A stretch of 64,000 nucleotides of DNA from Sulfolobus sp. S-194 (GTDB lineage Archaea > Thermoproteota > Thermoprotei_A > Sulfolobales > Sulfolobaceae). The stretch is taken from positions 1,116,001-1,180,000 of the forward strand of contig NZ_CP035730.1 in the NCBI RefSeq assembly GCF_012222305.1, read 5' to 3'. The first letter of the stretch is position 1. Every line of letters begins with the position of its first letter. The position numbers and the translations under genes are program-made. The notes beneath the pieces are model-generated. The model was not told the origin of the DNA and did not search any database. It saw only the letters and a list, made by a program, of their open reading frames with translations. Shown here in pieces: positions 1 through 64,000 of this stretch.

Positions 1-32
1 TCAAATTAATTTCAAATTAATTAATATAAAGG

Positions 33-40
33 TTTATAAA
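33..40 (+). promoter_or_regulatory. TATA box of the tusA-yeeE-dsrE operon
   Basis: The octamer TTTATAAA lies about 50 bases before the ATG at 90, in an otherwise AT-rich leader. Archaeal TATA boxes sit about 26 bases before the transcription start, which would put the start near 62-66 and give a short leader with a G-run at 80-83 as a possible ribosome-binding site. The position is read by eye. Confidence 0.45.
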
Positions 41-89
41 GAGGTATTTTTTAAAAACATGTTTTTCATTAATTATTTTGGGGATTAAA

Positions 90-341
90 ATGAGTGAAGA
101 TCTCAAATTACGAAACCCAGATCAGGTATTAGATGTAAGAGGTGAATCTTGTCCAGTGCCAGAAATGGGCGCAAGCAAAAAATTGAAGAAAATGAAAGTC
201 GGTCAATTACTTGAAGTTTTAACTGATCACCAACCAGCGGTAGACGTAACATTACCTTCATTGGCAAAAAACTTAGGTTATCCGTACGCGATAATTAAAG
301 ATGGTGAAATTTACCGTGTGAGAATCCTGAAGGTGAAATAA
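90..341 (+). CDS. tusA: TusA-family sulfur carrier protein
   Basis: A small cytoplasmic TusA/SirA-like protein of 83 aa. The family signature is present near residue 20: a Cys-Pro pair in the context [15 protein letters not shown], the Cys being the persulfide- or thiosulfonate-carrying residue. The rest fits the two-layer alpha/beta TusA fold. I start at ATG 90; a TTG 12 bases upstream in frame is the alternative. In Sulfolobales, TusA passes thiosulfate or persulfide between DsrE proteins and oxidising complexes. It is the first gene of a tight operon with a YeeE transporter (3-base gap) and a DsrE protein, which supports that role. Confidence 0.85.
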
Positions 342-344
342 TCA

Positions 345-1574
345 ATGCCAAGTATGGTACTACAGCCAGTACTTCAAGAGAATTGGGCATTAGTTTATGG
401 CCTTTTTGGTTTAAGTGGTTTCATCTTAGGTTGGGTTGCACAAAGGGGAAATTATTGTTTTGTAAACGCCATGACATCAATATTTACAACAAGAAGTTTT
501 GAAAGATTTGGAGCCTTATTAATTCTATTCGGACTTTCAGCATTAGGTTGTGGTTTACTCGTAGCTTTTGGGGTAATTCCGGCTGTCGATCAATATTATT
601 TTAACTATTTTGCGGGATGGTACATTCTCGTAGGTTCTCTTGTATTCGGCTTTGGAGCTGCATTAGCTGGAGGTTGTAATTTATCCATGCTTTATAGAGC
701 TGCGAGCGGTTACGTTCAGAATTGGATAGAATTATTCGGCATGATGATAGGAACTTATATTTTTGCTATTGGTATTTGGCCTTTTCAACAATACACTATG
801 GAAAAAGGAATATTCTCAACTACCTTAGGGGGTTATGTAGAGTACTTACCCTATGTTATATTCCATTCTGTGTCTCCAATGGCTGTATACATGACCACAA
901 TAATCTTATCCTTACCTTTAATCATTCTGGGAATTTACCTTCAGCAATACACTAAAAAGAAATGGAGTATGAATTTTAGAATGAATACACCGGGAATTAT
1001 GGCATATAAACCACCGGCTCCAGTAAGTATTGGAAAAGAAGGTGAAGAGAAAAAGGATTGGAAAAAGGAAGCTCTGGACATGTTGTTGTTGAAGAAACCT
1101 TATGGTACCAACTTATCAACAGTAATATTAGCATTAGACATGATCTTTGTGTTCATTGTGGGTGCCGGTTATACTTTCAACTACCTAGTAATAACTTCTT
1201 CTGATGGTGGTAGATTCTTTGAATATCTGCTAATGATCCCTGGAATAAACTTATTCTTAAATACACCGTGGTTTAATGATTCGTTACCCATAGTAGATCC
1301 TAGCACATTAATGGTTGTTATGCTATGTATAGGAGCATTTGCCGCATCATTCCTAAGTGGCGATTTCAAAATTAGAATACCAAAAGAGAAAAAGAGACTG
1401 TTAATAGGATTTCTTGGTGGAATATTAGTGGGCATTGGAGTAAGAATGGCATTAGGATGCAATGTGGGATTAATGTGGACAAATTTTGCCCAATTAGGTT
1501 ATGATGGAATAATCTTCCTATTTGGAATGCTAGGAGGTGTGTGGCTAGCTGTAAAAGTTCAAGAGAGGTTATGA
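345..1574 (+). CDS. YeeE/YedE-family sulfur-compound transporter
   Basis: An integral membrane protein of 409 aa with about 10-12 hydrophobic segments, of the YeeE/YedE (DUF395) family. It has the duplicated Gly-Cys signature of the family: AGGCNLSMLYRA in the first half and ALGCNVGLMWTN near the C-terminus. In bacterial YeeE these cysteines relay thiosulfate through the membrane. A charged loop near residues 225-245 separates the halves. The gene lies 3 bases after tusA, the usual pairing, because TusA takes sulfur from the imported compound. Thiosulfate is the likeliest substrate, but tetrathionate- or sulfide-level species cannot be excluded. Confidence 0.85.
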   Translation: MPSMVLQPVLQENWALVYGLFGLSGFILGWVAQRGNYCFVNAMTSIFTTRSFERFGALLILFGLSALGCGLLVAFGVIPAVDQYYFNYFAGWYILVGSLVFGFGAALAGGCNLSMLYRAASGYVQNWIELFGMMIGTYIFAIGIWPFQQYTMEKGIFSTTLGGYVEYLPYVIFHSVSPMAVYMTTIILSLPLIILGIYLQQYTKKKWSMNFRMNTPGIMAYKPPAPVSIGKEGEEKKDWKKEALDMLLLKKPYGTNLSTVILALDMIFVFIVGAGYTFNYLVITSSDGGRFFEYLLMIPGINLFLNTPWFNDSLPIVDPSTLMVVMLCIGAFAASFLSGDFKIRIPKEKKRLLIGFLGGILVGIGVRMALGCNVGLMWTNFAQLGYDGIIFLFGMLGGVWLAVKVQERL

Positions 1575-1577
1575 GAA

Positions 1578-1850
1578 ATGGTGGAAAGCAAATATATTAG
1601 AAAAATAATTGCACCTTTAGTCTTATCACTTTTCGCTATTGGTTGGTATCAGTTTAGTAAGATCTATCTAACCCATGCTAATGACTTAGCATTATCTAAT
1701 GCTAATTTTGCAGTGTATGTACAAACACAGCAATTTGACGGATATTTAACAGCTACTAGATACATTTGCTATGCAATAGTTTATTTGGGTCTTATCCTCT
1801 TCTGGTATAATTTAGTAAAATTTGTGGAGGTGAAGGAGAAACATGGTTGA
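1578..1850 (+). CDS. Small two-helix membrane protein of the sulfur operon
   Basis: A protein of 90 aa with hydrophobic segments near residues 10-28 and 60-80 and an acidic/polar loop between them. No known family is recognised. It sits between the YeeE transporter (3-base gap) and a DsrE protein, whose gene overlaps its 3' end by 8 bases, so translation is probably coupled. The position suggests an accessory subunit of the transporter or a membrane anchor for TusA/DsrE transfer; this is inferred from context only. Confidence 0.7.
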   Translation: MVESKYIRKIIAPLVLSLFAIGWYQFSKIYLTHANDLALSNANFAVYVQTQQFDGYLTATRYICYAIVYLGLILFWYNLVKFVEVKEKHG

Positions 1851-2202
1851 CTATGCTATAATGATGATATCTGGAGAAGAGGAAAAAATATATATGGGGA
1901 TAATAACTGCAATAGGCCTAGTCTCTGGTGGAAATAAAGTGTATATGTTCTTTACCATGGACGCATTAAAAGCATTAACTAAGGAAAATGAAAAAATTAT
2001 ACTAAATAATGCTAAACCATTAAAGTATTACATAGATAATCTCATAGAGATGGGAGAAGGAGACGTGGAGATTGCAGCTTGCGAGTTTGGAATGAAAGTT
2101 AAAGGGATTACTGAAGAACAATTTGCATATAAGGTTAAACAAAGTGGTGTTTCAGAATTCGCCTTAAAAGCTAACGAAGCTAAAGGAGTTCTTATTTTTT
2201 AA
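1843..2202 (+). CDS. DsrE-family sulfur transfer protein
   Basis: A DsrE/DsrF-like protein of 119 aa with the alternating strand-helix pattern of the family: an early MISGEEEKI loop, a VYMFFTMDAL strand-helix and a central cysteine in EIAACEFGMKV near residue 85, where DsrE proteins carry their active Cys. DsrE proteins exchange sulfane sulfur with TusA. Encoded last in the TusA-YeeE operon with an 8-base overlap, it is most likely the acceptor or donor for the TusA at 90. It could also be a DsrE2/3-like variant; subtype was not resolved. Confidence 0.8.
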   Translation: MVDYAIMMISGEEEKIYMGIITAIGLVSGGNKVYMFFTMDALKALTKENEKIILNNAKPLKYYIDNLIEMGEGDVEIAACEFGMKVKGITEEQFAYKVKQSGVSEFALKANEAKGVLIF

Positions 2203-2391
2203 ATTAAAAAAGTTCCACATAAAAACATATGGTGAAATAATTTTTAAATAGGTATATGGTTTTGTAATATAGAATCTTCAATAAACCTAGTTAGTTTGTT
2301 TCTATATGCTAAAATTAAGTAATGAATATTCAGAAGCCCTCTCATAAGAATTATTTAATGCGACATTTTTAAATAAACACTGTCACAAAAC

Positions 2392-2472
2392 TGACCTCCT
2401 TATATAAAACATATTAGTCAGATCTGTGTAATACAGATCTGACTGGGGTGTAGGCCGTTGACTCCTTATATA
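2392..2472. repeat. Perfect 12-bp inverted repeat flanked by short direct repeats
   Basis: Positions 2416-2427 and 2433-2444 are a perfect 12-base inverted repeat (AGTCAGATCTGT and its complement) with a 5-base loop GTAAT. On each side is a near-identical promoter-like block: TGACCTCCTTATATA at 2392-2406 and TGACTCCTTATATA at 2459-2472. There is no T-run after the hairpin, so it is not a standard terminator. It could be an operator between two TATA elements, a small RNA hairpin, or the palindromic end of an IS200/IS605-type element. The rest of the gap 2203-2562 shows nothing else clear. Confidence 0.6.
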
Positions 2473-2562
2473 CCACTTGAGTCTTATATTCTACTAAAAT
2501 TGTGATCTCTCATCAAGAAATTAATTTCTTAAGACGTAGATTTAAGAATTAAGAGTGAAAAT

Positions 2563-3765
2563 TTAAGTATTTACTCCCGTGAGTATCACATTTTTAACTG
2601 CCTCAGCAACGTTATCCCAACTGGAATGTAACTCCAAAAACTTCAATAACTTTTCGTCGTTATTCATTAGATCTTCGATTTCCTTATCTGACATCTTAAT
2701 AATCTTAATAGCCTCCTTTGCCATACTCTCTTTATCAAACTCCTTTACTATCTTTACCTGATTTAAATCACCGTAAACACTACTTATTGCTGGGATATCA
2801 TAAGCTACTACAGGGATTCCCAAGGCTAAAGCTTCGAGAACTACTAAAGAAAAACCATCAACATGAGATGGATAAATTAGAACCTTAGCCTTAGAGGCTA
2901 TATCATAAAGCTTTTCTTTGGGTACAAAACCTAAATAATCAACGTTTATCCCATACTTCTTAACCTTTTTAAAGAAGAGGTTTTTATTATAATTGTCAAA
3001 AAACTTTCCCATTACTACTAACTTGGTCTTTACTTCCTTGTTTATGATCTTTAAAATGTCAGGAAGTTCCGGAAAACCCTTATCTTGATTTAACCTACTC
3101 CAGAATACAACGTAATCTTCCTTACCCCTTCCTCTATATTTCAGAAGTGAAGGGTCAAATGCATTACCGGGTTTTAAAATCTTACCATTTAAACCACTCT
3201 CAACTAAACTGCTGCTACTTACTGCAGCTATAAATGTCGGAGGATACTTTCTTAATAACGATCTATGCTTAGGTTTTGCTATTAATTCATTATAGAGAAA
3301 ACGAGTATAAAATCCCTTACCAGTTGACGGGTTAAACTTATAAAATTTTATTAATCTCGAAAGATATCTAAGAGAATTAGTATAGAAAGGAGGTACATGA
3401 AACGTTATCCCGAACTTTTTTCCAAAATAGAATATGTCGAAACTTGTGTGGTCTGGTTCATATAATATATCTATGTCTTTTACGTTAAAAATTCTAACAT
3501 AATCCTTAATCTTAGCATTTCTAAACTTACCATATTTATCTAAAATATCATAGAATTCATCAGCAATATCTATTCCTAGATCTTTAATCTCTTTTACCTT
3601 CTTCTCTAGAGCTTCTTTAGGCCATCTTAATGATTTAGATGATGGAATATAAACAATATCAAAATATTTTTTCAGACGCACAGTTACTTCGAATGCATGA
3701 ACACTTCCACCACCTGCGAAGTAAGGTGATAGAAAATTATCGTATACAATTCCTATTTTTACCAT
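2563..3765 (-). CDS. GT4-family glycosyltransferase
   Basis: A cytoplasmic glycosyltransferase of 400 aa with the GT-B fold of family GT4. The N-terminal Gly-rich segment (FAGGGSVHAFEVTVRL) is the acceptor-side motif. The C-terminal half carries FWSRLNQDKGFPELPDI, the usual start of the donor domain, and HVDGFSLVVLEALALG near residue 310, where the family's EX7E motif reads D-X7-E. The product is probably a glycan of the cell surface or of a protein. It is a single gene, with no tight operon partner; the nearest relatives in function are the surface-glycan genes at 6.7-11.7 kb. Confidence 0.85.
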   Translation of the reverse strand: MVKIGIVYDNFLSPYFAGGGSVHAFEVTVRLKKYFDIVYIPSSKSLRWPKEALEKKVKEIKDLGIDIADEFYDILDKYGKFRNAKIKDYVRIFNVKDIDILYEPDHTSFDIFYFGKKFGITFHVPPFYTNSLRYLSRLIKFYKFNPSTGKGFYTRFLYNELIAKPKHRSLLRKYPPTFIAAVSSSSLVESGLNGKILKPGNAFDPSLLKYRGRGKEDYVVFWSRLNQDKGFPELPDILKIINKEVKTKLVVMGKFFDNYNKNLFFKKVKKYGINVDYLGFVPKEKLYDIASKAKVLIYPSHVDGFSLVVLEALALGIPVVAYDIPAISSVYGDLNQVKIVKEFDKESMAKEAIKIIKMSDKEIEDLMNNDEKLLKFLELHSSWDNVAEAVKNVILTGVNT

Positions 3766-4023
3766 ACATAAAAAGAAGAGGAAAACAAAGAAAAAAGGGT
3801 TTTGTATGCTAACTCTTAAAGGATTATGCTTTTTAGATAATAATTTTTAGGTGTCTCCATGAATCTATCTTTCCTTCGCAAATTCATATTGTATAACTCA
3901 GTATAATAACCCTATTGATGCTTTCATATTTTTCACGTTATTTACCTCATTCAGTCTAATATTCATAAGAACCATAATATATACTGATGAAAGAGACTCT
4001 ATAGACTATTTTCTCAGCTTTTT

Positions 4024-5143
4024 CTACAAGAAAATAAGAGTATCCACTAATACCAGCCCTTTTATCACTACATTAGCAGTGTATGTTTTTCTCCTCCGCA
4101 TAAACAATTTCTTTATCCCTCCAGATTCTTGATAAACATTTTTTATCAATCTAGCAATTCTCTTGGCACCGAGGTGTAAACCAAGGGAGTATTTGAATAA
4201 GAGAACGAAGAGGAGGGAGAGGGCTTTAAGGGTTATGAAACCCTTATTCCTAACCCAAGTGAGGAAAGAACCCTTATCCAACCCCAACGCCTTTAACTCC
4301 CTAATCAAAACCCCAACAACGACTCTCCCATGAAGTTATTATGTCCTCTGAAGTATCATTTACATTAGTAGAGAAGAAGTACCTCTTACCCAAACCCTTA
4401 TAATCATCTACTACAAGTAACTTTATGGGAACACCTAGATATTCTACTAGGTACTCCCCTTGGGGGAACTCGCTAACGGGCACGGATCTGCCACCCTCGA
4501 CGACTCGCGCGCTGGACTTGAGTTCCCCCACAGTATTAGGTAAAAGAGTCTTAGAATTAACATACCAAGAGTCGAAGGAGATGACAACAACATTGAACTC
4601 ACTTAGAATTATTGGTAGTAACTCTAGGTATAACTGGATTTTTGTCTTGAACTCTGCCTCTTCACCCCTTTCTTTGAGTATTTCTGCAACCTTTTGTGGT
4701 ATATACGGTATTATTGTTACTACGTAGGCCTCGTTTGTCCTCAAGTCTTTTACTGTTATTAGTAAAAGTTGTATTGCCGGCTCGTATCTCTTGTGTTCTC
4801 TGCAGTAAAAGACTTGTGCTCCGTTTCTTGATACCGGTATCGCTCTCGCGTATTCTTTGTGGTCGTGTGTGTCGTCTATTATTAGTAGTACCGGGTGGTC
4901 TTTTACTATTTCCTTTACTGCTTTTATTAAGCTAGTGTTTGCTATCTTGTCCAAGTTTTTTAGTGTTGTCTCATAGTCCATGTTTATTTCTTGTGCTATT
5001 TCTGATGCTGTGCAACCTATTACTCCCCCTAGTATTAGTTTTGCTGCTGTGCTTTTTCTTAAGCCCTCTAGTGGGGTAAGTGTTATGATTATTGCATTCT
5101 CTAACGCTTTGTAATACGCTTGTTTTTCTGAGTTTTTATCCAT
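4024..5143 (-). pseudogene. Frameshifted DDE transposase of a Sulfolobales insertion sequence
   Basis: The N-terminal 280 aa and C-terminal 94 aa of one transposase lie in two frames, broken near 4305-4325. The first frame runs into a stop right after ITSWESRCW; the second resumes with IRELKALGLDKGSF. Visible DDE-type features are IIDDTHDHKEYAR near residue 90, VVVISFDSWYVNS near residue 190, and the YFFSTN...SWESR block typical of IS4-like C-termini. An ISC1217-like Sulfolobus element is my best guess. Terminal inverted repeats were not located. Coding-strand composition shifts from A/C-rich to G/T-rich along the gene. The element is probably immobile by itself. Confidence 0.75.
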
Positions 5144-6106
5144 GCATATTTCATCCGGGTTAATTTTAAAAAGTTTTCAAGGTCTCCTTGGTCTGCACGG
5201 ATTTTCCGACAAGTGCTAACTACATTTTTATCATCATTTATCTTCAAATGATTAAGGGTGGGGACTTAAGCCCTCAACCTTCTTGTAGTTGGATCATGGA
5301 ACTCCATAAAGCCTTATGGCACAAGACTCACATCTTTACAACCACCTTCACCCTTTGGATATAGCCCGAAATGGTACAAGGTATCATCATTTGCCAATAA
5401 AAAATTACAAAGGTTGAAGTTAAGGGGGCGAAAAGCCTCGTCAGCGGGAATAGCACCTTATATTAGTTCTTTCTTCTGAAATTCTTTTATTGATGCTAAT
5501 AACGCTCTTCCCCAGTTCGATTGTAGACTTAATGGGACTTAGGAAGGAGCAATCAGCGACGTCAATTTACTTCAAGGGACTAAACTTTATGGATGAAACC
5601 TCCCCTTCTTTTTCATACTGGAAGAGTTTTTGCGCTCCCTGTTGCCCCTTAAATATAGTTCCGAATCGATGGTGAGAACGATAAGCATTTGGATGAGAAC
5701 CTTCACTCTTTCATGAAGACGAGAAGCCAGATAGTGTCGCTACCCTCAAATCTTCTGCAATGAATTTAACGTTTTCATTTCGGCACTCTGAAGACTATAA
5801 GTAATAATTGGTGCGAATGGTAAACTGTAATAAGCTTTAGTTGAACAAGAGCTTAATATTTTTGTAAAATCATTTTCTAATAAAAACTTCTAGTTTATTA
5901 AAGAAATATATATAATAAAATCTATATTTTATTCTTTATAAAGAGGAGGATAATTAGCTCTACTTTTTCAGAGTTAAATTTATTTTTATAAAATGCGAAT
6001 ATACTTTTATATTTATTTATGTTTTAAGCGAAAATGAGTATTTCTTTATTTCATTATAGTAAAATTTAAAAGGCGATATTTTGAGACTCTAATTTGGTGA
6101 GGAAAG
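5144..6106. other. Gene-free stretch with decayed coding fragments
   Basis: No complete gene is seen over 960 bases. Bases 5230-5800 are richer in G+C than the surrounding spacers. On the minus strand two short frames look protein-like (about 5580-5710, ending SSIKFSPLK; and about 5445-5535, with ELGKSVISINKRI), separated by stops and frame changes. This suggests a decayed mobile-element gene beside the broken transposase. No tRNA, CRISPR or clear terminal repeat is visible. Bases 5850-6060 are plain AT-rich spacer leading to the next gene. Confidence 0.4.
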
Positions 6107-6415
6107 ATGATAGGAAGAATAATAAGTGGAATTGGAGGATTAATTACTATAGTAGCTAGCTTAACCAGTATTGCAACAAGAGAGCCATTAATCAATCACT
6201 TAGTCAAAATACTAGCAGTCTCTGGTGATGCAGTAATAGGACTAGGAATAATAGGACTAATCGGATCTATTGTAACATTCTACGGTGTATATAAGAATGA
6301 TTGGAAATTAATGATTGAAGGCGGTATAGTTGGATTATTTGCGCCATGCGTACTATCAATACTAAGCATCATTGGAGGTTTAATAGAAGGTAGAAATAAA
6401 GTAACAACTAAGTAA
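6107..6415 (+). CDS. Small Gly/Ile-rich membrane protein
   Basis: A protein of 102 aa dominated by three hydrophobic stretches (about residues 5-22, 36-62 and 70-92) with short polar loops and a basic C-terminus. No family is recognised. The Gly-Ile-rich composition is like that of small Sulfolobales membrane proteins and virus- or plasmid-borne membrane peptides. A weak GAGG-type ribosome site (GTGAGGAAAG) precedes the ATG. It stands alone between a decayed element and the glycan operon, and its function is unknown. Confidence 0.6.
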   Translation: MIGRIISGIGGLITIVASLTSIATREPLINHLVKILAVSGDAVIGLGIIGLIGSIVTFYGVYKNDWKLMIEGGIVGLFAPCVLSILSIIGGLIEGRNKVTTK

Positions 6416-6710
6416 TTTTTATATTAAACCAGATATAATTTATAATAAGTAATTTATTTTTTAAATCAATTAAAATTTATCATCTATCCCTTAATTATCT
6501 ATTTGATTTATAATATTTTATTTATTCATATACACAAATTTACTACTTAACTGGATTTTTAATGAATTTTTCCTATCTTAGAATATATAATAAATATTTT
6601 AATATAAAAGATTTATGATATAAAGAATGTTTTTATAATTCTCTTAATTCTAGAATTTTCTTATATCAGAAAGGATCGATCTCTTCACCACTTAGTCTTC
6701 GGACCTATCA

Positions 6711-7433
6711 TCATCTCAACTTGTTGATTAACCAATCTTGTACTCTTAAAAACGTTTTTGTGTATATTATTTTTTTAAAGGGCGAATAGTATACACGAAG
6801 TTTAACTAACGATAAGAACATAAATATTATTATTTTAATTAAGTTCTTAGATATTTTACTGTCTTCCTCCTCATGATTATATGACACAGGGATTTCTTTT
6901 ACGGAGTATCCTCTTCTAACAAAAGCGTAAACCAGGTTTGTATCGAAAACATAGTCATTCATTATCAACTCATCAAGTACTTCTTTAGCTTTCCTTACAT
7001 TTATCAATTTAATTCCAGATTGAATATCATTGAATCCTCTTAAAGAAGGAAACAAGAGCTTAACTAAAAACATGTAACCATGATGTAAAAACCTTCTTTT
7101 GGGTGGCATACTGCGTAAGTCCCTATAACCAATCACAAGATCAGCGTTTCCATTAATTACTTTCTCTATTTCTATAGTTGGTAAGTCCGCATCAATTACT
7201 AAAGCCTTGTCTTCATTGACTAGTTGCAATCCGAATTTTATTGATCCGCCTTTACCTAGTCTTGTTCTGTTTTCATAAACAATCCCTCCAAACTTCTTCA
7301 CTATTTCTGGAGTACTATCATTTCCTTCAAATACTACTATTATTTCAACGTCAGGGAACTTCTGTTTTATTAATGAAAGCGTTTGTGAAATTCTTCGTTC
7401 TTCATTGTAAGCAGGAATAATGACACATAACAT
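6711..7433 (-). CDS. GT2-family glycosyltransferase, dolichol-phosphate sugar synthase-like
   Basis: A GT-A fold transferase of 240 aa. It opens with VIIPAYNEERRISQTL, has the nucleotide-sugar metal site DADLPT near residue 82, and the segment RGFNDIQSGIKLI that matches the family's DxQCGFK-type motif. The C-terminus holds one weak hydrophobic stretch (FMFLSLVKLR). It probably transfers a sugar from a nucleotide to dolichol phosphate at the inner membrane face. It is the last gene of a three-gene minus-strand unit, 19 bases after a 661-aa membrane protein, which points to lipid-linked glycan assembly. Confidence 0.85.
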   Translation of the reverse strand: MLCVIIPAYNEERRISQTLSLIKQKFPDVEIIVVFEGNDSTPEIVKKFGGIVYENRTRLGKGGSIKFGLQLVNEDKALVIDADLPTIEIEKVINGNADLVIGYRDLRSMPPKRRFLHHGYMFLVKLLFPSLRGFNDIQSGIKLINVRKAKEVLDELIMNDYVFDTNLVYAFVRRGYSVKEIPVSYNHEEEDSKISKNLIKIIIFMFLSLVKLRVYYSPFKKIIYTKTFLRVQDWLINKLR

Positions 7434-7452
7434 TACTCATTTCTAAATTTTT

Positions 7453-9438
7453 CTATTTAAAAATTTTTCTCTTCATTATCACTATACCAGATTCACTAAC
7501 AATTACTGGGATAATAATTGAGAGTAGCCCAAAAATATTATCTTTAATTAACTCTCCTTCTAAGGCATCTTGTATAATTAATTCCTTACCATCACTTTGA
7601 TATAAGTTGAAAAGAGAAACATTTTCAGGTTTTCCATAGTTTGAAACCCAGTCTTGAGAATAAGCAAAAGTAACCAAAACATATTTAGAATTATACGCAG
7701 ATATTTTAAGTTGAGTAGGAGTAATCCATTTAATTTTTGCTGGAATTAAAATGTAACTTAGATTCTCGTTAAGAGGTATAGTAGAGGAGTTAGTATAATA
7801 TGCGTAGGATGAGTTGAGATTGACCTTGTAAATATATAGTGGACCAAATGTTTTTACCAAAGAAACCCATCCCAGTTTTTGTAAATAATTTAAATTTTGA
7901 ATATATGGTTTTATTGGCAAATAAAAAAGCGAAATAAATGAAATATTACTATATGCATCTCCCTCGATAATTATATATTTTGCATTGAATAGAAGCAAAA
8001 AGTTGTAAATCTCTAGTAGTTCACCTTTGTTAGAAATATTGAGATTATATAACAAGAAATTTAACTTATAGTAATAGAGATAGAAATATGCCCCAGAATA
8101 TATACCACCTACAAGGATTGGATGGGTGGAATAGTACAAGTAAATGTTATTACCATAATACCAGGTTGTGGAATACCAACCATATTTTACAGTTGGAAAA
8201 ACTAAAATAGTAAAATCTCCTTGTTGATGATCAAGATAATTGATTGCTTGAAGAAAATATGAGGGAACGTTTACCCTATAAGCTAATTGTCCAGACAAGA
8301 CTGGTAGATTGAAGATGGAAAATAGGACTAAAAGCAGAGTTATCAATGCTAAATTATATTTCTTAATTAGTGACGGTATAATAACTGAAAAAATGAACCC
8401 TGCGAACGGTGCCGTGGCAAACTGCGTGGTTCTAAGGACTGCAAAAAATGCATAATGAGAGACTAAGAATTTCTCTATCGGAGAAAAAGGGGAGATAGAG
8501 TCAAAACCGAGAATTACCAGCCATATAAGGGATAAGAACTTAATGTCCCTATGTTTAGTTAAAAGTAGTGATAATATTGATATAAAACTCATAATAATAA
8601 GAAAAATGAAGTTTATTTTTGCCGGTGTTACGGAAGGTAGATAAGAGGTTATAGAAGCATATAAAGGAGACGATGAGAGCTGGGTAACTAAAGTGGTAGA
8701 AACATTTGTAATGTTCTGAAGCTTAGGGATAATTGAAGAGGCAAATGAGAAAATCCAGTAAAATTGGGGAATCGTGAATGAAAGTATTATAATGGCAAGT
8801 TCAATTATCTTATTCCTTAAGTAATATCCTATTAATAGAACAAAACCTAACCATGCTATTGGAAAGATTTCACCAGACGATACTAAGCAATAAGTGCTTA
8901 GTACAGTAATTATAGGATAAGCTTTAAAGAAAGAAATCCCACTATCTCCAAGTAACAATGAATAGTAAATTATCACGGGCAAAAAGAAATATATGAACGT
9001 TATATTCCAGAAAATATAAGGCATCTCTATGAATCCTATAAAAATGAACCAGTTTGTTAAGTATAAAAATACAGCTAATATTGATGGTAAAAGAGAATAA
9101 TATTTTGATGAAATCCTAAACAAATATATCGAACCTACTGTTGAAAGAATTGTTGAGAGAATCTCCTCTCCTAAATTACCAAAAGGAATTAAAGGAAGAA
9201 AAATAAGGTTAACCCAGGATGTACTACCATTTACTGGTACGAAACCGTAGGGATAATTAGTGAAAGCGTATAATACTGGGTTAATTAGATAACCTGGTTG
9301 AACCCCATTGCCTATAAAAATACCTTGATCACCAGCATAAATTGGTAATCCCCTATACCACAGATAGTTAATTATCACACTAAGCATGATAGGAAAAACC
9401 AGATCAATTCTCCTTATTAATCTGCTTAAGTATCCCAT
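7453..9438 (-). CDS. Large multi-spanning membrane protein, GT-C-like
   Basis: A protein of 661 aa with about 10-12 transmembrane helices in the first 400 residues, followed by a Tyr/Asn-rich extracytoplasmic domain with several N-glycosylation sequons and a final membrane helix. This layout (many helices, then a soluble outer domain) is that of GT-C glycosyltransferases using lipid-linked sugars, but no DxD/ExD catalytic motif can be assigned with confidence near the N-terminus. Its gene overlaps the preceding 749-aa membrane protein by 35 bases and is followed by a GT2 enzyme, so the three probably act in one glycan pathway. Confidence 0.65.
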   Translation of the reverse strand: MGYLSRLIRRIDLVFPIMLSVIINYLWYRGLPIYAGDQGIFIGNGVQPGYLINPVLYAFTNYPYGFVPVNGSTSWVNLIFLPLIPFGNLGEEILSTILSTVGSIYLFRISSKYYSLLPSILAVFLYLTNWFIFIGFIEMPYIFWNITFIYFFLPVIIYYSLLLGDSGISFFKAYPIITVLSTYCLVSSGEIFPIAWLGFVLLIGYYLRNKIIELAIIILSFTIPQFYWIFSFASSIIPKLQNITNVSTTLVTQLSSSPLYASITSYLPSVTPAKINFIFLIIMSFISILSLLLTKHRDIKFLSLIWLVILGFDSISPFSPIEKFLVSHYAFFAVLRTTQFATAPFAGFIFSVIIPSLIKKYNLALITLLLVLFSIFNLPVLSGQLAYRVNVPSYFLQAINYLDHQQGDFTILVFPTVKYGWYSTTWYYGNNIYLYYSTHPILVGGIYSGAYFYLYYYKLNFLLYNLNISNKGELLEIYNFLLLFNAKYIIIEGDAYSNISFISLFYLPIKPYIQNLNYLQKLGWVSLVKTFGPLYIYKVNLNSSYAYYTNSSTIPLNENLSYILIPAKIKWITPTQLKISAYNSKYVLVTFAYSQDWVSNYGKPENVSLFNLYQSDGKELIIQDALEGELIKDNIFGLLSIIIPVIVSESGIVIMKRKIFK

Positions 9439-11653
9439 AAATTCTCACCAGCTTATTTCTAAATATAACATAAATTAATGAGATAATAAATGAAATAACA
9501 CTAGCAAAAATACTAAGACCAAGATAAGAAGGAGTAGAAGAGTTAATAACTACGAAGTATAACCCAGGCTTTAAAATTGTAGAAGAGTTAAGGAATTTAG
9601 AACCGTTCACGGAGTAAACATATCCTTTCAAAACTGAAATATTAACCTCTGTAGATACGTTAAGCTTAACTATTATTTTACTAGTACTTTGTTCCTCTTT
9701 AAATGAAAAGGGTATAATATGCTCGAGTAATGGTATTAGTTTACCGCTTTGATTATAATATGGCGTTACTTCAATTGTCATTGGTTCTTGAGCATAATAG
9801 TATAATTCAATTAGATCAATAGATTGATTTATCGGAACCAAGGTTATGTTCTTGAACTCCTTAATCCCACTAGGACTAGATAAAATAACGTAAAAATAAG
9901 TTAGATCAGTAACATTCATTTTGAAATAAAGATATCCCTCAAATCTCTCTAAAACTGGTAAGGAAATCCAAATCTCAGAAGTCTGAGAACCACTTATTAT
10001 TTTCCAATATATCGTATATCCTTTAACGGTAACATTAGAATCAGATATATTAAGTACTTTAGGTGGGGTAATAAACGACTGATTAACCTTCACTATCAGA
10101 GGTAATGGTTGATTTATATATGCGGAATTATTTGAAAGCGTAAAATTCTTACCTTGCTGAATAACAATATATTTAGCTAGATCAGTTGAATTTGTTATAG
10201 GATAGGGTGAAAGCAAAGAATAATTTCCATCCCAATTTACTAAACCGAAGTTTCTATTTTCTATTTGATTTACAACCCTTTGAACGTTAGCTGGAACACT
10301 ACTAAAAGTTAATGAAGAGGCCAATGTAAAGCCTTGAAATACTACCAGTGTAACTAATAAAATAGGCAAAATAACTTTACTTTCTTGTGAAAGTAGAAGA
10401 GATAAGATTATAACAACAGGAAATAGTATCGCTGAATAAGGCAAGTCTAAAGCAAAATATGCTGAAGAAATAACTAGTAAAATAGCTATAGCTTTTCTAC
10501 CACTAAAGAAAGCTAAGATTGAAGCTATTGTGAAAAGGATATAAACTTCTAAAGAAGGTAACGGAAATTTCTCATTAGGGAAACCTATAAGGATATAAGG
10601 AATAAGCCAAAATAGAGAGAATAGAAACGAGAAAACTGCATACTCTTTCCGTTTATTTAACAGCATTGAAGATAATGTAAATGCAAACGGAAAAGCATAA
10701 CCAGATATAACTGTTAACCCGGAAAAAGCAAGGAATCTTTTGACGTCTAATTTATTGGCAAGATAAAGAGATAAAGGTAATGTTATGTAAGCTAACGTTA
10801 AAAAGGGAAGAAAAATTGGCGTTAATACAGAATATATGAAAGAAAGTAATAGTTTATTTTTCTCAAAGAGTAGATAAGCCGACATTCCCGATGCAAAATA
10901 AAGTAAAAATATAAGGATATGCAAACCTACGATTTCACCAAATTTTGATATTAGAAAATATGATGCATAATATAAGGGAAACTCGTCTATCCTCAAGTTA
11001 TAACCATAACCGATTATGTATAAAGATAAAAAGTTCTTGTAAAGAAAAGAATCTAAATTCCACCAATAATAGGAGTTAGGTAAAGGGAGTAAGAAAGTTG
11101 TTAAAGGGAACAATAGAAGAGTAAGGGGTATTTTAATTCTCTTAGGTATCTTAACTTGTGAAGATTCCACCAATAAAGATATAACACCAAATACAAGGTT
11201 AAAATAAGCCAGATTACCGAACAATACTGGTTTAACAAAAGGCGAGAAAATAAGGAAAACAATACCTGAAGCTACAATACCCCTAGAATCATACTTTAAA
11301 AGGTTATAGGCTACAACAAGACCTAGAAATACATAAAGATCCACTATTGATGGAGCCTCAAGTAGAGATAGTGTTATACCTAAAGGCATTAAAACGTAAG
11401 AAATAGAAGGATAATAAAATGAAGATATTGAAGCTATCGCAACTATCATGAGTTCATATGAAGGTAAATAATTAGATATTATAAAAGGAAAAATTAGAAG
11501 AATAAAGAGAAAGTTAAATTTTCTTTCTCCATAAAGAGTAGAAAATGCTATTGCAAGCAAATATGAGGATAGAATGACGTAATTAGGCAACTTTAGCATA
11601 GTAATAACAAGAATAGATATGGCCAAGGAAACAGTAACTAGGAGCTTTTGCAC
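9404..11653 (-). CDS. Very large multi-spanning membrane protein with outer beta domain
   Basis: A protein of 749 aa with at least 12 hydrophobic helices in the first 440 residues, a Ser/Thr/Asn-rich outer domain with many sequons (about 450-710), and a membrane helix before a short basic tail. No family is identified. It resembles the next gene in overall plan (helical bundle, outer domain, C-terminal anchor) and they overlap by 35 bases, so they may form a pair. A GT-C-type transferase or a surface-glycan flippase/polymerase is plausible, inferred only from layout and the linked GT2 gene. Confidence 0.6.
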   Translation of the reverse strand: MQKLLVTVSLAISILVITMLKLPNYVILSSYLLAIAFSTLYGERKFNFLFILLIFPFIISNYLPSYELMIVAIASISSFYYPSISYVLMPLGITLSLLEAPSIVDLYVFLGLVVAYNLLKYDSRGIVASGIVFLIFSPFVKPVLFGNLAYFNLVFGVISLLVESSQVKIPKRIKIPLTLLLFPLTTFLLPLPNSYYWWNLDSFLYKNFLSLYIIGYGYNLRIDEFPLYYASYFLISKFGEIVGLHILIFLLYFASGMSAYLLFEKNKLLLSFIYSVLTPIFLPFLTLAYITLPLSLYLANKLDVKRFLAFSGLTVISGYAFPFAFTLSSMLLNKRKEYAVFSFLFSLFWLIPYILIGFPNEKFPLPSLEVYILFTIASILAFFSGRKAIAILLVISSAYFALDLPYSAILFPVVIILSLLLSQESKVILPILLVTLVVFQGFTLASSLTFSSVPANVQRVVNQIENRNFGLVNWDGNYSLLSPYPITNSTDLAKYIVIQQGKNFTLSNNSAYINQPLPLIVKVNQSFITPPKVLNISDSNVTVKGYTIYWKIISGSQTSEIWISLPVLERFEGYLYFKMNVTDLTYFYVILSSPSGIKEFKNITLVPINQSIDLIELYYYAQEPMTIEVTPYYNQSGKLIPLLEHIIPFSFKEEQSTSKIIVKLNVSTEVNISVLKGYVYSVNGSKFLNSSTILKPGLYFVVINSSTPSYLGLSIFASVISFIISLIYVIFRNKLVRIYGILKQINKEN

Positions 11654-11930
11654 AATCTTAAACTATTAAACAGTTTTATAAAATTATTCACATACATAAA
11701 GGAAACGATCGTTAAGATTTCAACTTTAACTACATAACATCTAGTTGTTAAAATCTAAATTTTCTAAGAATTTTGCAGACTCTTTCTCATACTATAACAA
11801 TTTTTATTCTATGTATTTAATCTAAAGTGGAAATATTATGTCCATAAAAAATTATGCATACTTTGATTGATATTATGAAGTTTATAGAATTCAATTTATT
11901 CAAACACTAGATAGTACATACCTTTTACCT

Positions 11931-13250
11931 TTATGGAAAACTATTATCAACTGCCTTAACACTTCTGTATACACTTTTAACATAATTAACCCTTTCTAGC
12001 CAGTTAACTATTGGTGAAGGATAACCGGGAACCTTTGTCTTATAGATAGAATGAATAATTGATGTAGGAACGTCTTTTAATTCTTCAACCCATTCTTTAA
12101 TAAACTTAGCCTCTGGATCAAATTTCTCCTGCTGTTTCCACGGATTAAAAACTCTAAAAATATAATCAACTCCAGTAGAAGCAATCCACTGCCAGTTACC
12201 ATTATTAATCGCAGGATCATAATCAACTAATTTAGTAGCAAAATATCTCTCTCCCCATCTCCAATCCACAAATAAAACTTTAACTAGGAAAAAGGCTACT
12301 AACATCCTAACCCTTCCATTTATATAGCCAGTTGAGTTAAGCATCCTCATTCCAGCATCAATTATCGGATAACCAGTCCTTCCCTCTTTCCACGCTTCAA
12401 AATAACTTTCATTATTTTCCTATGAGATATTATCATATTCTCTCCTATAACAATGTCCGAAAACATAAGGGTTATGATAAGCTAAAAGCGTAAAGAAATC
12501 TCTCCAATATAACTCTCTTATAAATTCCTCATTATCCTTTTGAGTATAATAAGCCTCCCTAATTGATATTGTTCCGAACTTAAGGTGCGGGGATAGTCTA
12601 AAATTATTGTTCTCAGCTTGATAGTCCCTTCTGCTAAAATCTAAATTCCTATGTAATAGATAAAGTCCTTCTCTTCTACCACCACGAAACAGAGGAGACT
12701 CGATTTTCTTAAAAGTAAGGAGAAAATCTATATCCATAGAAGACTCTACAACATCAAATTTACCCTCCACAGTTTCTGGCTCCCTAACCTTTACTTTCCT
12801 AGCTTCATTATAGAAAGAAGTGAAGTTCTTATGACGGAATAGGTATTTAGGAGTTAACAAATAGTCCTCATACACTTTAAACTCGATACCGTTTTCTTCG
12901 CACACTTTCCTTATTTTTTCATCTCTAGAAATGCTAAAAGGAGTATAATCCTCATTAACGTAAATAGAGTCTACCTTGTTGAAGAACCTACTGACAACCG
13001 TTTCAGTTGTTCCGAAAAATAAGTTAAGCTTGCTCCTTCTCTTTTTCCTTAACTCAACATCGAGTTCAAGCAAAGAGTTTATCATGAAAGAAACGGCAAA
13101 CTCAGACTTATATGGGTTATTAATTAATTGTCTAGGATCTGCTATAAAAACGGGGATTACCCTATCACACTCATTTAAAGCATGATTAAGTGCTGTGTTA
13201 TCCTCGAGCCTTAAATCCCTGCGAAATATAAATATACAATCCACATGCAA
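11931..13250 (-). pseudogene. phr: Deoxyribodipyrimidine photolyase interrupted by an in-frame amber codon
   Basis: A class I CPD photolyase reading frame of 439 codons, the length I recall for S. tokodaii photolyase. Residues 1-276 hold the antenna domain (FIFRRDLRLEDNTAL) and the start of the FAD domain (RELYWRDFF, GHCYRREYDNIS). Codon 277 is TAG (12420-12422). The same frame then continues with an intact C-terminal half (YFEAWKEGRTGYP, INGRVRM, NGNWQW). By motif alignment codon 277 is the position of E. coli Trp277, which stacks on the dimer, so TGG to TAG by one base is likely. Nothing else in the gene looks decayed. It is either a recent null mutation or a read or assembly error. Confidence 0.85.
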
Positions 13251-13278
13251 GTTCTGAATAAAAAATAAAAAATCCTTG

Positions 13279-13800
13279 TTAGCTTTTTTCTCTCACACTT
13301 TTTAAAGCCTTTAAAAGCCCTTTAGCAAAATAGGGTAAATCTCCCGGATGTCTTGATGAAATTAAGTTCTCATCCTCTACTAAAGGGGCATCTACATATT
13401 CTCCTCCTGCAGCTATTATATCATCTTTAATTGAAGCAACAGAAGTAACTTTTTTACCCTTTATTACACCAGCGGAGATTAATACTTGAGGACCGTGACA
13501 AATTGCAGCTACTGGTTTTTTATCTATGAAAAATCTCCTAGTTAATTCTTTAACCTCTGGTAAAGTTCTTATCCTTTCTGGACCTCTTCCCCCTGGAATA
13601 ACTAAAGCAAGATAATCTTCTACCTTTACATCTTTAAATGCTATATCTGCTATAACTGAATAACCGTGTTTACCAACAATCTTTGCCCCAGCCTCTTTAC
13701 CGGCAATAACTGGTTGGTATCCTTCCTCAATTACTCTGTAGAATGGATACAGAAGCTCAATATCTTCATACTCATCTCCAACTATGAAAAGGACTTTCAT
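13279..13800 (-). CDS. DJ-1/PfpI-family protein (protease or deglycase)
   Basis: A cytoplasmic protein of 173 aa with the PfpI fold. The nucleophile elbow AICHGPQVL (Cys near residue 101) is the family's catalytic Cys-His pair, and VIPGGRGPERIR matches the conserved loop before it. Archaeal PfpI proteins form hexamers with protease activity; related proteins repair glyoxal-modified proteins. Which activity applies cannot be told from sequence. It lies between the photolyase and an MFS gene on the same strand with gaps of about 30 bases, so co-transcription is possible. Confidence 0.85.
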   Translation of the reverse strand: MKVLFIVGDEYEDIELLYPFYRVIEEGYQPVIAGKEAGAKIVGKHGYSVIADIAFKDVKVEDYLALVIPGGRGPERIRTLPEVKELTRRFFIDKKPVAAICHGPQVLISAGVIKGKKVTSVASIKDDIIAAGGEYVDAPLVEDENLISSRHPGDLPYFAKGLLKALKSVREKS

Positions 13801-13830
13801 AATACTAGTTGTGTTTTTAAATAGATAAAA

Positions 13831-15030
13831 TTAATCGTTCATAGAAACATATTTTACTTTCTTTTTCGCTTGAGCTTCTGGTACATTCCAGAAGAACTTA
13901 TAATATAAGAACAGGTTTATCATATTTACAACGAAAGAGGATATAAAGGGAATTGATAACGCTAAAGTTAATAGGAAACCGGATAAAGTTGTTGAAAGTG
14001 CTGAGGGTAACAGTCTTGCTGTCTGATTAATACCGCTTGCTGTAGCTCTTCGTCTTTCACTTACTAGATTCATCATTAATGCTTGTTGCGAAGGTAAAGC
14101 GAAAACTCTAAACGTTGTAAATAAAACATAATCTATTTCGGCCAATAACGAGATATGAAGAAACGGAAAGATTAGGATTAAGACTGAAGAGATTCCTCTT
14201 GTTATTATAATGAACTTTACAAATCCTAATAGTTCGGTAAAATAAGGTGTTAGGAACATTACTGTAGCTGAGACTATTCCGCCAAAAAATACAATTAATC
14301 CAATTTCCGGTCTACTCAATGAATAAAATTTCTCAAAAATCACTGGAATAAATGGTGTTATAAGACCTTGGGCTATTCCGTTAAATATTCCAGTATATGT
14401 GAACTTCTTAATCACGTTCAAATCCTTATTCTTTTCCTCTTCTTTATCTTTCCTTACAATAGGAGATACTCTTATCGGAACAGATGCAATAAATGAGAGT
14501 ATCGATAAGACCAAACCTAAAACGAAAAGTTCGTCATAGTTTTTGATATAACTTAACAATGCTCCACCGGCTCCAGCATAGGTTGAAGCTAAAGTAAAGA
14601 TAGAATATATTTTAGTCCTATTTTCCTGACTGACTTTTTCTGCTAAAATAGCAGTCTGAATAGGGGCAACCGTAGCACCAATTCCTCCACCTACTAAACC
14701 TCCGGCAATACCGAAACCACCTAGTGCAGAAGCTAAAGCCAAAAGGTAAAAGTTTTTACTCAGTAATAGTATAAGTATGCTAATTGGAAGGAAGGATAGT
14801 GTAACTAATAACGCTACTTTTCTGCCTTGTACATCAGCAAAAATAGAGAAGATAAAAGCTATTAAGGGGGAAGCGAACGCACCTACTCCAAATAATACTC
14901 CTATTTGAAGTAATGAAAAACCTATATGAAGGAAATATAAACCGATAACAACTGCAAGGAAGCCTGCTGTTATACTTCTCGTTATCCTGGAGATTAAAAG
15001 AAGTATTATGTCTATTTTGTTCCTATCCAC
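13831..15030 (-). CDS. MFS transporter
   Basis: A major facilitator superfamily protein of 399 aa with 12 predicted helices and a charged central loop (about residues 195-210, KDKEEEKNKD). The loop between helices 2 and 3 reads ADVQGRKVALL, the MFS motif A (Gly-x-x-x-D-x-x-G-R-K/R). Substrate is unknown; drug, sugar or organic acid export are all possible. It is the first gene of the minus-strand group that continues into pfpI and phr, divergent from the alpha-glucan phosphorylase gene at 15109. Confidence 0.8.
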   Translation of the reverse strand: MDRNKIDIILLLISRITRSITAGFLAVVIGLYFLHIGFSLLQIGVLFGVGAFASPLIAFIFSIFADVQGRKVALLVTLSFLPISILILLLSKNFYLLALASALGGFGIAGGLVGGGIGATVAPIQTAILAEKVSQENRTKIYSIFTLASTYAGAGGALLSYIKNYDELFVLGLVLSILSFIASVPIRVSPIVRKDKEEEKNKDLNVIKKFTYTGIFNGIAQGLITPFIPVIFEKFYSLSRPEIGLIVFFGGIVSATVMFLTPYFTELLGFVKFIIITRGISSVLILIFPFLHISLLAEIDYVLFTTFRVFALPSQQALMMNLVSERRRATASGINQTARLLPSALSTTLSGFLLTLALSIPFISSFVVNMINLFLYYKFFWNVPEAQAKKKVKYVSMND

Positions 15031-15108
15031 AATTTAACCTTAGATCTTGGGATAAAAAATTTTTCAATACCAAACTGTAATAAAAAATATTTTGCAAAAA
15101 TTATTTGT

Positions 15109-16551
15109 GTGTGGAAACACTTAAAAGGTAAAGCTCATAAGAAATTACACATGATAGTTAGTGTTACAGCAGAATTGGGAATTGACTTTGGTGAGAACTT
15201 TGCAGGTGGTTTGGGTGTTCTGGAAGGAGATAAGTTTTATGCCTCAGCAAGATTAGGAATTGATTACACGGTCTTTACACTATTTTATAGGAAAGGATAT
15301 ACTGGAAATGAGGAGAAACAGAAAGAATTACTTAAAAATCTCGTTAAAGAATGGGAAACTGAAATAGAACTTAAAAAGGGAAAAATAGAGATTGAGTACT
15401 TAACATACAAGCTCAATACTGCTAAAGCTATATTTATCAACATTTTATCACCAGATTGGGCTACGAAACTTAACGAGAAACTTTACATTGAAAACTCAGA
15501 AGAAGATAGGTTTTATAAGTATTTAGTTCTTGCTAAAGCAACTGAGAAATACATTACCGAGAAGATCGGTTGGGATAAGATAAAATATGTGGATTTACAA
15601 GAAGCCTATCCATCTTTTTTACCGTTATTAAGAAATTTCCCCAGATATAGAATAATCATACATACACCAGCACCATGGGGTCATCCTACATTTCCAGCAA
15701 GATATTTTAAAGAAGAATTCGGTTTTGAATTCCCCTTCGACCCCGTTGTTATGACAGAGATAGGATTATCAGCAGCCGCACAGGGAATAGTAGTCTCAAA
15801 AAAGATGTTACACCACGTAAGCAAAACATTTCCACATCATATGCATAAAATAAAGGCTATAACTAATGCTGTCGAAATACCCAGATGGAGGCATCCTTTA
15901 TTAAATAACATTAAAGATCTTGATGATTTTATCAAGAAGAAAAAAGAAGTGAAAAAAGAGAGTTTAAAGAAACTTGGAAAGGAGAATGAGAAACCAACAA
16001 TAAGCTGGGTAAGGAGAATAACCCAGTATAAAAGACCAGAATTCATATTAAGATTAATTGATGAAATGAAGGATGATGTAATTTTCATAATTGGTGGAAA
16101 AGCACACCCATATGAGTACTATGGTGTAGAACTAGAGAAGAAATTTAAGGAATATGCCCAAAAAAGAAATAATGTAATTTACGTTCAAGGAGTAGATATA
16201 CAATTAATGAAATTGACAATATGGTCTAGTGATATATGGACCTTTACACCATATTCTGGATGGGAGGCTAGTGGAACAAGTTTTATGAAAGCTGGAGTTA
16301 ATGGAGTTCCTTCTGTGGCCTCAAGAGACGGTGCTGTACCAGAGATTATTAAGGACGGGTATAATGGTTGGCTTTATGGAGAAGATAGATATGAGCTTCT
16401 GCCAGTAGATACATATGATAGAGAATATGAGGAATTTGCAAAAAAGGTGAAGGAAGCTTTAGACAAGTACTATGAAGTTGGCTATAACGCTTACCATACT
16501 TTTTCTGATTTTTGTTCTATGGATAGACTTATGAAAGAATACGTTTTATAA
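15109..16551 (+). CDS. Alpha-glucan (glycogen/maltodextrin) phosphorylase, GT35
   Basis: A cytoplasmic enzyme of 480 aa, short for GT35 but typical for the archaeal/bacterial short type. Motifs in order: GGLGVLEGDKFYASARLGI (family N-terminal signature), WVRRITQYKRPEF (phosphate/glucan region) and SGWEASGTSFMK followed by NGVPSVASRDGA (the PLP pocket; the Lys after SFM corresponds to the PLP-binding lysine). It releases glucose-1-phosphate from glycogen or maltodextrin. The start is GTG at 15109. The 3' end overlaps the convergent thermopsin-like gene by 23 bases. Confidence 0.85.
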   Translation: MWKHLKGKAHKKLHMIVSVTAELGIDFGENFAGGLGVLEGDKFYASARLGIDYTVFTLFYRKGYTGNEEKQKELLKNLVKEWETEIELKKGKIEIEYLTYKLNTAKAIFINILSPDWATKLNEKLYIENSEEDRFYKYLVLAKATEKYITEKIGWDKIKYVDLQEAYPSFLPLLRNFPRYRIIIHTPAPWGHPTFPARYFKEEFGFEFPFDPVVMTEIGLSAAAQGIVVSKKMLHHVSKTFPHHMHKIKAITNAVEIPRWRHPLLNNIKDLDDFIKKKKEVKKESLKKLGKENEKPTISWVRRITQYKRPEFILRLIDEMKDDVIFIIGGKAHPYEYYGVELEKKFKEYAQKRNNVIYVQGVDIQLMKLTIWSSDIWTFTPYSGWEASGTSFMKAGVNGVPSVASRDGAVPEIIKDGYNGWLYGEDRYELLPVDTYDREYEEFAKKVKEALDKYYEVGYNAYHTFSDFCSMDRLMKEYVL

Positions 16552-18325
16552 GCCATACTAAAGCTAGAATTAAAACCAATATAAGGCAAAGGTTCACATA
16601 ATTTATGCCTATTATTTCTTTCTCTACGATAGGGGAGGTAACTTCAATTATTGCTCCGTTAGTTACATTATAAGTTCCTATCCATTTTACTGTTAAAATG
16701 AAAAACGTAGGGGAATATAAGGTTATTTTACTTCCTTGATTTACCCAATAAGTCGAGTTATCTACCATTACCTTGAATTGCTTCACATATTCTGGAGTAT
16801 AGTTAATTAGAGGTTGCTGAACATATACCATATTAGTCGTGAGCAGATATCTTTCGTCGTTGTTAAAGTAAATTTCTTTTGGTAATGTTATTTCGCTACC
16901 ATTGCTATACCAGCCTCTTAATACGCTACCGTTCGGTAGGATAATAGATACGTAAAAATAATAAGTATAATTAACATAAATCTCAACTACCTTAGGCAGA
17001 GTAGTATAGCTTATTACATAACCGTTTTCAACTTTTACGCCGTTAACATAGATGGAATTTAGCCTAGCTACTTCGTATTTAGAGCTTATATTTTCTGGGA
17101 AATATATTTTATAACTAGAGTTAACGTAAAAGGAATAGTTATAAGGGAGAATACGTATGTAAAGCAAATAGGGATTTGATGGATCAAAATGAGTTGTGAG
17201 AAGGGATAAGTTCTCATTACCTACGTAAACATTAGCATAACCATGAAGTAACGAAACATGAAGATTTGTTACACCTTCACCAGTATTCACCCCATATGTA
17301 TATATTGACTTAAAAGGAGTCCATCCATAAGTTGAATTATAATAAAGTGCTAACGTGGCATTTAATGAAATAAAGGTAGTAATTTCACCGTCCTCATATC
17401 CTCCAAAAACAAATTCGGTATCATAAGCGTGGTAATTCCCAGTTAAATTGAAAGGGTTAACAAGGATATAACCCTTAAATGGAAAGTAAACAGTAGTAAA
17501 GAACCTTATGACTGGCTCTGTTATTGAACCATTTTGAATAATAATGTATCCAAAGGAAATTTTTACTCCATTACTTACATTACTTACATTTATTACAAGA
17601 TAGCCAGCAAAGGGAAGTTTATACGTAAAATAAGAGGTAGAGTTAAAGTAAAAGAAAGAGTTATTTAAAGTAGCTGAGGGAGAAGTTAAGTTCCATATAT
17701 TTGTGACAAACTGTAAAATGTTTTTATTCGTATTAAAGCCAATTACATTTTGCAAAAATAGACTCTGATTTTTTCCGCGTAATACGGCATTTAATTGTAG
17801 AGATGCACCGTAATGAACATAAAACGTGGAGTTATACGCATAGATTGATGATATATTGAAATAACCTAATATTGCGTTTGTAGTTATAACACATGATGAC
17901 TTGTTCCCTACACCATAAGCAGCTATACCTATCGCTGAATAGTTTTTTGGTTGCGATATTAACGCATAGACGTTGTAGGGTATAGTATATAACTTATAGT
18001 TCTGAGGGTAAGGATAAGAGTTATTATAACCATCTATAACCACTACATAGTTTCCTTGAGGCAAATAGAAAGAATAGTTGCCTTTACTTATATTCGTTAC
18101 TAATATTGCATTTGTAGTCAGATTTTTGATCCAATATTTAAATTGTGATGGAGTAAAGATCAAAAGTGGAAAAGTTTGATTAGAATAGGATACTAATACT
18201 ATTTTATATCCTTCTGATAAACTTACGTTAAAATAAATATATTGAGAAGAAGGATGGGGAATTGAAGCTAATGAGACTGGAATAAAAAGAGGAAGGAGTA
18301 GTATCAGAAATACTAAATATCTCAC
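16529..18325 (-). CDS. Thermopsin-family (A5) secreted acid protease-like protein
   Basis: An exported protein of 598 aa: signal peptide at 1-20 (YLVFLILLLPLFIPVSLAS), a long Asn/Ser/Tyr-rich region with dozens of N-glycosylation sequons, and a C-terminal membrane anchor (CLILVLILALVWLIKRIL). Segments typical of peptidase family A5 are present: YSAIGIAAYGVGN near residue 135, LQLNAVL with LFLQNVIGFNT, and GYEDGEITTFISLNA with YTYGVNTGEGVTNLH. Thermopsins degrade protein at low pH outside the cell; here the anchor would keep it on the surface. Activity is inferred, because the catalytic residues of the family are poorly defined. Confidence 0.8.
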   Translation of the reverse strand: MRYLVFLILLLPLFIPVSLASIPHPSSQYIYFNVSLSEGYKIVLVSYSNQTFPLLIFTPSQFKYWIKNLTTNAILVTNISKGNYSFYLPQGNYVVVIDGYNNSYPYPQNYKLYTIPYNVYALISQPKNYSAIGIAAYGVGNKSSCVITTNAILGYFNISSIYAYNSTFYVHYGASLQLNAVLRGKNQSLFLQNVIGFNTNKNILQFVTNIWNLTSPSATLNNSFFYFNSTSYFTYKLPFAGYLVINVSNVSNGVKISFGYIIIQNGSITEPVIRFFTTVYFPFKGYILVNPFNLTGNYHAYDTEFVFGGYEDGEITTFISLNATLALYYNSTYGWTPFKSIYTYGVNTGEGVTNLHVSLLHGYANVYVGNENLSLLTTHFDPSNPYLLYIRILPYNYSFYVNSSYKIYFPENISSKYEVARLNSIYVNGVKVENGYVISYTTLPKVVEIYVNYTYYFYVSIILPNGSVLRGWYSNGSEITLPKEIYFNNDERYLLTTNMVYVQQPLINYTPEYVKQFKVMVDNSTYWVNQGSKITLYSPTFFILTVKWIGTYNVTNGAIIEVTSPIVEKEIIGINYVNLCLILVLILALVWLIKRILS

Positions 18326-18880
18326 ATAATGTTGTATTTAATTCCGGTATTAATATTTTTATACAAGATATGAGTGAGTCTTAGAATTAACAAAAAACGG
18401 GAAATTAAAGAAGATACGTAATGATAAAGCAAGTACGTTGGAAGTGATTAGAGAGTCGTATATAACAGTATCTCTAAGTTTATATAGGACCTTAAGAAGA
18501 GAGTATCTTGTCCTATAAAGTGTCGCCATTATGTTATAAATTCATTAGCGGAGTTTATCTCTAGCTAGAGATGACGCTAAGATAAAGCTATTGTATACCT
18601 TATTTTAATATAGAAATATAATTACCATTATGACGATGCTATAAAGTATGTCAAAATATAATCTATTATAGTAGTAATTTTAACCTTGTACTCTATGTGA
18701 GCTTAAAGTTTCAGCTTATTTAACTCTCTATATTCAAATACTTTCCATTTATATATGTTTAGCATATCTTTTTCGCTATCGAAATCCTTCGTGAAATAGT
18801 ATTAACTTAATGTCTTAAGATTTGCTAATACTATCCTAATTCTGCTTAAAACTAATAATAAATAACAGATAAAATAACAT
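18326..18880. other. AT-rich spacer with a diverged repeat and a short gene relic
   Basis: No complete gene is visible. Positions 18471-18521 are about 85 percent identical by eye to 30618-30662 (shared TCTCTAAGTTTATA and GACCTTAA...TAAAGT). Translated, both resemble a common peptide LSKFI-DLKK, so they may be fragments of one mobile-element gene. On the minus strand, bases 18710-18815 read as a short protein-like tail (SEKDMLNIYKWKVFEYREL) without a start. The last 40 bases before the antitoxin ATG are plain promoter-like AT-rich sequence. Confidence 0.4.
18471..18521. repeat. Dispersed repeat, copy 1
   Basis: A 51-base block that recurs with a few changes and a small gap at 30618-30662. 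See the second copy for comparison. Confidence 0.5.
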
Positions 18881-19087
18881 GTGAGGTTACCTAAAGAGCT
18901 TAAGGAGAAGATGGAAAAATATGAAGTTAATTGGGATCAGTTAATCAAGGATTTTGTAGAAAAGAAAGTTGAAGAACTAGAAAGAGAAAATCACGCTAAA
19001 AGAGCAAAAGAGTTACTAAGTTCTATAGACCTTTCCACAAACGGGTTTGGTTTAAAAGAGGTGAGGAGACATAGAGAAGGTAATTGA
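18881..19087 (+). CDS. vapB: VapB-type antitoxin
   Basis: A protein of 68 aa, mostly one long charged helix (residues 4-50) ending with a Gly-Phe-containing tail (LSTNGFGLKEVRRHR). This is the common Sulfolobales VapB form: an N-terminal dimer/DNA-binding part and a C-terminal toxin-wrapping tail. The start is GTG or the ATG-like codon at 18881, with no leader. The end of the gene overlaps the beginning of the PIN-domain toxin frame, as expected for a coupled vapBC pair. Confidence 0.7.
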   Translation: MRLPKELKEKMEKYEVNWDQLIKDFVEKKVEELERENHAKRAKELLSSIDLSTNGFGLKEVRRHREGN

Positions 19088-19490
19088 TACAAGTGTTATA
19101 TCTATAGTCGTGATGAAAGGTGAGAATTGGGACAAAATAATTGAATATATTCCTAATGGAATTACTCTAGATATTTCCTACTACGAGACTCTAAATGTAA
19201 TTACTGCAGCAAAAAAGAAGAAGATAATAGATAAAGAGAAAAGTAAGGTATTGTATGACGCATTAAACGAACTTATGAAATCTATGAAGGTCTATAGTAC
19301 ATATAACTACTTAAAAGAAGGTTTCGAAATTTCTAACGAGTATAACATATCACTTTACGATGGATTATTTCTAGCCTTAGCTTTATCTCATAATGCAGAA
19401 CTATTAACGTTTTCAAGGAATCAGATAAAAATTGCTACTAAACTCGGAATAATATATAACAAGGATCTATTAATGAATCATTCCTATTAA
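19071..19490 (+). CDS. vapC: VapC-type PIN-domain toxin without a canonical start codon
   Basis: A PIN-domain ribonuclease. The catalytic acidic residues are seen in VIDTSVISI (first Asp, codon at 19086), DISYYETLNVI (Glu) and SLYDGLFLALA (Asp). The fourth motif reads LLTFSRNQ, where an Asp is usual. The first ATG/GTG in frame (19110-19113) lies after the catalytic VIDTS segment, so a protein starting there would be inactive. Upstream in frame there is only ATA at 19071 before a TGA. Either ATA is used, the antitoxin frame shifts by +1, or the toxin is a disarmed remnant. About 139 aa if started at 19071. Confidence 0.65.
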   Translation: MEKVIDTSVISIVVMKGENWDKIIEYIPNGITLDISYYETLNVITAAKKKKIIDKEKSKVLYDALNELMKSMKVYSTYNYLKEGFEISNEYNISLYDGLFLALALSHNAELLTFSRNQIKIATKLGIIYNKDLLMNHSY

Positions 19491-19581
19491 TAATTTTCTA
19501 TTTTTAAAAGGATTTAATTAAATTTCTTCTTTCATCTTTTTTTACTTTATCCTAGGAAAGTAAATGTAGACAAGATTAGTA

Positions 19582-20226
19582 ATGAATATATATGATGAAT
19601 ACAATAATATGAATATGCAGATTAATAAAAGTTTGCTAAAAAGAGACGTTGAAAACATTGAAATTAGAAAGCTGATAGAAGAGAGGAAGATTGACGACAT
19701 TGACGGAGATTGGATTAGAATTACCGACTATTTTTCTTTTGATAAAGAGGTAATATACATGCTTGTTAATAAATATAAAAGGAATTATGGTTCTTTGGCC
19801 CCCACTATATCTTTAGCCTTACTTTTATATGGTGTTGGTTTAGAAAAAAGAGAAACATATATGAAAGAAGAAAAGGATTGGGAATATGTAAAGAAGATGA
19901 TTAGTAGATTCCCGTTTGAGGAGTATTATGACTATGAGAATAGAATGTATGAAATTAACGTAAAGACATTGAAGTTGTTAAATCAGTCACACTATCTAAG
20001 ACTTAAAAGAAATGATTTTACACATTTGCAAGTGTGGGTTTTAGCAGTTTATTTAGCTAAACTAGAAGAAAGTGGCTGTACTTTCCATCCAGTTAGAGAG
20101 AATGGAGTTCTTGTAGGATTAAGTATCAACGGAAATAAAGAAAATATACAAAGAGTTGAAGAAGAAATAAGGAAAGATTACGGAGTTTTATTTGATTTAA
20201 ACGCTGGTTGGTTCCTCTACATTTAA
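19582..20226 (+). CDS. Hypothetical protein, 214 aa
   Basis: A soluble, charged protein with a helical N-terminal half (many Lys/Glu/Tyr residues, 1-130) and a C-terminal part that looks alpha/beta (HLQVWVLAVYLAKLEESG, then FHPVRENGVLVGLSINGNKE). No family is recognised. It stands between the vapBC pair and a kinase gene, with no tight spacing on either side. Codon use is like its neighbours. Function unknown. Confidence 0.6.
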   Translation: MNIYDEYNNMNMQINKSLLKRDVENIEIRKLIEERKIDDIDGDWIRITDYFSFDKEVIYMLVNKYKRNYGSLAPTISLALLLYGVGLEKRETYMKEEKDWEYVKKMISRFPFEEYYDYENRMYEINVKTLKLLNQSHYLRLKRNDFTHLQVWVLAVYLAKLEESGCTFHPVRENGVLVGLSINGNKENIQRVEEEIRKDYGVLFDLNAGWFLYI

Positions 20227-20261
20227 ATATTATTAATACAATTTACACTTAGGCGCTGGGA

Positions 20262-20306
20262 TGCTGAACGGTGATTGACGACCACCGGCACTGATGTGTG
20301 ATGCGA
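20262..20306 (+). ncRNA. Candidate C/D box guide sRNA overlapping the kinase start
   Basis: A G+C-rich patch in an AT-rich spacer with box-like elements in order: CTGA at 20264-20267, a 3-base spacer, GTGATTGA at 20271-20278 (C/C'-like), exactly 12 bases of guide (CGACCACCGGCA), then CTGA at 20291-20294, followed by TGTGATG (a further C-like box). The 12-base guide between C- and D-type boxes is the archaeal arrangement. A complete upstream C box is not seen, so this may be a half or atypical guide. The predicted target would pair with the 12-base guide, with methylation five bases from the D box. Confidence 0.4.
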
Positions 20307-22190
20307 ATGAGAATAATTAACAAGAAGCTTTTTTATTCTTCATTAGCAAATTTATTTCTCATTCTCATCTTTAGTATAGGTTTCCATAAAGAATTACTAG
20401 GATTAATTTCAATCCCTTTCTCAATCCTTTCATCCACTAATAGAAAATACCTTAAAATAGCCCTTGTATTAGCATTTCTATCCAGCATTTTAGAGTTTCC
20501 AGCGATAGAGTATCCATTAGCATTACTGTTATCATTTGTAGTATTATTTAATTTCTTCGTAGGTACTCTTATAGTTTCAATTACTGACCTTGTATTTCTA
20601 TTAACCTTTTTAGGTTACGAAATAGTTAGAGTTCCATTAAGTTCTTTCCTTTTAATCCCTCTAGCGACAACTTCAGCTTATATTGGTTTTCTATGTGTGA
20701 GAGCATTAAAAGGCTTAGATTATAATGTTATCACATTTAAAGTCCAAGGGCTCCCAAGCGGTACTACTTGGTATTTAACATTTAATAATGGCACTTATCC
20801 TGTTATCGGGGATTATGCAGAGATTATTGCAGATAAGGGAACATGGGTAATTTGCCCAATAAAGGTCGGAAACCAATACTACGTCCCAGACAGATATGTC
20901 GGTGAAGCCGTAGGTGGTGATATCATAAACATAAAATTTACTAAGGTAACGTCTATAGACACTATTAAATATCCAGAGTGCATAATTACTTTTACTGGGA
21001 GAAACATACCAACCGATATTATACTGAAGATAGATGGTAAGAAATACTCTGGAAAAGAAGTAACAATTTTCCCTCCAACAGCTAGTGTAAATTGGTTTGC
21101 AGAAGATATAGTCATTGGTGACCTACTATTTGAACCGAAGGTTAAATCTGGAGTAGCAAGTAGAGGGCAGAGAGTGGAAATAGAATTTGAACCCAAATTA
21201 ATAAGGAAAAAAAGCCAATTTGATGTTTACAACTGGGACCCTATGAATTGGATTGGAGAGAACGTATACGGATATAGAATTTCAGAAATTATAGGTGAAG
21301 GTGGGGGTAGTTACGTTTTAAAGGGAGAGAAAGATAACAAGTTTTATGCGATAAAGGTTCTAAAAGTACAGCCCTCAAAATCCCAAACAGTAGCCCTTAG
21401 AGATTTCATCGATTTATTTAAGGAGTCAAATAGCTTGATTGAGCTGAGCAATCATGAGGGTTTGGTTAAGCTATTCGGTATTTTTATAGATGTTAATCAA
21501 ATAGGAAGCATAATGCGCGGAGACGGTGAAACGTATTTAAGATACCCACCTTCTATTGTAATGGAATTTATGGAAGGTGGTACGGTTAAAGATCTTCTGA
21601 GGTTTTATTACGCGGATAAAGAGTGGTATGATTTGGTTAGAATTATCCTTCTTAGAGTTTCCTTAGCATTGTCTCATATTCATAAGTCTGGATATGTGCA
21701 CTTAGATATAAAACCACAGAACATATTTTTTTCTGAAACATTACCTAACAATATTTCTGATATTCTTTCTTTCCTTTCAATAAAACCACAAGTAATAAGA
21801 TTAGGTGATTTGGGTTCAACAACAAAAATTGGTGGAAAAATTATGCAAATTACCCCAGAATATAGTTCACCTAAACAGATAGAAAATGCAATTTTAGGCT
21901 TAGGGGCGACAACTGATATGGATATTTTCTCCTTCGGAATACTTGCATATCATTTACTTACAGGAGGTAAAGTAAGTCCTACAGCAAAACTAATTGATGA
22001 GGCAATTGAGTTATATAACAACAATAGGATAAAGGATGCATTATTAAAAATTGATGAGGCAAAGAAAGTGTTAGAAAATTGGAACATAGATTTACCTTTT
22101 GGTGTATCATCACACCTAGAAGAGATCGTTAAAGGCTGTATAAAAGGAAAAATAAACAGTATGGATGAAGTAATTAAAAAACTTAGCTAA
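20301..22190 (+). CDS. Membrane-anchored eukaryotic-type Ser/Thr protein kinase
   Basis: A protein of about 629 aa. Residues 1-140 have several membrane helices. Residues 150-310 form a beta-rich region with two similar halves (FKVQGLPSGTTWYLTFNNG and FTGRNIPTDIILKIDGK), like a PEGA-type sensor repeat. The C-terminal 300 aa are a Hanks-type kinase: GEGGGSYVL Gly loop, YAIKVLKV with the catalytic Lys, HLDIKPQNIFF catalytic loop, GDLGST in place of DFG, and TPEYSSPKQ. Catalytic Lys and Asp are retained, so it should be active. ATG 20301 is chosen; GTG 20298 and ATG 20307 also fit. It probably phosphorylates regulators in response to a membrane signal. Confidence 0.85.
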   Translation: MRMRIINKKLFYSSLANLFLILIFSIGFHKELLGLISIPFSILSSTNRKYLKIALVLAFLSSILEFPAIEYPLALLLSFVVLFNFFVGTLIVSITDLVFLLTFLGYEIVRVPLSSFLLIPLATTSAYIGFLCVRALKGLDYNVITFKVQGLPSGTTWYLTFNNGTYPVIGDYAEIIADKGTWVICPIKVGNQYYVPDRYVGEAVGGDIINIKFTKVTSIDTIKYPECIITFTGRNIPTDIILKIDGKKYSGKEVTIFPPTASVNWFAEDIVIGDLLFEPKVKSGVASRGQRVEIEFEPKLIRKKSQFDVYNWDPMNWIGENVYGYRISEIIGEGGGSYVLKGEKDNKFYAIKVLKVQPSKSQTVALRDFIDLFKESNSLIELSNHEGLVKLFGIFIDVNQIGSIMRGDGETYLRYPPSIVMEFMEGGTVKDLLRFYYADKEWYDLVRIILLRVSLALSHIHKSGYVHLDIKPQNIFFSETLPNNISDILSFLSIKPQVIRLGDLGSTTKIGGKIMQITPEYSSPKQIENAILGLGATTDMDIFSFGILAYHLLTGGKVSPTAKLIDEAIELYNNNRIKDALLKIDEAKKVLENWNIDLPFGVSSHLEEIVKGCIKGKINSMDEVIKKLS

Positions 22191-22230
22191 TAAAGGTCGA
22201 ACTTTTAAGATTCTGATTTAATTGAAGAAC

Positions 22231-23310
22231 ATGGATAAGGAGAATTTTTTATTGATTTTATCTTCATCACTTAATGGCGTTATATGGGGAGCAAATACAA
22301 TAGTAATTGCATTGTACTTTAAGTCCCTAGGCTTATCACCATTATTAATCGGCGAGATATTAAGCGGTTCAATTATTGTTAGCACCTTTTTATCCTTATT
22401 ATGGGGAGTCTTGAGTGATGCGTATGGAAGAAAAAAGTTCTTCTTTGTTTCTAGGGGATTAAGTACATTGTCTTACTTTCTTCTACTCTTTACTCCTTTT
22501 GCATATCTATTTGCAAATCAAGGTTACGGATTAATTGCTTCAATAATTGCTGAGAAATCAAAAGATCTCGATAGAGATATGGCATACAGAACATCTCTCA
22601 ATACTCTTTTTTCGATTGTAGGATCATTACTTCCCGTGGTCTTAACTTATAGGGAAATAATTATTACTGACTTTATAATTGTGGTAATAACAACATTTAT
22701 GTTAATTCCAGTGAGGGAAAAATACAGAGGGACGAGAGTTATCTCGTTAAAGATTTCTTCATTTAAATTTCTCGGAAAACTATCAACTGAAGCAATAATT
22801 GGACTAGGTGCGGGAATTTTATTGCCTATGATGTCCTTATGGTTTAACCTAAAATTCGGAGTTTCTGCTTCGTCCCTTTCCCCAATATATGCTATTTCAG
22901 AATTCTCCTTAGCAATAGGTCTTCTCTTCTCTCCATATCTAGGTAAATTAATGGGGAGAATAAGAGCAATTTTCATCACTCACTTAATAGCTATATTCAT
23001 TTTATTTCTAATACCTTTCTCTTCAAACATTCTTATTGCTGGATCATTATACGTATTAAGAAACACACTAATGAATTTAAGCTCCCCATTGATGAGCTCT
23101 TTTGTTATGAAAGCTATTAGAGAAGAAGAAAGAGGTAGGGTTAATAGTATGTTACAGCTATTAGATGCTGTTCCACGCTCAATAGGACCTAGTTTTACAG
23201 GGTATTTATTCGAATTAGGCAGCCTTTCCTTACCTTTCTTTATAACTGGAACGCTTTATTTATTGGCAACTTTGTTGTTTTACTACTTTTTTAAGGACGT
23301 TAAGATATAA
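22231..23310 (+). CDS. MFS transporter
   Basis: A protein of 359 aa (ATG at 22231; TTG nine bases upstream also in frame) with about 11-12 helices and the motif-A loop SDAYGRKKFFF between helices 2 and 3. It is shorter than the MFS protein at 13831-15030 and shares no obvious close identity. It follows the kinase gene by 40 bases on the same strand, so co-transcription is possible. Substrate unknown. Confidence 0.8.
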   Translation: MDKENFLLILSSSLNGVIWGANTIVIALYFKSLGLSPLLIGEILSGSIIVSTFLSLLWGVLSDAYGRKKFFFVSRGLSTLSYFLLLFTPFAYLFANQGYGLIASIIAEKSKDLDRDMAYRTSLNTLFSIVGSLLPVVLTYREIIITDFIIVVITTFMLIPVREKYRGTRVISLKISSFKFLGKLSTEAIIGLGAGILLPMMSLWFNLKFGVSASSLSPIYAISEFSLAIGLLFSPYLGKLMGRIRAIFITHLIAIFILFLIPFSSNILIAGSLYVLRNTLMNLSSPLMSSFVMKAIREEERGRVNSMLQLLDAVPRSIGPSFTGYLFELGSLSLPFFITGTLYLLATLLFYYFFKDVKI

Positions 23311-23383
23311 TATATTTTCCTAACTATATCTGTTATTTAAATCAACATCATAATATATAGATATCGAAACTATTATCAATAAG

Positions 23384-23392
23384 CTTATAAAG
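23384..23392 (+). promoter_or_regulatory. TATA box of the MacB-like ABC operon (leaderless)
   Basis: CTTATAAAG is centred about 29 bases before the ATG at 23417, the spacing expected if transcription starts at or very near the start codon. No ribosome-binding site is present before the ATG, in keeping with a leaderless first gene. Confidence 0.55.
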
Positions 23393-23416
23393 AAAAGATA
23401 TATCTACTAGATAGAT

Positions 23417-24115
23417 ATGAGTGAGAATGAACTCATAATAATTGAGAACTTAAAGAAAATTTATAAAATAAAGAACATGGAGTTTCCCGCCTTACGTGGT
23501 ATTAACCTAAAGATTTATAAGGGAGAATTTTTGGGTATAGCCGGTCCTTCTGGATCCGGCAAAACAACATTGCTAGATATGATAGGATTATTAGATTCGC
23601 CCACAGAAGGAAGGATCATAATAGATAAAAAAGATGTAACTAAGTTCAATGAGGATGAAAGAGCTGTCTTCAGAAGGAAAAACATTGGGTTTGTATTTCA
23701 GTCTTACAACTTAATTTCTTATTTAACTGTCTTAGAAAACGTTGAATTAGCACTAGCTGCTGCAGGATATCCAGGCAGTAAAAGAAGAGAAAAAGCTGAG
23801 GAAATATTATCTATGATCCCTGGGATGATAGAGCTTAAAAATAAAAAACCAACCGAACTGTCAGCTGGGCAACAGCAAAGAGTAGCTATAGCTAGGGCGT
23901 TAGCTAATGATCCTAAAATTCTAATAGCCGATGAGCCTACAGCAAACCTTGACTCTAAAACTGGAGAAGCAATAGTAGAGTTACTCAGAAAGCTAAATGA
24001 GGAAAAAGGAGTTACAATAGTAATGGCAACTCATGATCCTATGATGATGAAGTACGTAGATAGACTTGTATACATAAGAGACGGGCTTATTGAAAAAGAG
24101 GTGATTCAAAAATGA
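23417..24115 (+). CDS. ABC transporter ATP-binding protein, MacB/LolD type
   Basis: A cytoplasmic ATPase of 232 aa with all ABC motifs: Walker A GPSGSGKTT, Q-loop FVFQSYNL, signature LSAGQQQRVAIARAL (Ala in place of the usual second Gly of LSGGQ), Walker B ILIADEPTANLDS and switch His in MATHDP. The LolD/MacB subgroup is shown by the long D-loop and the pairing with a MacB-like permease. It is the first gene of a three-gene operon; its stop overlaps the ATG of the next gene (ATGA). Confidence 0.9.
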   Translation: MSENELIIIENLKKIYKIKNMEFPALRGINLKIYKGEFLGIAGPSGSGKTTLLDMIGLLDSPTEGRIIIDKKDVTKFNEDERAVFRRKNIGFVFQSYNLISYLTVLENVELALAAAGYPGSKRREKAEEILSMIPGMIELKNKKPTELSAGQQQRVAIARALANDPKILIADEPTANLDSKTGEAIVELLRKLNEEKGVTIVMATHDPMMMKYVDRLVYIRDGLIEKEVIQK

Positions 24116-26709
24116 AGAGGTTAGGGTTGCTTTTAATTTTATTCTTTCTTGTATCACCACTATTTTCTTTAGCTTTTTCTACTTCAAGTAATTTCTCTGC
24201 TACAGCCCAATGGGAAGTTACACCTTCATATAATGTAGCACCAGGTGAAACATTAGTCCCAGCACAAGTTACCTTAACGTATAATGGTGAGTTTACCTTA
24301 TATAATGTTATAATTAAACCTTACAATTTCCCAGCCATATCACCATTTACTTCAAACACAACATATGAAATTAGCAAAATTGAACCCGGACAACAGTTAA
24401 GCTTAATATTCCTAGTTAATGTATCTCCATCAATACCCTTAGGAGTATACAATTTCTACATATCAATATATAATTCAAGTATAGTATTCCCAGATTGCGT
24501 GGTATCAGCACAACTACCAGTTTTAGGATATGTGAATTTATATGCTACAGCCCAAACATCAGAGATTTTATTCCCTGGTGAACACGACGTACCTATTGAT
24601 ATAACAATCTATGATACTGGAAGTGTATCCGCAACCGACGTTACTCTATTCTTAAACTCTTCTTATCCTATACAATTTGTAACTAAAGAAGTTAAAGTTC
24701 CAGAGATTTCCACAACCACACCAGCTACAGTTCAAGTATTAGCTAATGTCTACAATAACGCTACAGTAGGAACATATCAATTGAAGTTAACTGCATTAGT
24801 ATTTGGAACTTTATATAAGTCCTTAAATGTTAGCGTTTCAATTAACAGTAATCAGACTGTTGAAGGAAAGCTGTTAAACCCAAGTATAATAGATGATATA
24901 GGTTCCTATCAAAATAATGTACCAATAAACCTTCAGTTAGAATATATCGGGCCCGTGGAGATAAACAGTTATTCAATAATTATAACCTTACCACAAGGTT
25001 TTACTAATGAAAGTGGAGGAAATGAAATAGTTATTAACGGAGGAAGCGTTCAACCCAATGAAATTATACCTCTAACGTTTTTTGTGAATACTAAAAACAT
25101 AAATTTAACATCATATACTTTCCCTATTAAAATCATTTGGAACGCTGTTGAAGGTGAAGGAGAAACTGTCAGCGTAATACAATATATTCCATTTACATTG
25201 ATTGTCATGGGAAATAATGAAATCCAAATTACACCTTTAACTTCTATTTTATACTCTAACAGCATAAATAACGTTACTATCTTATTGACTAATCAAGGTA
25301 GCGGAAATATTTATAACGCAACTTTATCGGTTTCTTCTCCACAAGCATCAATTCTAAGTTACAAAAGCCAAATTCCCGAAATAAAAGCTGGACAAAGTGT
25401 TCCAATACCAATTCAGTTATTTGTACCAGGGACACTTCAAGGTAATTCTCTATCTATAGCAATTTCATTAAACTACTTAAATAGTGTGTATGAAGAGACA
25501 CAATACTCTCAAGAAATAGGATTTTACGTAGCAAGCAAGAATTATGTTCCAATCCTAATAGCCTTAAATCCACCAATTTTATCACCAGGAGAATTCCAAA
25601 ATACGCAACTAATTCTGCAAAATACATTAAATACAACCTTATATAATGTGAGTATATCTTTATCTTCTCAAAGCATATACTTAAATAGTACAGTATTTCA
25701 AATCCATGCAATTAAACCTCACGATAATTACACACTTCCAATAGAGATTTTCTCTTCTTCCCCCGGAACTTACACACTTCAGGTAAGTATATCTTACTTT
25801 GATTCACTTGTTCAAAATTCGGAAGAATTAAACATACCAATTTATTTCAGCCAACTTAGTGCACCATCAGTTCCAATTGTACTTAGATTAAACTATACGG
25901 TTCTAACATCTGACATACTGCAAAACGCTAAATTACTTATAACGAACACGCTTAACGAACCTATTTATAACGTTACCATTTCCCTTTCGCCTCAAGGAGA
26001 AACTTACGTTAACAATACTATCATAACAATACCAATATTAAAACCATTAGAAACACTTTCCATTCCAATTCAAGTATACGTTGGAACTACGGGAATTGTA
26101 AGCATAAGCTCAACTATGTCTTATTACATATCTGGACAGCAAAAACAATCTGAAGAATTAATAAACTCACTCGCTGCAGGATCAGTAGATCTTGTAGTAA
26201 CGAGCGTAACAACACTTAATCTAGGTACAATTATATCAGTAACTGGAACAATTTATAACTTTGGTACTGGTAGTGCTAACGGTTTAATTATTATTGCCGA
26301 ACCAACAAGAGGATTACAAGTCGTAGGGCAAAACACTTATTATGTAGGTAATTTAGGTTCGGATACCTCATCAACATTTACCTTTGCATTTAAGATACTT
26401 AATGGAACGGTGTTTAACAGAACTGCATTTAACGGCTTATCTGATCCATCACAGTTTACTAGAAGCTTTGCTAACTTCACCGGAAGAGCATTCATAGTAC
26501 CGATTGAATTCGTTTATACTAACGATATTGGTCAAGCAATTCATACATATTCAAATATTACAATTCACGTTACAAATTCCACAGAAACTTTTACTTTTCA
26601 TAGTCAAAGTAATCATGTTAGGTTATTCCCACTCATAGGAATACTTATAATAGTAGTTATAGTGATAGTCGTCGTGGTATTATTTTTAAGGAGGAGAAGA
26701 AAAGAATGA
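24112..26709 (+). CDS. Large secreted/surface repeat protein of the ABC operon (COG1361-like)
   Basis: An exported protein of 865 aa: signal peptide at 1-22, at least five tandem beta-sandwich repeats of CARDB/NEW3 type (each with a stretch like PGE...NVTI-L... and ...PIQLFVPGT), and a C-terminal membrane helix (IGILIIVVIVIVVVVLFL) followed by RRRRKE. Such COG1361 S-layer-like proteins occur with MacB-type ABC systems in archaea. It overlaps the ATPase and permease genes by 4 bases each (ATGA), so it is a built-in subunit, probably a periplasmic adaptor or substrate-binding arm. Confidence 0.8.
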   Translation: MKRLGLLLILFFLVSPLFSLAFSTSSNFSATAQWEVTPSYNVAPGETLVPAQVTLTYNGEFTLYNVIIKPYNFPAISPFTSNTTYEISKIEPGQQLSLIFLVNVSPSIPLGVYNFYISIYNSSIVFPDCVVSAQLPVLGYVNLYATAQTSEILFPGEHDVPIDITIYDTGSVSATDVTLFLNSSYPIQFVTKEVKVPEISTTTPATVQVLANVYNNATVGTYQLKLTALVFGTLYKSLNVSVSINSNQTVEGKLLNPSIIDDIGSYQNNVPINLQLEYIGPVEINSYSIIITLPQGFTNESGGNEIVINGGSVQPNEIIPLTFFVNTKNINLTSYTFPIKIIWNAVEGEGETVSVIQYIPFTLIVMGNNEIQITPLTSILYSNSINNVTILLTNQGSGNIYNATLSVSSPQASILSYKSQIPEIKAGQSVPIPIQLFVPGTLQGNSLSIAISLNYLNSVYEETQYSQEIGFYVASKNYVPILIALNPPILSPGEFQNTQLILQNTLNTTLYNVSISLSSQSIYLNSTVFQIHAIKPHDNYTLPIEIFSSSPGTYTLQVSISYFDSLVQNSEELNIPIYFSQLSAPSVPIVLRLNYTVLTSDILQNAKLLITNTLNEPIYNVTISLSPQGETYVNNTIITIPILKPLETLSIPIQVYVGTTGIVSISSTMSYYISGQQKQSEELINSLAAGSVDLVVTSVTTLNLGTIISVTGTIYNFGTGSANGLIIIAEPTRGLQVVGQNTYYVGNLGSDTSSTFTFAFKILNGTVFNRTAFNGLSDPSQFTRSFANFTGRAFIVPIEFVYTNDIGQAIHTYSNITIHVTNSTETFTFHSQSNHVRLFPLIGILIIVVIVIVVVVLFLRRRRKE

Positions 26710-27935
26710 AAGCAAATGATATAGTTTGGTTAGCATACAAGGGTTTAATATCAAGGAAGGCTATTGCTATTTTAGCTATAATTGCAGTCTTAATAGGAGT
26801 TGCTAGCGTCACTATCCTAGTAGCCTTTACTCAAGGAGTCAGTCAATCAATTCTATCAATAGTTGAATCATTAGGTCCTAAAACTATTTTGGTTTTACCA
26901 GCTAGAGGTGAAGTATTAACACAAGCTACAATAGTTAGCCTCGAGAGTTTACCAGATATAGAAGCGGTTTACCCAGTTGTTAGCGGTTTCGGGACAATAA
27001 ATATTGAAGGACAAAGTATGGGAGTTACGATCGTAGGAATTAATAACCTATCAGCGTTATTAGGCCAGATATTATTAACATCTGGTACTGTATATCCGCC
27101 AGTTGCAACGCCAGAGGCAGTTATTGGATCTCAAGTATCTAATCCTTTACCCGGAGTATTTATAACACCCGGTGATACTATAACAGTACAAATTGGAAGA
27201 GATGAGTCGGTACCTATAGAGGTAGTAGGTGTTTTATCTCCTTCTGGTGCAAACCCTTTATCTAATTCTGAGACATCAATATTCTTACCACTAAGTGAAG
27301 CAATGGCTATCTTAAATAGAACAACATACAGTGAAATAATTATAGAGGCTGACAGTGTTAATAACGTAAACACTGTTGCAACGTTAATTCAAGATATTTA
27401 TGGTAATGAGATTAGTGTAATTACAGTCCAGCAACTTATTAATACGGTATCAACGATAACTGGCGGATTTAGCTTCTTACTTATTTCAGTAGCCTCAATA
27501 TCACTATTTGTAGGAGCTATAGGAATAATGGGTATAATGCTGAGTAGAGTCTATCAGAGGACTAGGGAAATAGGAATAATGAAAACTGTAGGTTTAACTA
27601 CTAAGGATGTATTACTTGTTTTCCTTACAGAGTCTGGAATAATTGGATTATTAGGCGGAATTGCGGGAATCCTAGTCGGTTTAATTGGTACATCATTCTT
27701 TGACATTATCTCATCTTTTGCAAATAGTTCACCTAATAGTGGAGGAGCTGGATTTGGAAGAGGGTTCGGAAGAGGTGCTAGTTCTATATCAGCATTTACC
27801 TTTAAGCCTATAATATCTATTGAAGCTATTGTAATAGCTTTGGCTGTAGCCATAGTAGTAAGCTTAGTAGCTGGCATTTATCCAGCTTGGAAAGCATCAA
27901 AACTCACAGTAATTGAGGCTATTAGAAGGGACTAA
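26706..27935 (+). CDS. ABC transporter permease, MacB/FtsX type
   Basis: A membrane protein of 409 aa: one N-terminal helix (15-40), a large outer domain (about 45-250, MacB-periplasmic-core-like with VESLGPKTILVLPA), and three C-terminal helices of the FtsX domain, with the coupling-helix motif RTREIGIMKTVGLT and a final YPAWKASKLTVIEAI, both typical of MacB permeases. A Gly-rich insertion (GAGFGRGFGRG) lies in the last outer loop. It works with the ATPase at 23417. MacB-type systems transmit force across the membrane rather than pumping through a channel. Confidence 0.9.
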   Translation: MKANDIVWLAYKGLISRKAIAILAIIAVLIGVASVTILVAFTQGVSQSILSIVESLGPKTILVLPARGEVLTQATIVSLESLPDIEAVYPVVSGFGTINIEGQSMGVTIVGINNLSALLGQILLTSGTVYPPVATPEAVIGSQVSNPLPGVFITPGDTITVQIGRDESVPIEVVGVLSPSGANPLSNSETSIFLPLSEAMAILNRTTYSEIIIEADSVNNVNTVATLIQDIYGNEISVITVQQLINTVSTITGGFSFLLISVASISLFVGAIGIMGIMLSRVYQRTREIGIMKTVGLTTKDVLLVFLTESGIIGLLGGIAGILVGLIGTSFFDIISSFANSSPNSGGAGFGRGFGRGASSISAFTFKPIISIEAIVIALAVAIVVSLVAGIYPAWKASKLTVIEAIRRD

Positions 27936-28520
27936 ACTTTTTTCATTTTCTGCTCATAAGTAAGTATTTAAGCCCTAAATCCTTTTAGTTAGAAAAATTA
28001 TCATATACTAATATTAGGGTGAATTTCTTATTTTGGAATATACGTCCTCTAAGTTATTTTTAACTAATTCTATCTTAGGATCAGACAAAACATTACCTAT
28101 GATATCATTTAAATTAAACCCGATTTTATATAGGAAGTACGCAAGTTCAGAGATCGCAATTATGGGTGAGTAAGTTTTGCGTTTTCCCAGTCCTTTATCG
28201 CTAATTTATGATATTATTTCCAAAAATATTATCGCAATCACAAAATTGCTACCATCTACTCTTTCAATTTCCTCTCCTGCCCTACTATAATTTTGTTGTA
28301 TCTTCATCAGTGAACTTCCTACCTAGCCTAAATTTAGAGACAATATGTCACTTTTCTTTTCTATAATTACTCTGTTATTTTCTATATAAACTAACAACTC
28401 AGAAAGCTTAAATCTAATGAAGAGATTTCTCTCATTTTATTAACCAAATTTAATTATAATTTAATAATTTCCTTATAAACTAGTTAAGTATTAATCTTTT
28501 CTTATCTTTTGTTATATACA
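27936..28520. other. Spacer holding a dead vapC
   Basis: The gap between the ABC permease and the tetrathionate hydrolase gene contains one decayed minus-strand gene (28014-28307, listed separately) and a possible antitoxin tail just upstream of it (28290-28345, minus, KFRLGRKFTDEDTTKL). The last 60 bases hold the promoter of the next gene (CCTTATAAAC near 28471). Confidence 0.45.
28014..28307 (-). pseudogene. Decayed VapC-like PIN toxin gene
   Basis: One frame of 98 codons with a single internal TAA (28206-28208) splits a PIN-like protein: the first part reads AGEEIERVDGSNFVIAII (the VDGS segment resembles the first catalytic Asp strand), and the second reads TYSPIIAISELAYFLYKIG (helix with the catalytic Glu) and ends NNLEDVYSKIRNSP. 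The order and spacing match Sulfolobales VapC, but the last acidic motif is unclear and the N-terminal region is short. Probably inactive. Confidence 0.5.
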
Positions 28521-30119
28521 ATGAAAAGAAATAAAACAATATTGGGACTTCTTGCATTAGTACTAATCGTAACGGCAAGTGCAATATTAGTTAGCAAAAG
28601 TCAATTTTTTGATGCTACTCCTTCATCCCAGGTTTTCATTTACACTGAATATAATGGTACATATTTCCCATATACAGTGAAAGTAGTTTACTACCCCGGA
28701 AACATGAGTAATGCTAATATGAGTATGCCGACTATATGGCCAGTAACTAACTCACAACAAGATCATAACGCAGTAGTCCAAACATCTTGTAAAGCAATAC
28801 TACAAGGTGTAAACTGGGATCTTCCTGCAGCACAAATAGCTGGAGGTGTCTCAATTCCGTTAACAACTCCACCAACCCAATTACCAGGAGCTAATGTAAT
28901 GGGTGTAAAGAAAGCATTAGTAATGCTAACCCAAATGGTAGGTCAACCATTAGGAGTGACTTTAGCTGATAATTTACTATTTGTAGAGATGGACAGTTTA
29001 CCGGGAAGTGTATTCGCAATAAACCCCGTTACCGGAGAAATAGTTTGGTATGCAACTGGACTAGCAAGTTACGCAATGAATAACCCAATAGTTTGGAACG
29101 GAATAGTTTTCGTTACTGTGGGCGATGTTGGATTTAATTTCGCCAATTTTGTGCATTATGAAAAAGGTCAATATGACCAGATTGTGAGAGGAATGGGTTA
29201 TGGTGCTATTTACGCATTTAATGCAACTGATGGCAGATTAATATGGATGAGGTTTACCATGGGAGAAGCGATGCCAGCACCAGCAGTGTATAACGGAATT
29301 TTAGCTTATACAACCGGTGCAGGTTGTTTTGTAGGAGTTAATGCATCTACTGGGCAAGTAATATGGATGGATAGATTTGCCGGATTATTTGCTAGCATGA
29401 GTAGCGTAAACTACTATGTTTTACCAAACGGCACACCGTTATTTATTGGAGGATTTACCTCATTATCAAAACCTTATGGATTACTAATAGCTGTAAATGG
29501 GTATAATGGAGAAGAAGTTTGGAATGCTACATTACCAGCACCAAATGAACCTTATAATACTGGTATGGGAGACGTACCACCAGCAGTATCTCAAAAATAC
29601 GGAATAGTTGTACAAAGTACTGTAGCAAATGCAGAACCAAACGGCACAGTTGATACAATGCTCTTAGCAGTAAATGCTACAAACGGTAAAGTTTTATGGG
29701 TTACAAACTTAGGTAGAGGATATACACCACCAGCATTTAAAGGAGGAATACCATTAATAATGGGAGATACTGTTTATGTAGGAATACCTTCACTAGGTAG
29801 TGTAGCAGCAGTTAACCTATTAAACGGCTCAATTCTATGGAAAGCTAGATTACCAGACTTACAAATACCACCATCATATCCTGGAGGACCTAGGGGTAGT
29901 CCGACGTACTATCACGGATTACTATGGATAGCTGCTGGACAGTATATTTATGTCTTAAATCCACACAACGGTAAAATAATTACAATGTATTATGTGGGAG
30001 GAAGATTTGGTATTGTAAATCCAGTAATTGCAGGAGGAACAATGTACTTAGCAAACTCTTATGGGTGGGTAATTGCATTACCACTAAGTCAAATATTCGC
30101 TGATTGGATGAATTATTAA
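28521..30119 (+). CDS. tth1: Exported PQQ-like beta-propeller protein, probable tetrathionate hydrolase
   Basis: A secreted protein of about 532 aa: signal peptide TILGLLALVLIVTASAILV, then repeated beta-propeller blades ending in Trp with the pattern AxNxxTGxxxW (INPVTGEIVW, FNATDGRLIW, VNASTGQVIW, VNGYNGEEVW, VNATNGKVLW, VNLLNGSILW). Sequence length, repeat type, acid-stable composition and host match the tetrathionate hydrolase of Acidianus/Acidithiobacillus, which splits tetrathionate to thiosulfate, sulfur and sulfate outside the cell. Other PQQ-type propeller enzymes remain possible. I start at ATG 28521 rather than TTG 28509, because the signal peptide begins there. Confidence 0.65.
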   Translation: MKRNKTILGLLALVLIVTASAILVSKSQFFDATPSSQVFIYTEYNGTYFPYTVKVVYYPGNMSNANMSMPTIWPVTNSQQDHNAVVQTSCKAILQGVNWDLPAAQIAGGVSIPLTTPPTQLPGANVMGVKKALVMLTQMVGQPLGVTLADNLLFVEMDSLPGSVFAINPVTGEIVWYATGLASYAMNNPIVWNGIVFVTVGDVGFNFANFVHYEKGQYDQIVRGMGYGAIYAFNATDGRLIWMRFTMGEAMPAPAVYNGILAYTTGAGCFVGVNASTGQVIWMDRFAGLFASMSSVNYYVLPNGTPLFIGGFTSLSKPYGLLIAVNGYNGEEVWNATLPAPNEPYNTGMGDVPPAVSQKYGIVVQSTVANAEPNGTVDTMLLAVNATNGKVLWVTNLGRGYTPPAFKGGIPLIMGDTVYVGIPSLGSVAAVNLLNGSILWKARLPDLQIPPSYPGGPRGSPTYYHGLLWIAAGQYIYVLNPHNGKIITMYYVGGRFGIVNPVIAGGTMYLANSYGWVIALPLSQIFADWMNY

Positions 30120-30160
30120 TATGAAAGCTAAATTGTTTTTTATCTATTATTTTCTTGAAA

Positions 30161-30510
30161 AAGAATTAATAAAACTCCAAAATTTTAGGTTTAAGTTGCT
30201 TCGCCATAATTTCAGCCTCTTCATCTTTTAACGCTTATCATCTGTTTAAACTCAACCTAATTAATCCCTTATTATTCGTTAAGTAGTAGCTTATCATATA
30301 CACTTACACTTTTCATTTGTTTCTATTGCAGCTTTGCTACAATTTTTCTCACTTCATCGTTTACTTCTCTAAATCGATATCGTATTCTGGTACATCTTCA
30401 TTTAACCAAATAATCAAAATCTAAGGGATTTCGTAGCAAAATTTTTTCCTTGCTTTTTATCCTACCCGTAAACTGAACCTCCAACCCTTTAAGTTACTTA
30501 TTTCATCGCA
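30161..30510 (-). pseudogene. Decayed gene of unknown family
   Basis: Protein-like segments follow one another on the minus strand but in changing frames and with stops: GRIKSKEKILLRNPLDFDYL, then EDVPEYDIDLEK, then EVNDEVRKIVAKLQ, then SVSVYDKLLLNE, and finally ALKDEEAEIMAKQLKPKILE ending at a TAA. The order suggests one ancestral protein of about 110 aa broken by several frameshifts. No family is recognised; small charged proteins of this kind often belong to toxin-antitoxin pairs. Confidence 0.4.
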
Positions 30511-30617
30511 TTATCTTCTTATTATTATTATATCAAACATATATATTTATGCAGAATAATAATTAAAGCGTTAATTTTTATATAATTAATCATTGAGTAA
30601 ATTAAAGTACACAAGCC

Positions 30618-30662
30618 TCTCTAAGTTTATACAAGACCTTAAAAAGAAGTATCCCATAAAGT
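30618..30662. repeat. Dispersed repeat, copy 2
   Basis: This block matches 18471-18521 with a few substitutions and a 6-base gap. In the frame LSKFIQDLKKKYPIKSDKT it reads as protein, so the repeat may be a gene fragment rather than a regulatory element. Confidence 0.5.
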
Positions 30663-30783
30663 CTGATAAAACACAGCCAATGAGTAATTTGTGATATTCA
30701 TTTTTATCAGCGTTTAAGTTATGAGTAAATTAACGTTCTATAGAGTGATGGATAAATAGTTAAAAATTTATTTAATCAGTCAA

Positions 30784-31395
30784 TTAAGGATTAAACATTT
30801 TGATAACCAGTTCTCCTTTAACAGTTAATTTGTTCTCATCGTCTATCAAACCCATCTCCCTCAGTTCTTTTAGCCTTCTCCATGTGGTAGATAAAGACAG
30901 ATTAATACGTAAGTGAATTGAATTAACGCTAGTATAACCATCCTTAATTGACATTAAGATTCTTAAGTGGTCTTGAGTTAAGTGCACGGGGTACATATCG
31001 CTTAATCTGAACGATACCACAGTATTAAAATCTTCAGATTCAATTTCAACTTCCGCCTCAAGACCGGAAAAAATAAAAGCGAATAGAACTTCTATAATTA
31101 AAATCCTCATACCTCCACTAATATTTAATACAAATCTCCTTCCCTTATTATTGTTTATAATCTTCCTAGTAATGGTAATAATTGTATCATAAAAATCGTG
31201 AGGATCAACCTCAACAAGCTCGTAGTTAACTTGAGCACTCTTCAAAACGCTCTCGAAAGACTCTAATGCCTTTTTAGCCCTTTCATCATCAAAAGAACCT
31301 ACGATAATGACTTTCTCTAAATCGGTAAACCTTCTCATTAGAGCTCTGATTTGAAATTTTTCATCAAATCCTAAAGTAACTACTAATATCATCAC
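30784..31395 (-). CDS. csa3: CARF-wHTH transcription regulator, Csa3-like
   Basis: A protein of 203 aa. Residues 1-130 form a CARF-type Rossmann domain: VVTLGFDEKFQIRAL start, conserved VLNISGGMRILIIEVL (Csa3 ring-nucleotide binding loop) and EVEIESEDF strand. Residues 140-203 are a winged helix-turn-helix (LTQDHLRILMSIKDG, LSLSTTWRRLKELREMGLI). Csa3 proteins bind cyclic tetra-adenylate and regulate CRISPR loci in Sulfolobales. There are no cas genes or repeats in this window. The regulator instead sits at the edge of a defence island beginning with a nuclease gene, so it may control that. Confidence 0.75.
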   Translation of the reverse strand: MMILVVTLGFDEKFQIRALMRRFTDLEKVIIVGSFDDERAKKALESFESVLKSAQVNYELVEVDPHDFYDTIITITRKIINNNKGRRFVLNISGGMRILIIEVLFAFIFSGLEAEVEIESEDFNTVVSFRLSDMYPVHLTQDHLRILMSIKDGYTSVNSIHLRINLSLSTTWRRLKELREMGLIDDENKLTVKGELVIKMFNP

Positions 31396-31857
31396 ACAAT
31401 AGTGAAAAATGAGAACAATAAATTTTTCGTAGAAATGAAAGTTAACTTAGCACTTTCTGAACAGTGTCATCATCGAAGTATTTATACGTTATAAGCATAC
31501 AACACATTATTTTGTTACTATATATGGAGTTCCCTTGTTTAATAAATTTATATATCAATAGCGACACTACGACGTTAAGTAATAAATCTTTCGATCAAAC
31601 TTCAAGGATAATATTAACCAAAAATCCCATGCGAGTCCTTTCAACCTACGTAGCAATTAAGCGTAGGGATCTTTAATTATTTAGGCTCATAAGGCTTATT
31701 ATACCTATATAGGACACACTTAAAAGAAAATAAGAGTTACTAATAATCAGAGATTTTTCAGAGATAATTTGATAAATATATGTAAAGCTCTAGGAAGATT
31801 ATTAACAATGATTTAACACTAAACTTAATTACTAACTCTTAAGTTATAGTTTCTTAT
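31396..31857. other. Spacer between the csa3-like and nuclease genes
   Basis: No supported gene. The minus strand at about 31570-31655 reads LAWDFWLILSLKFDRKIYYL between stops, which looks like an old gene fragment. A small hairpin (CCTACG...CGTAGG, 31648-31671) followed by a T-rich stretch may be a relic terminator. The 60 bases before 31858 are AT-rich and probably hold the promoter of the nuclease gene. Confidence 0.35.
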
Positions 31858-32478
31858 ATGTCTACGAATTGTAATAACACTTTTTTACAATGTTTTAAGA
31901 GTGATAAAATGAAGATTTGTGAATGTAATTCAGATATAAGGAATGTACTTGAAATTATACATCATTACCTAGAAAAGGTAAGAAGTAATGGAAAGTATGA
32001 TAAAAAGGATGACTGTATATATTCTGATAAAGTATATATTGAATATTCAGCTATAGTTAATTCCGTAAGAAATAATGATGCAAAATCATGTTTTGAACAA
32101 GTTATATGTAATGAGGATTACCTAAGTAAAATTTATAGTAAAAAAAGTTTCACGTTCAAACATCCAGATATTATCTTGTTGAAAAGCAAGTCCTTTACTT
32201 TTATAGTAGAATTAAAATCCTATGGGAAGCAAAATTTAAGGGATGTTTTAGAGCAGTTACATAGCTCCATTGATCATTTGCCTAACCAGTTAAGATCTGA
32301 GTGTACTGCAATAATTTATATACCTAAATCGGGCTCAGCAATACCTGAAGGATACACTTATGATCAGAATACGTATAAATTACAGAAAAAATTAGGTAAA
32401 AATAAGAAAAAGAATGAGATTTTTGGCAGCAACGTGTATGCTTATGTTTATATAGAAGGAATATTGAAGTTCATGTAA
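31858..32478 (+). CDS. PD-(D/E)XK-like nuclease of the defence island
   Basis: A protein of 206 aa. The core reads KHPDIILLKSKSFTFIVELK, that is PD followed 13 residues later by ELK, the spacing of a PD-(D/E)XK active site, with a downstream helix (LRDVLEQLHSSIDHL) and an Arg-Ser strand that fit the fold. The N-terminal 50 aa are Cys-rich (NCNN, QCF, ICECN), possibly a small metal site. ATG 31909 is an alternative start that removes some of it. Homology to a named restriction family is not claimed. It lies between a CARF regulator and the methylase region, in convergent contact with the next gene (stops abut). Confidence 0.55.
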   Translation: MSTNCNNTFLQCFKSDKMKICECNSDIRNVLEIIHHYLEKVRSNGKYDKKDDCIYSDKVYIEYSAIVNSVRNNDAKSCFEQVICNEDYLSKIYSKKSFTFKHPDIILLKSKSFTFIVELKSYGKQNLRDVLEQLHSSIDHLPNQLRSECTAIIYIPKSGSAIPEGYTYDQNTYKLQKKLGKNKKKNEIFGSNVYAYVYIEGILKFM

Positions 32479-33363
32479 TCAGCTAAGCGTATTTAACCCT
32501 TTTTCTAATCTTTTCTCGAAATCATCTTGACTCGGAAAATCAGACATTAAGGGAATTATAACCTTCTCTAAGAAGTTAATGTAACCTTCATATAATGGTT
32601 TATCTCCATAAATAGTTATACTTCCAGCTTTTGTTACATATCCTTTTTCTCTAAACGCATTAAACGTTGCCTTAACGAATTTTTCCTGGTTATATACTTT
32701 TGCATATAAAGTGCTAAGGTTAAGGAAAGAGTTTAATTTAGATACTGCAGCCTTCTCTATTATATTTTCTCTAGTTGAGAGACCCCTTAAAAATCTAGTT
32801 ACCAAAGCGAGGAATGACCTCACATCACTAGCAGATATTGCTATTATTCTAGAAAGATCATACATTAATGACGATAGTGGGGCTATAACAAAATACTTTA
32901 CCTCTTCAGTAAGAGCTTTTTCGATATTTATTTTATGCCTAATAAAGAGTTTATCAAAACCATCAAAATTGCTATTATAAGCATAAAGTTCTACATCTCC
33001 ATATTTCTTCCTCTCTTGACCACTACCTCTAATCGTTAACACCAAGATAGCTTCCTCCTCTTCAATCTTTCCCAAGAACTCAACTCTCAGATAGGATTCT
33101 CTCCAAATGAAATTTTCATCTCTTATTTTTGTTTTTATTTCTAAATTCTTATCAATTGCTAACGTAATTACATGAGGATTGAGGACTTTAACTACTGGGG
33201 AATAGTAAGACCTATCAAGAACTGAAAGTTTTGCAGTATAAATTTCCTCAATATTTATAGAAAGATTAGCAAGTAATTTACTCGAAAATTCGAGTAATTT
33301 TTGATATTTATCAAGGACACTTCCGAAGAAAGGATAATATTGTGATTTGAGTATTACCTTCAT
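32479..33363 (-). CDS. Hypothetical protein of the defence island, 294 aa
   Basis: A soluble protein with a beta-rich N-terminal half (residues 30-130: VKVLNPHVITLAIDKNLEIK, YLRVEFLGKIEEEEAIL) and a helical C-terminal half. No catalytic signature or known family can be named. Its stop codon abuts the stop of the convergent nuclease gene. The start is ATG 33363. In defence islands such accessory genes often belong to the neighbouring system; whether it works with the methylase system is unknown. Confidence 0.6.
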   Translation of the reverse strand: MKVILKSQYYPFFGSVLDKYQKLLEFSSKLLANLSINIEEIYTAKLSVLDRSYYSPVVKVLNPHVITLAIDKNLEIKTKIRDENFIWRESYLRVEFLGKIEEEEAILVLTIRGSGQERKKYGDVELYAYNSNFDGFDKLFIRHKINIEKALTEEVKYFVIAPLSSLMYDLSRIIAISASDVRSFLALVTRFLRGLSTRENIIEKAAVSKLNSFLNLSTLYAKVYNQEKFVKATFNAFREKGYVTKAGSITIYGDKPLYEGYINFLEKVIIPLMSDFPSQDDFEKRLEKGLNTLS

Positions 33364-33757
33364 TAATTGGAGTATTTCACTGTTATATATTTAAATATAA
33401 CTACTCATATCTGTCCTTTGGAACCTTATCTTTCATATTCTTAATCCTTTAAATGGCACGAAAATAGTAGATGAGACCTTTCAACTATAAAGGAAAAGAT
33501 AATATAAGACGTTAACATTATGAACCTTTTTAGCTTATATACTGAACTTAGTTTTACCGGTAGTTTTTCTCAGTTTAGTCTTTTATTTAGTTAATTATTT
33601 AGAAAATACAAGTATAATGTTTTCAGCTAAATATTTCTCTTTATATAGAACTTTTTTACATCTACTTTTTTGTAGGATTTTTCTTCTATCTATTAGTAAA
33701 TTTGTATATATAAGCAGTGATATCGATTTAACCATTTTACTTTAGTTATAATAATCT
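33364..33757. other. Spacer, nothing recognised
   Basis: An AT-rich 394-base stretch between the 294-aa gene and the broken methylase. No coding fragment, repeat or RNA is seen with confidence; T-rich runs near 33600-33660 may end transcripts from either side. Confidence 0.4.
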
Positions 33758-36486
33758 TTAAACTTCTGAGATTTTTCTTGAGGGCACTTTTTCGATATCA
33801 TTTTCCGGTAAAACCTCTGAGAATATTTTAGCTATTGCTACCGCTTCATTCACGTATCTATTTGTCTCCCTCAATTTATCAATCTCTTCCTTTAACTTAT
33901 CTGAGAACTTTAAGGCTATATACTCCAAATAGTGAAGTACTTGAACCGGATTGTTAAAATCATAATTACCAACTTTAGCTTCTCTAACATGTTCGAGTTT
34001 TTCGAAGGAGAGTATAATGTTACTATTATCAGTGACGTTTTCAGGCTCACCTAAAAATATACGTTTCCTTTTTCTGTTAACTTGAATTATTCCATTTCTT
34101 TCTAAATCCTTCTCTATTATATTACCAGTTACATTTAACAATACTAAACTATTTCTATCTATTTTCCTAACTCCTCTGGCAGGGGGTAATAACACTTTTA
34201 ATAGAATATAAAAGCTGGAATAGGGATTATCTATTCTAACACCTACGGATTCCGATAACCCTTTAATTATAGCTTGAGTAGTTACTGGGTAAATGTGATT
34301 TTTTATTAGATTTTCTATGGAATGTACTCCGTTTCCGTTAATTCCTACGATCTTTTCATACTTGGTAAATATTGACAATACCTTACCCAAAGCCACCATA
34401 TAAGTGTCTATTGATAATTTGCCCGCTTTTATATAAGAAGAGAACCATTTGGATACGTTAGATATAGTTTCATTTCTTACATCTTGAATTAATTTATTAC
34501 CCTCAGCTCTCTTCTTCCATGCAACCACGATAGACTTATCTAACGTTACAGTGCTTATGTTTGCCGTCATTCTTGTCCTATCCTTTGTAGTAACTATATG
34601 AGTAGCAATTATTCTGAACTTAGAAATAAACCAGCCTGCATAAAGTAATGATACCCATGCCTCTGGTGAAGAACTACTGAAAAATATAATCAACGTACCG
34701 TCATCTTTTAAAAGCTTGTATAATCTGAGAAAAACCTCAGCTAATTTATTCCTAAAATATTCTAACGTGCCCACTACACCTCTGTATAGCTTATTAATAT
34801 CCTTTGGCACGAATTCTTCCCATTGTGTGTTATAAGGAAACGGAAATACTCTTTTTAGCCAAACATAGAAGTAATCACTCAAATACGGCTTGTCATCTGC
34901 AAAAGGTGGATCTGTAACTATCTAATCCACTGGCTCTTTTTGCAAGTTATCTTGGTAAGAAGGAACTTCAATTTGAGAATTAGTGTTAGTATATATCAGG
35001 TATTTTAGACCCTTCTTAATATGTTCTAACAATTTAATTAGCGAACCAGAGATATTACCTAAAGGAGAAATTTCTACCCAAGTCCATGAGAATGCGAATC
35101 CCCTAAATGCCGTAACGGGAACGTTAAAAGCCCTCGTACTATCTATCGATGTTATCATACTGTTATATCTTACATGATTCAAAAAGGCCATTGTAAGATA
35201 TGTTAGTATAGCGTTTTTGTACTCCTCATCTCCATTAATCTTATCTCTTAATTCGTTTAATCTATTAACAATTTTTACTAGAATCAGTAATTGTCTCGCG
35301 TTAAATAATTTATAAAACCTATCTATACCCCATCTCACAAAGGCAAGAAGACCATAAGGAAAAGCTTTTTCAGTAGATATTTTCACAATATCTATCTCCC
35401 TTAACTTATTAAAAGCCTTCCAGAATATTTTTTTGTCTTCCTCAGTAATTTCATCAAAATCTAGATTTCTACCCTCATCCTTAAACTTAACTAGTAGTGT
35501 AGGCCTTGCTTTTGAGTTTCGTAATTCTTCTAAAGTAATCTCGCCATTTAAGAACTTCTCGTAATTTGAATTCCATTCCTTAATAGCGTCTCTAACATAC
35601 CACTCACGACCCTTACCCGGAAGAACAGAACCACAATATAGACACTTAGCGTAATTATTTCCAGCTTTCACATTACCTTGTGGAATCTCATAAGACTTGC
35701 TAGAATCCTTGAGCAGTATACGATTTTTAGAAACTTTAGCAATTATATTATTACTTCTCAACTCCTTGTTGAGGTCAATTATTTTAATACGAAGCTTATG
35801 TTCTCCACGATAGGTTTCATATAAACTATTCTTCTGAAAGTCCCCACTCTTGTATTTTCCTCTCCTTCTTCTCCCTCGCTTTCGCTTCCACTTCTCTTCA
35901 ATTCCAATAAATTCCAGGCAAAAGATAACGGAGTATAATTTCCGCATACTGGACACTTAACTTCCCAAGACCCCACATATCCAGTATAGTCACCATAAAG
36001 TTCTTTAATGTCATCCTTTAAGCTTTCTATCAAATCTTGGCCATACTTTTCAATGTCTTTTATGAGTTTTTGTCCATATTTTGGATATACGAGCACTCCT
36101 TTGAGAAACGTATAGGCAGTGGGTATAGGATCTGAAGCAATAACTTTCTTAAATCCAAGCCTTTTTGCTTCTAATGCAAAGGAACCAAATCCAGCGAAAG
36201 GATCTAAAAAGGTAGAGTTTCTGAAGCTCTCAGTAATCTCTGGGTTAAATTTGTGTGGTAAATCCTTATCCAGTCTTATCATTGTCTTGTATTCCTCAAT
36301 GCTAAAATCTTCTGGGAGTAATGCAGCTGTTATAAACGCTCTAGCTGAGAGTAATGGCTCTCTACCCCACCACAATACTATTTCCCAAAATGGAGGCCTT
36401 CCTGGGCCTTTTTCTTTTGAGGCCTTTCTATCAATTTCCGAAATAATTGACGAAAAGCTATCACTCTCTATAAACAAATTATCCAT
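33758..36486 (-). pseudogene. Broken DUF1156 adenine methylase, inverted copy of the Hma-like methylase
   Basis: This is a full-length relative of the intact methylase at 36812, in the opposite orientation, but broken twice. Part 1 (36486-35779) ends after FRRIVYMKPIVEN; near 35818 a one-base shift moves the frame to GEHKLRIKIIDLNKE. Part 2 then reaches an in-frame TAG at 34922-34924, directly before IVTDPPFADD, which holds the catalytic motif. Part 3 resumes in the same frame. A segment of about 10 aa present in the intact copy (near VDEARKKAFG) is lost. Motif I (DPFAGFG) and the zinc-ribbon cysteines remain. It is no longer able to make an active enzyme without readthrough. Confidence 0.85.
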
Positions 36487-36811
36487 ACTACCTTTTTAGT
36501 TATAGCAAATTATTAGATTTTATCATTCTCACATTAATTTTAGTCATAAACTAATCAATAATTTTAAAGCTAACATAGATTTTGAATTTAAATTGATGTG
36601 TATTTGAATATCCTATTAGAATCTATCATTCTCAAGGTCTGAATTGAAAACTAATAGGTATATGTTAGCTTCTGCCTAAATTATTTAGTATAATTTACTT
36701 ATCGAATGTGTGTTAAAATAGAAACTTAGCTTCAATATTAATTTAAACTTTCATTCACCTCTCTATGTTATAGATAGAAAAGCTAATAATTTGCTCTCTC
36801 TACCTTAAAAT
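36487..36811. other. Divergent promoter region between the two methylase copies
   Basis: The 325-base gap separates the broken copy (minus) from the intact copy (plus). It is AT-rich and holds an imperfect direct repeat, ATTAGATTTTATCATTCTCA near 36510 and ATTAGAATCTATCATTCTCA near 36618, which could be regulator sites. No TATA box can be placed securely; the ATG at 36812 has a near-leaderless look. Confidence 0.35.
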
Positions 36812-39574
36812 ATGGATAAGCGTCTTATTGAGAGTGACAAGTTCTCCTCCATTATTCCAGAAATTGATAAAAAAGCTGCGAAAGAGAAGGGACCTGGTAG
36901 ACCTCCTTATTGGGAAATGATATTTTGGTGGACTAGAAAACCTTTAATTTCCGCAAGGGCTTTTATAGTTGCCTCTCTTTTACCTGAGAATTTTGATATT
37001 ACAGAATATAAAAGGATTATAAGGCTGAATGAGGATCTTCCACACAAATACCAACCAATAACTAACGGTAAATTTTCTAACTATACACTTCTAGATCCAT
37101 TCGCAGGATTTGGTTCAATTCCACTTGAAGCAAAAAGACTAGGATTGGGAAAAGTCATAGCATCAGAACTCCTACCTACCGCTTATGTTTTCTTGAAAGC
37201 AGTTCTTGAGTATCCTAAGTACGGAGAGAAACTCTTAAAGGATGTTGAAAAATACGGTAAAGAACTAATTGAAAGCATTAAGGAAGACGTGAAAGAACTC
37301 TATCAAGATAATGCGGGTTTTGTAGGCACATGGGAAGTTAAATGTCCAGTTTGCGAGAATTACACTCCTCTAGTAAACCAGTGGTGGTTACTAGCATTAA
37401 AAGAAGGAAGCAATGACGATGAAGAAGAGGAAGAAGAAGAAGTTAAATCTGGTGCGTTTCGGAGGCTGGTATACATGGAGCCAATAAAGGAAGGCAATAG
37501 GATCCATATTAGAGTAGTTGATTTAAACAAAGAACTAGGTGTGAAAAAAGTGAGGGCAAAAATGGCTAAGGATAAGGTAGTAATTGACGGAAAAGAGTAT
37601 CGTGTACCCCAAGGTAATGTTAATGCAAAAAGCAGTAGTGCCAGGTGTTTATACTGTAATAACGTATTTCCAGGAAAGGGAGAGAAGTGGTATGTTAGAG
37701 AGGCTATTAAGGAATGGAATTCAAATTACGAGAAGTTCTTAAATGGCGAGATTACTTTAGAAGAATTATGGAGTTCTAAGGCTAGGCCTAGACTTTTGGT
37801 AAAGTTCAAAGGCGAATCTAAGGATGTGGTTTTTGAAGAAATTACCAGAGAGGATGAAAAAGCATTTTTGAGCACATTTGAAAAATTAAGGGAAATAGAT
37901 ATAACTAAAATACCCACGGAAAAAGCTACTCCTTACGGAACAATAGTTTTTTCAGCATGGGGCATAGATAGATTTTATAAATTATTTAATGCTAGGCAAT
38001 TATTGATCCTTGCAAGGATAACTGAGAAGCTTAACCAGATAAGGGACAAAATAGAAGGAGATTATGAATATAAAGAAGTAATTATGACATACTTAGCTAT
38101 AGCCTTTTTAAATCATATAAGGCATAATTGCATGCTAACCTCGATTGAACCTAGTAGGAAAATTATTAGAGAGGCTACCGGATTTAGGAGATTTGCATTC
38201 ACATGGAATTGGGTTGAAATCTCCCCTTTAGCTAATATAATAGGTTCATTGCCTAAGAGTTCAGAACATATAATTGAAGGACTCGAATACTTAATACGAA
38301 CCTACAGCGATTCGCAAGTTGAAGTCCTTCAATCAGATGTAAACGATTTAAGGCTTGATCCCGTTGATGCTATTGTTACTGATCCCCCTTATGCGGATGA
38401 TGTACCATATCCTGAAGTAAGTGATTTCTACTATGTCTGGTTAAAGAGAGTGTTTCCATTACCATATACTACACAATGGGAAGAATTCGTACCAAGAGAT
38501 ATAGGAGTGGATGAGGCGAGAAAAAAAGCATTCGGAAACGGCATAGGTACTTATGATTACTTTAGGGAGAGACTGGCGAAGGCTTTCTTGAATCTTAGTG
38601 AATTATTAAAGAGTGATGGTGTACTGGTCACTTTTTACAACCACACTTCACCTGAGGCGTGGTCATCCTTACTTTATGCTGGTTGGTACTATTCGAAGTT
38701 CAGAATTTCAACAACTCATGCAATAACTACAGAGGACGAGACAAGAATAACTGCTAGAGGCACTATTTCCCTCGATAAATCCATTGTTATAGTTTGGAGA
38801 AAAAGAGCAGAAGGTACTAAACATATACAAGAAGTTAAGAAATACACTATCTCTTCAGTTTCAGATTGGATATCTGCAAATATTAAATCACTATCTTTAG
38901 ATACATATATAGAAGTATTAGGTAAAGTGCTGTCAGAGTTTACTAAATATGAAAAACTATTAGGCTTAAAAGGAGAAGGAATAAAAGCAGTAGAAGATCT
39001 AGTCTCTAATCACGTCTTTCCAACAGTTGTTCAGTCCTTAATAGAAGGACTATCTAAGGGAGCTGGAGCTAGAATCGAAAACCCATACTCGACATTTTAC
39101 GTTTTAGTCAAAGCATTAATTCCGCCCTCTAAAACAGTGAGGAAGTTAGACAAAAATGCCTTAATATTCTTAAACGTATCCGGAAATATTACTAAGGATA
39201 ACCTACTTCAGAATAATATAATAAAAGCCGAAAAGGACACTATCTATTTGATGGAACCAGAAAATGCAAGTGACTTAAATGATAAAATACAATCATTTGA
39301 AATGCTAGATTACGTTAAATCTGCAATTTCAGGTAGTTATAATTTCTCTAATCCTATTCAAGTACTTCATTACTTAGAATATATAGCACTAAAATACCCA
39401 GATAAATTGCAGGAAGAAATTATTAAACTTAAAGAAAAGACACGATTTGTAGATGAGGCATTGTCAATTGCCAAAATATTTACTAAGGTACTCAATGAAA
39501 AAGATATTGAATATGAAGCTGCATGTAAGATTATAGGAGGTTGTAAAGAAGGAATTGAGAAATGGGTGAGGTAA
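36812..39574 (+). CDS. DUF1156 adenine-specific DNA methyltransferase of an Hma-like system
   Basis: A protein of 920 aa of the COG1743/DUF1156 family. Order of parts: N-terminal KEKGPGRPPYWEMIFWW (DUF1156 signature), SAM motif I DPFAGFGS (residues 95-102), zinc-binding cysteines CPVCENY and CLYCNN, the family-specific WNSNYEKFLNGE block, the N6-adenine catalytic motif DPPY at residues 524-527, and a long C-terminal domain (FTKYEKLLGLKGEG). It modifies adenine and is the self-marking or control component of the system. Its TAA is immediately followed by the ATG of the DUF499 ATPase gene (zero gap), a coupled operon. An inverted, broken copy lies upstream. Confidence 0.9.
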   Translation: MDKRLIESDKFSSIIPEIDKKAAKEKGPGRPPYWEMIFWWTRKPLISARAFIVASLLPENFDITEYKRIIRLNEDLPHKYQPITNGKFSNYTLLDPFAGFGSIPLEAKRLGLGKVIASELLPTAYVFLKAVLEYPKYGEKLLKDVEKYGKELIESIKEDVKELYQDNAGFVGTWEVKCPVCENYTPLVNQWWLLALKEGSNDDEEEEEEEVKSGAFRRLVYMEPIKEGNRIHIRVVDLNKELGVKKVRAKMAKDKVVIDGKEYRVPQGNVNAKSSSARCLYCNNVFPGKGEKWYVREAIKEWNSNYEKFLNGEITLEELWSSKARPRLLVKFKGESKDVVFEEITREDEKAFLSTFEKLREIDITKIPTEKATPYGTIVFSAWGIDRFYKLFNARQLLILARITEKLNQIRDKIEGDYEYKEVIMTYLAIAFLNHIRHNCMLTSIEPSRKIIREATGFRRFAFTWNWVEISPLANIIGSLPKSSEHIIEGLEYLIRTYSDSQVEVLQSDVNDLRLDPVDAIVTDPPYADDVPYPEVSDFYYVWLKRVFPLPYTTQWEEFVPRDIGVDEARKKAFGNGIGTYDYFRERLAKAFLNLSELLKSDGVLVTFYNHTSPEAWSSLLYAGWYYSKFRISTTHAITTEDETRITARGTISLDKSIVIVWRKRAEGTKHIQEVKKYTISSVSDWISANIKSLSLDTYIEVLGKVLSEFTKYEKLLGLKGEGIKAVEDLVSNHVFPTVVQSLIEGLSKGAGARIENPYSTFYVLVKALIPPSKTVRKLDKNALIFLNVSGNITKDNLLQNNIIKAEKDTIYLMEPENASDLNDKIQSFEMLDYVKSAISGSYNFSNPIQVLHYLEYIALKYPDKLQEEIIKLKEKTRFVDEALSIAKIFTKVLNEKDIEYEAACKIIGGCKEGIEKWVR

Positions 39575-42500
39575 ATGGCTGACTTTTCTCTTTATAATAA
39601 CGTAATTCCAAGAGAAGATGTGTTTAACCCTAAGTTTGATGATGAGGTAGCACCAGAACTAAGTGATGTGTATAAAGGTACTGCACCTAGTATTTACACT
39701 AATCCTGAAGAATTTTTTACGATAACATATTTCACTGATTCAATGAAAAGCCTAGTAAAAGATGTATCAGAATCCTTCAGAGTAGGGAAGGGAATGACTA
39801 TACCATTATATTCTTTCTTTGGCGGAGGAAAGACTCACTCTTTAATTATGCTTTATCATGCCTTCAAAAACCCAGATATTGCAAAGAAGTATAATTTAGA
39901 CGTGGAAAGTGGAGTTAAGGTAATAGTCGTAGGAGGTAAGGATTCAACTACTGCACCGTCCCCAGATACGCCATCGGACGTTAAGACTCTTTGGGGATAT
40001 ATAGCTAAACAACTGGGTAAATATGATGTAGTTGCACGTGCTGATAATGACTTTATGGCACCTCACAAGGATGTCTTGGAAAAATTATTTGAAGGTGAGA
40101 AGGTTTTAATTTTGTTTGATGAAATAGTCTGGTATTTATCGAGGCTTAAGCATTCACTCTATGGAAATTACTATAATCAATGTCTATTGTTTTTTGAAAA
40201 CTTAGCATCAGTAACTACTAATCTGCCAGTAGTAATAGTGGTAACAATCCCGGGTAAATACTATGAGAAAACTGGTGTAGTTCAAGCTGAGAGAGGTTAT
40301 GAAGACGTTGTCGAGGAACTTTCAAAGAGAATTGAAAGAGTAGGTAAAATATATAGAGCACCAATAGAGACCCCCATTGACTTAGGAAATGTATTGAAGA
40401 GGAGGTTGTTCAAGAGTATTAATGAGGAAATTATCCCTCTTATTAAGAGTAAATATTCTAAGTATCTTGAAGATTTTAAAGACTATGTAGACCAGAAAAG
40501 TATTGAGAATTTTGATAATGCTTATCCATTTCATCCATATTATCTGGAGTTATTAAAATTACTTCTCGAAGAAACTGGGCTTCAAAGTACTAGAGATGGA
40601 ATAAGACTCAGTAGGATGGTGATAAGATCACTTTGGAGCAATAAACCTAAAAGAAGTTTAATTTTACCATCTGATATTGATATTAGGAATGAACAGTTTA
40701 AAGTACTTTTACTTAAAAATTATACCGATTTTGATAAGGTAGTAGATTCAATTAAAGATATAACTAAAGGACTTTCAATCTACTTCAATCTAGCTAATTA
40801 TATTTTTCTTTCAACCTATATGTTCAAGTTAGGTTTAGACCCTGGACAATTAAGGAACGCTTTACCAGATAGTAGAAAAGTCATAACTTCAGTTTTAGAC
40901 CCGTTATATCTAGAAGACATTTCTTTAACTCCGGCTGAGGCTAAGATTAAACTTAAGGATATGACAACAGAAAGCCAGAATATTGATAAAATAGTACCTT
41001 ATTTGATATCTTCAGAGGACAAATATTGGTTTACTTCGTTCTTAGATCCTATTACAATATGTAAGAGAGGGAAAAGTAAGGTTCTAGATTCAGAGGCTGT
41101 AGATTTTTTGAGAGATAAGATAGAGGATCTTGCTGAAACACCGCAGGATATTAAGGAAAAAAGAGCTAAGAAAGAGGCATACAGAGGAATCATTAAGGAG
41201 TTTCACTTTGTAGTCGATATAGATCACCTAATTGATGTAGATGAGGAGAAATATATTCTAGCCATCTTGTGGAAACCTATATGTGAAGGCTGCAATCCTC
41301 AAAACGTTAATGAGAGTCAATATTATGACTTAATCAGAAACTTCATTTATAATGTACCTTCTGGCAAATCTGTTTCCCCGAGAAAGAATGCTAATTCCAT
41401 AGCCATAATGTATTCTTTGCTAGGAAATAATAAGGACAAATTAGTTGAATATGCTAAGGAGTATATTTCATGTAATAATATGGATGTTTCTAAATATTAT
41501 TCTGATGACGTGAGTAAAAATGTAGCTAAAAAAATGTTAAATGATTTTTTATCAAGCCTCCAAAACACCATTTACACCTTAATATTTAACTATTACGATA
41601 GAATAGCTTATCCTTACGGTTCTAATGATATTCAAGTAGCTAGCTTATCCACTACTGAGAAAACACTACTCGGAAATGCGGAGCAAACACTAAGAAACGA
41701 AAATAAGATAATTTCTGAGAATAACTTTGATTTCGAGACCTTAGCATATTACCTTGAACAGATAAACATTAATATTAAGGAAAAGCAGATCTCATACCCA
41801 CAACTAAGATCAATGTTTTACACAAATCCAATGCTCCCTTGGGTGAGTGAAGAAGCGTTAAAATATGCACTGATATCTGGGCTTAAATCTTACTCTGTAG
41901 GAATTTTATCAGGAAGTAAAATTTACTTTAAGATCTTAGAGGGAAGTACGGTAGAGTATGGTACTTCATTAATAGACAATTCTACCACTATTTTGCCTTC
42001 AAATATTGCTGCGGAAAAACAGATCGAAAGCTTACTTGAGGAAGAGAAGGAAATTGATGAAGGAGATAGGATACATAAAATATACTACGTTATAGCTACA
42101 GATGAAGAAGAAATTCCGTTAAGAGATCTTAGAAATAGGGAAAATTGGCTCGATATATTTATTAACGGTAAGCTAAGGAGAAAGGAAGAAGTAATTGAGA
42201 GCGGTGTGAGAGTGGAAACAGAACCTAGAAGTATAACAGCTAAGCAAGGAGATATTGTATCTGTTAAGATTAAGGTAAACAAGTTAGGAAAATTCGATAA
42301 GGAAGTTTATATTGAAACGAATAAGGGAAGTTTAAGTAAAAACAGCGGAGTTCCGCCTTTTGAGACAGAGTTAACTTTGACTGTTGAAGATGATATTCCT
42401 ATAAGGATTGTAGTTAAATATGATAACAGAACAGCAGAACTGGAGATACCAATAGAACTAAGAAAAGAAATTGAGCAATGTGAGAAGATTTTAGATATCA

Positions 42501-42850
42501 ACGATGCAATAAATCCCGTTATTTCAAGAGTCAATATAATTGATGTGAAGAATGCATTAAATATACTAGATAGGCTTAGAATTGTTCCAGGGGTTAAGAC
42601 TGTTGAAGGTGAAGTAACTATTGAAGATCCTTCAAAAATAAGTGTCTTGCTAAAACCTAGAGATATGAAGTTGGACGAATTCATACAATTCTTAAACCGT
42701 CAGATAATACTCGTAGGGTTAAAGGCTTCAGTTACCGGTAAGATAACAGTAAAAGTAAATGATCCGAAACCGTTAGATGAAAAGGATAAGAAAAAGCTAA
42801 TAGATTTAATCTCTAAGAATGCGATTAGTGTTTGGACTAAGGTGTGTTAG
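39575..42850 (+). CDS. DUF499 AAA+ ATPase of an Hma-like system
   Basis: A protein of 1091 aa of the COG1483/DUF499 family. Walker A is SFFGGGKTHS near residue 87, Walker B is VLILFDEIVWYLS near residue 180, and arginine-finger-like helices follow (GIRLSRMVIRSLW). The C-terminal part is a set of beta-rich and helical domains. DUF499 ATPases always occur with DUF1156 methylases and helicases in defence islands; they probably act as NTP-driven partners in recognising or loading on foreign DNA. The gene ends in TAG and its last 7 bases overlap the GTG start of the next gene. Confidence 0.9.
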   Translation: MADFSLYNNVIPREDVFNPKFDDEVAPELSDVYKGTAPSIYTNPEEFFTITYFTDSMKSLVKDVSESFRVGKGMTIPLYSFFGGGKTHSLIMLYHAFKNPDIAKKYNLDVESGVKVIVVGGKDSTTAPSPDTPSDVKTLWGYIAKQLGKYDVVARADNDFMAPHKDVLEKLFEGEKVLILFDEIVWYLSRLKHSLYGNYYNQCLLFFENLASVTTNLPVVIVVTIPGKYYEKTGVVQAERGYEDVVEELSKRIERVGKIYRAPIETPIDLGNVLKRRLFKSINEEIIPLIKSKYSKYLEDFKDYVDQKSIENFDNAYPFHPYYLELLKLLLEETGLQSTRDGIRLSRMVIRSLWSNKPKRSLILPSDIDIRNEQFKVLLLKNYTDFDKVVDSIKDITKGLSIYFNLANYIFLSTYMFKLGLDPGQLRNALPDSRKVITSVLDPLYLEDISLTPAEAKIKLKDMTTESQNIDKIVPYLISSEDKYWFTSFLDPITICKRGKSKVLDSEAVDFLRDKIEDLAETPQDIKEKRAKKEAYRGIIKEFHFVVDIDHLIDVDEEKYILAILWKPICEGCNPQNVNESQYYDLIRNFIYNVPSGKSVSPRKNANSIAIMYSLLGNNKDKLVEYAKEYISCNNMDVSKYYSDDVSKNVAKKMLNDFLSSLQNTIYTLIFNYYDRIAYPYGSNDIQVASLSTTEKTLLGNAEQTLRNENKIISENNFDFETLAYYLEQININIKEKQISYPQLRSMFYTNPMLPWVSEEALKYALISGLKSYSVGILSGSKIYFKILEGSTVEYGTSLIDNSTTILPSNIAAEKQIESLLEEEKEIDEGDRIHKIYYVIATDEEEIPLRDLRNRENWLDIFINGKLRRKEEVIESGVRVETEPRSITAKQGDIVSVKIKVNKLGKFDKEVYIETNKGSLSKNSGVPPFETELTLTVEDDIPIRIVVKYDNRTAELEIPIELRKEIEQCEKILDINDAINPVISRVNIIDVKNALNILDRLRIVPGVKTVEGEVTIEDPSKISVLLKPRDMKLDEFIQFLNRQIILVGLKASVTGKITVKVNDPKPLDEKDKKKLIDLISKNAISVWTKVC

Positions 42851-43260
42851 CCTTGTACGTTATTAGAGAAAGTTTAAGTGAAGGGAAACCAAGATTACAT
42901 TATTATAGAATTACACAAAATAATGAAAGTTTCAAGGTCTTTAAAGCATCTCTAAGTCTTTCAGAATTAAATGAGATATTACTTTCAAGAACAGATATTA
43001 AGTTTAATAGGACTAAAAAGACCTTAAGCACAGATAATGAAAGATTATTTAAAATGAGTATAGTATATGGAGGAGTTAGGCAAGCTTTACGAAAAGTTAC
43101 TAAATCTAGATTAATCTCGATTGCAAAAGCTTTGCTATCCCTAGAAGAATTCAGTTTACAATTTTGGTATACAGAATTTATTTCGAGATATTCTCGTAGA
43201 AATAGTATACTAGATGCTTACAGAGTAAGTAAATCTTTTAGGGATCTATATGAGCTATGA
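42844..43260 (+). CDS. Small protein between the ATPase and helicase of the Hma-like system
   Basis: A protein of 138 aa starting at GTG 42844 inside the end of the ATPase gene. It looks alpha/beta: a beta-rich start (LHYYRITQNNESFKVFKASL) and a basic helical end (ALRKVTKSRLISIAKALL). No family is recognised. It overlaps the helicase gene by 11 bases, so the three genes are translated together. It may be the archaeal version of the small accessory proteins (for example DUF3780) found in bacterial relatives, or a new part. Confidence 0.6.
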   Translation: MLALYVIRESLSEGKPRLHYYRITQNNESFKVFKASLSLSELNEILLSRTDIKFNRTKKTLSTDNERLFKMSIVYGGVRQALRKVTKSRLISIAKALLSLEEFSLQFWYTEFISRYSRRNSILDAYRVSKSFRDLYEL

Positions 43261-45973
43261 TTTGAAATTTGCTAAATTCGTTTTTGCTGAGTTGAAAGAG
43301 ACCCATCCATTCTTTAGATATCCACTGCTTACTTCAGGGGATTATGAGCCTTATCTTCATCAAGCTGAGATCTTTTATAGGCTTTTACTCAGACAGCCAG
43401 TTAGGTTTTTAATTGCTGACGATGTAGGGCTCGGTAAAACAATTGAAGGGGTCATGGTAATTGATCAACTAGTTAAGAATAGGAAAGCAAGAAAGGTTCT
43501 GCTAATAGTCCCTAGGGTTTTAATTAACCAGTGGGTCTATGAACTTAATAGGTTTAGGAGTGAATGGAATTTATCGGTTTATGAATACGATGGAAAAGGA
43601 GATGTAAAGAATGAAGGAATTTACATAGTTAGTATAGACACAATTAAAAGAGAAAACCACAAGAAGAAGTTCCTTGATACTAAGTGGGATTTAGTTGTAG
43701 TGGACGAGATACATAAAGTAGGAGTAGTGGGTTCTAAGGAAAATTTAAGATATAAAACAATGGCGGAACTTACGGGTAAAAACCCAGATGGTAACTTTTT
43801 AGGCCTATCCGCAACTCCCCATAGAGGTAATGATAATGATTATTTAAAGAGGTTAAACTTAATCGATCCATACTTAAGGGAAGCTAATGATGATTTACTA
43901 AGAACGAGTGTTAGAGCAATAATCCAAAAAAGGAATAAAGATAACGTAAATAAAATATACGAAAAAGAGAAGATATTCCCAGATGCAATGTTTATTCAAT
44001 ATATAGTTGAACCTACAGAAGAAGAAAAGAATTATTATGAAAAAATAAGGGATTTAACTCTTACAATACTCAGGGAATATTATAATAAAATAGGGAAGAG
44101 TCCTAAAGGATTACCTCTCCTATCATTTATGATTGGAAGAAGATCTCTTTCTAGTCCATATGCTGGTTTGCTTACTTTTCAAAGAATGCTTGAAAAGAGG
44201 GCTGCAATCCTATATGAGGAAGAAGTATTAGATCAAGCAGAAGAATATGCGGAAGACGAAGAGATTGAGGAAGAGAGCGAGCCAGATGAAGTAGCTAATA
44301 GACTTGCTGAGTTAAGTGTTAAATATCTGGAGAAAATTGGCCATGAATTTTTACAGAAATTTGAAAAGTATATCCAAGATTTGACAAGACTTGCTAAAAG
44401 CGTTATGAGTAATGATAGTAGAGTGAAGTCAGTAATTGAGCTGGCTAAATCACATCTAGATAAAGGAGATAAGGTTATTATATTCACAGAATATAAGGAT
44501 ACAGCAGAATATATTTATAGTAAATTCAAAAACGAGCTTCATACTCATAATATTGAGGATGTAATAAAGATAGTTACTAGCGAAACACTAGCCAAAGAGG
44601 GAATTGATAAGGTAAAGAAATGGCTTGAAAAGGGCAGAGCTAAGGTTATGGTTGCTACAGATGTTGCTTCTGAAGGTTTAAATCTACAATCAGCGAATGT
44701 TATAATTCATTATGAACTTCCTTTGAGTATAGTTAGGTTTGAACAGAGGAACGGTAGAGTTTGGAGGTTAAAGCAGAGTAAACAAGTATATATTTACTAT
44801 TTGGCATTAAAGACTGACATAGAGCAGTCAATATTAGATCATTATTATAATAAACTCCTGGAAATTACTAAGGGTACCGGATCTGAAGTTAATGTTGCTG
44901 ATGCTCTAGTGTATAAACAAGGAAATGCTCATAGGATATTTAATTTAAGCCAGGAAAAAGAATCAATACCTATTTATTTAGGTTATAATGACCCACAGAA
45001 AAAAGAGGAGAGAATAACTTCTATTAAAATTTGGGAATCAGTAATCCAGGGTAATGTTGATGATATTGTCAAGACAATGCTCAACAGAATAAAAATTTTG
45101 AAAGATACAATGAGGAAATTTGCACTCTATGAGTCAATGCAAGGAGCTGCTATTGTGGAAATAGATAATGTGAGAAAACTGGTAGGGTTTAATAATAGGG
45201 CCGAATTAAAGTCTGCACTTCAGACTTTTTTAGAGGAGCTCTTGAAGAAACTTAAGGGAAGAATTGATAACGGCAAAATCTTCTACAGTGGTGGAATAAT
45301 AGAAGATTATGATCCTTTAAGAATAGGTAGGATAATTGATGCTATTGATCAGATTATATCCCATACTTCAAAAGATAAGAAGAACTTTATTGTGTGTGAT
45401 TCCTTAGATTATAATGTATACTTGACTAACGCTAAAGTTATTTTAAGGAATAGAGAAGTAGCTTTAGAAGCTATAGATATTCCAGTAATTGTTAGCTCTA
45501 AGATGCAAGAGATTCCACTCTCTAAATTTTTCACTGAAATATTACCTTTAACATTAGATTGCAGGAAGATTTATCCGGATGAAGTAAATATAATTAAGAC
45601 TAATAATTATTCTATAGTGAATAATGTGAAGTCTTTAGTGTTTAAATTATTAGAAAATTATACTAGATATAGGCAATTAAGAGGAAGGGATAAATGGTTG
45701 CCCAATAATAGGGAGGAAATTGACGTAGACGTTAATATAAAGGGAGGAATTATAGGAGTTTATGATGAAAAGGAGTATTTAAATAAGACACTTGAAGCAT
45801 TAAAAGGAAAAGGTATGATTACATTTACACAAGGCATTTATAGGTTAGAAGAGAAAGGAGAAGTAAAATATATTAAAATTGTAAATCCTAAGGAGATTTT
45901 TAATGAGTTAAACAAGGGATATTGGGTTTACACTTTCTCAAATGGTGCATTAGTTGGTGTTAAAAATGGTTGA
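43250..45973 (+). CDS. SNF2-type helicase of the Hma-like system
   Basis: A protein of 907 aa of helicase superfamily 2, Swi2/Snf2-like (DrmD/RapA-like). Motifs: DVGLGKTIEGVM (Walker A, near residue 58), VVVDEIHKVG (DEAH-type box), LGLSATPHRGN (motif III), FTEYKDTAEYIYSKF (motif IV), ATDVASEGLNLQSANVIIH (motif V) and QRNGRVWRLKQ (motif VI). An acidic linker (EEYAEDEEIEEESEPDE) lies between the lobes. It translocates on DNA and is the likely effector motor. Its end overlaps the ATG of the MBL nuclease gene. Confidence 0.9.
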   Translation: MSYDLKFAKFVFAELKETHPFFRYPLLTSGDYEPYLHQAEIFYRLLLRQPVRFLIADDVGLGKTIEGVMVIDQLVKNRKARKVLLIVPRVLINQWVYELNRFRSEWNLSVYEYDGKGDVKNEGIYIVSIDTIKRENHKKKFLDTKWDLVVVDEIHKVGVVGSKENLRYKTMAELTGKNPDGNFLGLSATPHRGNDNDYLKRLNLIDPYLREANDDLLRTSVRAIIQKRNKDNVNKIYEKEKIFPDAMFIQYIVEPTEEEKNYYEKIRDLTLTILREYYNKIGKSPKGLPLLSFMIGRRSLSSPYAGLLTFQRMLEKRAAILYEEEVLDQAEEYAEDEEIEEESEPDEVANRLAELSVKYLEKIGHEFLQKFEKYIQDLTRLAKSVMSNDSRVKSVIELAKSHLDKGDKVIIFTEYKDTAEYIYSKFKNELHTHNIEDVIKIVTSETLAKEGIDKVKKWLEKGRAKVMVATDVASEGLNLQSANVIIHYELPLSIVRFEQRNGRVWRLKQSKQVYIYYLALKTDIEQSILDHYYNKLLEITKGTGSEVNVADALVYKQGNAHRIFNLSQEKESIPIYLGYNDPQKKEERITSIKIWESVIQGNVDDIVKTMLNRIKILKDTMRKFALYESMQGAAIVEIDNVRKLVGFNNRAELKSALQTFLEELLKKLKGRIDNGKIFYSGGIIEDYDPLRIGRIIDAIDQIISHTSKDKKNFIVCDSLDYNVYLTNAKVILRNREVALEAIDIPVIVSSKMQEIPLSKFFTEILPLTLDCRKIYPDEVNIIKTNNYSIVNNVKSLVFKLLENYTRYRQLRGRDKWLPNNREEIDVDVNIKGGIIGVYDEKEYLNKTLEALKGKGMITFTQGIYRLEEKGEVKYIKIVNPKEIFNELNKGYWVYTFSNGALVGVKNG

Positions 45974-47237
45974 ATTTAACTATGAAGGAGTTAAAATAAA
46001 AATTTTACAGGGATACGGAGAAATAGGCGGAAATTGTATAGTAGTTGAAAACGGAGATAGCAGAGTTATTTTTGATCAGGGAATAAGATTTTCTAAGTTC
46101 AAAAAATTTTACAACCATAACATTTCTCCAGCAGGACCTTCTGAAATGATCAAACTAGGAATTATTCCCAGTCTAACTGATCCTATCGAGTTGTTTATAA
46201 CTCATTTTCATTTAGATCATTTGGGGCTTCTTCATCCTTTATATAGCGGTACTACAGTGTACGTGCCTAACGAGCAGATTTTTAACTCATTTATAACTCC
46301 TTATACAACTGCAAATAACTGGACTACTTATATTTCTCCGCCAATAGGAGTTGAAGTATCTGATGCTATTAAAAATAACGTTAATGTATTGCCTATATCA
46401 GTGGAACATAGCGCTTATCCTGCATTTTCATACTATTATGATAGCGGAAGGGCTAGAATTCTTTATACTGGTGATATGAGAATCTCTTCCCCGTTAATTA
46501 ACTTAAATCCAGAAGTTCATAGAAGACTTCATGAGAAAACTCTATTAGAAGAATATGAAGAAAAAGGGCTAACAACTGACGTCTTAATCATTGAGGGAAC
46601 AAATTTTTCCTCTCATAATCTTCCGGTAACTTCGAATTATTTCATAGAGCAGCTATTTAACATTTTTAAGAGTCACTCCAATTCTTTGCTTCTTGTATCT
46701 ATTGACTCCTTAGATGCTGAGGCAATTTTAAGCATGTTAGAAATTGCTAGATTATATGGCAGGACCCCAGTAATTGAAGGAAGGAGGCTAACAAATATGG
46801 CCAAAGTTTGGGTAGATCTAGCAGGAGTAAACCTTGATATTCACCAATTAGGGACAGAAGAATTAAACTTTAATGTAATTATGGAGGATGAAATTAAGAA
46901 GAATCCTTCACAATACGTAATTTTATCAAGCAAAGGTGATATACTGGAATTTGCTAGGAAAGCTAATTTGGGTAAAGGATCAGTAGTAATTTCTCTATCT
47001 GCTGAAGCCCCTTCTGAAAGTGAAGAAAATGAGAATGTGGAGGATAATTGGTTAAAGATGTTAGGTTTCATTATATATAGACTTAGAATGTCTGGGCATT
47101 ATTATCCTTTTGAGCTGAAAGAAATTCTTGATACTATAAAACCAAAGAAAGTAATCCCTATACATACTGAAGTTCCTTCACTAATGTGTGAATATATAGA
47201 ACAGCTAGGTTATGAGTGCTTAAGCAAGTCTAGCTGA
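45966..47237 (+). CDS. Beta-CASP metallo-beta-lactamase nuclease, RNase J-like, in the Hma-like operon
   Basis: A protein of 423 aa (ATG 45966; TTG 45954 also in frame). Metallo-beta-lactamase motifs are present: HFHLDH at residues 80-85, VEHSAY (motif 3 His), YTGDMR (motif 4 Asp), followed by a beta-CASP region, and near the C-terminus SGHYYPFELKEILDTIKP with IPIHTE, the classic RNase J end. So all metal ligands look intact. It overlaps the helicase gene by 8 bases, placing it in the same operon. RNase J-type nucleases process RNA in archaea; here I infer it as an effector or regulator of the defence system. Confidence 0.85.
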   Translation: MVEFNYEGVKIKILQGYGEIGGNCIVVENGDSRVIFDQGIRFSKFKKFYNHNISPAGPSEMIKLGIIPSLTDPIELFITHFHLDHLGLLHPLYSGTTVYVPNEQIFNSFITPYTTANNWTTYISPPIGVEVSDAIKNNVNVLPISVEHSAYPAFSYYYDSGRARILYTGDMRISSPLINLNPEVHRRLHEKTLLEEYEEKGLTTDVLIIEGTNFSSHNLPVTSNYFIEQLFNIFKSHSNSLLLVSIDSLDAEAILSMLEIARLYGRTPVIEGRRLTNMAKVWVDLAGVNLDIHQLGTEELNFNVIMEDEIKKNPSQYVILSSKGDILEFARKANLGKGSVVISLSAEAPSESEENENVEDNWLKMLGFIIYRLRMSGHYYPFELKEILDTIKPKKVIPIHTEVPSLMCEYIEQLGYECLSKSS

Positions 47238-48579
47238 CTGTTTTAGTAGCCTTTCCTCCATTTGTGATTTCTGATGATATTTTAAGTGCATACTTTAGTA
47301 TTATAGCGGGATCATTACTGATTCCTAGAATTCTCTCATATTTTGTAAATTCTCTTAAAGTCAAGCTAAGTACATTAAGATAGATACCGTTATTTTCTTT
47401 CTTAATTTTTGTATAAATTTCCCAAAATGGTCTTACTCCTTTTCTTCCTTTGATTAGCTCTATTTTAAAAAGATTTCTCTCAATTTCTATCTTAGATATA
47501 TAGAAATCTTTTAAGGAGACTATGTATACAAGAGAATTGAAATCAAGCTCATCTAAATAAAATATTGCTTTATCCAAATTCCCTATATTGCTTGAGAATT
47601 CAAAATCTTTCTCGTAAAAGCTCTCACATTCCTTATCTATGCAAGAATATATGTAATCCTTAAATAATCTAGGAATTAAGGTATAGCCGTTTGAATAACT
47701 TAGAGGTCTTTTTACCCATTCATAAAAGAATAATTCAATATTATAAAGAACCTCTATGTCCAGTGTGAAGGGATGAGAGGCTATGATTTTGGGACTTCCG
47801 TTTCTCTTTTCCTTAATCCCTTTAAGCACTTTCTTTAATGATATGCAGAAATAACTTTGCGTTAATTCAACCCATTCTTCTGTTTTAAGCTCTTTTGAAG
47901 AGAATATTGAAAATATTTTATCCCTACTGGATATGGAAAACATTGAATTATATGTTACAAAATCAACCAATGCAAGAGAGTAGATCGGGATCTCCTCTTC
48001 TCTTTTCTCCCTAATCTGCTTAATTATATCACTTATTACTAGGAGCTGATTAGGTGAGAATAACTTATAAATTGCATCAAAACCATTTTTGAAGTTAATT
48101 TTAGCCTTTGGAATATCTGGATCTAAAAATACATCTCTCAACTTCTCGTAGTTTTCTGAAGTTGGAGTTATCGGTGAATCAAAAAGTTCTTTAATTGATA
48201 TTTCTCCATAAAGGAATTTTTCAAGATTACTATTCCATGTTCTGAAATCTACCTTCTCTATCACATTATTACATTTAGGGCATCTTAACGGCTTCTTTTT
48301 ACTATAGGGAAATTCTTCACCACAATAAGGGCATTTTATTTTCCAATAGTTAACCTTTAGTTTATCCTTATTTCTCTTAATGTCACATTCTATCGAAAGT
48401 TTTTCCCTACTCTTATATATACTCTTAAGTAAAATTCGAAATAGAGGATTAGGGTCCGTAAAATCACCGTATAAGTGTAATTCGCTGGTCAAAGCAAAGG
48501 GATCTAAAATATCAGTTAACTGGATGTTATTATTCCTTCTCCAGAACTGGAATGAATTACCATGAAAACTAAGTTCCAT
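47230..48579 (-). CDS. Inactive DUF1156 methylase paralogue
   Basis: A protein of 449 aa, half the length of the intact methylase. It keeps family-specific blocks: zinc cysteines C83/C86 and C100/C103 (KCPYCGEEF, RCPKCNN), TWNSNLEKFLYGEISIKELF, a block like FDAIYKLFSPNQLLVISDI, and LREFTKYERILGISND. The first part has DPFA (residues 26-29) but not the following Gly-rich SAM loop, and the catalytic DPPY site reads SHPF (268-271). The frame is clean, without stops, so it seems to be kept as a protein with a structural or inhibitory role. It converges on, and overlaps by 8 bases, the MBL nuclease gene. Confidence 0.75.
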   Translation of the reverse strand: MELSFHGNSFQFWRRNNNIQLTDILDPFALTSELHLYGDFTDPNPLFRILLKSIYKSREKLSIECDIKRNKDKLKVNYWKIKCPYCGEEFPYSKKKPLRCPKCNNVIEKVDFRTWNSNLEKFLYGEISIKELFDSPITPTSENYEKLRDVFLDPDIPKAKINFKNGFDAIYKLFSPNQLLVISDIIKQIREKREEEIPIYSLALVDFVTYNSMFSISSRDKIFSIFSSKELKTEEWVELTQSYFCISLKKVLKGIKEKRNGSPKIIASHPFTLDIEVLYNIELFFYEWVKRPLSYSNGYTLIPRLFKDYIYSCIDKECESFYEKDFEFSSNIGNLDKAIFYLDELDFNSLVYIVSLKDFYISKIEIERNLFKIELIKGRKGVRPFWEIYTKIKKENNGIYLNVLSLTLREFTKYERILGISNDPAIILKYALKISSEITNGGKATKTVS

Positions 48580-48940
48580 ACCTAAGAAATAACAAAATTA
48601 AATGGAGAGAGTAAAGTGTTTTTCAGGGAAGAGAAAATGCAAATATAAGGCATTTATGGCTATCATAATTCAAAATATGAGATTACTATTGAACTATAGT
48701 ATTTTCTATGTAAATTAGCTATCTTAGACTAATATCTTTTCCGTGTGAAGACTGATTAGTTTAATGAGTTTAAATTAGAATAAAATACCATATCTACAGA
48801 CTAGTTTTCGTTAAATAATTGCTAGAGGATTTCAGTTAAAAATCTCTGTAAATATATAAAATCAACTATTTGATATAATCGTTTATTAGACATTTGTTAA
48901 TCATCTCTTCTATTCACTCTGTTTATTAACATTAAATTCC
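48580..48940. other. Spacer, nothing recognised
   Basis: An AT-rich 361-base stretch holding the start region of the inactive methylase paralogue (right edge to the left) and the end region of the DUF1028 gene. No coding fragment or repeat is seen. Confidence 0.45.
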
Positions 48941-49750
48941 TCATATATTTCCCCCACCCAACAAAATCCTTAGTACACTTTTACCTATTTTATCTCCAGT
49001 ATATTTCCCTTCAAAGTTGTTCATCTCTACCCATTCTCTAAGGGATTTAAACCCTAATCTCTTTAACGCTTTCTCAATTTCCTCTTTATAATCTTCAACA
49101 CTTACAAACTCCTCATCGAAAAAAGTTGCAACCCAAAGGTTCAATAACCTCTCTAACTCTTTAAGAGGATCCGGACTATCATCAACTCTTATATCTAAAT
49201 ATTTTCCTACAGAGAATGGATCAAACTCTTTATTGCTCTTTTCCTCTTTTCTCACAACAATTATTGCAGCACTCTGTTTTCCTCTTCTATCACCACCTTT
49301 ACTCTCACCAGCCTTTAACGCTCTAAGAATCTTCTCATAAATTTTACCCTTACCTTCAGCCTCCTTTGCCATTGCTTCTAGGACTTCTTCTCCAACTAAA
49401 ATATTACCTTGAACGGTAAAATTATTACCAATGATGTGACCGGCATAAGAATAACACTCTTTCCCGGTGAATGCTGTACTGTTTCCTTTGGAATCAATAA
49501 TCCCTACTTGTCTCTTTTCCCTTAAGGGATCTTCGCTTATCAACTTTCTTAACACTTCTTCAGCTGAATATTTTTCTAAAAGTTCTAACCCTTTCTTTCC
49601 ATACTCTAGGTTAGCTAACGCTTGAGTAGCTATAGCACCTACATTTGGTTTTAACCAGGGTACGAAAGCACCTACAGCTAAAAACTTACTCGCTACTCCT
49701 ATGCCCCATGCTTTTTCTTCTGGGTCGTATATGACTATTGAATAGGTCAC
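48941..49750 (-). CDS. DUF1028-family protein (Ntn-hydrolase fold)
   Basis: A protein of 269 aa. Segments typical of DUF1028 are present: GIGVASKFLAVGAFVPW near residue 15, IATQALANLEYGKKGLELL, RQVGIIDSKGNSTAFTG and VQGNILVGEEVLEAMA, and GGDRRGKQSAAIIVV. Members have an Ntn-hydrolase-like fold with unclear activity, often linked to amino acid or peptide use. The C-terminal 80 aa (YLDIRVDDSPDPLKELERL) fits the longer archaeal type. It does not look like part of the defence genes around it. Confidence 0.75.
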   Translation of the reverse strand: MTYSIVIYDPEEKAWGIGVASKFLAVGAFVPWLKPNVGAIATQALANLEYGKKGLELLEKYSAEEVLRKLISEDPLREKRQVGIIDSKGNSTAFTGKECYSYAGHIIGNNFTVQGNILVGEEVLEAMAKEAEGKGKIYEKILRALKAGESKGGDRRGKQSAAIIVVRKEEKSNKEFDPFSVGKYLDIRVDDSPDPLKELERLLNLWVATFFDEEFVSVEDYKEEIEKALKRLGFKSLREWVEMNNFEGKYTGDKIGKSVLRILLGGGNI

Positions 49751-49827
49751 AAGTACTATTTCCCTCTCAGTTATTTAAACATTTAGATATATCTAAAATT
49801 TATTAGGATAAACACACAATTATCATT

Positions 49828-50958
49828 ATGTATGAATGGTTTAAGCAAATGAGAAAAGAAAGCCCCGTATATTATGACGGTAAGGTGTGGAATTTATTCA
49901 AATATGAGGATTGTAAAATGGTACTTAATGATCATAAGAGGTTTTCATCTAATTTAACCGGGTACAATGATAAACTTGAAAAGCTGAGGAGTGGAAAGGT
50001 TTTCTTTGATATCCCAACAAGATATACAATGTTAACTTCTGATCCACCTCTTCACGACGAGTTAAGGAACTTAACAGCAGACGCTTTTAATCCCTCTAAC
50101 CTCCCAGTAGATTTCGTGAAAGAAGTTACTGTAAAGTTACTATCTGAGTTAGGTGATGAATTTGACGTTATAGAATCTTTTGCAATTCCGTTACCTATTA
50201 TAGTTATTTCTAAAATGTTGGGGATAAACTCAGACGTTAAAAAAGTCAAGAATTGGTCAGATTTAATAGCATTAAGACTAGGTAAAGCTGATGAAATTTT
50301 TTCTATTGGAAGAAAATATCTAGAATTAATAACCTTCTCCAAAAGGGAATTGGATTCGAGAAAAGGTAAAGAAATAATTGATTTAGCTGGGAGGATTGCT
50401 AATTCTAACTTATCAGATATAGAAAAGGAGGGGTATTTTATCCTTTTAATGATTGCGGGAAATGAAACAACTACCAATTTGATAGGAAATGCTATTGAAG
50501 ATTTCACTTTGTATAACGTTTGGGATCATGTGAGAGAAAAAGGTGCTTTAAAGGCTGTTGAGGAGGCATTAAGGTTTTCTCCACCCGTTATGAGGACAAT
50601 AAGGGTTACGAAAGAAAGGGTAAAGATACGTGATCAAGTTATAGATGAGGGAGAGTTGGTTAGGGTTTGGATAGCCTCAGCTAATAGGGATGAGGAAGTA
50701 TTTAAAGACCCAGATTCGTTTATTCCGGATAGGACACCGAATCCTCATTTGAGTTTCGGTTCGGGAATACATTTATGTTTGGGAGCGCCATTAGCTAGGT
50801 TAGAGGCTAGAATAGCTTTAGAGGAATTTGCTAAAAGGTTTAAAGTTAAGGAAATTGTTGAAAAGGAGAAGATTGATAATGAGGTTCTTAACGGTTATAG
50901 GAAGTTAGTGGTGAGGGTAGAAAAAGTATATATAGCAAGGAAAAACGATGAGAGTTAA
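49828..50958 (+). CDS. cyp119: Cytochrome P450, CYP119 family
   Basis: A thermostable P450 of 376 aa. It has the I-helix oxygen-activation motif IAGNETTTN near residue 215, EEALRFSPP (ExxR helix), and the heme-thiolate loop [19 protein letters not shown] with the axial Cys near residue 318. Sequence and length match CYP119A2 of S. tokodaii as I recall it. The physiological substrate is unknown; fatty acids are hydroxylated in vitro, and electrons come from a 2-oxoacid-ferredoxin oxidoreductase via ferredoxin. It stands alone between DUF1028 (divergent) and the ATPase gene at 51077. Confidence 0.9.
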
Positions 50959-51076
50959 TATAAGGTATGTTGTTTTCCATAGTAAGTGCGAAGGGTAAAT
51001 GGCAAGGAGTAGTAATGAGAATGGCAAAGCTATTGCTTTAGATAAACTATAATATCTCGCTGAATAAATTTAAGTT

Positions 51077-52135
51077 GTGATAAGGGAGTTATCAATTCAG
51101 AACTTTAAGAGTCTTGAAAATGTTAAAATTGAACTCGGCAAAATTAATGTGTTAGTTGGCCCTAACGGCTCTGGGAAGACCGCTATAATAGAATCATTAC
51201 TCTTAATTAGAAATCTGGTTTCAAAAATTTTGGGGATGTCTCCTTTCGGACTATGGTGGGGTTATGATAATGTTGTATTTAATAGGGACTTAGGGAGAAA
51301 CATAGTGATTGAGATTAACTCTGACGAGTTTTATTACCTTCTTGAGGTGCATAGAGAGAGATTTGTCAAAGAGATATTAAGAATGAAGGATTTAACCCTT
51401 GAAAGGAGTGAAGATAAGGTAGTAATTAACAATGAGGAATATAAGGGACTTAATGAAGAATATAGTGTGTTAAATCTAGTTAACGCAGCAAGACTACCTA
51501 GAGATAAAGTAATGGTGTTAAACTCAGTGTATAATTTTTTGACTGGTATAATGGTTTTACGCGTAGATCCCTATGAAGCAATTTCACCAATTCACGCTTC
51601 CGAAATTACGGCAATTGATATTAAAGGAAGGGGTATGGTAAAGGTTCTACATAACCTATATTCTGAAGGTAATCTTCCAGGCTATATTCATGAATTCCTT
51701 AAAGAGGAGGGGTACTCAATTTCATTTAAACTATCTGATGAGGGAAACATTATACTATATGTTAACGACCACGGTGTTACAGTACCTCCTCCATCAGTTC
51801 CTAGCGGGCTTATAAAAATGCTTACCATAATGACTGCATTGGCACTCAAACCTAAAATCCTAGCCATAGATGAGGCCGAGAATTCACTTCACCTAAAGTA
51901 TATTGAAAGACTTCTTGATGTTTTTGATTATTTCTCTAATGACACACAAATAATACTTTCAACACATTCACCGGCAGTCATTGACTTGGTTAAACCTTCA
52001 GATTTAGTATTAATATCAAAAGAAGGTTTGTCTACTAAAGTTAGGAGGGTTAATAAAAAAGATAAGGAGTTAAAGGAATTTTTAGTTAAGAACGGAATTA
52101 CTTTAAGTGATGCATATTTTTACGGTGTAATTTAG
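51077..52135 (+). CDS. AAA ATPase of an ATPase-TOPRIM defence pair
   Basis: An ABC/SMC-like ATPase of 352 aa of the AAA_15/AAA_21 type. Walker A VGPNGSGKTA near residue 29, a signature-like helix (SGLIKMLTIMTALALKP), Walker B ILAIDEAENSLH near residue 275, and the H-loop ILSTHSPAV. These are the features of OLD-type and PARIS/AriA-type ATPases. The start is GTG 51077. The stop is directly followed by the GTG of the next gene, so the two are co-translated. It probably senses invading DNA or phage proteins and controls the partner nuclease. Confidence 0.85.
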   Translation: MIRELSIQNFKSLENVKIELGKINVLVGPNGSGKTAIIESLLLIRNLVSKILGMSPFGLWWGYDNVVFNRDLGRNIVIEINSDEFYYLLEVHRERFVKEILRMKDLTLERSEDKVVINNEEYKGLNEEYSVLNLVNAARLPRDKVMVLNSVYNFLTGIMVLRVDPYEAISPIHASEITAIDIKGRGMVKVLHNLYSEGNLPGYIHEFLKEEGYSISFKLSDEGNIILYVNDHGVTVPPPSVPSGLIKMLTIMTALALKPKILAIDEAENSLHLKYIERLLDVFDYFSNDTQIILSTHSPAVIDLVKPSDLVLISKEGLSTKVRRVNKKDKELKEFLVKNGITLSDAYFYGVI

Positions 52136-52636
52136 GTGAAGGTGTGTATTGTTTCTGAGGACACTTACGGTTACATTTTTTTGAGGAAAATAATATACAG
52201 GTTGAAAGACTGCTGTAAAGCGCCTGACCTCGAAGTGTATAATACGGGGAGTTCTTATAATACATATAGGGGAAGTCATTATGATAAACTTGTCAGGATA
52301 GTTAGGGTATTATGTCCTTTCTGTGATATAATACTTATAACAAAGGACGCCGATGGAAGGAACATACATGAGGAGGAGGATAAGCTCAAAAATCTAATAA
52401 ATAATTGTGAAAAAGTAAAATTCCTTATTTTTAACTATCAGATAGAGGACTGGATAGTATATAGTTTGACAAAACATCTTGATCCTAATCCAGCTGAGTA
52501 TTTAAAGACACACTATCAGTATGAAAAATATAAGCTGGATGATTATGCTGACAAACTTAAATTCGAGATTTTAAAGAACCTAGATAGCTTCTACAAATTC
52601 ATACAGTATATAAAGCTTGAAAAATGCTTTAGCTGA
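52136..52636 (+). CDS. TOPRIM-like nuclease partner of the ATPase
   Basis: A protein of 166 aa with the sparse signature of a TOPRIM/DUF4276-like domain: an early Glu in VSEDTYGYIFLRKI, the metal-binding pair DADGRN in ILITKDADGRN, and a later Glu in NYQIEDWIV. The Cys residues (DCCKAP, CPFCD) are unusual. It follows the ATPase gene with no gap, both with GTG starts. OLD, RloB and AriB nucleases work in this way with an AAA partner, so an RNA- or DNA-cutting effector is likely; the subfamily is not clear. Confidence 0.6.
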   Translation: MKVCIVSEDTYGYIFLRKIIYRLKDCCKAPDLEVYNTGSSYNTYRGSHYDKLVRIVRVLCPFCDIILITKDADGRNIHEEEDKLKNLINNCEKVKFLIFNYQIEDWIVYSLTKHLDPNPAEYLKTHYQYEKYKLDDYADKLKFEILKNLDSFYKFIQYIKLEKCFS

Positions 52637-53046
52637 TTCTTTTCCTTTTCTAAATGTAGCCACTAATCATCACTAGCATTAAGGAGCCGGTTATTCGGCT
52701 TGTTCATCTTCGCCCTAGCAATGTTACTCCATACTTGCTCCTCAAGGGGACAAAGAGCAAGAAAGACTTCCGCTTACTCCTAACTATCTTGCTCCTACAA
52801 GATAATATTACTATTTTACAAGAATATTTAGTTAAATTATTTTATACACTTTTTAACTCTCTTGAATTATTTTCGGGGTGATGAATTTGGGGTCTAGGGT
52901 TGTCCGAGGGAAAGTAGAATAACTACTATCGATAATTTATGTTTTTTATGAATGATTATCTTTACATTCAAATATAAATTTATTCAATTATTTGCATATT
53001 GAACAACGTTACACCTTTAACGAAATTAGTTCGCAGTCAAGGGAAA
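52637..53046. other. Spacer with a short transposase-like relic
   Basis: No gene. On the minus strand 52663-52773 reads 36 codons open to a TAG, ending EEQVWSNIARAKMNKPNN and NRLLNASDD, in a local G+C-richer patch. It looks like the C-terminal end of some mobile-element protein. A small hairpin (GAGCCGGTTATTCGGCTTG, 52683-52701) lies in the same patch and might be part of a terminator for the TOPRIM gene. The rest, to 53046, is AT-rich. Confidence 0.35.
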
Positions 53047-53505
53047 TCAGAAATGATAGTAATATAGTTTAGCTAGAGATAATCCAATATTTTTCTTGTC
53101 GTTTCTATCTATACTCGTACTAAGTTCCCTAAATAATCTTTTGAGGATTTTCTTATTAGACGAGGACTCTGTAAGTTTTGCAACTATCTTAGCCATATTA
53201 TAATTCTCGTTTACTAAATCATTTAGAACGAGAAGTAAAATATGACTTGAGTTAGTCGGTGTTTTTGCTTGTATAACAGCCCTAATATTGTTTTTTATTT
53301 TAAGTAGTTCTACAATATCATCTCTCCTTTTGTTATTTAGAGCTTCCGCGAGATCTTTCTTTGCAGAAACACTACCATTAATAACGGACTGGAGACTACC
53401 ACAGATTTTATTGCAAGCTGTTAAACATTCTATATCGCAATTCTTAAGACAACTAGAAAAATGATGATTATAAATTCTGCAGTTATCTTTTCCCTTAATT
53501 TTGAA
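53047..53505 (-). CDS. Cys-rich ORF with no ATG/GTG/TTG start
   Basis: An open frame of 152 codons ending at TGA 53047-53049, bounded upstream by TGA 53506-53508, with no ATG, GTG or TTG in its first 100 codons. It begins KIKGKDNCRIYNHHFSSCL and continues with a tight cysteine series (CLKNCDIECLTACNKICG), then a helical, charged C-terminal region (LAEALNNKRRDDIVELLKI). The composition is protein-like throughout. It may use a non-standard start (ATT near 53499), or it is a gene whose 5' end has been lost. The downstream VapC stop lies 24 bases away in the same orientation. Function unknown. Confidence 0.45.
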   Translation of the reverse strand, partial: FKIKGKDNCRIYNHHFSSCLKNCDIECLTACNKICGSLQSVINGSVSAKKDLAEALNNKRRDDIVELLKIKNNIRAVIQAKTPTNSSHILLLVLNDLVNENYNMAKIVAKLTESSSNKKILKRLFRELSTSIDRNDKKNIGLSLAKLYYYHF

Positions 53506-53528
53506 TCATATAAAAATGTAGTTTAGTA

Positions 53529-53963
53529 CTAAAGCAATATAATTCCTTTGATATCTATTCCTTTTTCTTTCAAGAAGCTATAAAAAGATTTGTCCATGGT
53601 AACTAGTGGAATTTCAGTACTCTTATAAGCAGTGTACAATATCGCATCAAATATATCGTTCCATCCCTTATTTAGGATCTCATATATTATTTCAATTTCT
53701 AGTTCTTCAATAGGAATTAGCCTAACGTTACTCAGGATATAAATTAACCCTTTCATAGCTTCTTCCGGTAATTTGCTTAATTTTAGCTTCTTAGCCTCCT
53801 TGAACATTATTGCTAAAAGTTCGGTTAACATTAAGCTAGGATAATATATTGCCTTCCCTTCCAGCAAATTTATCTCTACACCTTTAACCCTAATTCCCAC
53901 TAAAGGTAATAAAAAACTAGTATCAACTATTAATTCCGAGAGATTTGCTAATCTCTTCTCCAA
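53529..53963 (-). CDS. vapC: VapC-type PIN-domain toxin
   Basis: A PIN-domain protein of 144 aa with the expected acidic residues: LIVDTSFLLPL (first Asp), LMLTELLAIM (Glu), WNDIFDAILYTAYK (Asp) and PLVTMDKSFYSFL (Asp). It should cut RNA (tRNA or mRNA) when free of antitoxin. Its start lies within the antitoxin gene (41-base overlap), the usual vapBC arrangement. All active-site residues are intact, in contrast to the toxins at 19071 and 28014. Confidence 0.85.
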   Translation of the reverse strand: MEKRLANLSELIVDTSFLLPLVGIRVKGVEINLLEGKAIYYPSLMLTELLAIMFKEAKKLKLSKLPEEAMKGLIYILSNVRLIPIEELEIEIIYEILNKGWNDIFDAILYTAYKSTEIPLVTMDKSFYSFLKEKGIDIKGIILL

Positions 53964-54150
53964 CCTTCTCTACCTCATCTGGACTTATTTCAGCCCAATA
54001 CTTTGAAGGTTTCCTAACAGGTATTAGTTCTATCCTATCATCCTTTACAACTACAATCAATCTATCACCCTCTTTTAAGTTAAGACTCTCAGCAATGTCT
54101 TTAGGAATATAAATAGCATTCCTTTTACCTATCCTTATAATCTTATTCAT
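53923..54150 (-). CDS. vapB: VapB-type AbrB-fold antitoxin
   Basis: A protein of 75 aa with an N-terminal AbrB/SpoVT swapped-hairpin DNA-binding domain (IIRIGKRNAIYIPKDIAESL, EGDRLIVVVKDDRIELIP) and a C-terminal toxin-binding helix (SPDEVEKVGEEISKSL). It overlaps the vapC gene by 41 bases. A perfect palindrome lies directly before its start and is probably its autoregulatory operator. Confidence 0.85.
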   Translation of the reverse strand: MNKIIRIGKRNAIYIPKDIAESLNLKEGDRLIVVVKDDRIELIPVRKPSKYWAEISPDEVEKVGEEISKSLGINS

Positions 54151-54158
54151 AAGATTTA

Positions 54159-54172
54159 TCTGATTAATCAGA
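54159..54172. promoter_or_regulatory. Perfect palindromic operator of the vapBC pair
   Basis: TCTGATTAATCAGA is a perfect 14-base palindrome, 9 bases before the vapB ATG (minus strand). A TATA-like TTTATAAG lies just upstream on the minus strand (near 54196). AbrB-type antitoxins repress their own operon by binding such sites; this is the most likely reading. A second hairpin (AGGTGGGA...TCTCACCT, 54213-54232) lies further up. Confidence 0.65.
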
Positions 54173-55080
54173 CTAATAAGACTTTCTTACAATGCTTATA
54201 AAACCAGGTTAAGGAGGTGGGAAGAATCTCACCTTGCCAATCCAGTTACCATTTGCGAATTACAATATTCTCTTAGTTAGTATACTATTAAGGATAAGGA
54301 AATTCTCTCTAAGAAGATTACAGATATTTCTTTTCTTACAATTATAAGAAGCTCAGAGATAGAGCATATATGAATCTAATTAAAACACAATGGAGGAGTT
54401 ATTGAAATCTAATGAGATTGAAGGAACGTAAGAGAAAATAATTAAATTTATGAGATTATTTTAGAACACGATGGTAATGAAGAGGGAAGTATATATGAGT
54501 GTTTACCCGTAGCGTAACTTCTCCTTACTTTTAATTCTGTCACGGGCACGTATATAAACACGACTCAGATCAAAACGATATATAGAAGTAATTAAAAATA
54601 ACGAGTAGTTACGTAAAAAGACTTACAGTCTTTTGAATCCCTACCCGATGAGGAACAAGTTAAGCTAATCTTAGAAGATATAGAGTTAGTAGAACCGTCC
54701 AGTGATTGAAATGTCACATAATCACCTAATTAGGTGTTTCGTATAAATCCTCAGTTTAAAAATAACAAACATGTGAGATTTACCACTTTATAGTTAAAGG
54801 GAAAATAATAAGACTTCTGATAGTTTAAAGATGATATTGAATGTATTACTGCGTTGTTGAATCCTTCACAAGTTAAGCTCATCAGTTTTTTCAAATTTTA
54901 AATTAAGTGTTGATTTTTTAAAAAGTTTGTCATTAACTTTAATATTTGGTGTCATCATCAGCATATAGATTTATTAAATGATATCTCTCTATAAGAATAT
55001 AAATATTGAAGTAAGGGTTTACAGCGTGCTAAAGATTGTAGAAATATAAATAGCTCAATGAGGATACCATGATTATTATT
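54173..55080. other. Gene-free stretch with short coding relics
   Basis: No complete gene in about 900 bases. On the plus strand 54617-54709 (31 codons) reads KDLQSFESLPDEEQVKLI with a clean protein look, ending at TGA; the frame just upstream (YIEVIKNNE) is shifted, so it is probably a broken small gene. A hairpin is at 54213-54232. The last 300 bases are plain AT-rich spacer to the membrane cluster. Confidence 0.4.
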
Positions 55081-55509
55081 TTATATTAAAATATAAAATA
55101 TATTGTATACTAAAACTTCTATTATAGCAAGAATAAATAATACTATAAATCCCTTAATTAGTTCTTTTGAAAATCTAAACATAATATAAAATTCCATGAA
55201 GGCTAAGAATATGGTAAAATATCCCATGTTCAGATTATCAAAAATTGCTGACCACGCTATATAAAATTCAGAAAATAGAGCTATAAACGAAACTAGTAAT
55301 GCGACACCTACCACCTTTATATGCTCTACGAGAATATAAATAAGTAAATATACTATACTATTTAACGCAAATATTACTAAGATCCATGCATATCCTAGAA
55401 ATCTTACTTGTAATTTTAATGGTGAAAGAAATGAAGGAAGTATTGAAAGCAGAAGTGCCATACAACTAATTATGAGATATTTTCTAATTATATCATCCAA
55501 ACATATCAC
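55081..55509 (-). CDS. Four-helix membrane protein of peptide cassette A
   Basis: A protein of 142 aa with four hydrophobic helices. It is a clear relative of the 139-aa protein at 59444: both share EFYIAWSAIFDNLNMGYFTI / EFYLGISAIMENLSVGYFTV and IIEVLVYN / FIEILVYD near the C-terminus. It is the last gene of the minus-strand cassette A (17-base overlap with the 354-aa gene). Its size and membrane nature would suit an immunity protein or transporter subunit, which is an inference. Confidence 0.7.
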   Translation of the reverse strand: MICLDDIIRKYLIISCMALLLSILPSFLSPLKLQVRFLGYAWILVIFALNSIVYLLIYILVEHIKVVGVALLVSFIALFSEFYIAWSAIFDNLNMGYFTIFLAFMEFYIMFRFSKELIKGFIVLFILAIIEVLVYNIFYILI

Positions 55510-56557
55510 CTACTATAGTTAAGAGTATTAGATTTGCGATTACACTTACGATAAGAATAATGAGATAAGACAGATAAGCTTTACCTAAATTTTTCCTTAA
55601 GAAGAGTGGTGAGATTACATAAGCTAATAAGATCGATAATAGTGAGAGGGGTATTGCAATAATTTCGAATAATATTGTAATTGGTAATATCAAATATACT
55701 ATATTGATTATGATTAAAAATAATAATAGAGATTTTGTTATGTCTACATCTTTAAAACCAAAAGTATGCATTATAAGTGAAGCTGAATACGTTACACCCA
55801 ACATAATTATCATAAACAGCAATATCCTACTTAATAGTAACATAAGGGTAAGTCTATCTATAGTAATTCCAGAATATATTAATTCAGAAATTAAAAATAA
55901 GCCAAAATTTGTTGTAACCAAGATTATAAATGGAAACAAAGATTTAACAACATAATTCTCATCATTATACACATTCTCAACGCTTTGAAACAAATTCCTA
56001 GGAATATTAGATACTAAATAAGAAGCAACAAAAGGAATAAACAAAAGGAGAGCTAAAAAAACTATTATAAATATTGGTATACCTAAAGTATTTCTTAGAT
56101 ACGTAAACCAATTAGCTAAGTCTTTTAATCCAATAGGGTTAACATAATAAATATAATAGAAGAATAAAAGTATAAAATAAAGTACATTTGAATCAGTTAC
56201 ACTAATTAAAGTGTATAGTGAGTTATGCAGAAAATCGTGTTCGACAATATTAATTTTCATTATATTCATAAGAATGTAATCACTAAAAGCCGACATAATT
56301 AAGGCCGCAGAATACGTAATTATAAGTGAATACTCTATAACTAATTTATTAAGTTTAATAGAGATGAGAAATGTTATTATAAAACTCATTATTGTAATAA
56401 AAGTTAATTTTAAATTATGTAATTTGTTGTAAGTTGATTGTTTATTACGAAATATACGTAATATAAGATATATTAAATAAGTTGTAAAATCTGTTGCAAA
56501 TAATAAAAAAATTAATTCACTTGAATTCATTTTTATACTCACCATTCTAAGCAGCAA
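55493..56557 (-). CDS. Large multi-spanning membrane protein of peptide cassette A
   Basis: A membrane protein of 354 aa with about 9-10 helices and few loops. It holds the same place as the 394-aa protein of cassette B and the 500-aa M48-like protease of cassette D (directly after the small hydrophobic protein). No HExxH is present. It overlaps the upstream small protein gene by 11 bases and the downstream 142-aa gene by 17. It may export or process the small protein; homology to the 394-aa protein is weak by eye. Confidence 0.65.
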   Translation of the reverse strand: MLLRMVSIKMNSSELIFLLFATDFTTYLIYLILRIFRNKQSTYNKLHNLKLTFITIMSFIITFLISIKLNKLVIEYSLIITYSAALIMSAFSDYILMNIMKINIVEHDFLHNSLYTLISVTDSNVLYFILLFFYYIYYVNPIGLKDLANWFTYLRNTLGIPIFIIVFLALLLFIPFVASYLVSNIPRNLFQSVENVYNDENYVVKSLFPFIILVTTNFGLFLISELIYSGITIDRLTLMLLLSRILLFMIIMLGVTYSASLIMHTFGFKDVDITKSLLLFLIIINIVYLILPITILFEIIAIPLSLLSILLAYVISPLFLRKNLGKAYLSYLIILIVSVIANLILLTIVGDMFG

Positions 56558-56903
56558 TTAAACCGAATCCGAAAACTATTGCAGTAAATGGATCTGCTAA
56601 GCCTAGAAAAACAAAAAATTCAAACGGATCCCCGCCAGATATAGCCGCCATAGCTGCTGGATTAGTAGTAACCAGGTTATAGAGATTATAAAAATAGAAA
56701 AGAATATATGCACCAGAACTTGTCACTCCTTCTACGTTTCCGTTTAAAGCATTAGGAACTAGATAATATGCTGCAACTGCATGTCCTGCTAATATACCGC
56801 CCATTATACTAGATTCTAACGGAACTAGTAGCATTACAAACATTAGAATTCCTACAGCCTTCAGCATGGTAAATATATTCTTTATAGTTATCTGTTGCGA
56901 CAT
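56547..56903 (-). CDS. Small hydrophobic secreted/membrane protein, cassette A
   Basis: A protein of 118 aa: short N-terminus (SQQITIKNIFTMLKA), a membrane segment with a central Pro (LMFVMLLVPLESSIMGGI), then an Ala/Gly/Tyr-rich core and a C-terminus DPFTAIVFGFGLIAA. The C-terminus resembles those of the proteins at 61073 (DPYTAAVFLGLVATA) and 58028 (NPLTMGVYLGLVETA). It is probably the secreted or surface product of cassette A. It could be a bacteriocin-like peptide precursor or a pilin-like subunit. Confidence 0.6.
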   Translation of the reverse strand: MSQQITIKNIFTMLKAVGILMFVMLLVPLESSIMGGILAGHAVAAYYLVPNALNGNVEGVTSSGAYILFYFYNLYNLVTTNPAAMAAISGGDPFEFFVFLGLADPFTAIVFGFGLIAA

Positions 56904-57068
56904 TATAACACTAAAATATATTAGTCAATTATAGATTTTATTTTTTCCTTTAATAATCAGTAAATTTATAGTATCTTATAGGAAGATTATGCGGTTTTTA
57001 CAATTTCACTAATAAGGTATTTGGTTTGAAAAAGAATATAAATAATTTGAGCACATTCCTATGTGATT

Positions 57069-57683
57069 ATGCGAATAAGATTTAGGAAGATTAATTACAC
57101 TACAACTTATATTTTAAGCACAATTGAATCTTTTCTTTTCTCGCTCTTCTTAGCCACATTACTTCTAATATTAATTATTAGGGAGATTAACTTAATCATG
57201 ATTTTCGTTATATCATTACTTCTCACGATAGGAAGTTATATTGACATTCTTATTTATGATAAAGTTTATTTTAACCTTTCTGGGTTCTTTTTTCCTCTTT
57301 CTTTGACTATCTCCTTACTTATTATAATTGGCAAGGAATTATTGCAAATTTACTATGATTTATTCCTAGTTCTTTTCTCCTCTTTATTATTCTTTATTGA
57401 GAATAGGTTACATTTTAAAAATGATATAGGATACTCGATAAAATACTCAATGTTAATTTCAATGTTTTCTGGTTTAGTTAGTTTCTTACTATTTAGTAGA
57501 TTTCCTTACTATTTTGCTTTTATAAGTACTTTTATTCCAACTTTACTTCTTGATTTTCAATTAAGTATAAGATGTAATCGTGAGATAATCATAGGAGGTT
57601 TAGGAGTGAGAGACTTATTAGTTTTAATGCCAATTGTAGCCATGTTAATGGCGTTCTCGCTTAATATAATGTTACCTAAATAA
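57069..57683 (+). CDS. Membrane protein with two-Asp GGxGxxD motif, cassette A
   Basis: A protein of about 204 aa (ATG 57069; GTG 57063 also in frame) with six or so helices. Near the end it has LLLDFQLS, then IIGGLGVRDLLVLMP. The 223-aa protein at 58769 has the same pair: LLQDILKS, then IIGGFSGLDGLYVIP. Two membrane Asp residues with a Gly-rich second site recall DUF1614-like or presenilin-like aspartyl proteases; this family link is from memory and not confirmed. It is divergent from the small protein gene at 56903, with a 165-base shared promoter gap. Confidence 0.6.
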   Translation: MRIRFRKINYTTTYILSTIESFLFSLFLATLLLILIIREINLIMIFVISLLLTIGSYIDILIYDKVYFNLSGFFFPLSLTISLLIIIGKELLQIYYDLFLVLFSSLLFFIENRLHFKNDIGYSIKYSMLISMFSGLVSFLLFSRFPYYFAFISTFIPTLLLDFQLSIRCNREIIIGGLGVRDLLVLMPIVAMLMAFSLNIMLPK

Positions 57684-57924
57684 CGCCAGTACTATTAAAG
57701 AAATGTAAAAGAAGAATATTTTTACCAACTCAACATAGATAAATCTCTCAATTTTCCTAATGTTGAACCATTTTTTATACTTTCTAATACTTTAAAAACA
57801 ATGTCATGACATTAGGAAAGATGTCTTGTGCAATTTAAGAGATATTGTTATAAACTACAATCAAGCATATAATAATTTATGGATATGTAAGTAGATTAAT
57901 GCCAATACTTTATCTGTATTTGCA

Positions 57925-58168
57925 TTGTCTAATTTTAAGCTTTACTATGTAAAACGTTTAAAAAGATTTGCTAATTAAAAGAATAGTTAGCATATAGCAT
58001 ATTAAAATGTAGTATAGAGGAAAAGACATGATAACAACGGTTGTTCAAAAGGAAGAAACAGAAATAGACATTAAGAAAGCTATAAAAGCTAGCCTACTAA
58101 TGACATTTTTCTTAGTAGCAGTCCCAATAAATAGTATAATGCTAACACAAGCAATAATAACTTATGTT
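57925..58168. repeat. Left arm of a long inverted repeat (with 61332-61653)
   Basis: This arm covers the promoter and first 141 coding bases of the small protein gene at 58028. Its complement lies at 61332-61653 around the gene at 61474. The coding part is identical (141 of 141). Upstream, the arms match through TTTACTATGTAAAACGTTTA and TTAGCATAT; the right arm has about 75 extra bases bounded by TAGCATAT on both sides, so the left arm lost them by a short-repeat deletion. Confidence 0.85.
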
Positions 58169-58333
58169 TATCCACAAGCTTCTGACTGCTTTATTGGAGC
58201 ATCTATTGGATATTTTGTTAATAATATTATTCCAATACTTTCAGGCTGGGCTGGTGTACTAGCAGCAAATAGTGCATCAATGTCAAATCCCTTAACAATG
58301 GGAGTTTATCTTGGTTTAGTTGAAACTGCGTAA
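58028..58333 (+). CDS. Small hydrophobic protein with a shared leader and a different core (cassette C)
   Basis: A protein of 101 aa. Residues 1-47 are identical to those of the 133-aa protein of cassette B (same DNA), then the sequence changes abruptly to a Cys/Gly/Ala-rich core (YPQASDCFIGASIGYF) and ends NPLTMGVYLGLVETA. It is preceded by the same ribosome site (GAGG). Downstream, the spacer and start of a large membrane protein gene are recognisable but it stops after 10 codons (MSKLNFFQIS). So the small protein is intact, but its partner gene is truncated. Confidence 0.6.
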   Translation: MITTVVQKEETEIDIKKAIKASLLMTFFLVAVPINSIMLTQAIITYVYPQASDCFIGASIGYFVNNIIPILSGWAGVLAANSASMSNPLTMGVYLGLVETA

Positions 58334-58662
58334 AAACGGTGTAATTTATGTCAAAGTTAAACTTTTTTCAAATTTCCTAACTTTTGAAAAAATAAATAAT
58401 TGGGGATCATTTATATTGTTTTTGGCAGCAGAATCTGCAGCATCAGATTCTCCAATCTATATATATCTAGGAATTTTGCTTATCCCTACATTTGCGGCTC
58501 TCTTTTTATTATTAGTGGATAGTACTGCTGCAATGTACGCTAGTAGAGTAAACGTTACTAGAAATATTGTATATAAAATTCGGAGTGATGGATGGGCTAA
58601 AGCTCCAAATAGGAATAATTGGGGAATTGTAGAAAAGAATATGTATTGAGAGAAAGATGCAA
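58334..58662 (+). pseudogene. Rearranged remnant of cassette C
   Basis: This stretch is a mosaic. It opens with a truncated start of the large membrane gene (10 codons at 58347), then a protein-like plus-strand segment LAAESAASDSPIYIYLGILL that resembles the end of a small-protein core, then at 58492 joins a 171-base copy of 59956-60126, which on the minus strand codes for part of the 394-aa membrane protein. Read on the plus strand, the copy is not a real gene. It seems to result from recombination between cassettes. Confidence 0.6.
58492..58662. repeat. 171-bp direct repeat, copy 1
   Basis: Identical to 59956-60126 except for one base (GTACGCT here, GTAAGCT there), with sharp ends on both sides. 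The right copy is inside the 394-aa membrane protein gene (minus strand); this copy is a detached fragment of it. Confidence 0.9.
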
Positions 58663-58768
58663 CACCAAAATTATTCTTGTAAAACGATTTTAGAGTTATA
58701 GCAAACGACGAGCTCTTGCCTCCTTTAACCTAATTTGCAAACCCTGGAATCCGTAGCCTTAAAAACTA

Positions 58769-59440
58769 CTAAAATGACTTAAATGTATATTGCATTAAAT
58801 TTTGTAGCACGAAGGGGTTATGAAAATTAAATACGTAAGTTATTAGGAAATTGATAAAAGTGCTCATAAAGGGTATAACATATAAGCCATCGAGTCCGCT
58901 AAAACCTCCTATAATTAGTAATTTTTCCTTTACCTTAAAAGGCAAATTATTAATGTCAGGGCGTATTTTTCTAGATTTTAAAATATCTTGTAAGAGAATT
59001 CCTATAAAGGATGAAATAAAAGTATTCTGTACTAATATTTGACTATTAAATAGGAATAGATTTAATAATGAAAAATAGAAGATTACACTAAAATTTGAGG
59101 TTACACCAATTTTAGTAATTTTACTTAGTTTACCCGCCAAAGCAAAAACTATTATAATAGATACTAGCAACAAGAGGAGATTTTCTTTAGATATAAAAAA
59201 TAATGTAAAAAATATGGAGATTCCTATCTCTGTAAATACAGAAAGATTTATTGCATGAAATTCATCTATCTTAAGATAAAACCCTGCCAAAAAGGCATTT
59301 AAAAAGCTAAACGGAAAAATCAATATGCTAATACTATGAGTAGCAAGAAAACTTACAATTGCGAAAAGTGGAAATGATGGGAGCAAAACTAGAGACGCAT
59401 AGGCTAAAAATTCATTTTTATCATACCTTTTTATTTTCAT
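58769..59440 (-). CDS. Membrane protein with two-Asp GGxGxxD-type motif, cassette B
   Basis: A protein of 223 aa with about seven helices. It is a relative of the 206-aa protein at 57069, sharing LLQDILKS and IIGGFSGLDGLYVIPF. It is the last gene of cassette B, 3 bases after the 139-aa gene. If the DUF1614/presenilin-like reading holds, it could cut small membrane proteins within the membrane, for example the leader of the cassette's small protein. Confidence 0.6.
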   Translation of the reverse strand: MKIKRYDKNEFLAYASLVLLPSFPLFAIVSFLATHSISILIFPFSFLNAFLAGFYLKIDEFHAINLSVFTEIGISIFFTLFFISKENLLLLLVSIIIVFALAGKLSKITKIGVTSNFSVIFYFSLLNLFLFNSQILVQNTFISSFIGILLQDILKSRKIRPDINNLPFKVKEKLLIIGGFSGLDGLYVIPFMSTFINFLITYVFNFHNPFVLQNLMQYTFKSF

Positions 59441-59443
59441 ATT

Positions 59444-59863
59444 CTACACCCCTATTCTGTCATAAACTAAAATTTCTATGAAAGCTAAAATTACTGTATA
59501 AATTATTCCTAGATATAAGCTTTTCCTTTGAGCAAAATATAACATTCCATAGAACTCAAGAAATATTAATAAAACTGTAAAATATCCAACAGATAAGTTT
59601 TCCATAATAGCTGAAATACCTAGATAAAATTCTATTAAAGAGGAAAGAAACAACCACGGAATTAAAAGAATAGGGAGTTTCATATTATTCATTATAAAAT
59701 AAATAACAGTAAAAATTATAAAATTAGCTATAATAATATTAATAACTAAATATAATGGTAGATAATGAAAGCCTACTTTTAATGGGTCGAGAATGGATAA
59801 AGGAATAGAGGTTAATAAGCTTACGAAAACTGTAAGATAATAAGCCTCTTTTCGTAAATCCAT
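59444..59863 (-). CDS. Four-helix membrane protein of peptide cassette B
   Basis: A protein of 139 aa with four helices, related to the 142-aa protein at 55081 over the second half (EFYLGISAIMENLSVGYFTV, FIEILVYD). It lies between the 394-aa and 223-aa genes with gaps of 12 and 3 bases. Same proposed role as its relative: immunity or transport helper. Confidence 0.7.
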   Translation of the reverse strand: MDLRKEAYYLTVFVSLLTSIPLSILDPLKVGFHYLPLYLVINIIIANFIIFTVIYFIMNNMKLPILLIPWLFLSSLIEFYLGISAIMENLSVGYFTVLLIFLEFYGMLYFAQRKSLYLGIIYTVILAFIEILVYDRIGV

Positions 59864-59875
59864 CTCTTGTCACCT

Positions 59876-61060
59876 TCACATTTTGAAGAAGACAGTAATT
59901 AATGAGAGAATTATAGATGAGAATATGCTCATGATAGCTATGATTAACCAGGCTATTGCGGCTCTCTTTTTATTATTAGTGGATAGTACTGCTGCAATGT
60001 AAGCTAGTAGAGTAAACGTTACTAGAAATATTGTATATAAAATTCGGAGTGATGGATGGGCTAAAGCTCCAAATAGGAATAATTGGGGAATTGTAGAAAA
60101 GAATATGTATTGAGAGAAAGATGCAAGGAACTCCTCATTTGAAAGTCCTAAAGAAGTAAAGATGATAGAGCCTAAGAAGGTTATAATTGAGAGTAATATA
60201 ATCTCAACTGCGAATTTCTCTAAAAATAATAAAAAGGAGATAAAACTTGGCTTAATCAAAGCAACTGGTAATGATGTTACTAGAGAAAATGCTAAGAGAA
60301 GAGGCATTAGATAAATTACACTCCTTACATTAACATTACTTGAATATATGGTTTGACTTAAAAAACTCTCTATAAAAGATTCCCTATCTCCTCCATATTT
60401 TATTTTATAATAACCTATAGCTGCTATAAACAGTACAATAAAAAATAAATAAAAAAAGCTCATAAAAAGAATATAAAACACAGATGGAGATATAAGTTTA
60501 CTAAAAGCTGAATATAATATAATCCCAAATATATAGCCCAATAAAATATTTATCATATATTTTCTAGCTTTTTCATAAAGAATTAATTTACTTTTTACTT
60601 TATATCTTAACTCACTTACCTTAGAATAAGATACGCCATCTGCAATTATGACAAAAGGCTTAATAGTGTATATGATTACTACGTCATTTCCTATGTATTT
60701 TTTGTCGTCAATATAGTATGTAAAACCGTCTTCTTCAACCCTATATAATTTTCTAGTGGCAAAAGATGGAAATATATAACCATCGACTACAAAAAATATA
60801 AATATAAGGATAATAATTCCATATATAAGAGGTTGGTAAAAATGATTTATATTTATATTAGTATATACTGCATATGTTGCTATTAGAAATATTGTATATA
60901 ATTCCTCATTTGTTATCTTTTTCCTCTTTTTTATAAAATATGCTAAGAATGGATATATAGATATATAGAAGATACCTACATAGATAATAAGCTGAATAAG
61001 CTGAAATTGACTTACTCCACTCAGAAACATATATAGGTTAAGAAAATCTAACTTTAACAT
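59876..61060 (-). CDS. Large membrane protein of cassette B, M48-like but without HExxH
   Basis: A membrane protein of 394 aa with 9-10 helices and one soluble loop at about 105-165. The loop (YIFPSFATRK, then IYTIKPFVIIADGVSYSKV and ILYEKARKYMINIL) lines up with the loop of the M48-like protease of cassette D (VFPRIKPFKY, LTLSHNPFSKRLIIINN, IEAHEIEHAKEHH), but the HExxH zinc site is missing. It may be an inactive relative. It follows the small protein gene by 12 bases and carries the right copy of the 171-bp repeat (59956-60126). Confidence 0.6.
   Translation of the reverse strand: MLKLDFLNLYMFLSGVSQFQLIQLIIYVGIFYISIYPFLAYFIKKRKKITNEELYTIFLIATYAVYTNININHFYQPLIYGIIILIFIFFVVDGYIFPSFATRKLYRVEEDGFTYYIDDKKYIGNDVVIIYTIKPFVIIADGVSYSKVSELRYKVKSKLILYEKARKYMINILLGYIFGIILYSAFSKLISPSVFYILFMSFFYLFFIVLFIAAIGYYKIKYGGDRESFIESFLSQTIYSSNVNVRSVIYLMPLLLAFSLVTSLPVALIKPSFISFLLFLEKFAVEIILLSIITFLGSIIFTSLGLSNEEFLASFSQYIFFSTIPQLFLFGALAHPSLRILYTIFLVTFTLLAYIAAVLSTNNKKRAAIAWLIIAIMSIFSSIILSLITVFFKM
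59956..60126. repeat. 171-bp direct repeat, copy 2
   Basis: Inside the 394-aa membrane protein gene; matches 58492-58662 in 170 of 171 positions and in the same orientation. Confidence 0.9.
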
Positions 61061-61072
61061 AAATTACACCGT

Positions 61073-61474
61073 TTATGCAGTAGCTACTAAACCAAGGAAA
61101 ACAGCAGCTGTATAAGGATCTACCCACATCGTTATTCCTGCTAGTATACTCCATGGTGAACCAGTCATTTCGAATAACGCTAAACCATACCCTAATCCAA
61201 ACACTAGTTGTGAAAAGAATTCAGCCCCATACGTTTCTATTCCTTCACTTAAAGGTCTTCCTATAGTCAATGTAACAAACATACCATATCTAAACGCAGC
61301 AGCACTACCATAATTGTTGTATATATTGTATCCAACATAAGTTATTATTGCTTGTGTTAGCATTATACTATTTATTGGGACTGCTACTAAGAAAAATGTC
61401 ATTAGTAGGCTAGCTTTTATAGCTTTCTTAATGTCTATTTCTGTTTCTTCCTTTTGAACAACCGTTGTTATCAT
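61073..61474 (-). CDS. Small hydrophobic secreted/membrane protein, cassette B
   Basis: A protein of 133 aa. Charged N-terminus (TTVVQKEETEIDIKKAIKA), membrane segment with a central Pro (LLMTFFLVAVPINSIMLT), Gly/Tyr-rich core and the C-terminus DPYTAAVFLGLVATA. The first 47 residues are identical to those of the protein at 58028. A GAGG ribosome site precedes the ATG. It is the first gene of an operon with the 394-, 139- and 223-aa membrane proteins. Probably the secreted product. Confidence 0.65.
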   Translation of the reverse strand: MITTVVQKEETEIDIKKAIKASLLMTFFLVAVPINSIMLTQAIITYVGYNIYNNYGSAAAFRYGMFVTLTIGRPLSEGIETYGAEFFSQLVFGLGYGLALFEMTGSPWSILAGITMWVDPYTAAVFLGLVATA

Positions 61475-61653
61475 GTCTTTTCCTCTATACTACATTTTAA
61501 TATGCTATGACTTATTTCTTTCTTTAAAAAATTTTTATGATTTAAGACCTTTTCCCTTTAAAAACAATACAAAAACATAACATATGCTAACTATTCTTTT
61601 AATTAGCAAGTTCTTTTTAAACGTTTTACATAGTAAAACTTAAAATTAGACAA
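61332..61653. repeat. Right arm of the long inverted repeat (with 57925-58168)
   Basis: Complement of 57925-58168, with about 75 additional bases between the promoter part and the coding part (61500-61580). Together the arms bracket 3.2 kb of cassette B and C genes, a configuration that can invert by recombination. Confidence 0.85.
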
Positions 61654-61975
61654 CATAAGTACGTGCACAACACCATTTTAATATTTATATTTCTATTAAT
61701 TTTTAGCGTGATGCGAATCCTAGTATAATACTCTTCATGTAAAGAAGATACTATTTAACAAAATTAATACAAGTGACAAAACTATCTCCAGATTCATTCA
61801 TCTTATAAATATTATAGTTTATAAGGTATAATGGGAATTTCTGATTTCTATGTTATCTGTTCAAATAAGACAGACTTTTAATAAACAATAGTTATTCTAT
61901 GTACTCTTCATTTTAACATTATTTATAGTTAAAAATTAATATAAGAATCTACAAATATAGCCTGGTGATAACTAA
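61475..61975. promoter_or_regulatory. Promoter spacer between cassettes B and D
   Basis: The left part (61475-61653) is the promoter arm of cassette B. The right part to 61975 is AT-rich with no coding fragment. A ribosome site GGTGAT (61963-61968) precedes the TTG start of the next gene. Confidence 0.4.
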
Positions 61976-62314
61976 TTGAAGGCCAAAAAGATTGAAATAG
62001 ATCTTGCGAATTCCCAAGAAGCAAGAAATGCAGTATTAGCGATTTTTGCACTAGTACTTTTAGCAATATATCCTATAGTACAGACGATGATAGCTGGAAT
62101 AATTTTAGGTTCAATGATTTATATAGAGGGTGGGTCTGCAGCAGCAGGTATTGGGATCGCAACTATAACTAACACCGATAATATAGTCCAAGCAATTCTG
62201 TGGCTTTTAAGCGCATTCGGTATGTCTATTAGCCTCGATACAATCGATTTGCTGTTCACTATTATTGCAGGGATAGGTTTGGGACTTTTTGTGGGAGGAA
62301 TAGGCCTTTTATGA
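61976..62314 (+). CDS. Small hydrophobic protein of cassette D
   Basis: A protein of 112 aa starting at TTG 61976. Charged N-terminus (KAKKIEIDLANSQEARN), hydrophobic segment with a central Pro (VLLAIYPIVQTMIAGIIL), Gly/Ala-rich core (EGGSAAAGIGIA) and a Gly-rich hydrophobic end. The overall plan is like the proteins at 56903, 58028 and 61474, but the end differs from their DPxT type. It is followed after 12 bases (with a GAGGT site) by the M48-like protease gene, so the pair is coupled. Confidence 0.65.
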   Translation: MKAKKIEIDLANSQEARNAVLAIFALVLLAIYPIVQTMIAGIILGSMIYIEGGSAAAGIGIATITNTDNIVQAILWLLSAFGMSISLDTIDLLFTIIAGIGLGLFVGGIGLL

Positions 62315-62326
62315 GGTATTACTGAG

Positions 62327-63829
62327 ATGGTAAACCCCGTAATAAGAGCTATTAGAAAGATGTTTTATTTTTTTATGTCCCTAATTCTTGCGGATATATT
62401 ATTAGCTATAGTGACAGAAACAGCGGCTAAAGGAAACCCATATCTGTACCCCATTTTTACCAAAGTAACTTTAGCTCTATCAGAATTTCTTATAGGAGCA
62501 ATAGTAGTTTCATTCGCTATTCTCTTTATTAAGTATCGTAAGATTATAGTACCTTCTGTGCGTGAGGTAGTTTACAATAAGCAAGAGGATATAATTTATC
62601 AACCAGAATTAATATCATTGAAGACTCGCCTCATTACTATTTTCACTATTGCTTTATCAGCTTTCACAATGATATTACTAGGCCTAGCACCCTATACTCC
62701 TAAGGGTTTCATTATCGATACTATTACCCCATTCATAATTTCAATCCTAATTAACGGACTCGTCTTCCCTAGAATTAAACCATTCAAATACATAAAACCA
62801 GGAGAAATAAAAATAGTAACCATAAACACAAGAACGCCAGGAGCAACAGCAGAAGTACTAACACTCTCACACAACCCCTTCTCCAAAAGACTCATAATCA
62901 TAAACAACACCCTACCCTCAAACATCATAAAAACCATAGAAGCACACGAAATAGAACACGCAAAAGAACATCACGCACTCATCAAATCCATCTTCAATAA
63001 CTTAAATTATTCCTTATTTTTTACAACAGTTGAACTAATTTCCATTTTTATCTTTGCGGAGGTTCATCCGCATCATGTTTCTTTTACTGTAAATGCTGGG
63101 TTTGTGGTTAAGGATTTGTTGTTTTTTGTGGGTTTGATATTTGTTTATTTGTTGTTTTTGAGGGTTGCTGAGTCTAGGGCTGATGCTGCGGCTTTTAGAG
63201 CCAGTGGTAGTGAGGCGTATAATCATATGATTACCTTGATTAGGATGTTTAGGGAGAATTCGAGGAGGGTTGATTTGAGGAGGGTTGAGGTTTTTCCTTT
63301 TTCGTTTAGGGTTAGTTCTTTTTTAGATAGGGTTGTGCATACGTCTTCTAGGGAGGCGTTGAGGACTGGTGATGCTTTGTCTTCTTTGGCTCAATGGGAG
63401 ATTCCAGCTGTTTTTGCGTTCTTTGGGTCTATAATAGAGGTTTTAAGGTTAAGTTCTGTGAATCTTGTTATTTTTGCTTTTCCATTATTTTTTGTTGGAA
63501 TGTTTGTTGTTATTGTTCTTGTTGGGTTGGTTTTTCTACCTTTGACGAGAAGTTATGGTGGGACGCAGAAGGGAAGGATGAACTTCTCTTTTCTTGTTTC
63601 TGGGTTGTACTTGATAACTGATGTTATTACGCTAACTGTAATTTATAACTTTTATCTTGCCTTACTAGTCCTAGTTTCGGGACTTGTCTTATCCTTCTTG
63701 ATTCAGAAATCTTTTCTTAGTGATATGAGGACTGCAGTAAAGACTTTTCTAATTACTTTCGCAGTCTATGAGACTATAAATGTTTCTCTTTTCCTTATCT
63801 TTTTAGGATCTCATCTCGGTGTTTTTTAA
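62327..63829 (+). CDS. M48-like integral membrane metalloprotease of cassette D
   Basis: A membrane protein of 500 aa. Several helices come first (residues 1-150), then a soluble loop with the zinc site EAHEIEHAKEHH near residue 205 (HExxH), a further helix, and the third ligand in VAESRADAAAF near residue 283, as in M48/HtpX/Ste24 proteases, then more helices. Zinc ligands are complete, so it should be active. It follows the small hydrophobic protein by 12 bases, which suggests that it matures or degrades that protein. The sense strand is A/C-rich from about 62770 to 63000 and abruptly G/T-rich from 63060 to 63600. Confidence 0.8.
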   Translation: MVNPVIRAIRKMFYFFMSLILADILLAIVTETAAKGNPYLYPIFTKVTLALSEFLIGAIVVSFAILFIKYRKIIVPSVREVVYNKQEDIIYQPELISLKTRLITIFTIALSAFTMILLGLAPYTPKGFIIDTITPFIISILINGLVFPRIKPFKYIKPGEIKIVTINTRTPGATAEVLTLSHNPFSKRLIIINNTLPSNIIKTIEAHEIEHAKEHHALIKSIFNNLNYSLFFTTVELISIFIFAEVHPHHVSFTVNAGFVVKDLLFFVGLIFVYLLFLRVAESRADAAAFRASGSEAYNHMITLIRMFRENSRRVDLRRVEVFPFSFRVSSFLDRVVHTSSREALRTGDALSSLAQWEIPAVFAFFGSIIEVLRLSSVNLVIFAFPLFFVGMFVVIVLVGLVFLPLTRSYGGTQKGRMNFSFLVSGLYLITDVITLTVIYNFYLALLVLVSGLVLSFLIQKSFLSDMRTAVKTFLITFAVYETINVSLFLIFLGSHLGVF

Positions 63830-64000
63830 TGAATAAGGAAATACTTAAACTTTACTTGACTTTTTGGTCTGGCCTACTCTCTGGATGGGTAATTGATAAC
63901 TTTACAGGTTTTGATAAGCCAGAATTGATACATGAGCTTCCAATCCCCGATTACACTTTGCTAACTCACATCATCGAGGAAAACTTTATCTTTGCGCTAA
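63829..64000 (+). CDS. Third gene of cassette D (partial, cut by the window edge)
   Basis: An open frame of 57 codons starting at ATG 63829, which overlaps the TAA of the protease gene. It reads NKEILKLYLTFWSGLLSGW and runs off the window. By position it should be the counterpart of the four-helix proteins at 55081 and 59444; the short overlap in sequence (YLT-F-S-LL) is suggestive only. Confidence 0.5.
   Translation, partial: MNKEILKLYLTFWSGLLSGWVIDNFTGFDKPELIHELPIPDYTLLTHIIEENFIFAL

Follow-up and report, generated by a model that had tools for sequence, protein, structure and literature searches.

The window, a stretch of 64,000 nucleotides from the Sulfolobus sp. S-194 genome, contains a gene for a CARF and winged-helix regulator, here called csa3b, at the edge of a defense island (Table 1). 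The gene starts with a GTG codon at 31395 and lies at C1:1146784-1147395 in the genome, and the coordinates in the first-pass annotation were right. That annotation had called the product a Csa3-type CARF regulator, which was borne out. The protein matched Csa3_N (Pfam PF22662, E 1.1e-27, 96.8 bits against a cut-off of 27), a winged helix-turn-helix at residues 151-184 (PF13412, HTH_24, E 4.1e-7, 29.9 bits against 21.9), and, along its whole length, the Csa3 model TIGR01884 (103.3 bits, curated cut-off 60.2), all above their cut-offs, and PADLOC CARF3--CARF at E 2.1e-70. In other words, it combined a whole-protein match to Csa3 with both CARF motifs for cyclic tetra-adenylate (cA4) and a C-terminal winged helix. 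These family libraries were applied to the genes from 30784 to 42850, a selection of the open reading frames; the Pfam search also took in 28509-30119 and left out 39575-42850. A profile of 12 Csa3 rows matched the PDB structures 6w11, 2wte, and 6wxq; the single sequence found no match among PDB sequences with phmmer. No match to it was found among plasmid and phage records at E 1e-5 or among viral contigs, and the genome_contigs set held one relative with 36% identity.

Table 1. Features around csa3b, in positions of the window
Feature	Position	Strand	Remarks
csa3b, CARF and winged-helix regulator	30784..31395	-	203 aa; studied by families, residues, structure-profile match, tree, and dN/dS
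Candidate operator CTTTCATTTCTACGAAAA	31424..31441	-	csa3b promoter; one mismatch to TTTYCR-N6-YGRAAA
PD-(D/E)XK-like protein	31858..32478	+	206 aa; divergent neighbor of csa3b
Convergent partner of the PD-(D/E)XK-like gene	32479..33363	-	294 aa; same pair in G029 and G122

The divergent neighbor of csa3b had been described as a PD-(D/E)XK-like nuclease. The motif part of that description stood, with P103-D104...E118-x-K120 invariant in all three aligned homologs, one of them 35% identical; no family match was significant (CTLH at E 0.027 and PDDEXK_15 at E 0.04, both below cut-off). The structural model was weak (pLDDT 64.4) and its best PDB match reached E 0.1; the top matches, all insignificant, included several restriction-type nucleases. 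No relative was found among viral contigs. The gene was present in three of the 147 genomes of the order (E 0.01, window genome counted), and in all three it was convergent with a homolog of the 294-aa gene, whose own model (pLDDT 52.8) was too weak for naming. In G029 the pair (nuclease-like protein 89% identical, partner 91%) lies about 10 kb from csa3b, with a methylase, a helicase, and a PLD protein in between. The nuclease-like gene was not found in G030, which does have csa3b. In G122, from another family, the pair is distantly related (partner 25-27%), and the 19 kb read there contained no homolog of csa3 or of the Hma genes of the window. Because the linkage is not conserved, the closeness of this gene to csa3b is best put down to chance, in an island whose content varies, and the gene is most likely an unrelated neighbor. 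The two convergent genes at 31858-33363 form a possible small two-gene module.

Further along the island is an Hma-like defense set (36812-48579) that begins with a DUF1156 methylase and a DUF499 ATPase. The methylase matched HmaB at E 1.1e-42, with a better match to another methylase model at E 3.8e-136, and the ATPase matched HmaC at E 4.6e-44. The later genes, named by reading, are presumably a small protein, a helicase, a metallo-hydrolase-like protein, and a second methylase-like protein. A set with the same order and 34-68% identity was found in G029. Beside the intact DUF1156-type methylase gene (36812-39574) there is a second copy in three ORF pieces (33758-36486, minus strand), and G029 has a methylase copy likewise in pieces in the same place. 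The sister genomes have different genes beside csa3b. In both G029 and G030 a gene of 178-184 aa lies between csa3b and a PQQ-repeat gene, and positions 30239-30372 of the window are 81-86% identical to DNA inside that gene, which suggests that a decayed copy persists in the window genome. Elsewhere in the window, two adjacent ORFs at 11931-13250 (minus strand) are presumably a photolyase by their reading, and the ORFs at 58028-58333 (plus strand) and 61073-61474 (minus strand) share their first 47 residues on opposite strands, a local inverted duplication.

The csa3b protein was matched at E 1e-6 or better in 24 of the 31 genomes of the family, the window genome counted. The genus is represented by three further genomes, two of which (G029 and G030, referred to here as the sister genomes) hold the closest relatives (88-89% identity); the G030 ortholog (88%) is at 1160104-1160712. 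The next relatives (46-56%) belong to two other genera, and in four genomes (G013, G014, G015, and G020) the relative is encoded on the strand of a type I-A interference operon, directly ahead of its csa5 and cas7. In a tree of 33 rows, with the sequences of SiRe_0765 and Sso1445 absent, the window protein fell into a clade of 10 rows (support 97/97) together with the Csa3 proteins that head I-A operons in four genomes (L055-L058), and seven Csa3a-like rows stood apart from it (100/99). Inside the clade the tie between the window protein and that of G020 was weak (85/59). No cas gene of a labelled cluster was found within 3.5 kb of L052 and L053 (both G018) or of the three clade members of this genus. 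The stretch STTWRRL in the winged helix, which is presumably the DNA-reading helix, is close to that of the operon-linked Csa3b and unlike that of Csa3a. Tree, gene order, and promoter palindrome (see below) together identify the window gene as the Csa3b that belongs to the type I-A interference operon. It groups with the Csa3 of interference operons rather than with Csa3a, and the name was given because of this descent, despite the missing adjacency to the operon, a trait that is typical of Csa3b and was taken as not defining.

The first-pass annotation had noted that the regulator has no cas genes or CRISPR repeats near it. As far as the searches reached, this was correct within the window: no 22-mer recurred at CRISPR spacing in the 64 kb, and a genome-wide search for the Cas10 palm, I-A Cas7, and Csa4 gave no location inside it. 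As a guide to function the observation was misleading, since a cognate operon is present elsewhere in the genome. A type I-A interference operon with csa5, cas7, cas5, cas3', cas3'', CsaX, and cas6 was found at G000:C1:150801-156901, about 1 Mb from csa3b. Six of its genes were named by NCBIfam matches above cut-off and Cas6 by 53.9 bits, below its cut-off of 58.65; the Csa4 model TIGR01914 missed the operon, and the gene in that place matched CsaX. The operon is flanked by CRISPR arrays: in the two loci read there, the script applied to the window detected one 22-mer of 66 copies and another of 74. The best matches to the operon proteins were all in G020 (62-75% identical), whose operon, the most similar one, has csa3b as its first gene; no csa3 was found at the head of the operon in the window genome. 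In the sister genomes csa3b and the I-A operon are likewise apart, and the fourth genome of the genus (G028) has neither a close csa3b nor this operon type. Two other Csa3 proteins above cut-off are encoded in the window genome, at 140612, beside csa1, cas1, cas2, and cas4, and at C1:1930046. Despite its orphan-like position, the gene in the window probably encodes a conventional regulator of CRISPR that works from afar.

A strict palindrome, TTTYCG-N6-CGRAAA, was found in the csa5 promoters of the window genome, G029, and G030. It is 18 bp long; in the window genome it is placed 50-67 bases before csa5 and occurs once, compared with three occurrences of the reversed control. A broader pattern, TTTYCR-N6-YGRAAA, was counted from 150 bases before to 70 bases after ORF starts, replacing an earlier position weight matrix (PWM) made from ten sites that was weak in most of the g6 loci. 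Nine of 15 csa5 start regions contained the broad pattern exactly, a tenth (L055) had it with one mismatch, and four (L060, L062, L065, and L071) had two or three mismatches; L090, with three, is of a different I-A type with an unassigned gene in the position of csa5. For comparison, 541 start regions were taken from other ORFs of at least 120 aa, picked mechanically in the fetched loci, some of which overlap. Here the exact pattern was found in four and a match with at most one mismatch in 19, these four included. All four were at the heads of cas operons, in three distinct places: before the first gene of an operon for a Cas10-like protein in the window genome, counted twice in overlapping loci, and, in G017, before a gene of the same type and before a small gene in the csa5 place ahead of cas7. 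The broad pattern was drawn up with most of the csa5 sites already known. Out-of-sample evidence is therefore limited to L055-L057, of which two match exactly and one has a single mismatch, and to the cas operon heads of the comparison set.

Across whole genomes, the palindrome is not enriched over its reversed control, with 6 exact copies versus 12 in the window genome, 7 versus 15 in G029, 8 versus 15 in G030, and 11 versus 7 in G028. Two of the six places in the window genome are before the I-A operon and before a type III operon. Across 20 genomes, the type III first gene had an exact palindrome upstream in four, at -135 in the window genome and at -33 in three g7 genomes that share one 18-mer, and the copy in G028 had one mismatch. 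It was missing upstream of this gene in G029 and G030 (three mismatches) and in G020 (four), so control of the type III operon is only a suggestion. The csa1 promoter of the window genome had no good site (PWM score 5.0). The csa5-promoter palindrome is a candidate Csa3b operator, as defined from sequence. A csa5-promoter site or footprint was reportedly published by He et al. in 2017, and the palindrome may already be known.

A copy of the palindrome with a single mismatch precedes csa3b too, both in this genus and in G020. In the window genome an AT-rich box, ATTTATT, comes after it, some 20-28 bases ahead of the start codon, and the copy is in the same place in both sister genomes. Its PWM score of 8.7 was reached by 2.6% of promoter-length stretches of the window and by 12.3% of stretches of the length of 31396-31857, and given that 19 of 541 other start regions match as well, this copy taken by itself is weak evidence.

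The first-pass annotation had proposed that cyclic-nucleotide signaling may switch on non-CRISPR defense here, and had pointed to 31396-31857 and 36487-36811 as places to look for binding sites. Taken to mean a CARF regulator freed from CRISPR that acts on the neighboring nuclease-like gene and the Hma-like methylase/ATPase/helicase set, this we consider highly improbable. The position of csa3b beside a DUF1156 methylase and a DUF499 ATPase fits it, and in the sister genomes there are defense-like genes within 10 kb of csa3b, clearly in G029 and weakly in G030; the neighbors themselves, however, are not conserved. The intergenic stretch at 31396-31857 did yield one candidate site in the divergent gap, which as a site for control of the neighbor was rejected: it sits in the promoter of csa3b, with 417 bases between it and the nuclease-like gene, and it persists in the sister genomes, in which the nuclease-like gene does not adjoin csa3b. 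Elsewhere in that stretch (31442-31857) and in 36487-36811 the palindrome had three mismatches at best, and the PWM gave -2.0 at best before the nuclease-like gene (31720-31860) and -1.2 in 36487-36811. A further one-mismatch palindrome, at 48620-48637, lies 41 bases before the gene at 47230-48579 (minus strand); it is within chance expectation, and the G029 counterpart of that gene has none before it (three mismatches). As far as the palindrome derived here can tell, 31442-31857 and 36487-36811 hold no candidate site for a non-CRISPR role; linkage is not conserved either, and the proposal is not supported, given the missing sites, the unstable neighbors, and a cognate I-A operon that carries the palindrome. 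The I-A operon is also the kind of CRISPR locus that had been imagined just outside the window; it is about 1 Mb off, and its discovery goes towards refuting a CRISPR-independent role.

A regulator parted from its operon might also be a relic that no longer matters, and the upstream DNA of csa3b is indeed unlike that of the sister genomes beyond about 31440. The core promoter is kept, however, as are both cA4 motifs, and dN/dS against the two orthologs was 0.058 and 0.087 at a synonymous divergence of 0.7-0.9. Similar values (0.042-0.079, window genome versus G029) were obtained for csa5, cas7, and cas5. The gene is kept under purifying selection while standing alone, and we give the relic reading almost no credence. 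It is also improbable, if somewhat less so than the two preceding readings, that the csa5 palindrome belongs to another regulator, such as the Csa3 encoded at C1:1930046 or Cascade, and that the window Csa3b binds elsewhere. There are two further Csa3 proteins to choose from, and no published Csa3b footprint has been matched to the palindrome; against this are the one-mismatch copies before csa3b in this genus and in G020, and the winged-helix stretch of the operon-linked type.

Two CARF motifs for cA4, defined on the S. solfataricus Csa3 (PMC8844856), were looked for in the csa3b product. Motif 1 is L8-G9-F10-D11-E12-K13-F14, with T7 and R17, and fits L-G-F-D-x-K-F; motif 2 is S93-G94-G95-M96-R97. 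Glu122, which that paper describes as affinity-limiting, corresponds by alignment to E121, and the less conserved contacts Pro35, Val39, and Thr42 given there are F, R, and K in plain numbering. Three Cas10-like proteins of the window genome have the GGDD motif. Those at about 212 and 1969 kb matched Cmr2 (168 and 307 bits, cut-off 79.4), and the one at about 168 kb matched Csm1 with 53 bits, below the cut-off of 170. The fit of the motifs together with GGDD in these proteins makes cA4 control of the csa3b product plausible. Against it counts the finding (PMC8699464, PMC8844856) that in vitro DNA binding by the S. solfataricus Csa3a was nonspecific and not raised by cA4.

The evidence points to a Csa3b that has become detached from its I-A operon and would regulate it in trans, binding the palindrome, repressing the operon, and sensing cA4, and we regard this reading as likely. 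Under it, a Csa3b dimer would bind the 18-bp palindrome before csa5, about 1 Mb away, and keep the I-A operon repressed in peacetime. At the weaker copy before its own gene the protein would limit its own synthesis, and it may also act on the type III operon with the exact copy further upstream. The CARF domain would sense cA4 made by the type III Cas10 proteins. We infer the DNA binding, the repression, the autoregulation, and the cA4 effect, and the same action as that of the S. islandicus protein, here in trans, is inferred from the behavior described in PMC7480081. More speculatively, and on balance doubtfully, one unlinked Csa3b may couple I-A repression to type III activation through the shared palindrome, which is placed at the I-A promoter and at a greater upstream distance from the type III operon, with selection preserving regulator and operon side by side in this genus despite the missing linkage; if true, cA4 from type III would reset type I-A from a megabase away. 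The preferred reading, a known regulator that is detached and probably acts in trans on CRISPR-Cas, corrects the tempting view that an orphan CARF protein signals a new kind of defense, and gives the lone regulator a likely target. It supplies a conserved candidate operator open to a simple binding test. It also cautions against taking a CARF regulator for CRISPR-independent just because the surrounding tens of kilobases hold no cas genes.

One of the sister genomes, G030, we take to be that of S. tokodaii 7, in which case its csa3b ortholog is probably ST1161, and ST1161 is probably an ortholog of the window gene. ST1161 of Sulfolobus tokodaii is named as a csa3 homolog far from cas cassettes in a 2015 review (PMC4390879). 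In the literature compared, which did not include He et al. 2017, neither an assignment of the distant gene to Csa3b nor the palindrome in this genus was found. According to PMC7480081, S. islandicus Csa3b acts together with Cascade to repress the I-A operon until a virus draws Cascade away, represses adaptation genes, and activates cmr. It binds a cA4 analogue as well as the promoters of csa1 and cmr, and with the analogue its KD at the csa1 promoter dropped from 4.24 to 0.30 uM. The window protein resembles this Csa3b (SiRe_0765 of S. islandicus REY15A) in combining CARF and winged-helix domains, in its CARF motifs, and in its tie to I-A interference (PMC7480081). The difference is one of position, SiRe_0765 adjoining the I-A interference genes whereas the window csa3b is about 1 Mb from its operon, and target binding, measured for SiRe_0765 in that source, is predicted for the window protein. 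The gene layout at L055-L057 is that described for csa3b and csa3a of S. solfataricus in PMC8699464. Sso1445, the Csa3a of Saccharolobus solfataricus (2wte, 6w11, 6wxq), shares the family and the cA4 motifs with the window protein (PMC8844856, PMC8699464). Unlike the window protein, it goes with adaptation genes and with another DNA site, and the Csa3a-like rows form a separate clade.

Follow-up and report, generated by a model that had tools for sequence, protein, structure and literature searches.

The window, a 64,000-nt stretch (C1:1116001-1180000) of the single-contig, 2.79-Mb archaeal genome G000, carries three types of gene cassette that keep the same architecture, a short peptide precursor gene together with genes for multi-span membrane partner proteins (Table 1). 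The right cassette of the MITTVV pair lies wholly on the minus strand and encodes a 133-aa precursor followed by proteins of 394, 139 and 223 aa. The MSQQ cassette, to the left of this pair, is laid out alike (118-aa precursor, 354 aa, 142 aa), and the M48 cassette, to the right, comprises a 112-aa precursor, a 500-aa peptidase and a third membrane gene. Positions 58492-58662, within the relic of the left partner gene, and 59956-60126, within the gene for the 394-aa partner, form a direct repeat of 171 nt at 99.4% identity. The precursors begin with about 20 residues that include charges, followed by one hydrophobic segment, and the cassette proteins are hydrophobic throughout. From this composition the precursor products are probably secreted or inserted into the membrane, in line with the secreted product envisaged in the earlier note on this DNA. 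That note had dealt with the leader-sharing precursor genes; the partner genes between the arms, the decayed second partner gene, the MSQQ cassette (55081-56903) and the M48 cassette (61976-64000) extend its description.

Table 1. Features of the locus, with positions counted from the first letter of the window.
Feature	Positions	Strand	Remarks
Second-type (MSQQ) membrane protein, 142 aa	55081..55509	-	MSQQ cassette
Second-type partner membrane protein, 354 aa	55493..56557	-	
Second-type precursor, 118 aa	56547..56903	-	MSQQ leader
Leader-to-leader block	56808..58168	.	MSQQ leader, 206-aa gene, MITTVV leader; in G029 its counterpart is found twice, both ends joined to different cores
Membrane protein, 206 aa	57063..57683	+	Between two leaders; distant homolog of the 223-aa gene
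Left upstream arm	57925..57995	+	~96% identical to right upstream arm; ~84-nt length difference before main tract
Left arm	57994..58168	+	Promoter-proximal 34 nt + 141-nt leader; 100% identical to right arm
Left precursor gene, 101 aa, core A	58028..58333	+	ORF; G029 counterpart longer, 114 aa
Left partner gene relic	58334..58662	+	5' end frameshifted, then 171-nt antisense copy of partner 3' piece
Membrane protein, 223 aa	58769..59440	-	Sub-threshold DUF1614 match (E 0.0011); orientation opposite in G029
Membrane protein, 139 aa	59444..59863	-	37% identical to its 142-aa homolog in the MSQQ cassette
Partner membrane protein, 394 aa	59876..61060	-	Downstream of core B; without family match
Right precursor gene, 133 aa, core B	61073..61474	-	ORF
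Right arm	61334..61508	-	Inverted copy of left-arm tract
Right upstream arm	61582..61653	-	
Third-type precursor, 112 aa	61976..62314	+	
M48-family membrane peptidase, 500 aa	62327..63829	+	3' part identical to second copy in G000
Third membrane gene of M48 cassette, start	63829..64000	+	Identical to second copy until ~63999

The coding starts of the two MITTVV precursor genes lie at 58028(+) and 61474(-), and their first 141 coding nucleotides are identical, within an exact 175-nt tract that pairs 57994-58168 with 61508-61334. Upstream of this tract the similarity extends to 57925/61653 through shorter exact runs (28, 26 and 15 nt), interrupted by an insertion/deletion of ~84 nt and a few mismatches. 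Past codon 47 cores A and B are unrelated except at the C-terminus, where the two precursors are loosely alike (DPYTAAVFLGLVATA / NPLTMGVYLGLVETA), and an 18-nt identical run follows the stop codons of both genes. Permuting the mismatches of the two genes 2000 times gave no run as long as 141 nt (longest permuted run, 30), and an analytic bound for such a run is 4e-20. The left and right leader arms stand in inverted orientation. Sequence comparison and permutations confirm exactly what the earlier note had described: an identical 141-nt leader before differing cores, a sharp end to the identity, and inverted arms.

The relative G029 carries the same locus (L017), with a complete left cassette on the plus strand, a right cassette on the minus strand and an M48 cassette beyond. 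An assembly artefact was rejected as the source of the arrangement, which is found in this second single-contig genome as well. The right precursors of the two genomes are 71% identical overall, with 56 of 89 residues matching in the core alone, and the flanks of the two cassettes correspond side by side between G000 and G029. Because the right core is orthologous and the flanks match by side, both cassettes predate the species split, and the inverted leader duplication is, judged from these alignments, older than that split.

Within either genome the leaders differ little or not at all, and between genomes they are ~88% identical. Leader dS is 0 within G000, 0-0.07 within G029 and ~0.25 between the two, and the upstream promoter region likewise exists in a genome-specific version common to that genome's copies. 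Purifying selection alone on the leader was rejected as an explanation, as the leader differs between the species. One old duplication under normal selection, the case that the earlier note had set against its own reading, does not hold here: the duplication is old, yet leaders that match inside a genome differ by ~12% from one genome to the other. A comparison of the left and right cassettes of G029 extends the pattern to the partner genes. Here the leader is 98-100% identical and the core with the 5' half of the partner gene ~45-75% identical, apart from one 98% island of 120 nt inside this divergent stretch, and the final 540 nt of the partner gene are 100% identical. The 553-nt identical run in this comparison was reached in none of 2000 permutations (longest, 97), while two orthologous controls had longest runs of 52 and 49 nt, lengths that 14 and 938 of their 2000 permutations also reached. 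Paralogs within a genome are more alike than orthologs between genomes, and the tracts are patchy with sharp ends. We infer gene conversion, as shared purifying selection would not give identity within genomes together with divergence between them; the maintenance of leader identity is best explained by ectopic gene conversion or crossover. Taken by itself, apart from any antimicrobial role, this recombination history appears highly probable.

The M48 cassette shows the same mosaic, here in comparison with a second copy elsewhere in G000 (1212405-1213925). Identity between the two G000 copies is 83-93% in the leader region, 46-50% in the core and ~62-82% in the 5' part of the peptidase gene, and 100% over 63330-63989; the 507-nt identical run within the M48 gene was reached in no permutation. 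Over 63330-63989 the first copy matches its G029 ortholog less closely, at 77-97%.

Exchange between leaders and cores is seen at a further locus, x (L018), where G029 carries a third copy. Its core is orthologous to the G000 gene at 2063360-2063680 with a dS of 0.35, within the range of other orthologous genes here, and the leader dS of the same pair is 1.96; the simplest reading is that the G029 x gene has acquired a foreign leader. The leader-to-leader block of G029, ~1.4 kb containing the MSQQ leader, the 206-aa gene and the MITTVV leader, is 99-100% identical at two loci and ends at both leader/core junctions of divergent peptide genes, so that four different cores stand on its ends. Its neighbours are 354-own and core A in G000, 354' and core A at the main locus of G029, and core x and a 354-own-like gene at locus x. 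In G029 the two blocks face opposite ways at a distance of ~136 kb, and the intervening segment has the opposite orientation in G000. The simplest account is that a crossover within the block would have produced this 136-kb rearrangement; given other inversions nearby, the full order of events around the block is uncertain. In G000 the genes for the 139- and 223-aa proteins follow the right partner on the minus strand; in G029 they follow the left partner on the plus strand and are flanked by the 3' ends of the partner genes, which form 602-nt, 97% inverted arms. These arms are the likely route of the 139/223 inversion. Both inversions between the species here map to such sites, the partner-gene 3' arms and the leader-to-leader block, and not to the leader-arm pair. 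Of the core shuffling behind one leader that the earlier note had proposed, the outcome stands over evolutionary time, with one leader found before several cores and one core behind several leaders; inversion between the arms as its mechanism does not. The direction and number of the recombination events are uncertain because only two genomes carry the cassette.

Core dN/dS between the species is 0.88 for B, 1.62 for A, 1.11 for the M48 peptide, 0.45 for x and 0.76-0.78 for MSQQ, with wide intervals that all include 1 or fall below 1. The cores evolve faster than the partners at the amino-acid level, and diversifying selection on the cores is suggested. Leaders and partner proteins are under purifying selection (dN/dS about 0.2-0.45), the partner proteins having about 0.22-0.44 between the species. 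Core A in G000, whose partner is lost, may be relaxed.

Sequence searches of Pfam, NCBIfam, PHROGs, PADLOC and the PDB returned nothing usable except M48, the sub-threshold DUF1614 match and weak PHROG matches without assigned function. Single-sequence AlphaFold models had a mean pLDDT of 55 for the precursor and 52 for the 394-aa partner, too poor for a fold search; the cores are hydrophobic and predicted, at low confidence, to be helical. Assignment as a bacteriocin draws no support from any family or structure match. The 133- or 394-aa proteins occur in 2 of 31 genomes of the family, G000 and G029, which belong to the same genus. Among 214 genomes of the order, 5 encode the peptidase of the M48 cassette, and of the copies read, all except a broken one have a gene for a small hydrophobic peptide upstream. 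Viral contigs searched with the 394-aa protein, and genome contigs searched with the 394-aa and M48 families, gave no loci in sets from which near relatives were possibly excluded.

We favour, with some confidence, a combined reading in which leaders and partner 3' ends recombine, cores diversify, and the peptides act as archaeocin-like antimicrobials. The genes would encode precursors of small hydrophobic peptides, in which a signal-like leader precedes a probably secreted or membrane-inserted core, and each precursor is or was followed by its own multi-span membrane partner genes. As read from the sequence, ectopic gene conversion or crossover has, since the species split, copied the promoter and leader among cassettes, with the leader/core junction as the site of the breakpoints, and in G029 has copied the 3' half of the partner gene as well. 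The core and the N-terminal half of the partner escape conversion and diverge, and leader-ended pieces have moved between loci, so that one leader now precedes different cores and one core follows different leaders. Recombination at shared leaders would in this way lend new core/partner modules a working expression and export signal. The peptides may be aimed at close relatives, and the partner proteins could export, mature or give immunity to the cognate core. The antimicrobial role is suggested by the patchy distribution and multiplicity of the cassettes, by fast cores beside conserved leaders, and by the position of the variable half of the partner next to the core. Against this reading, the cassettes hold no exporter ATPase, and not all copies are intact: the left partner is a relic in G000, and core B of G029 contains an in-frame TGA.

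The same recombination could instead act on pilin-like, envelope or signalling peptides, in which an N-terminal targeting helix is homogenised while the exposed part varies. The leader, a charged stretch and one hydrophobic helix, has a layout common to pilin-type signals, but the cores are themselves hydrophobic and predicted helical at low confidence, each has dedicated multi-span partners, the cassettes showed no recognisable pilus ATPase or prepilin peptidase, and the cassette set is missing from most relatives. We regard this as unlikely, though it is the strongest of the alternatives.

Somewhat less plausible still is a decaying gene family, whose relics drift apart and recombine as any repeats do, with the fast cores reflecting relaxed constraint. 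The relic left partner of G000, the stop codon in the right core of G029, a broken homolog of the 139-aa gene at G029 locus x and core dN/dS near 1 are all consistent with decay. Most cores, however, are open, with length changes in frame and with a C-terminal DP.T-type signature retained in several members; purifying selection acts on leaders and partners, and one architecture recurs in all three cassette types.

Phase-variable inversion, in which recombination between the leader arms flips the interior and switches the expressed core, would fit the identical, inverted arms and the opposite orientation of the 139/223 genes in the two species, yet a flip should leave expression as it is, with the same promoter and leader on both arms. 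The side on which core B lies, next to the M48 cassette, does not differ between the species, beside the leader arms no gene was recognised as a recombinase, and it is at the partner 3' arms that the observed inversion lies; we consider such switching very improbable, and the same observations speak against the arms as the shuffling device proposed in the earlier note. Equally improbable are recent independent duplications in each species in place of conversion of old copies, which could account for leaders nearly identical within each genome but not for flanks and a right core that are orthologous by position, placing both copies before the split, nor for identity that is patchy within copies.

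The favoured reading, recombining leaders with diversifying antimicrobial cores, can be carried further, if only speculatively, to an archaeal toxin diversification system. Identical leaders and partner C-termini would serve as crossover handles, core-plus-specificity modules would be exchanged among the MITTVV/394, MSQQ/354 and M48 families, perhaps between cells, and the leader-to-leader block would be an adaptor joining the cassettes of two families. This extension is doubtful. Few archaeal antimicrobial peptides are known at the gene level, and the cassettes add candidates for archaeocins, and for the partner or immunity genes that would go with them, from hot-spring archaea of a group that can be cultured. 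The record of leader/core recombination here is unusually clean, with precise breakpoints, and should the peptides prove active, it would become possible to test how thermoacidophilic archaea diversify the weapons they turn on close relatives.

The cassettes are not placed in any named family, and several known systems offer points of comparison. Prochlorosins and other RiPP precursors form paralogs, several per genome, with a conserved N-terminal leader and a non-conserved core, and recombination is a suspected source of their diversity (PMC10783134). The conserved leader and variable core among paralogs are found here too, but the cores are hydrophobic and nearly cysteine-free, and each has its own membrane partner, whereas prochlorosins share one promiscuous enzyme. 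By Pfam and NCBIfam scans the cassettes contain no recognised lanthipeptide synthetase-like or other modification enzyme, the sole enzyme recognised being the M48 peptidase of the neighbouring cassette. Circular bacteriocin clusters, such as that of enterocin AS-48, combine a small hydrophobic precursor, in some cases with a long leader, with mostly hydrophobic membrane proteins (PMC6131525). The cassettes likewise set a small hydrophobic precursor within a cluster of hydrophobic membrane proteins but lack a SpoIIM/DUF95 protein and ABC-transporter genes: PF01944 had no match among ten cassette proteins (Pfam scan, E up to 1), and no ATPase was found among the cassette proteins. The sulfolobicins SulA, SulB and SulC are proteinaceous, membrane-associated antimicrobials of Sulfolobales that act against close relatives (PMC3718332, PMC10117752, PMC5733018); their reported size is larger, about 20-22 kDa against precursors of 101-133 aa. 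In the part of the source consulted here, the Thermococcus dark-matter islands involve other protein families, with a large zincin/Ig-fold protein, and leader conversion is not described (PMC4158269). These islands hold paralogous small secreted proteins beside a zincin metallopeptidase, at loci that vary strongly between species and for which a role in conflicts between microbes has been proposed (PMC4158269), and small, probably secreted paralogs adjoin a metallopeptidase at the present locus as well.

The source genome carries a second M48 cassette ~34 kb from the first, and the two differ in their cores despite 100% identical peptidase 3′ ends; the 100% identity spans window 63330-63999 and takes in the start of the next gene as well. 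On a larger scale, comparison of C1:1032000-1217000 of the source genome with C1:647000-881000 of its same-genus relative G029 reveals a conserved order of large segments, several of which are each inverted between the two genomes, along with numerous insertions. The block running from the MSQQ leader to the MITTVV leader is one breakpoint in this comparison. At locus x, the third peptide-cassette copy of G029, a ~113-nt stretch inside a broken homolog of the 139-aa membrane protein gene is inverted relative to the source genome.

Coordinates of repeated and homologous features
Feature	Position	Counterpart	Identity
M48 peptidase 3′ end and start of next gene	window 63330-63999	within second cassette, source genome C1:1212405-1213925	100%
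139-aa homolog, broken	L018 (locus x) ~2760-3060 (G029 C1:697765-697877)		
Diverged inverted repeats between paralogous genes (n=2)	window 34797-35683	window 37607-38502	74-83%
Three-gene M48 set, other Sulfolobales genomes	L060, L061, L062, L063		

The paralogous genes, which we take to be DNA methylase-like, lie in what is presumably a defence or modification cluster (window ~33.7-48.6 kb), with a broken minus-strand copy facing an intact plus-strand copy.

Several Sulfolobales genomes harbor a three-gene set composed of a small hydrophobic peptide, an M48 peptidase and a membrane protein of ~125-160 aa.
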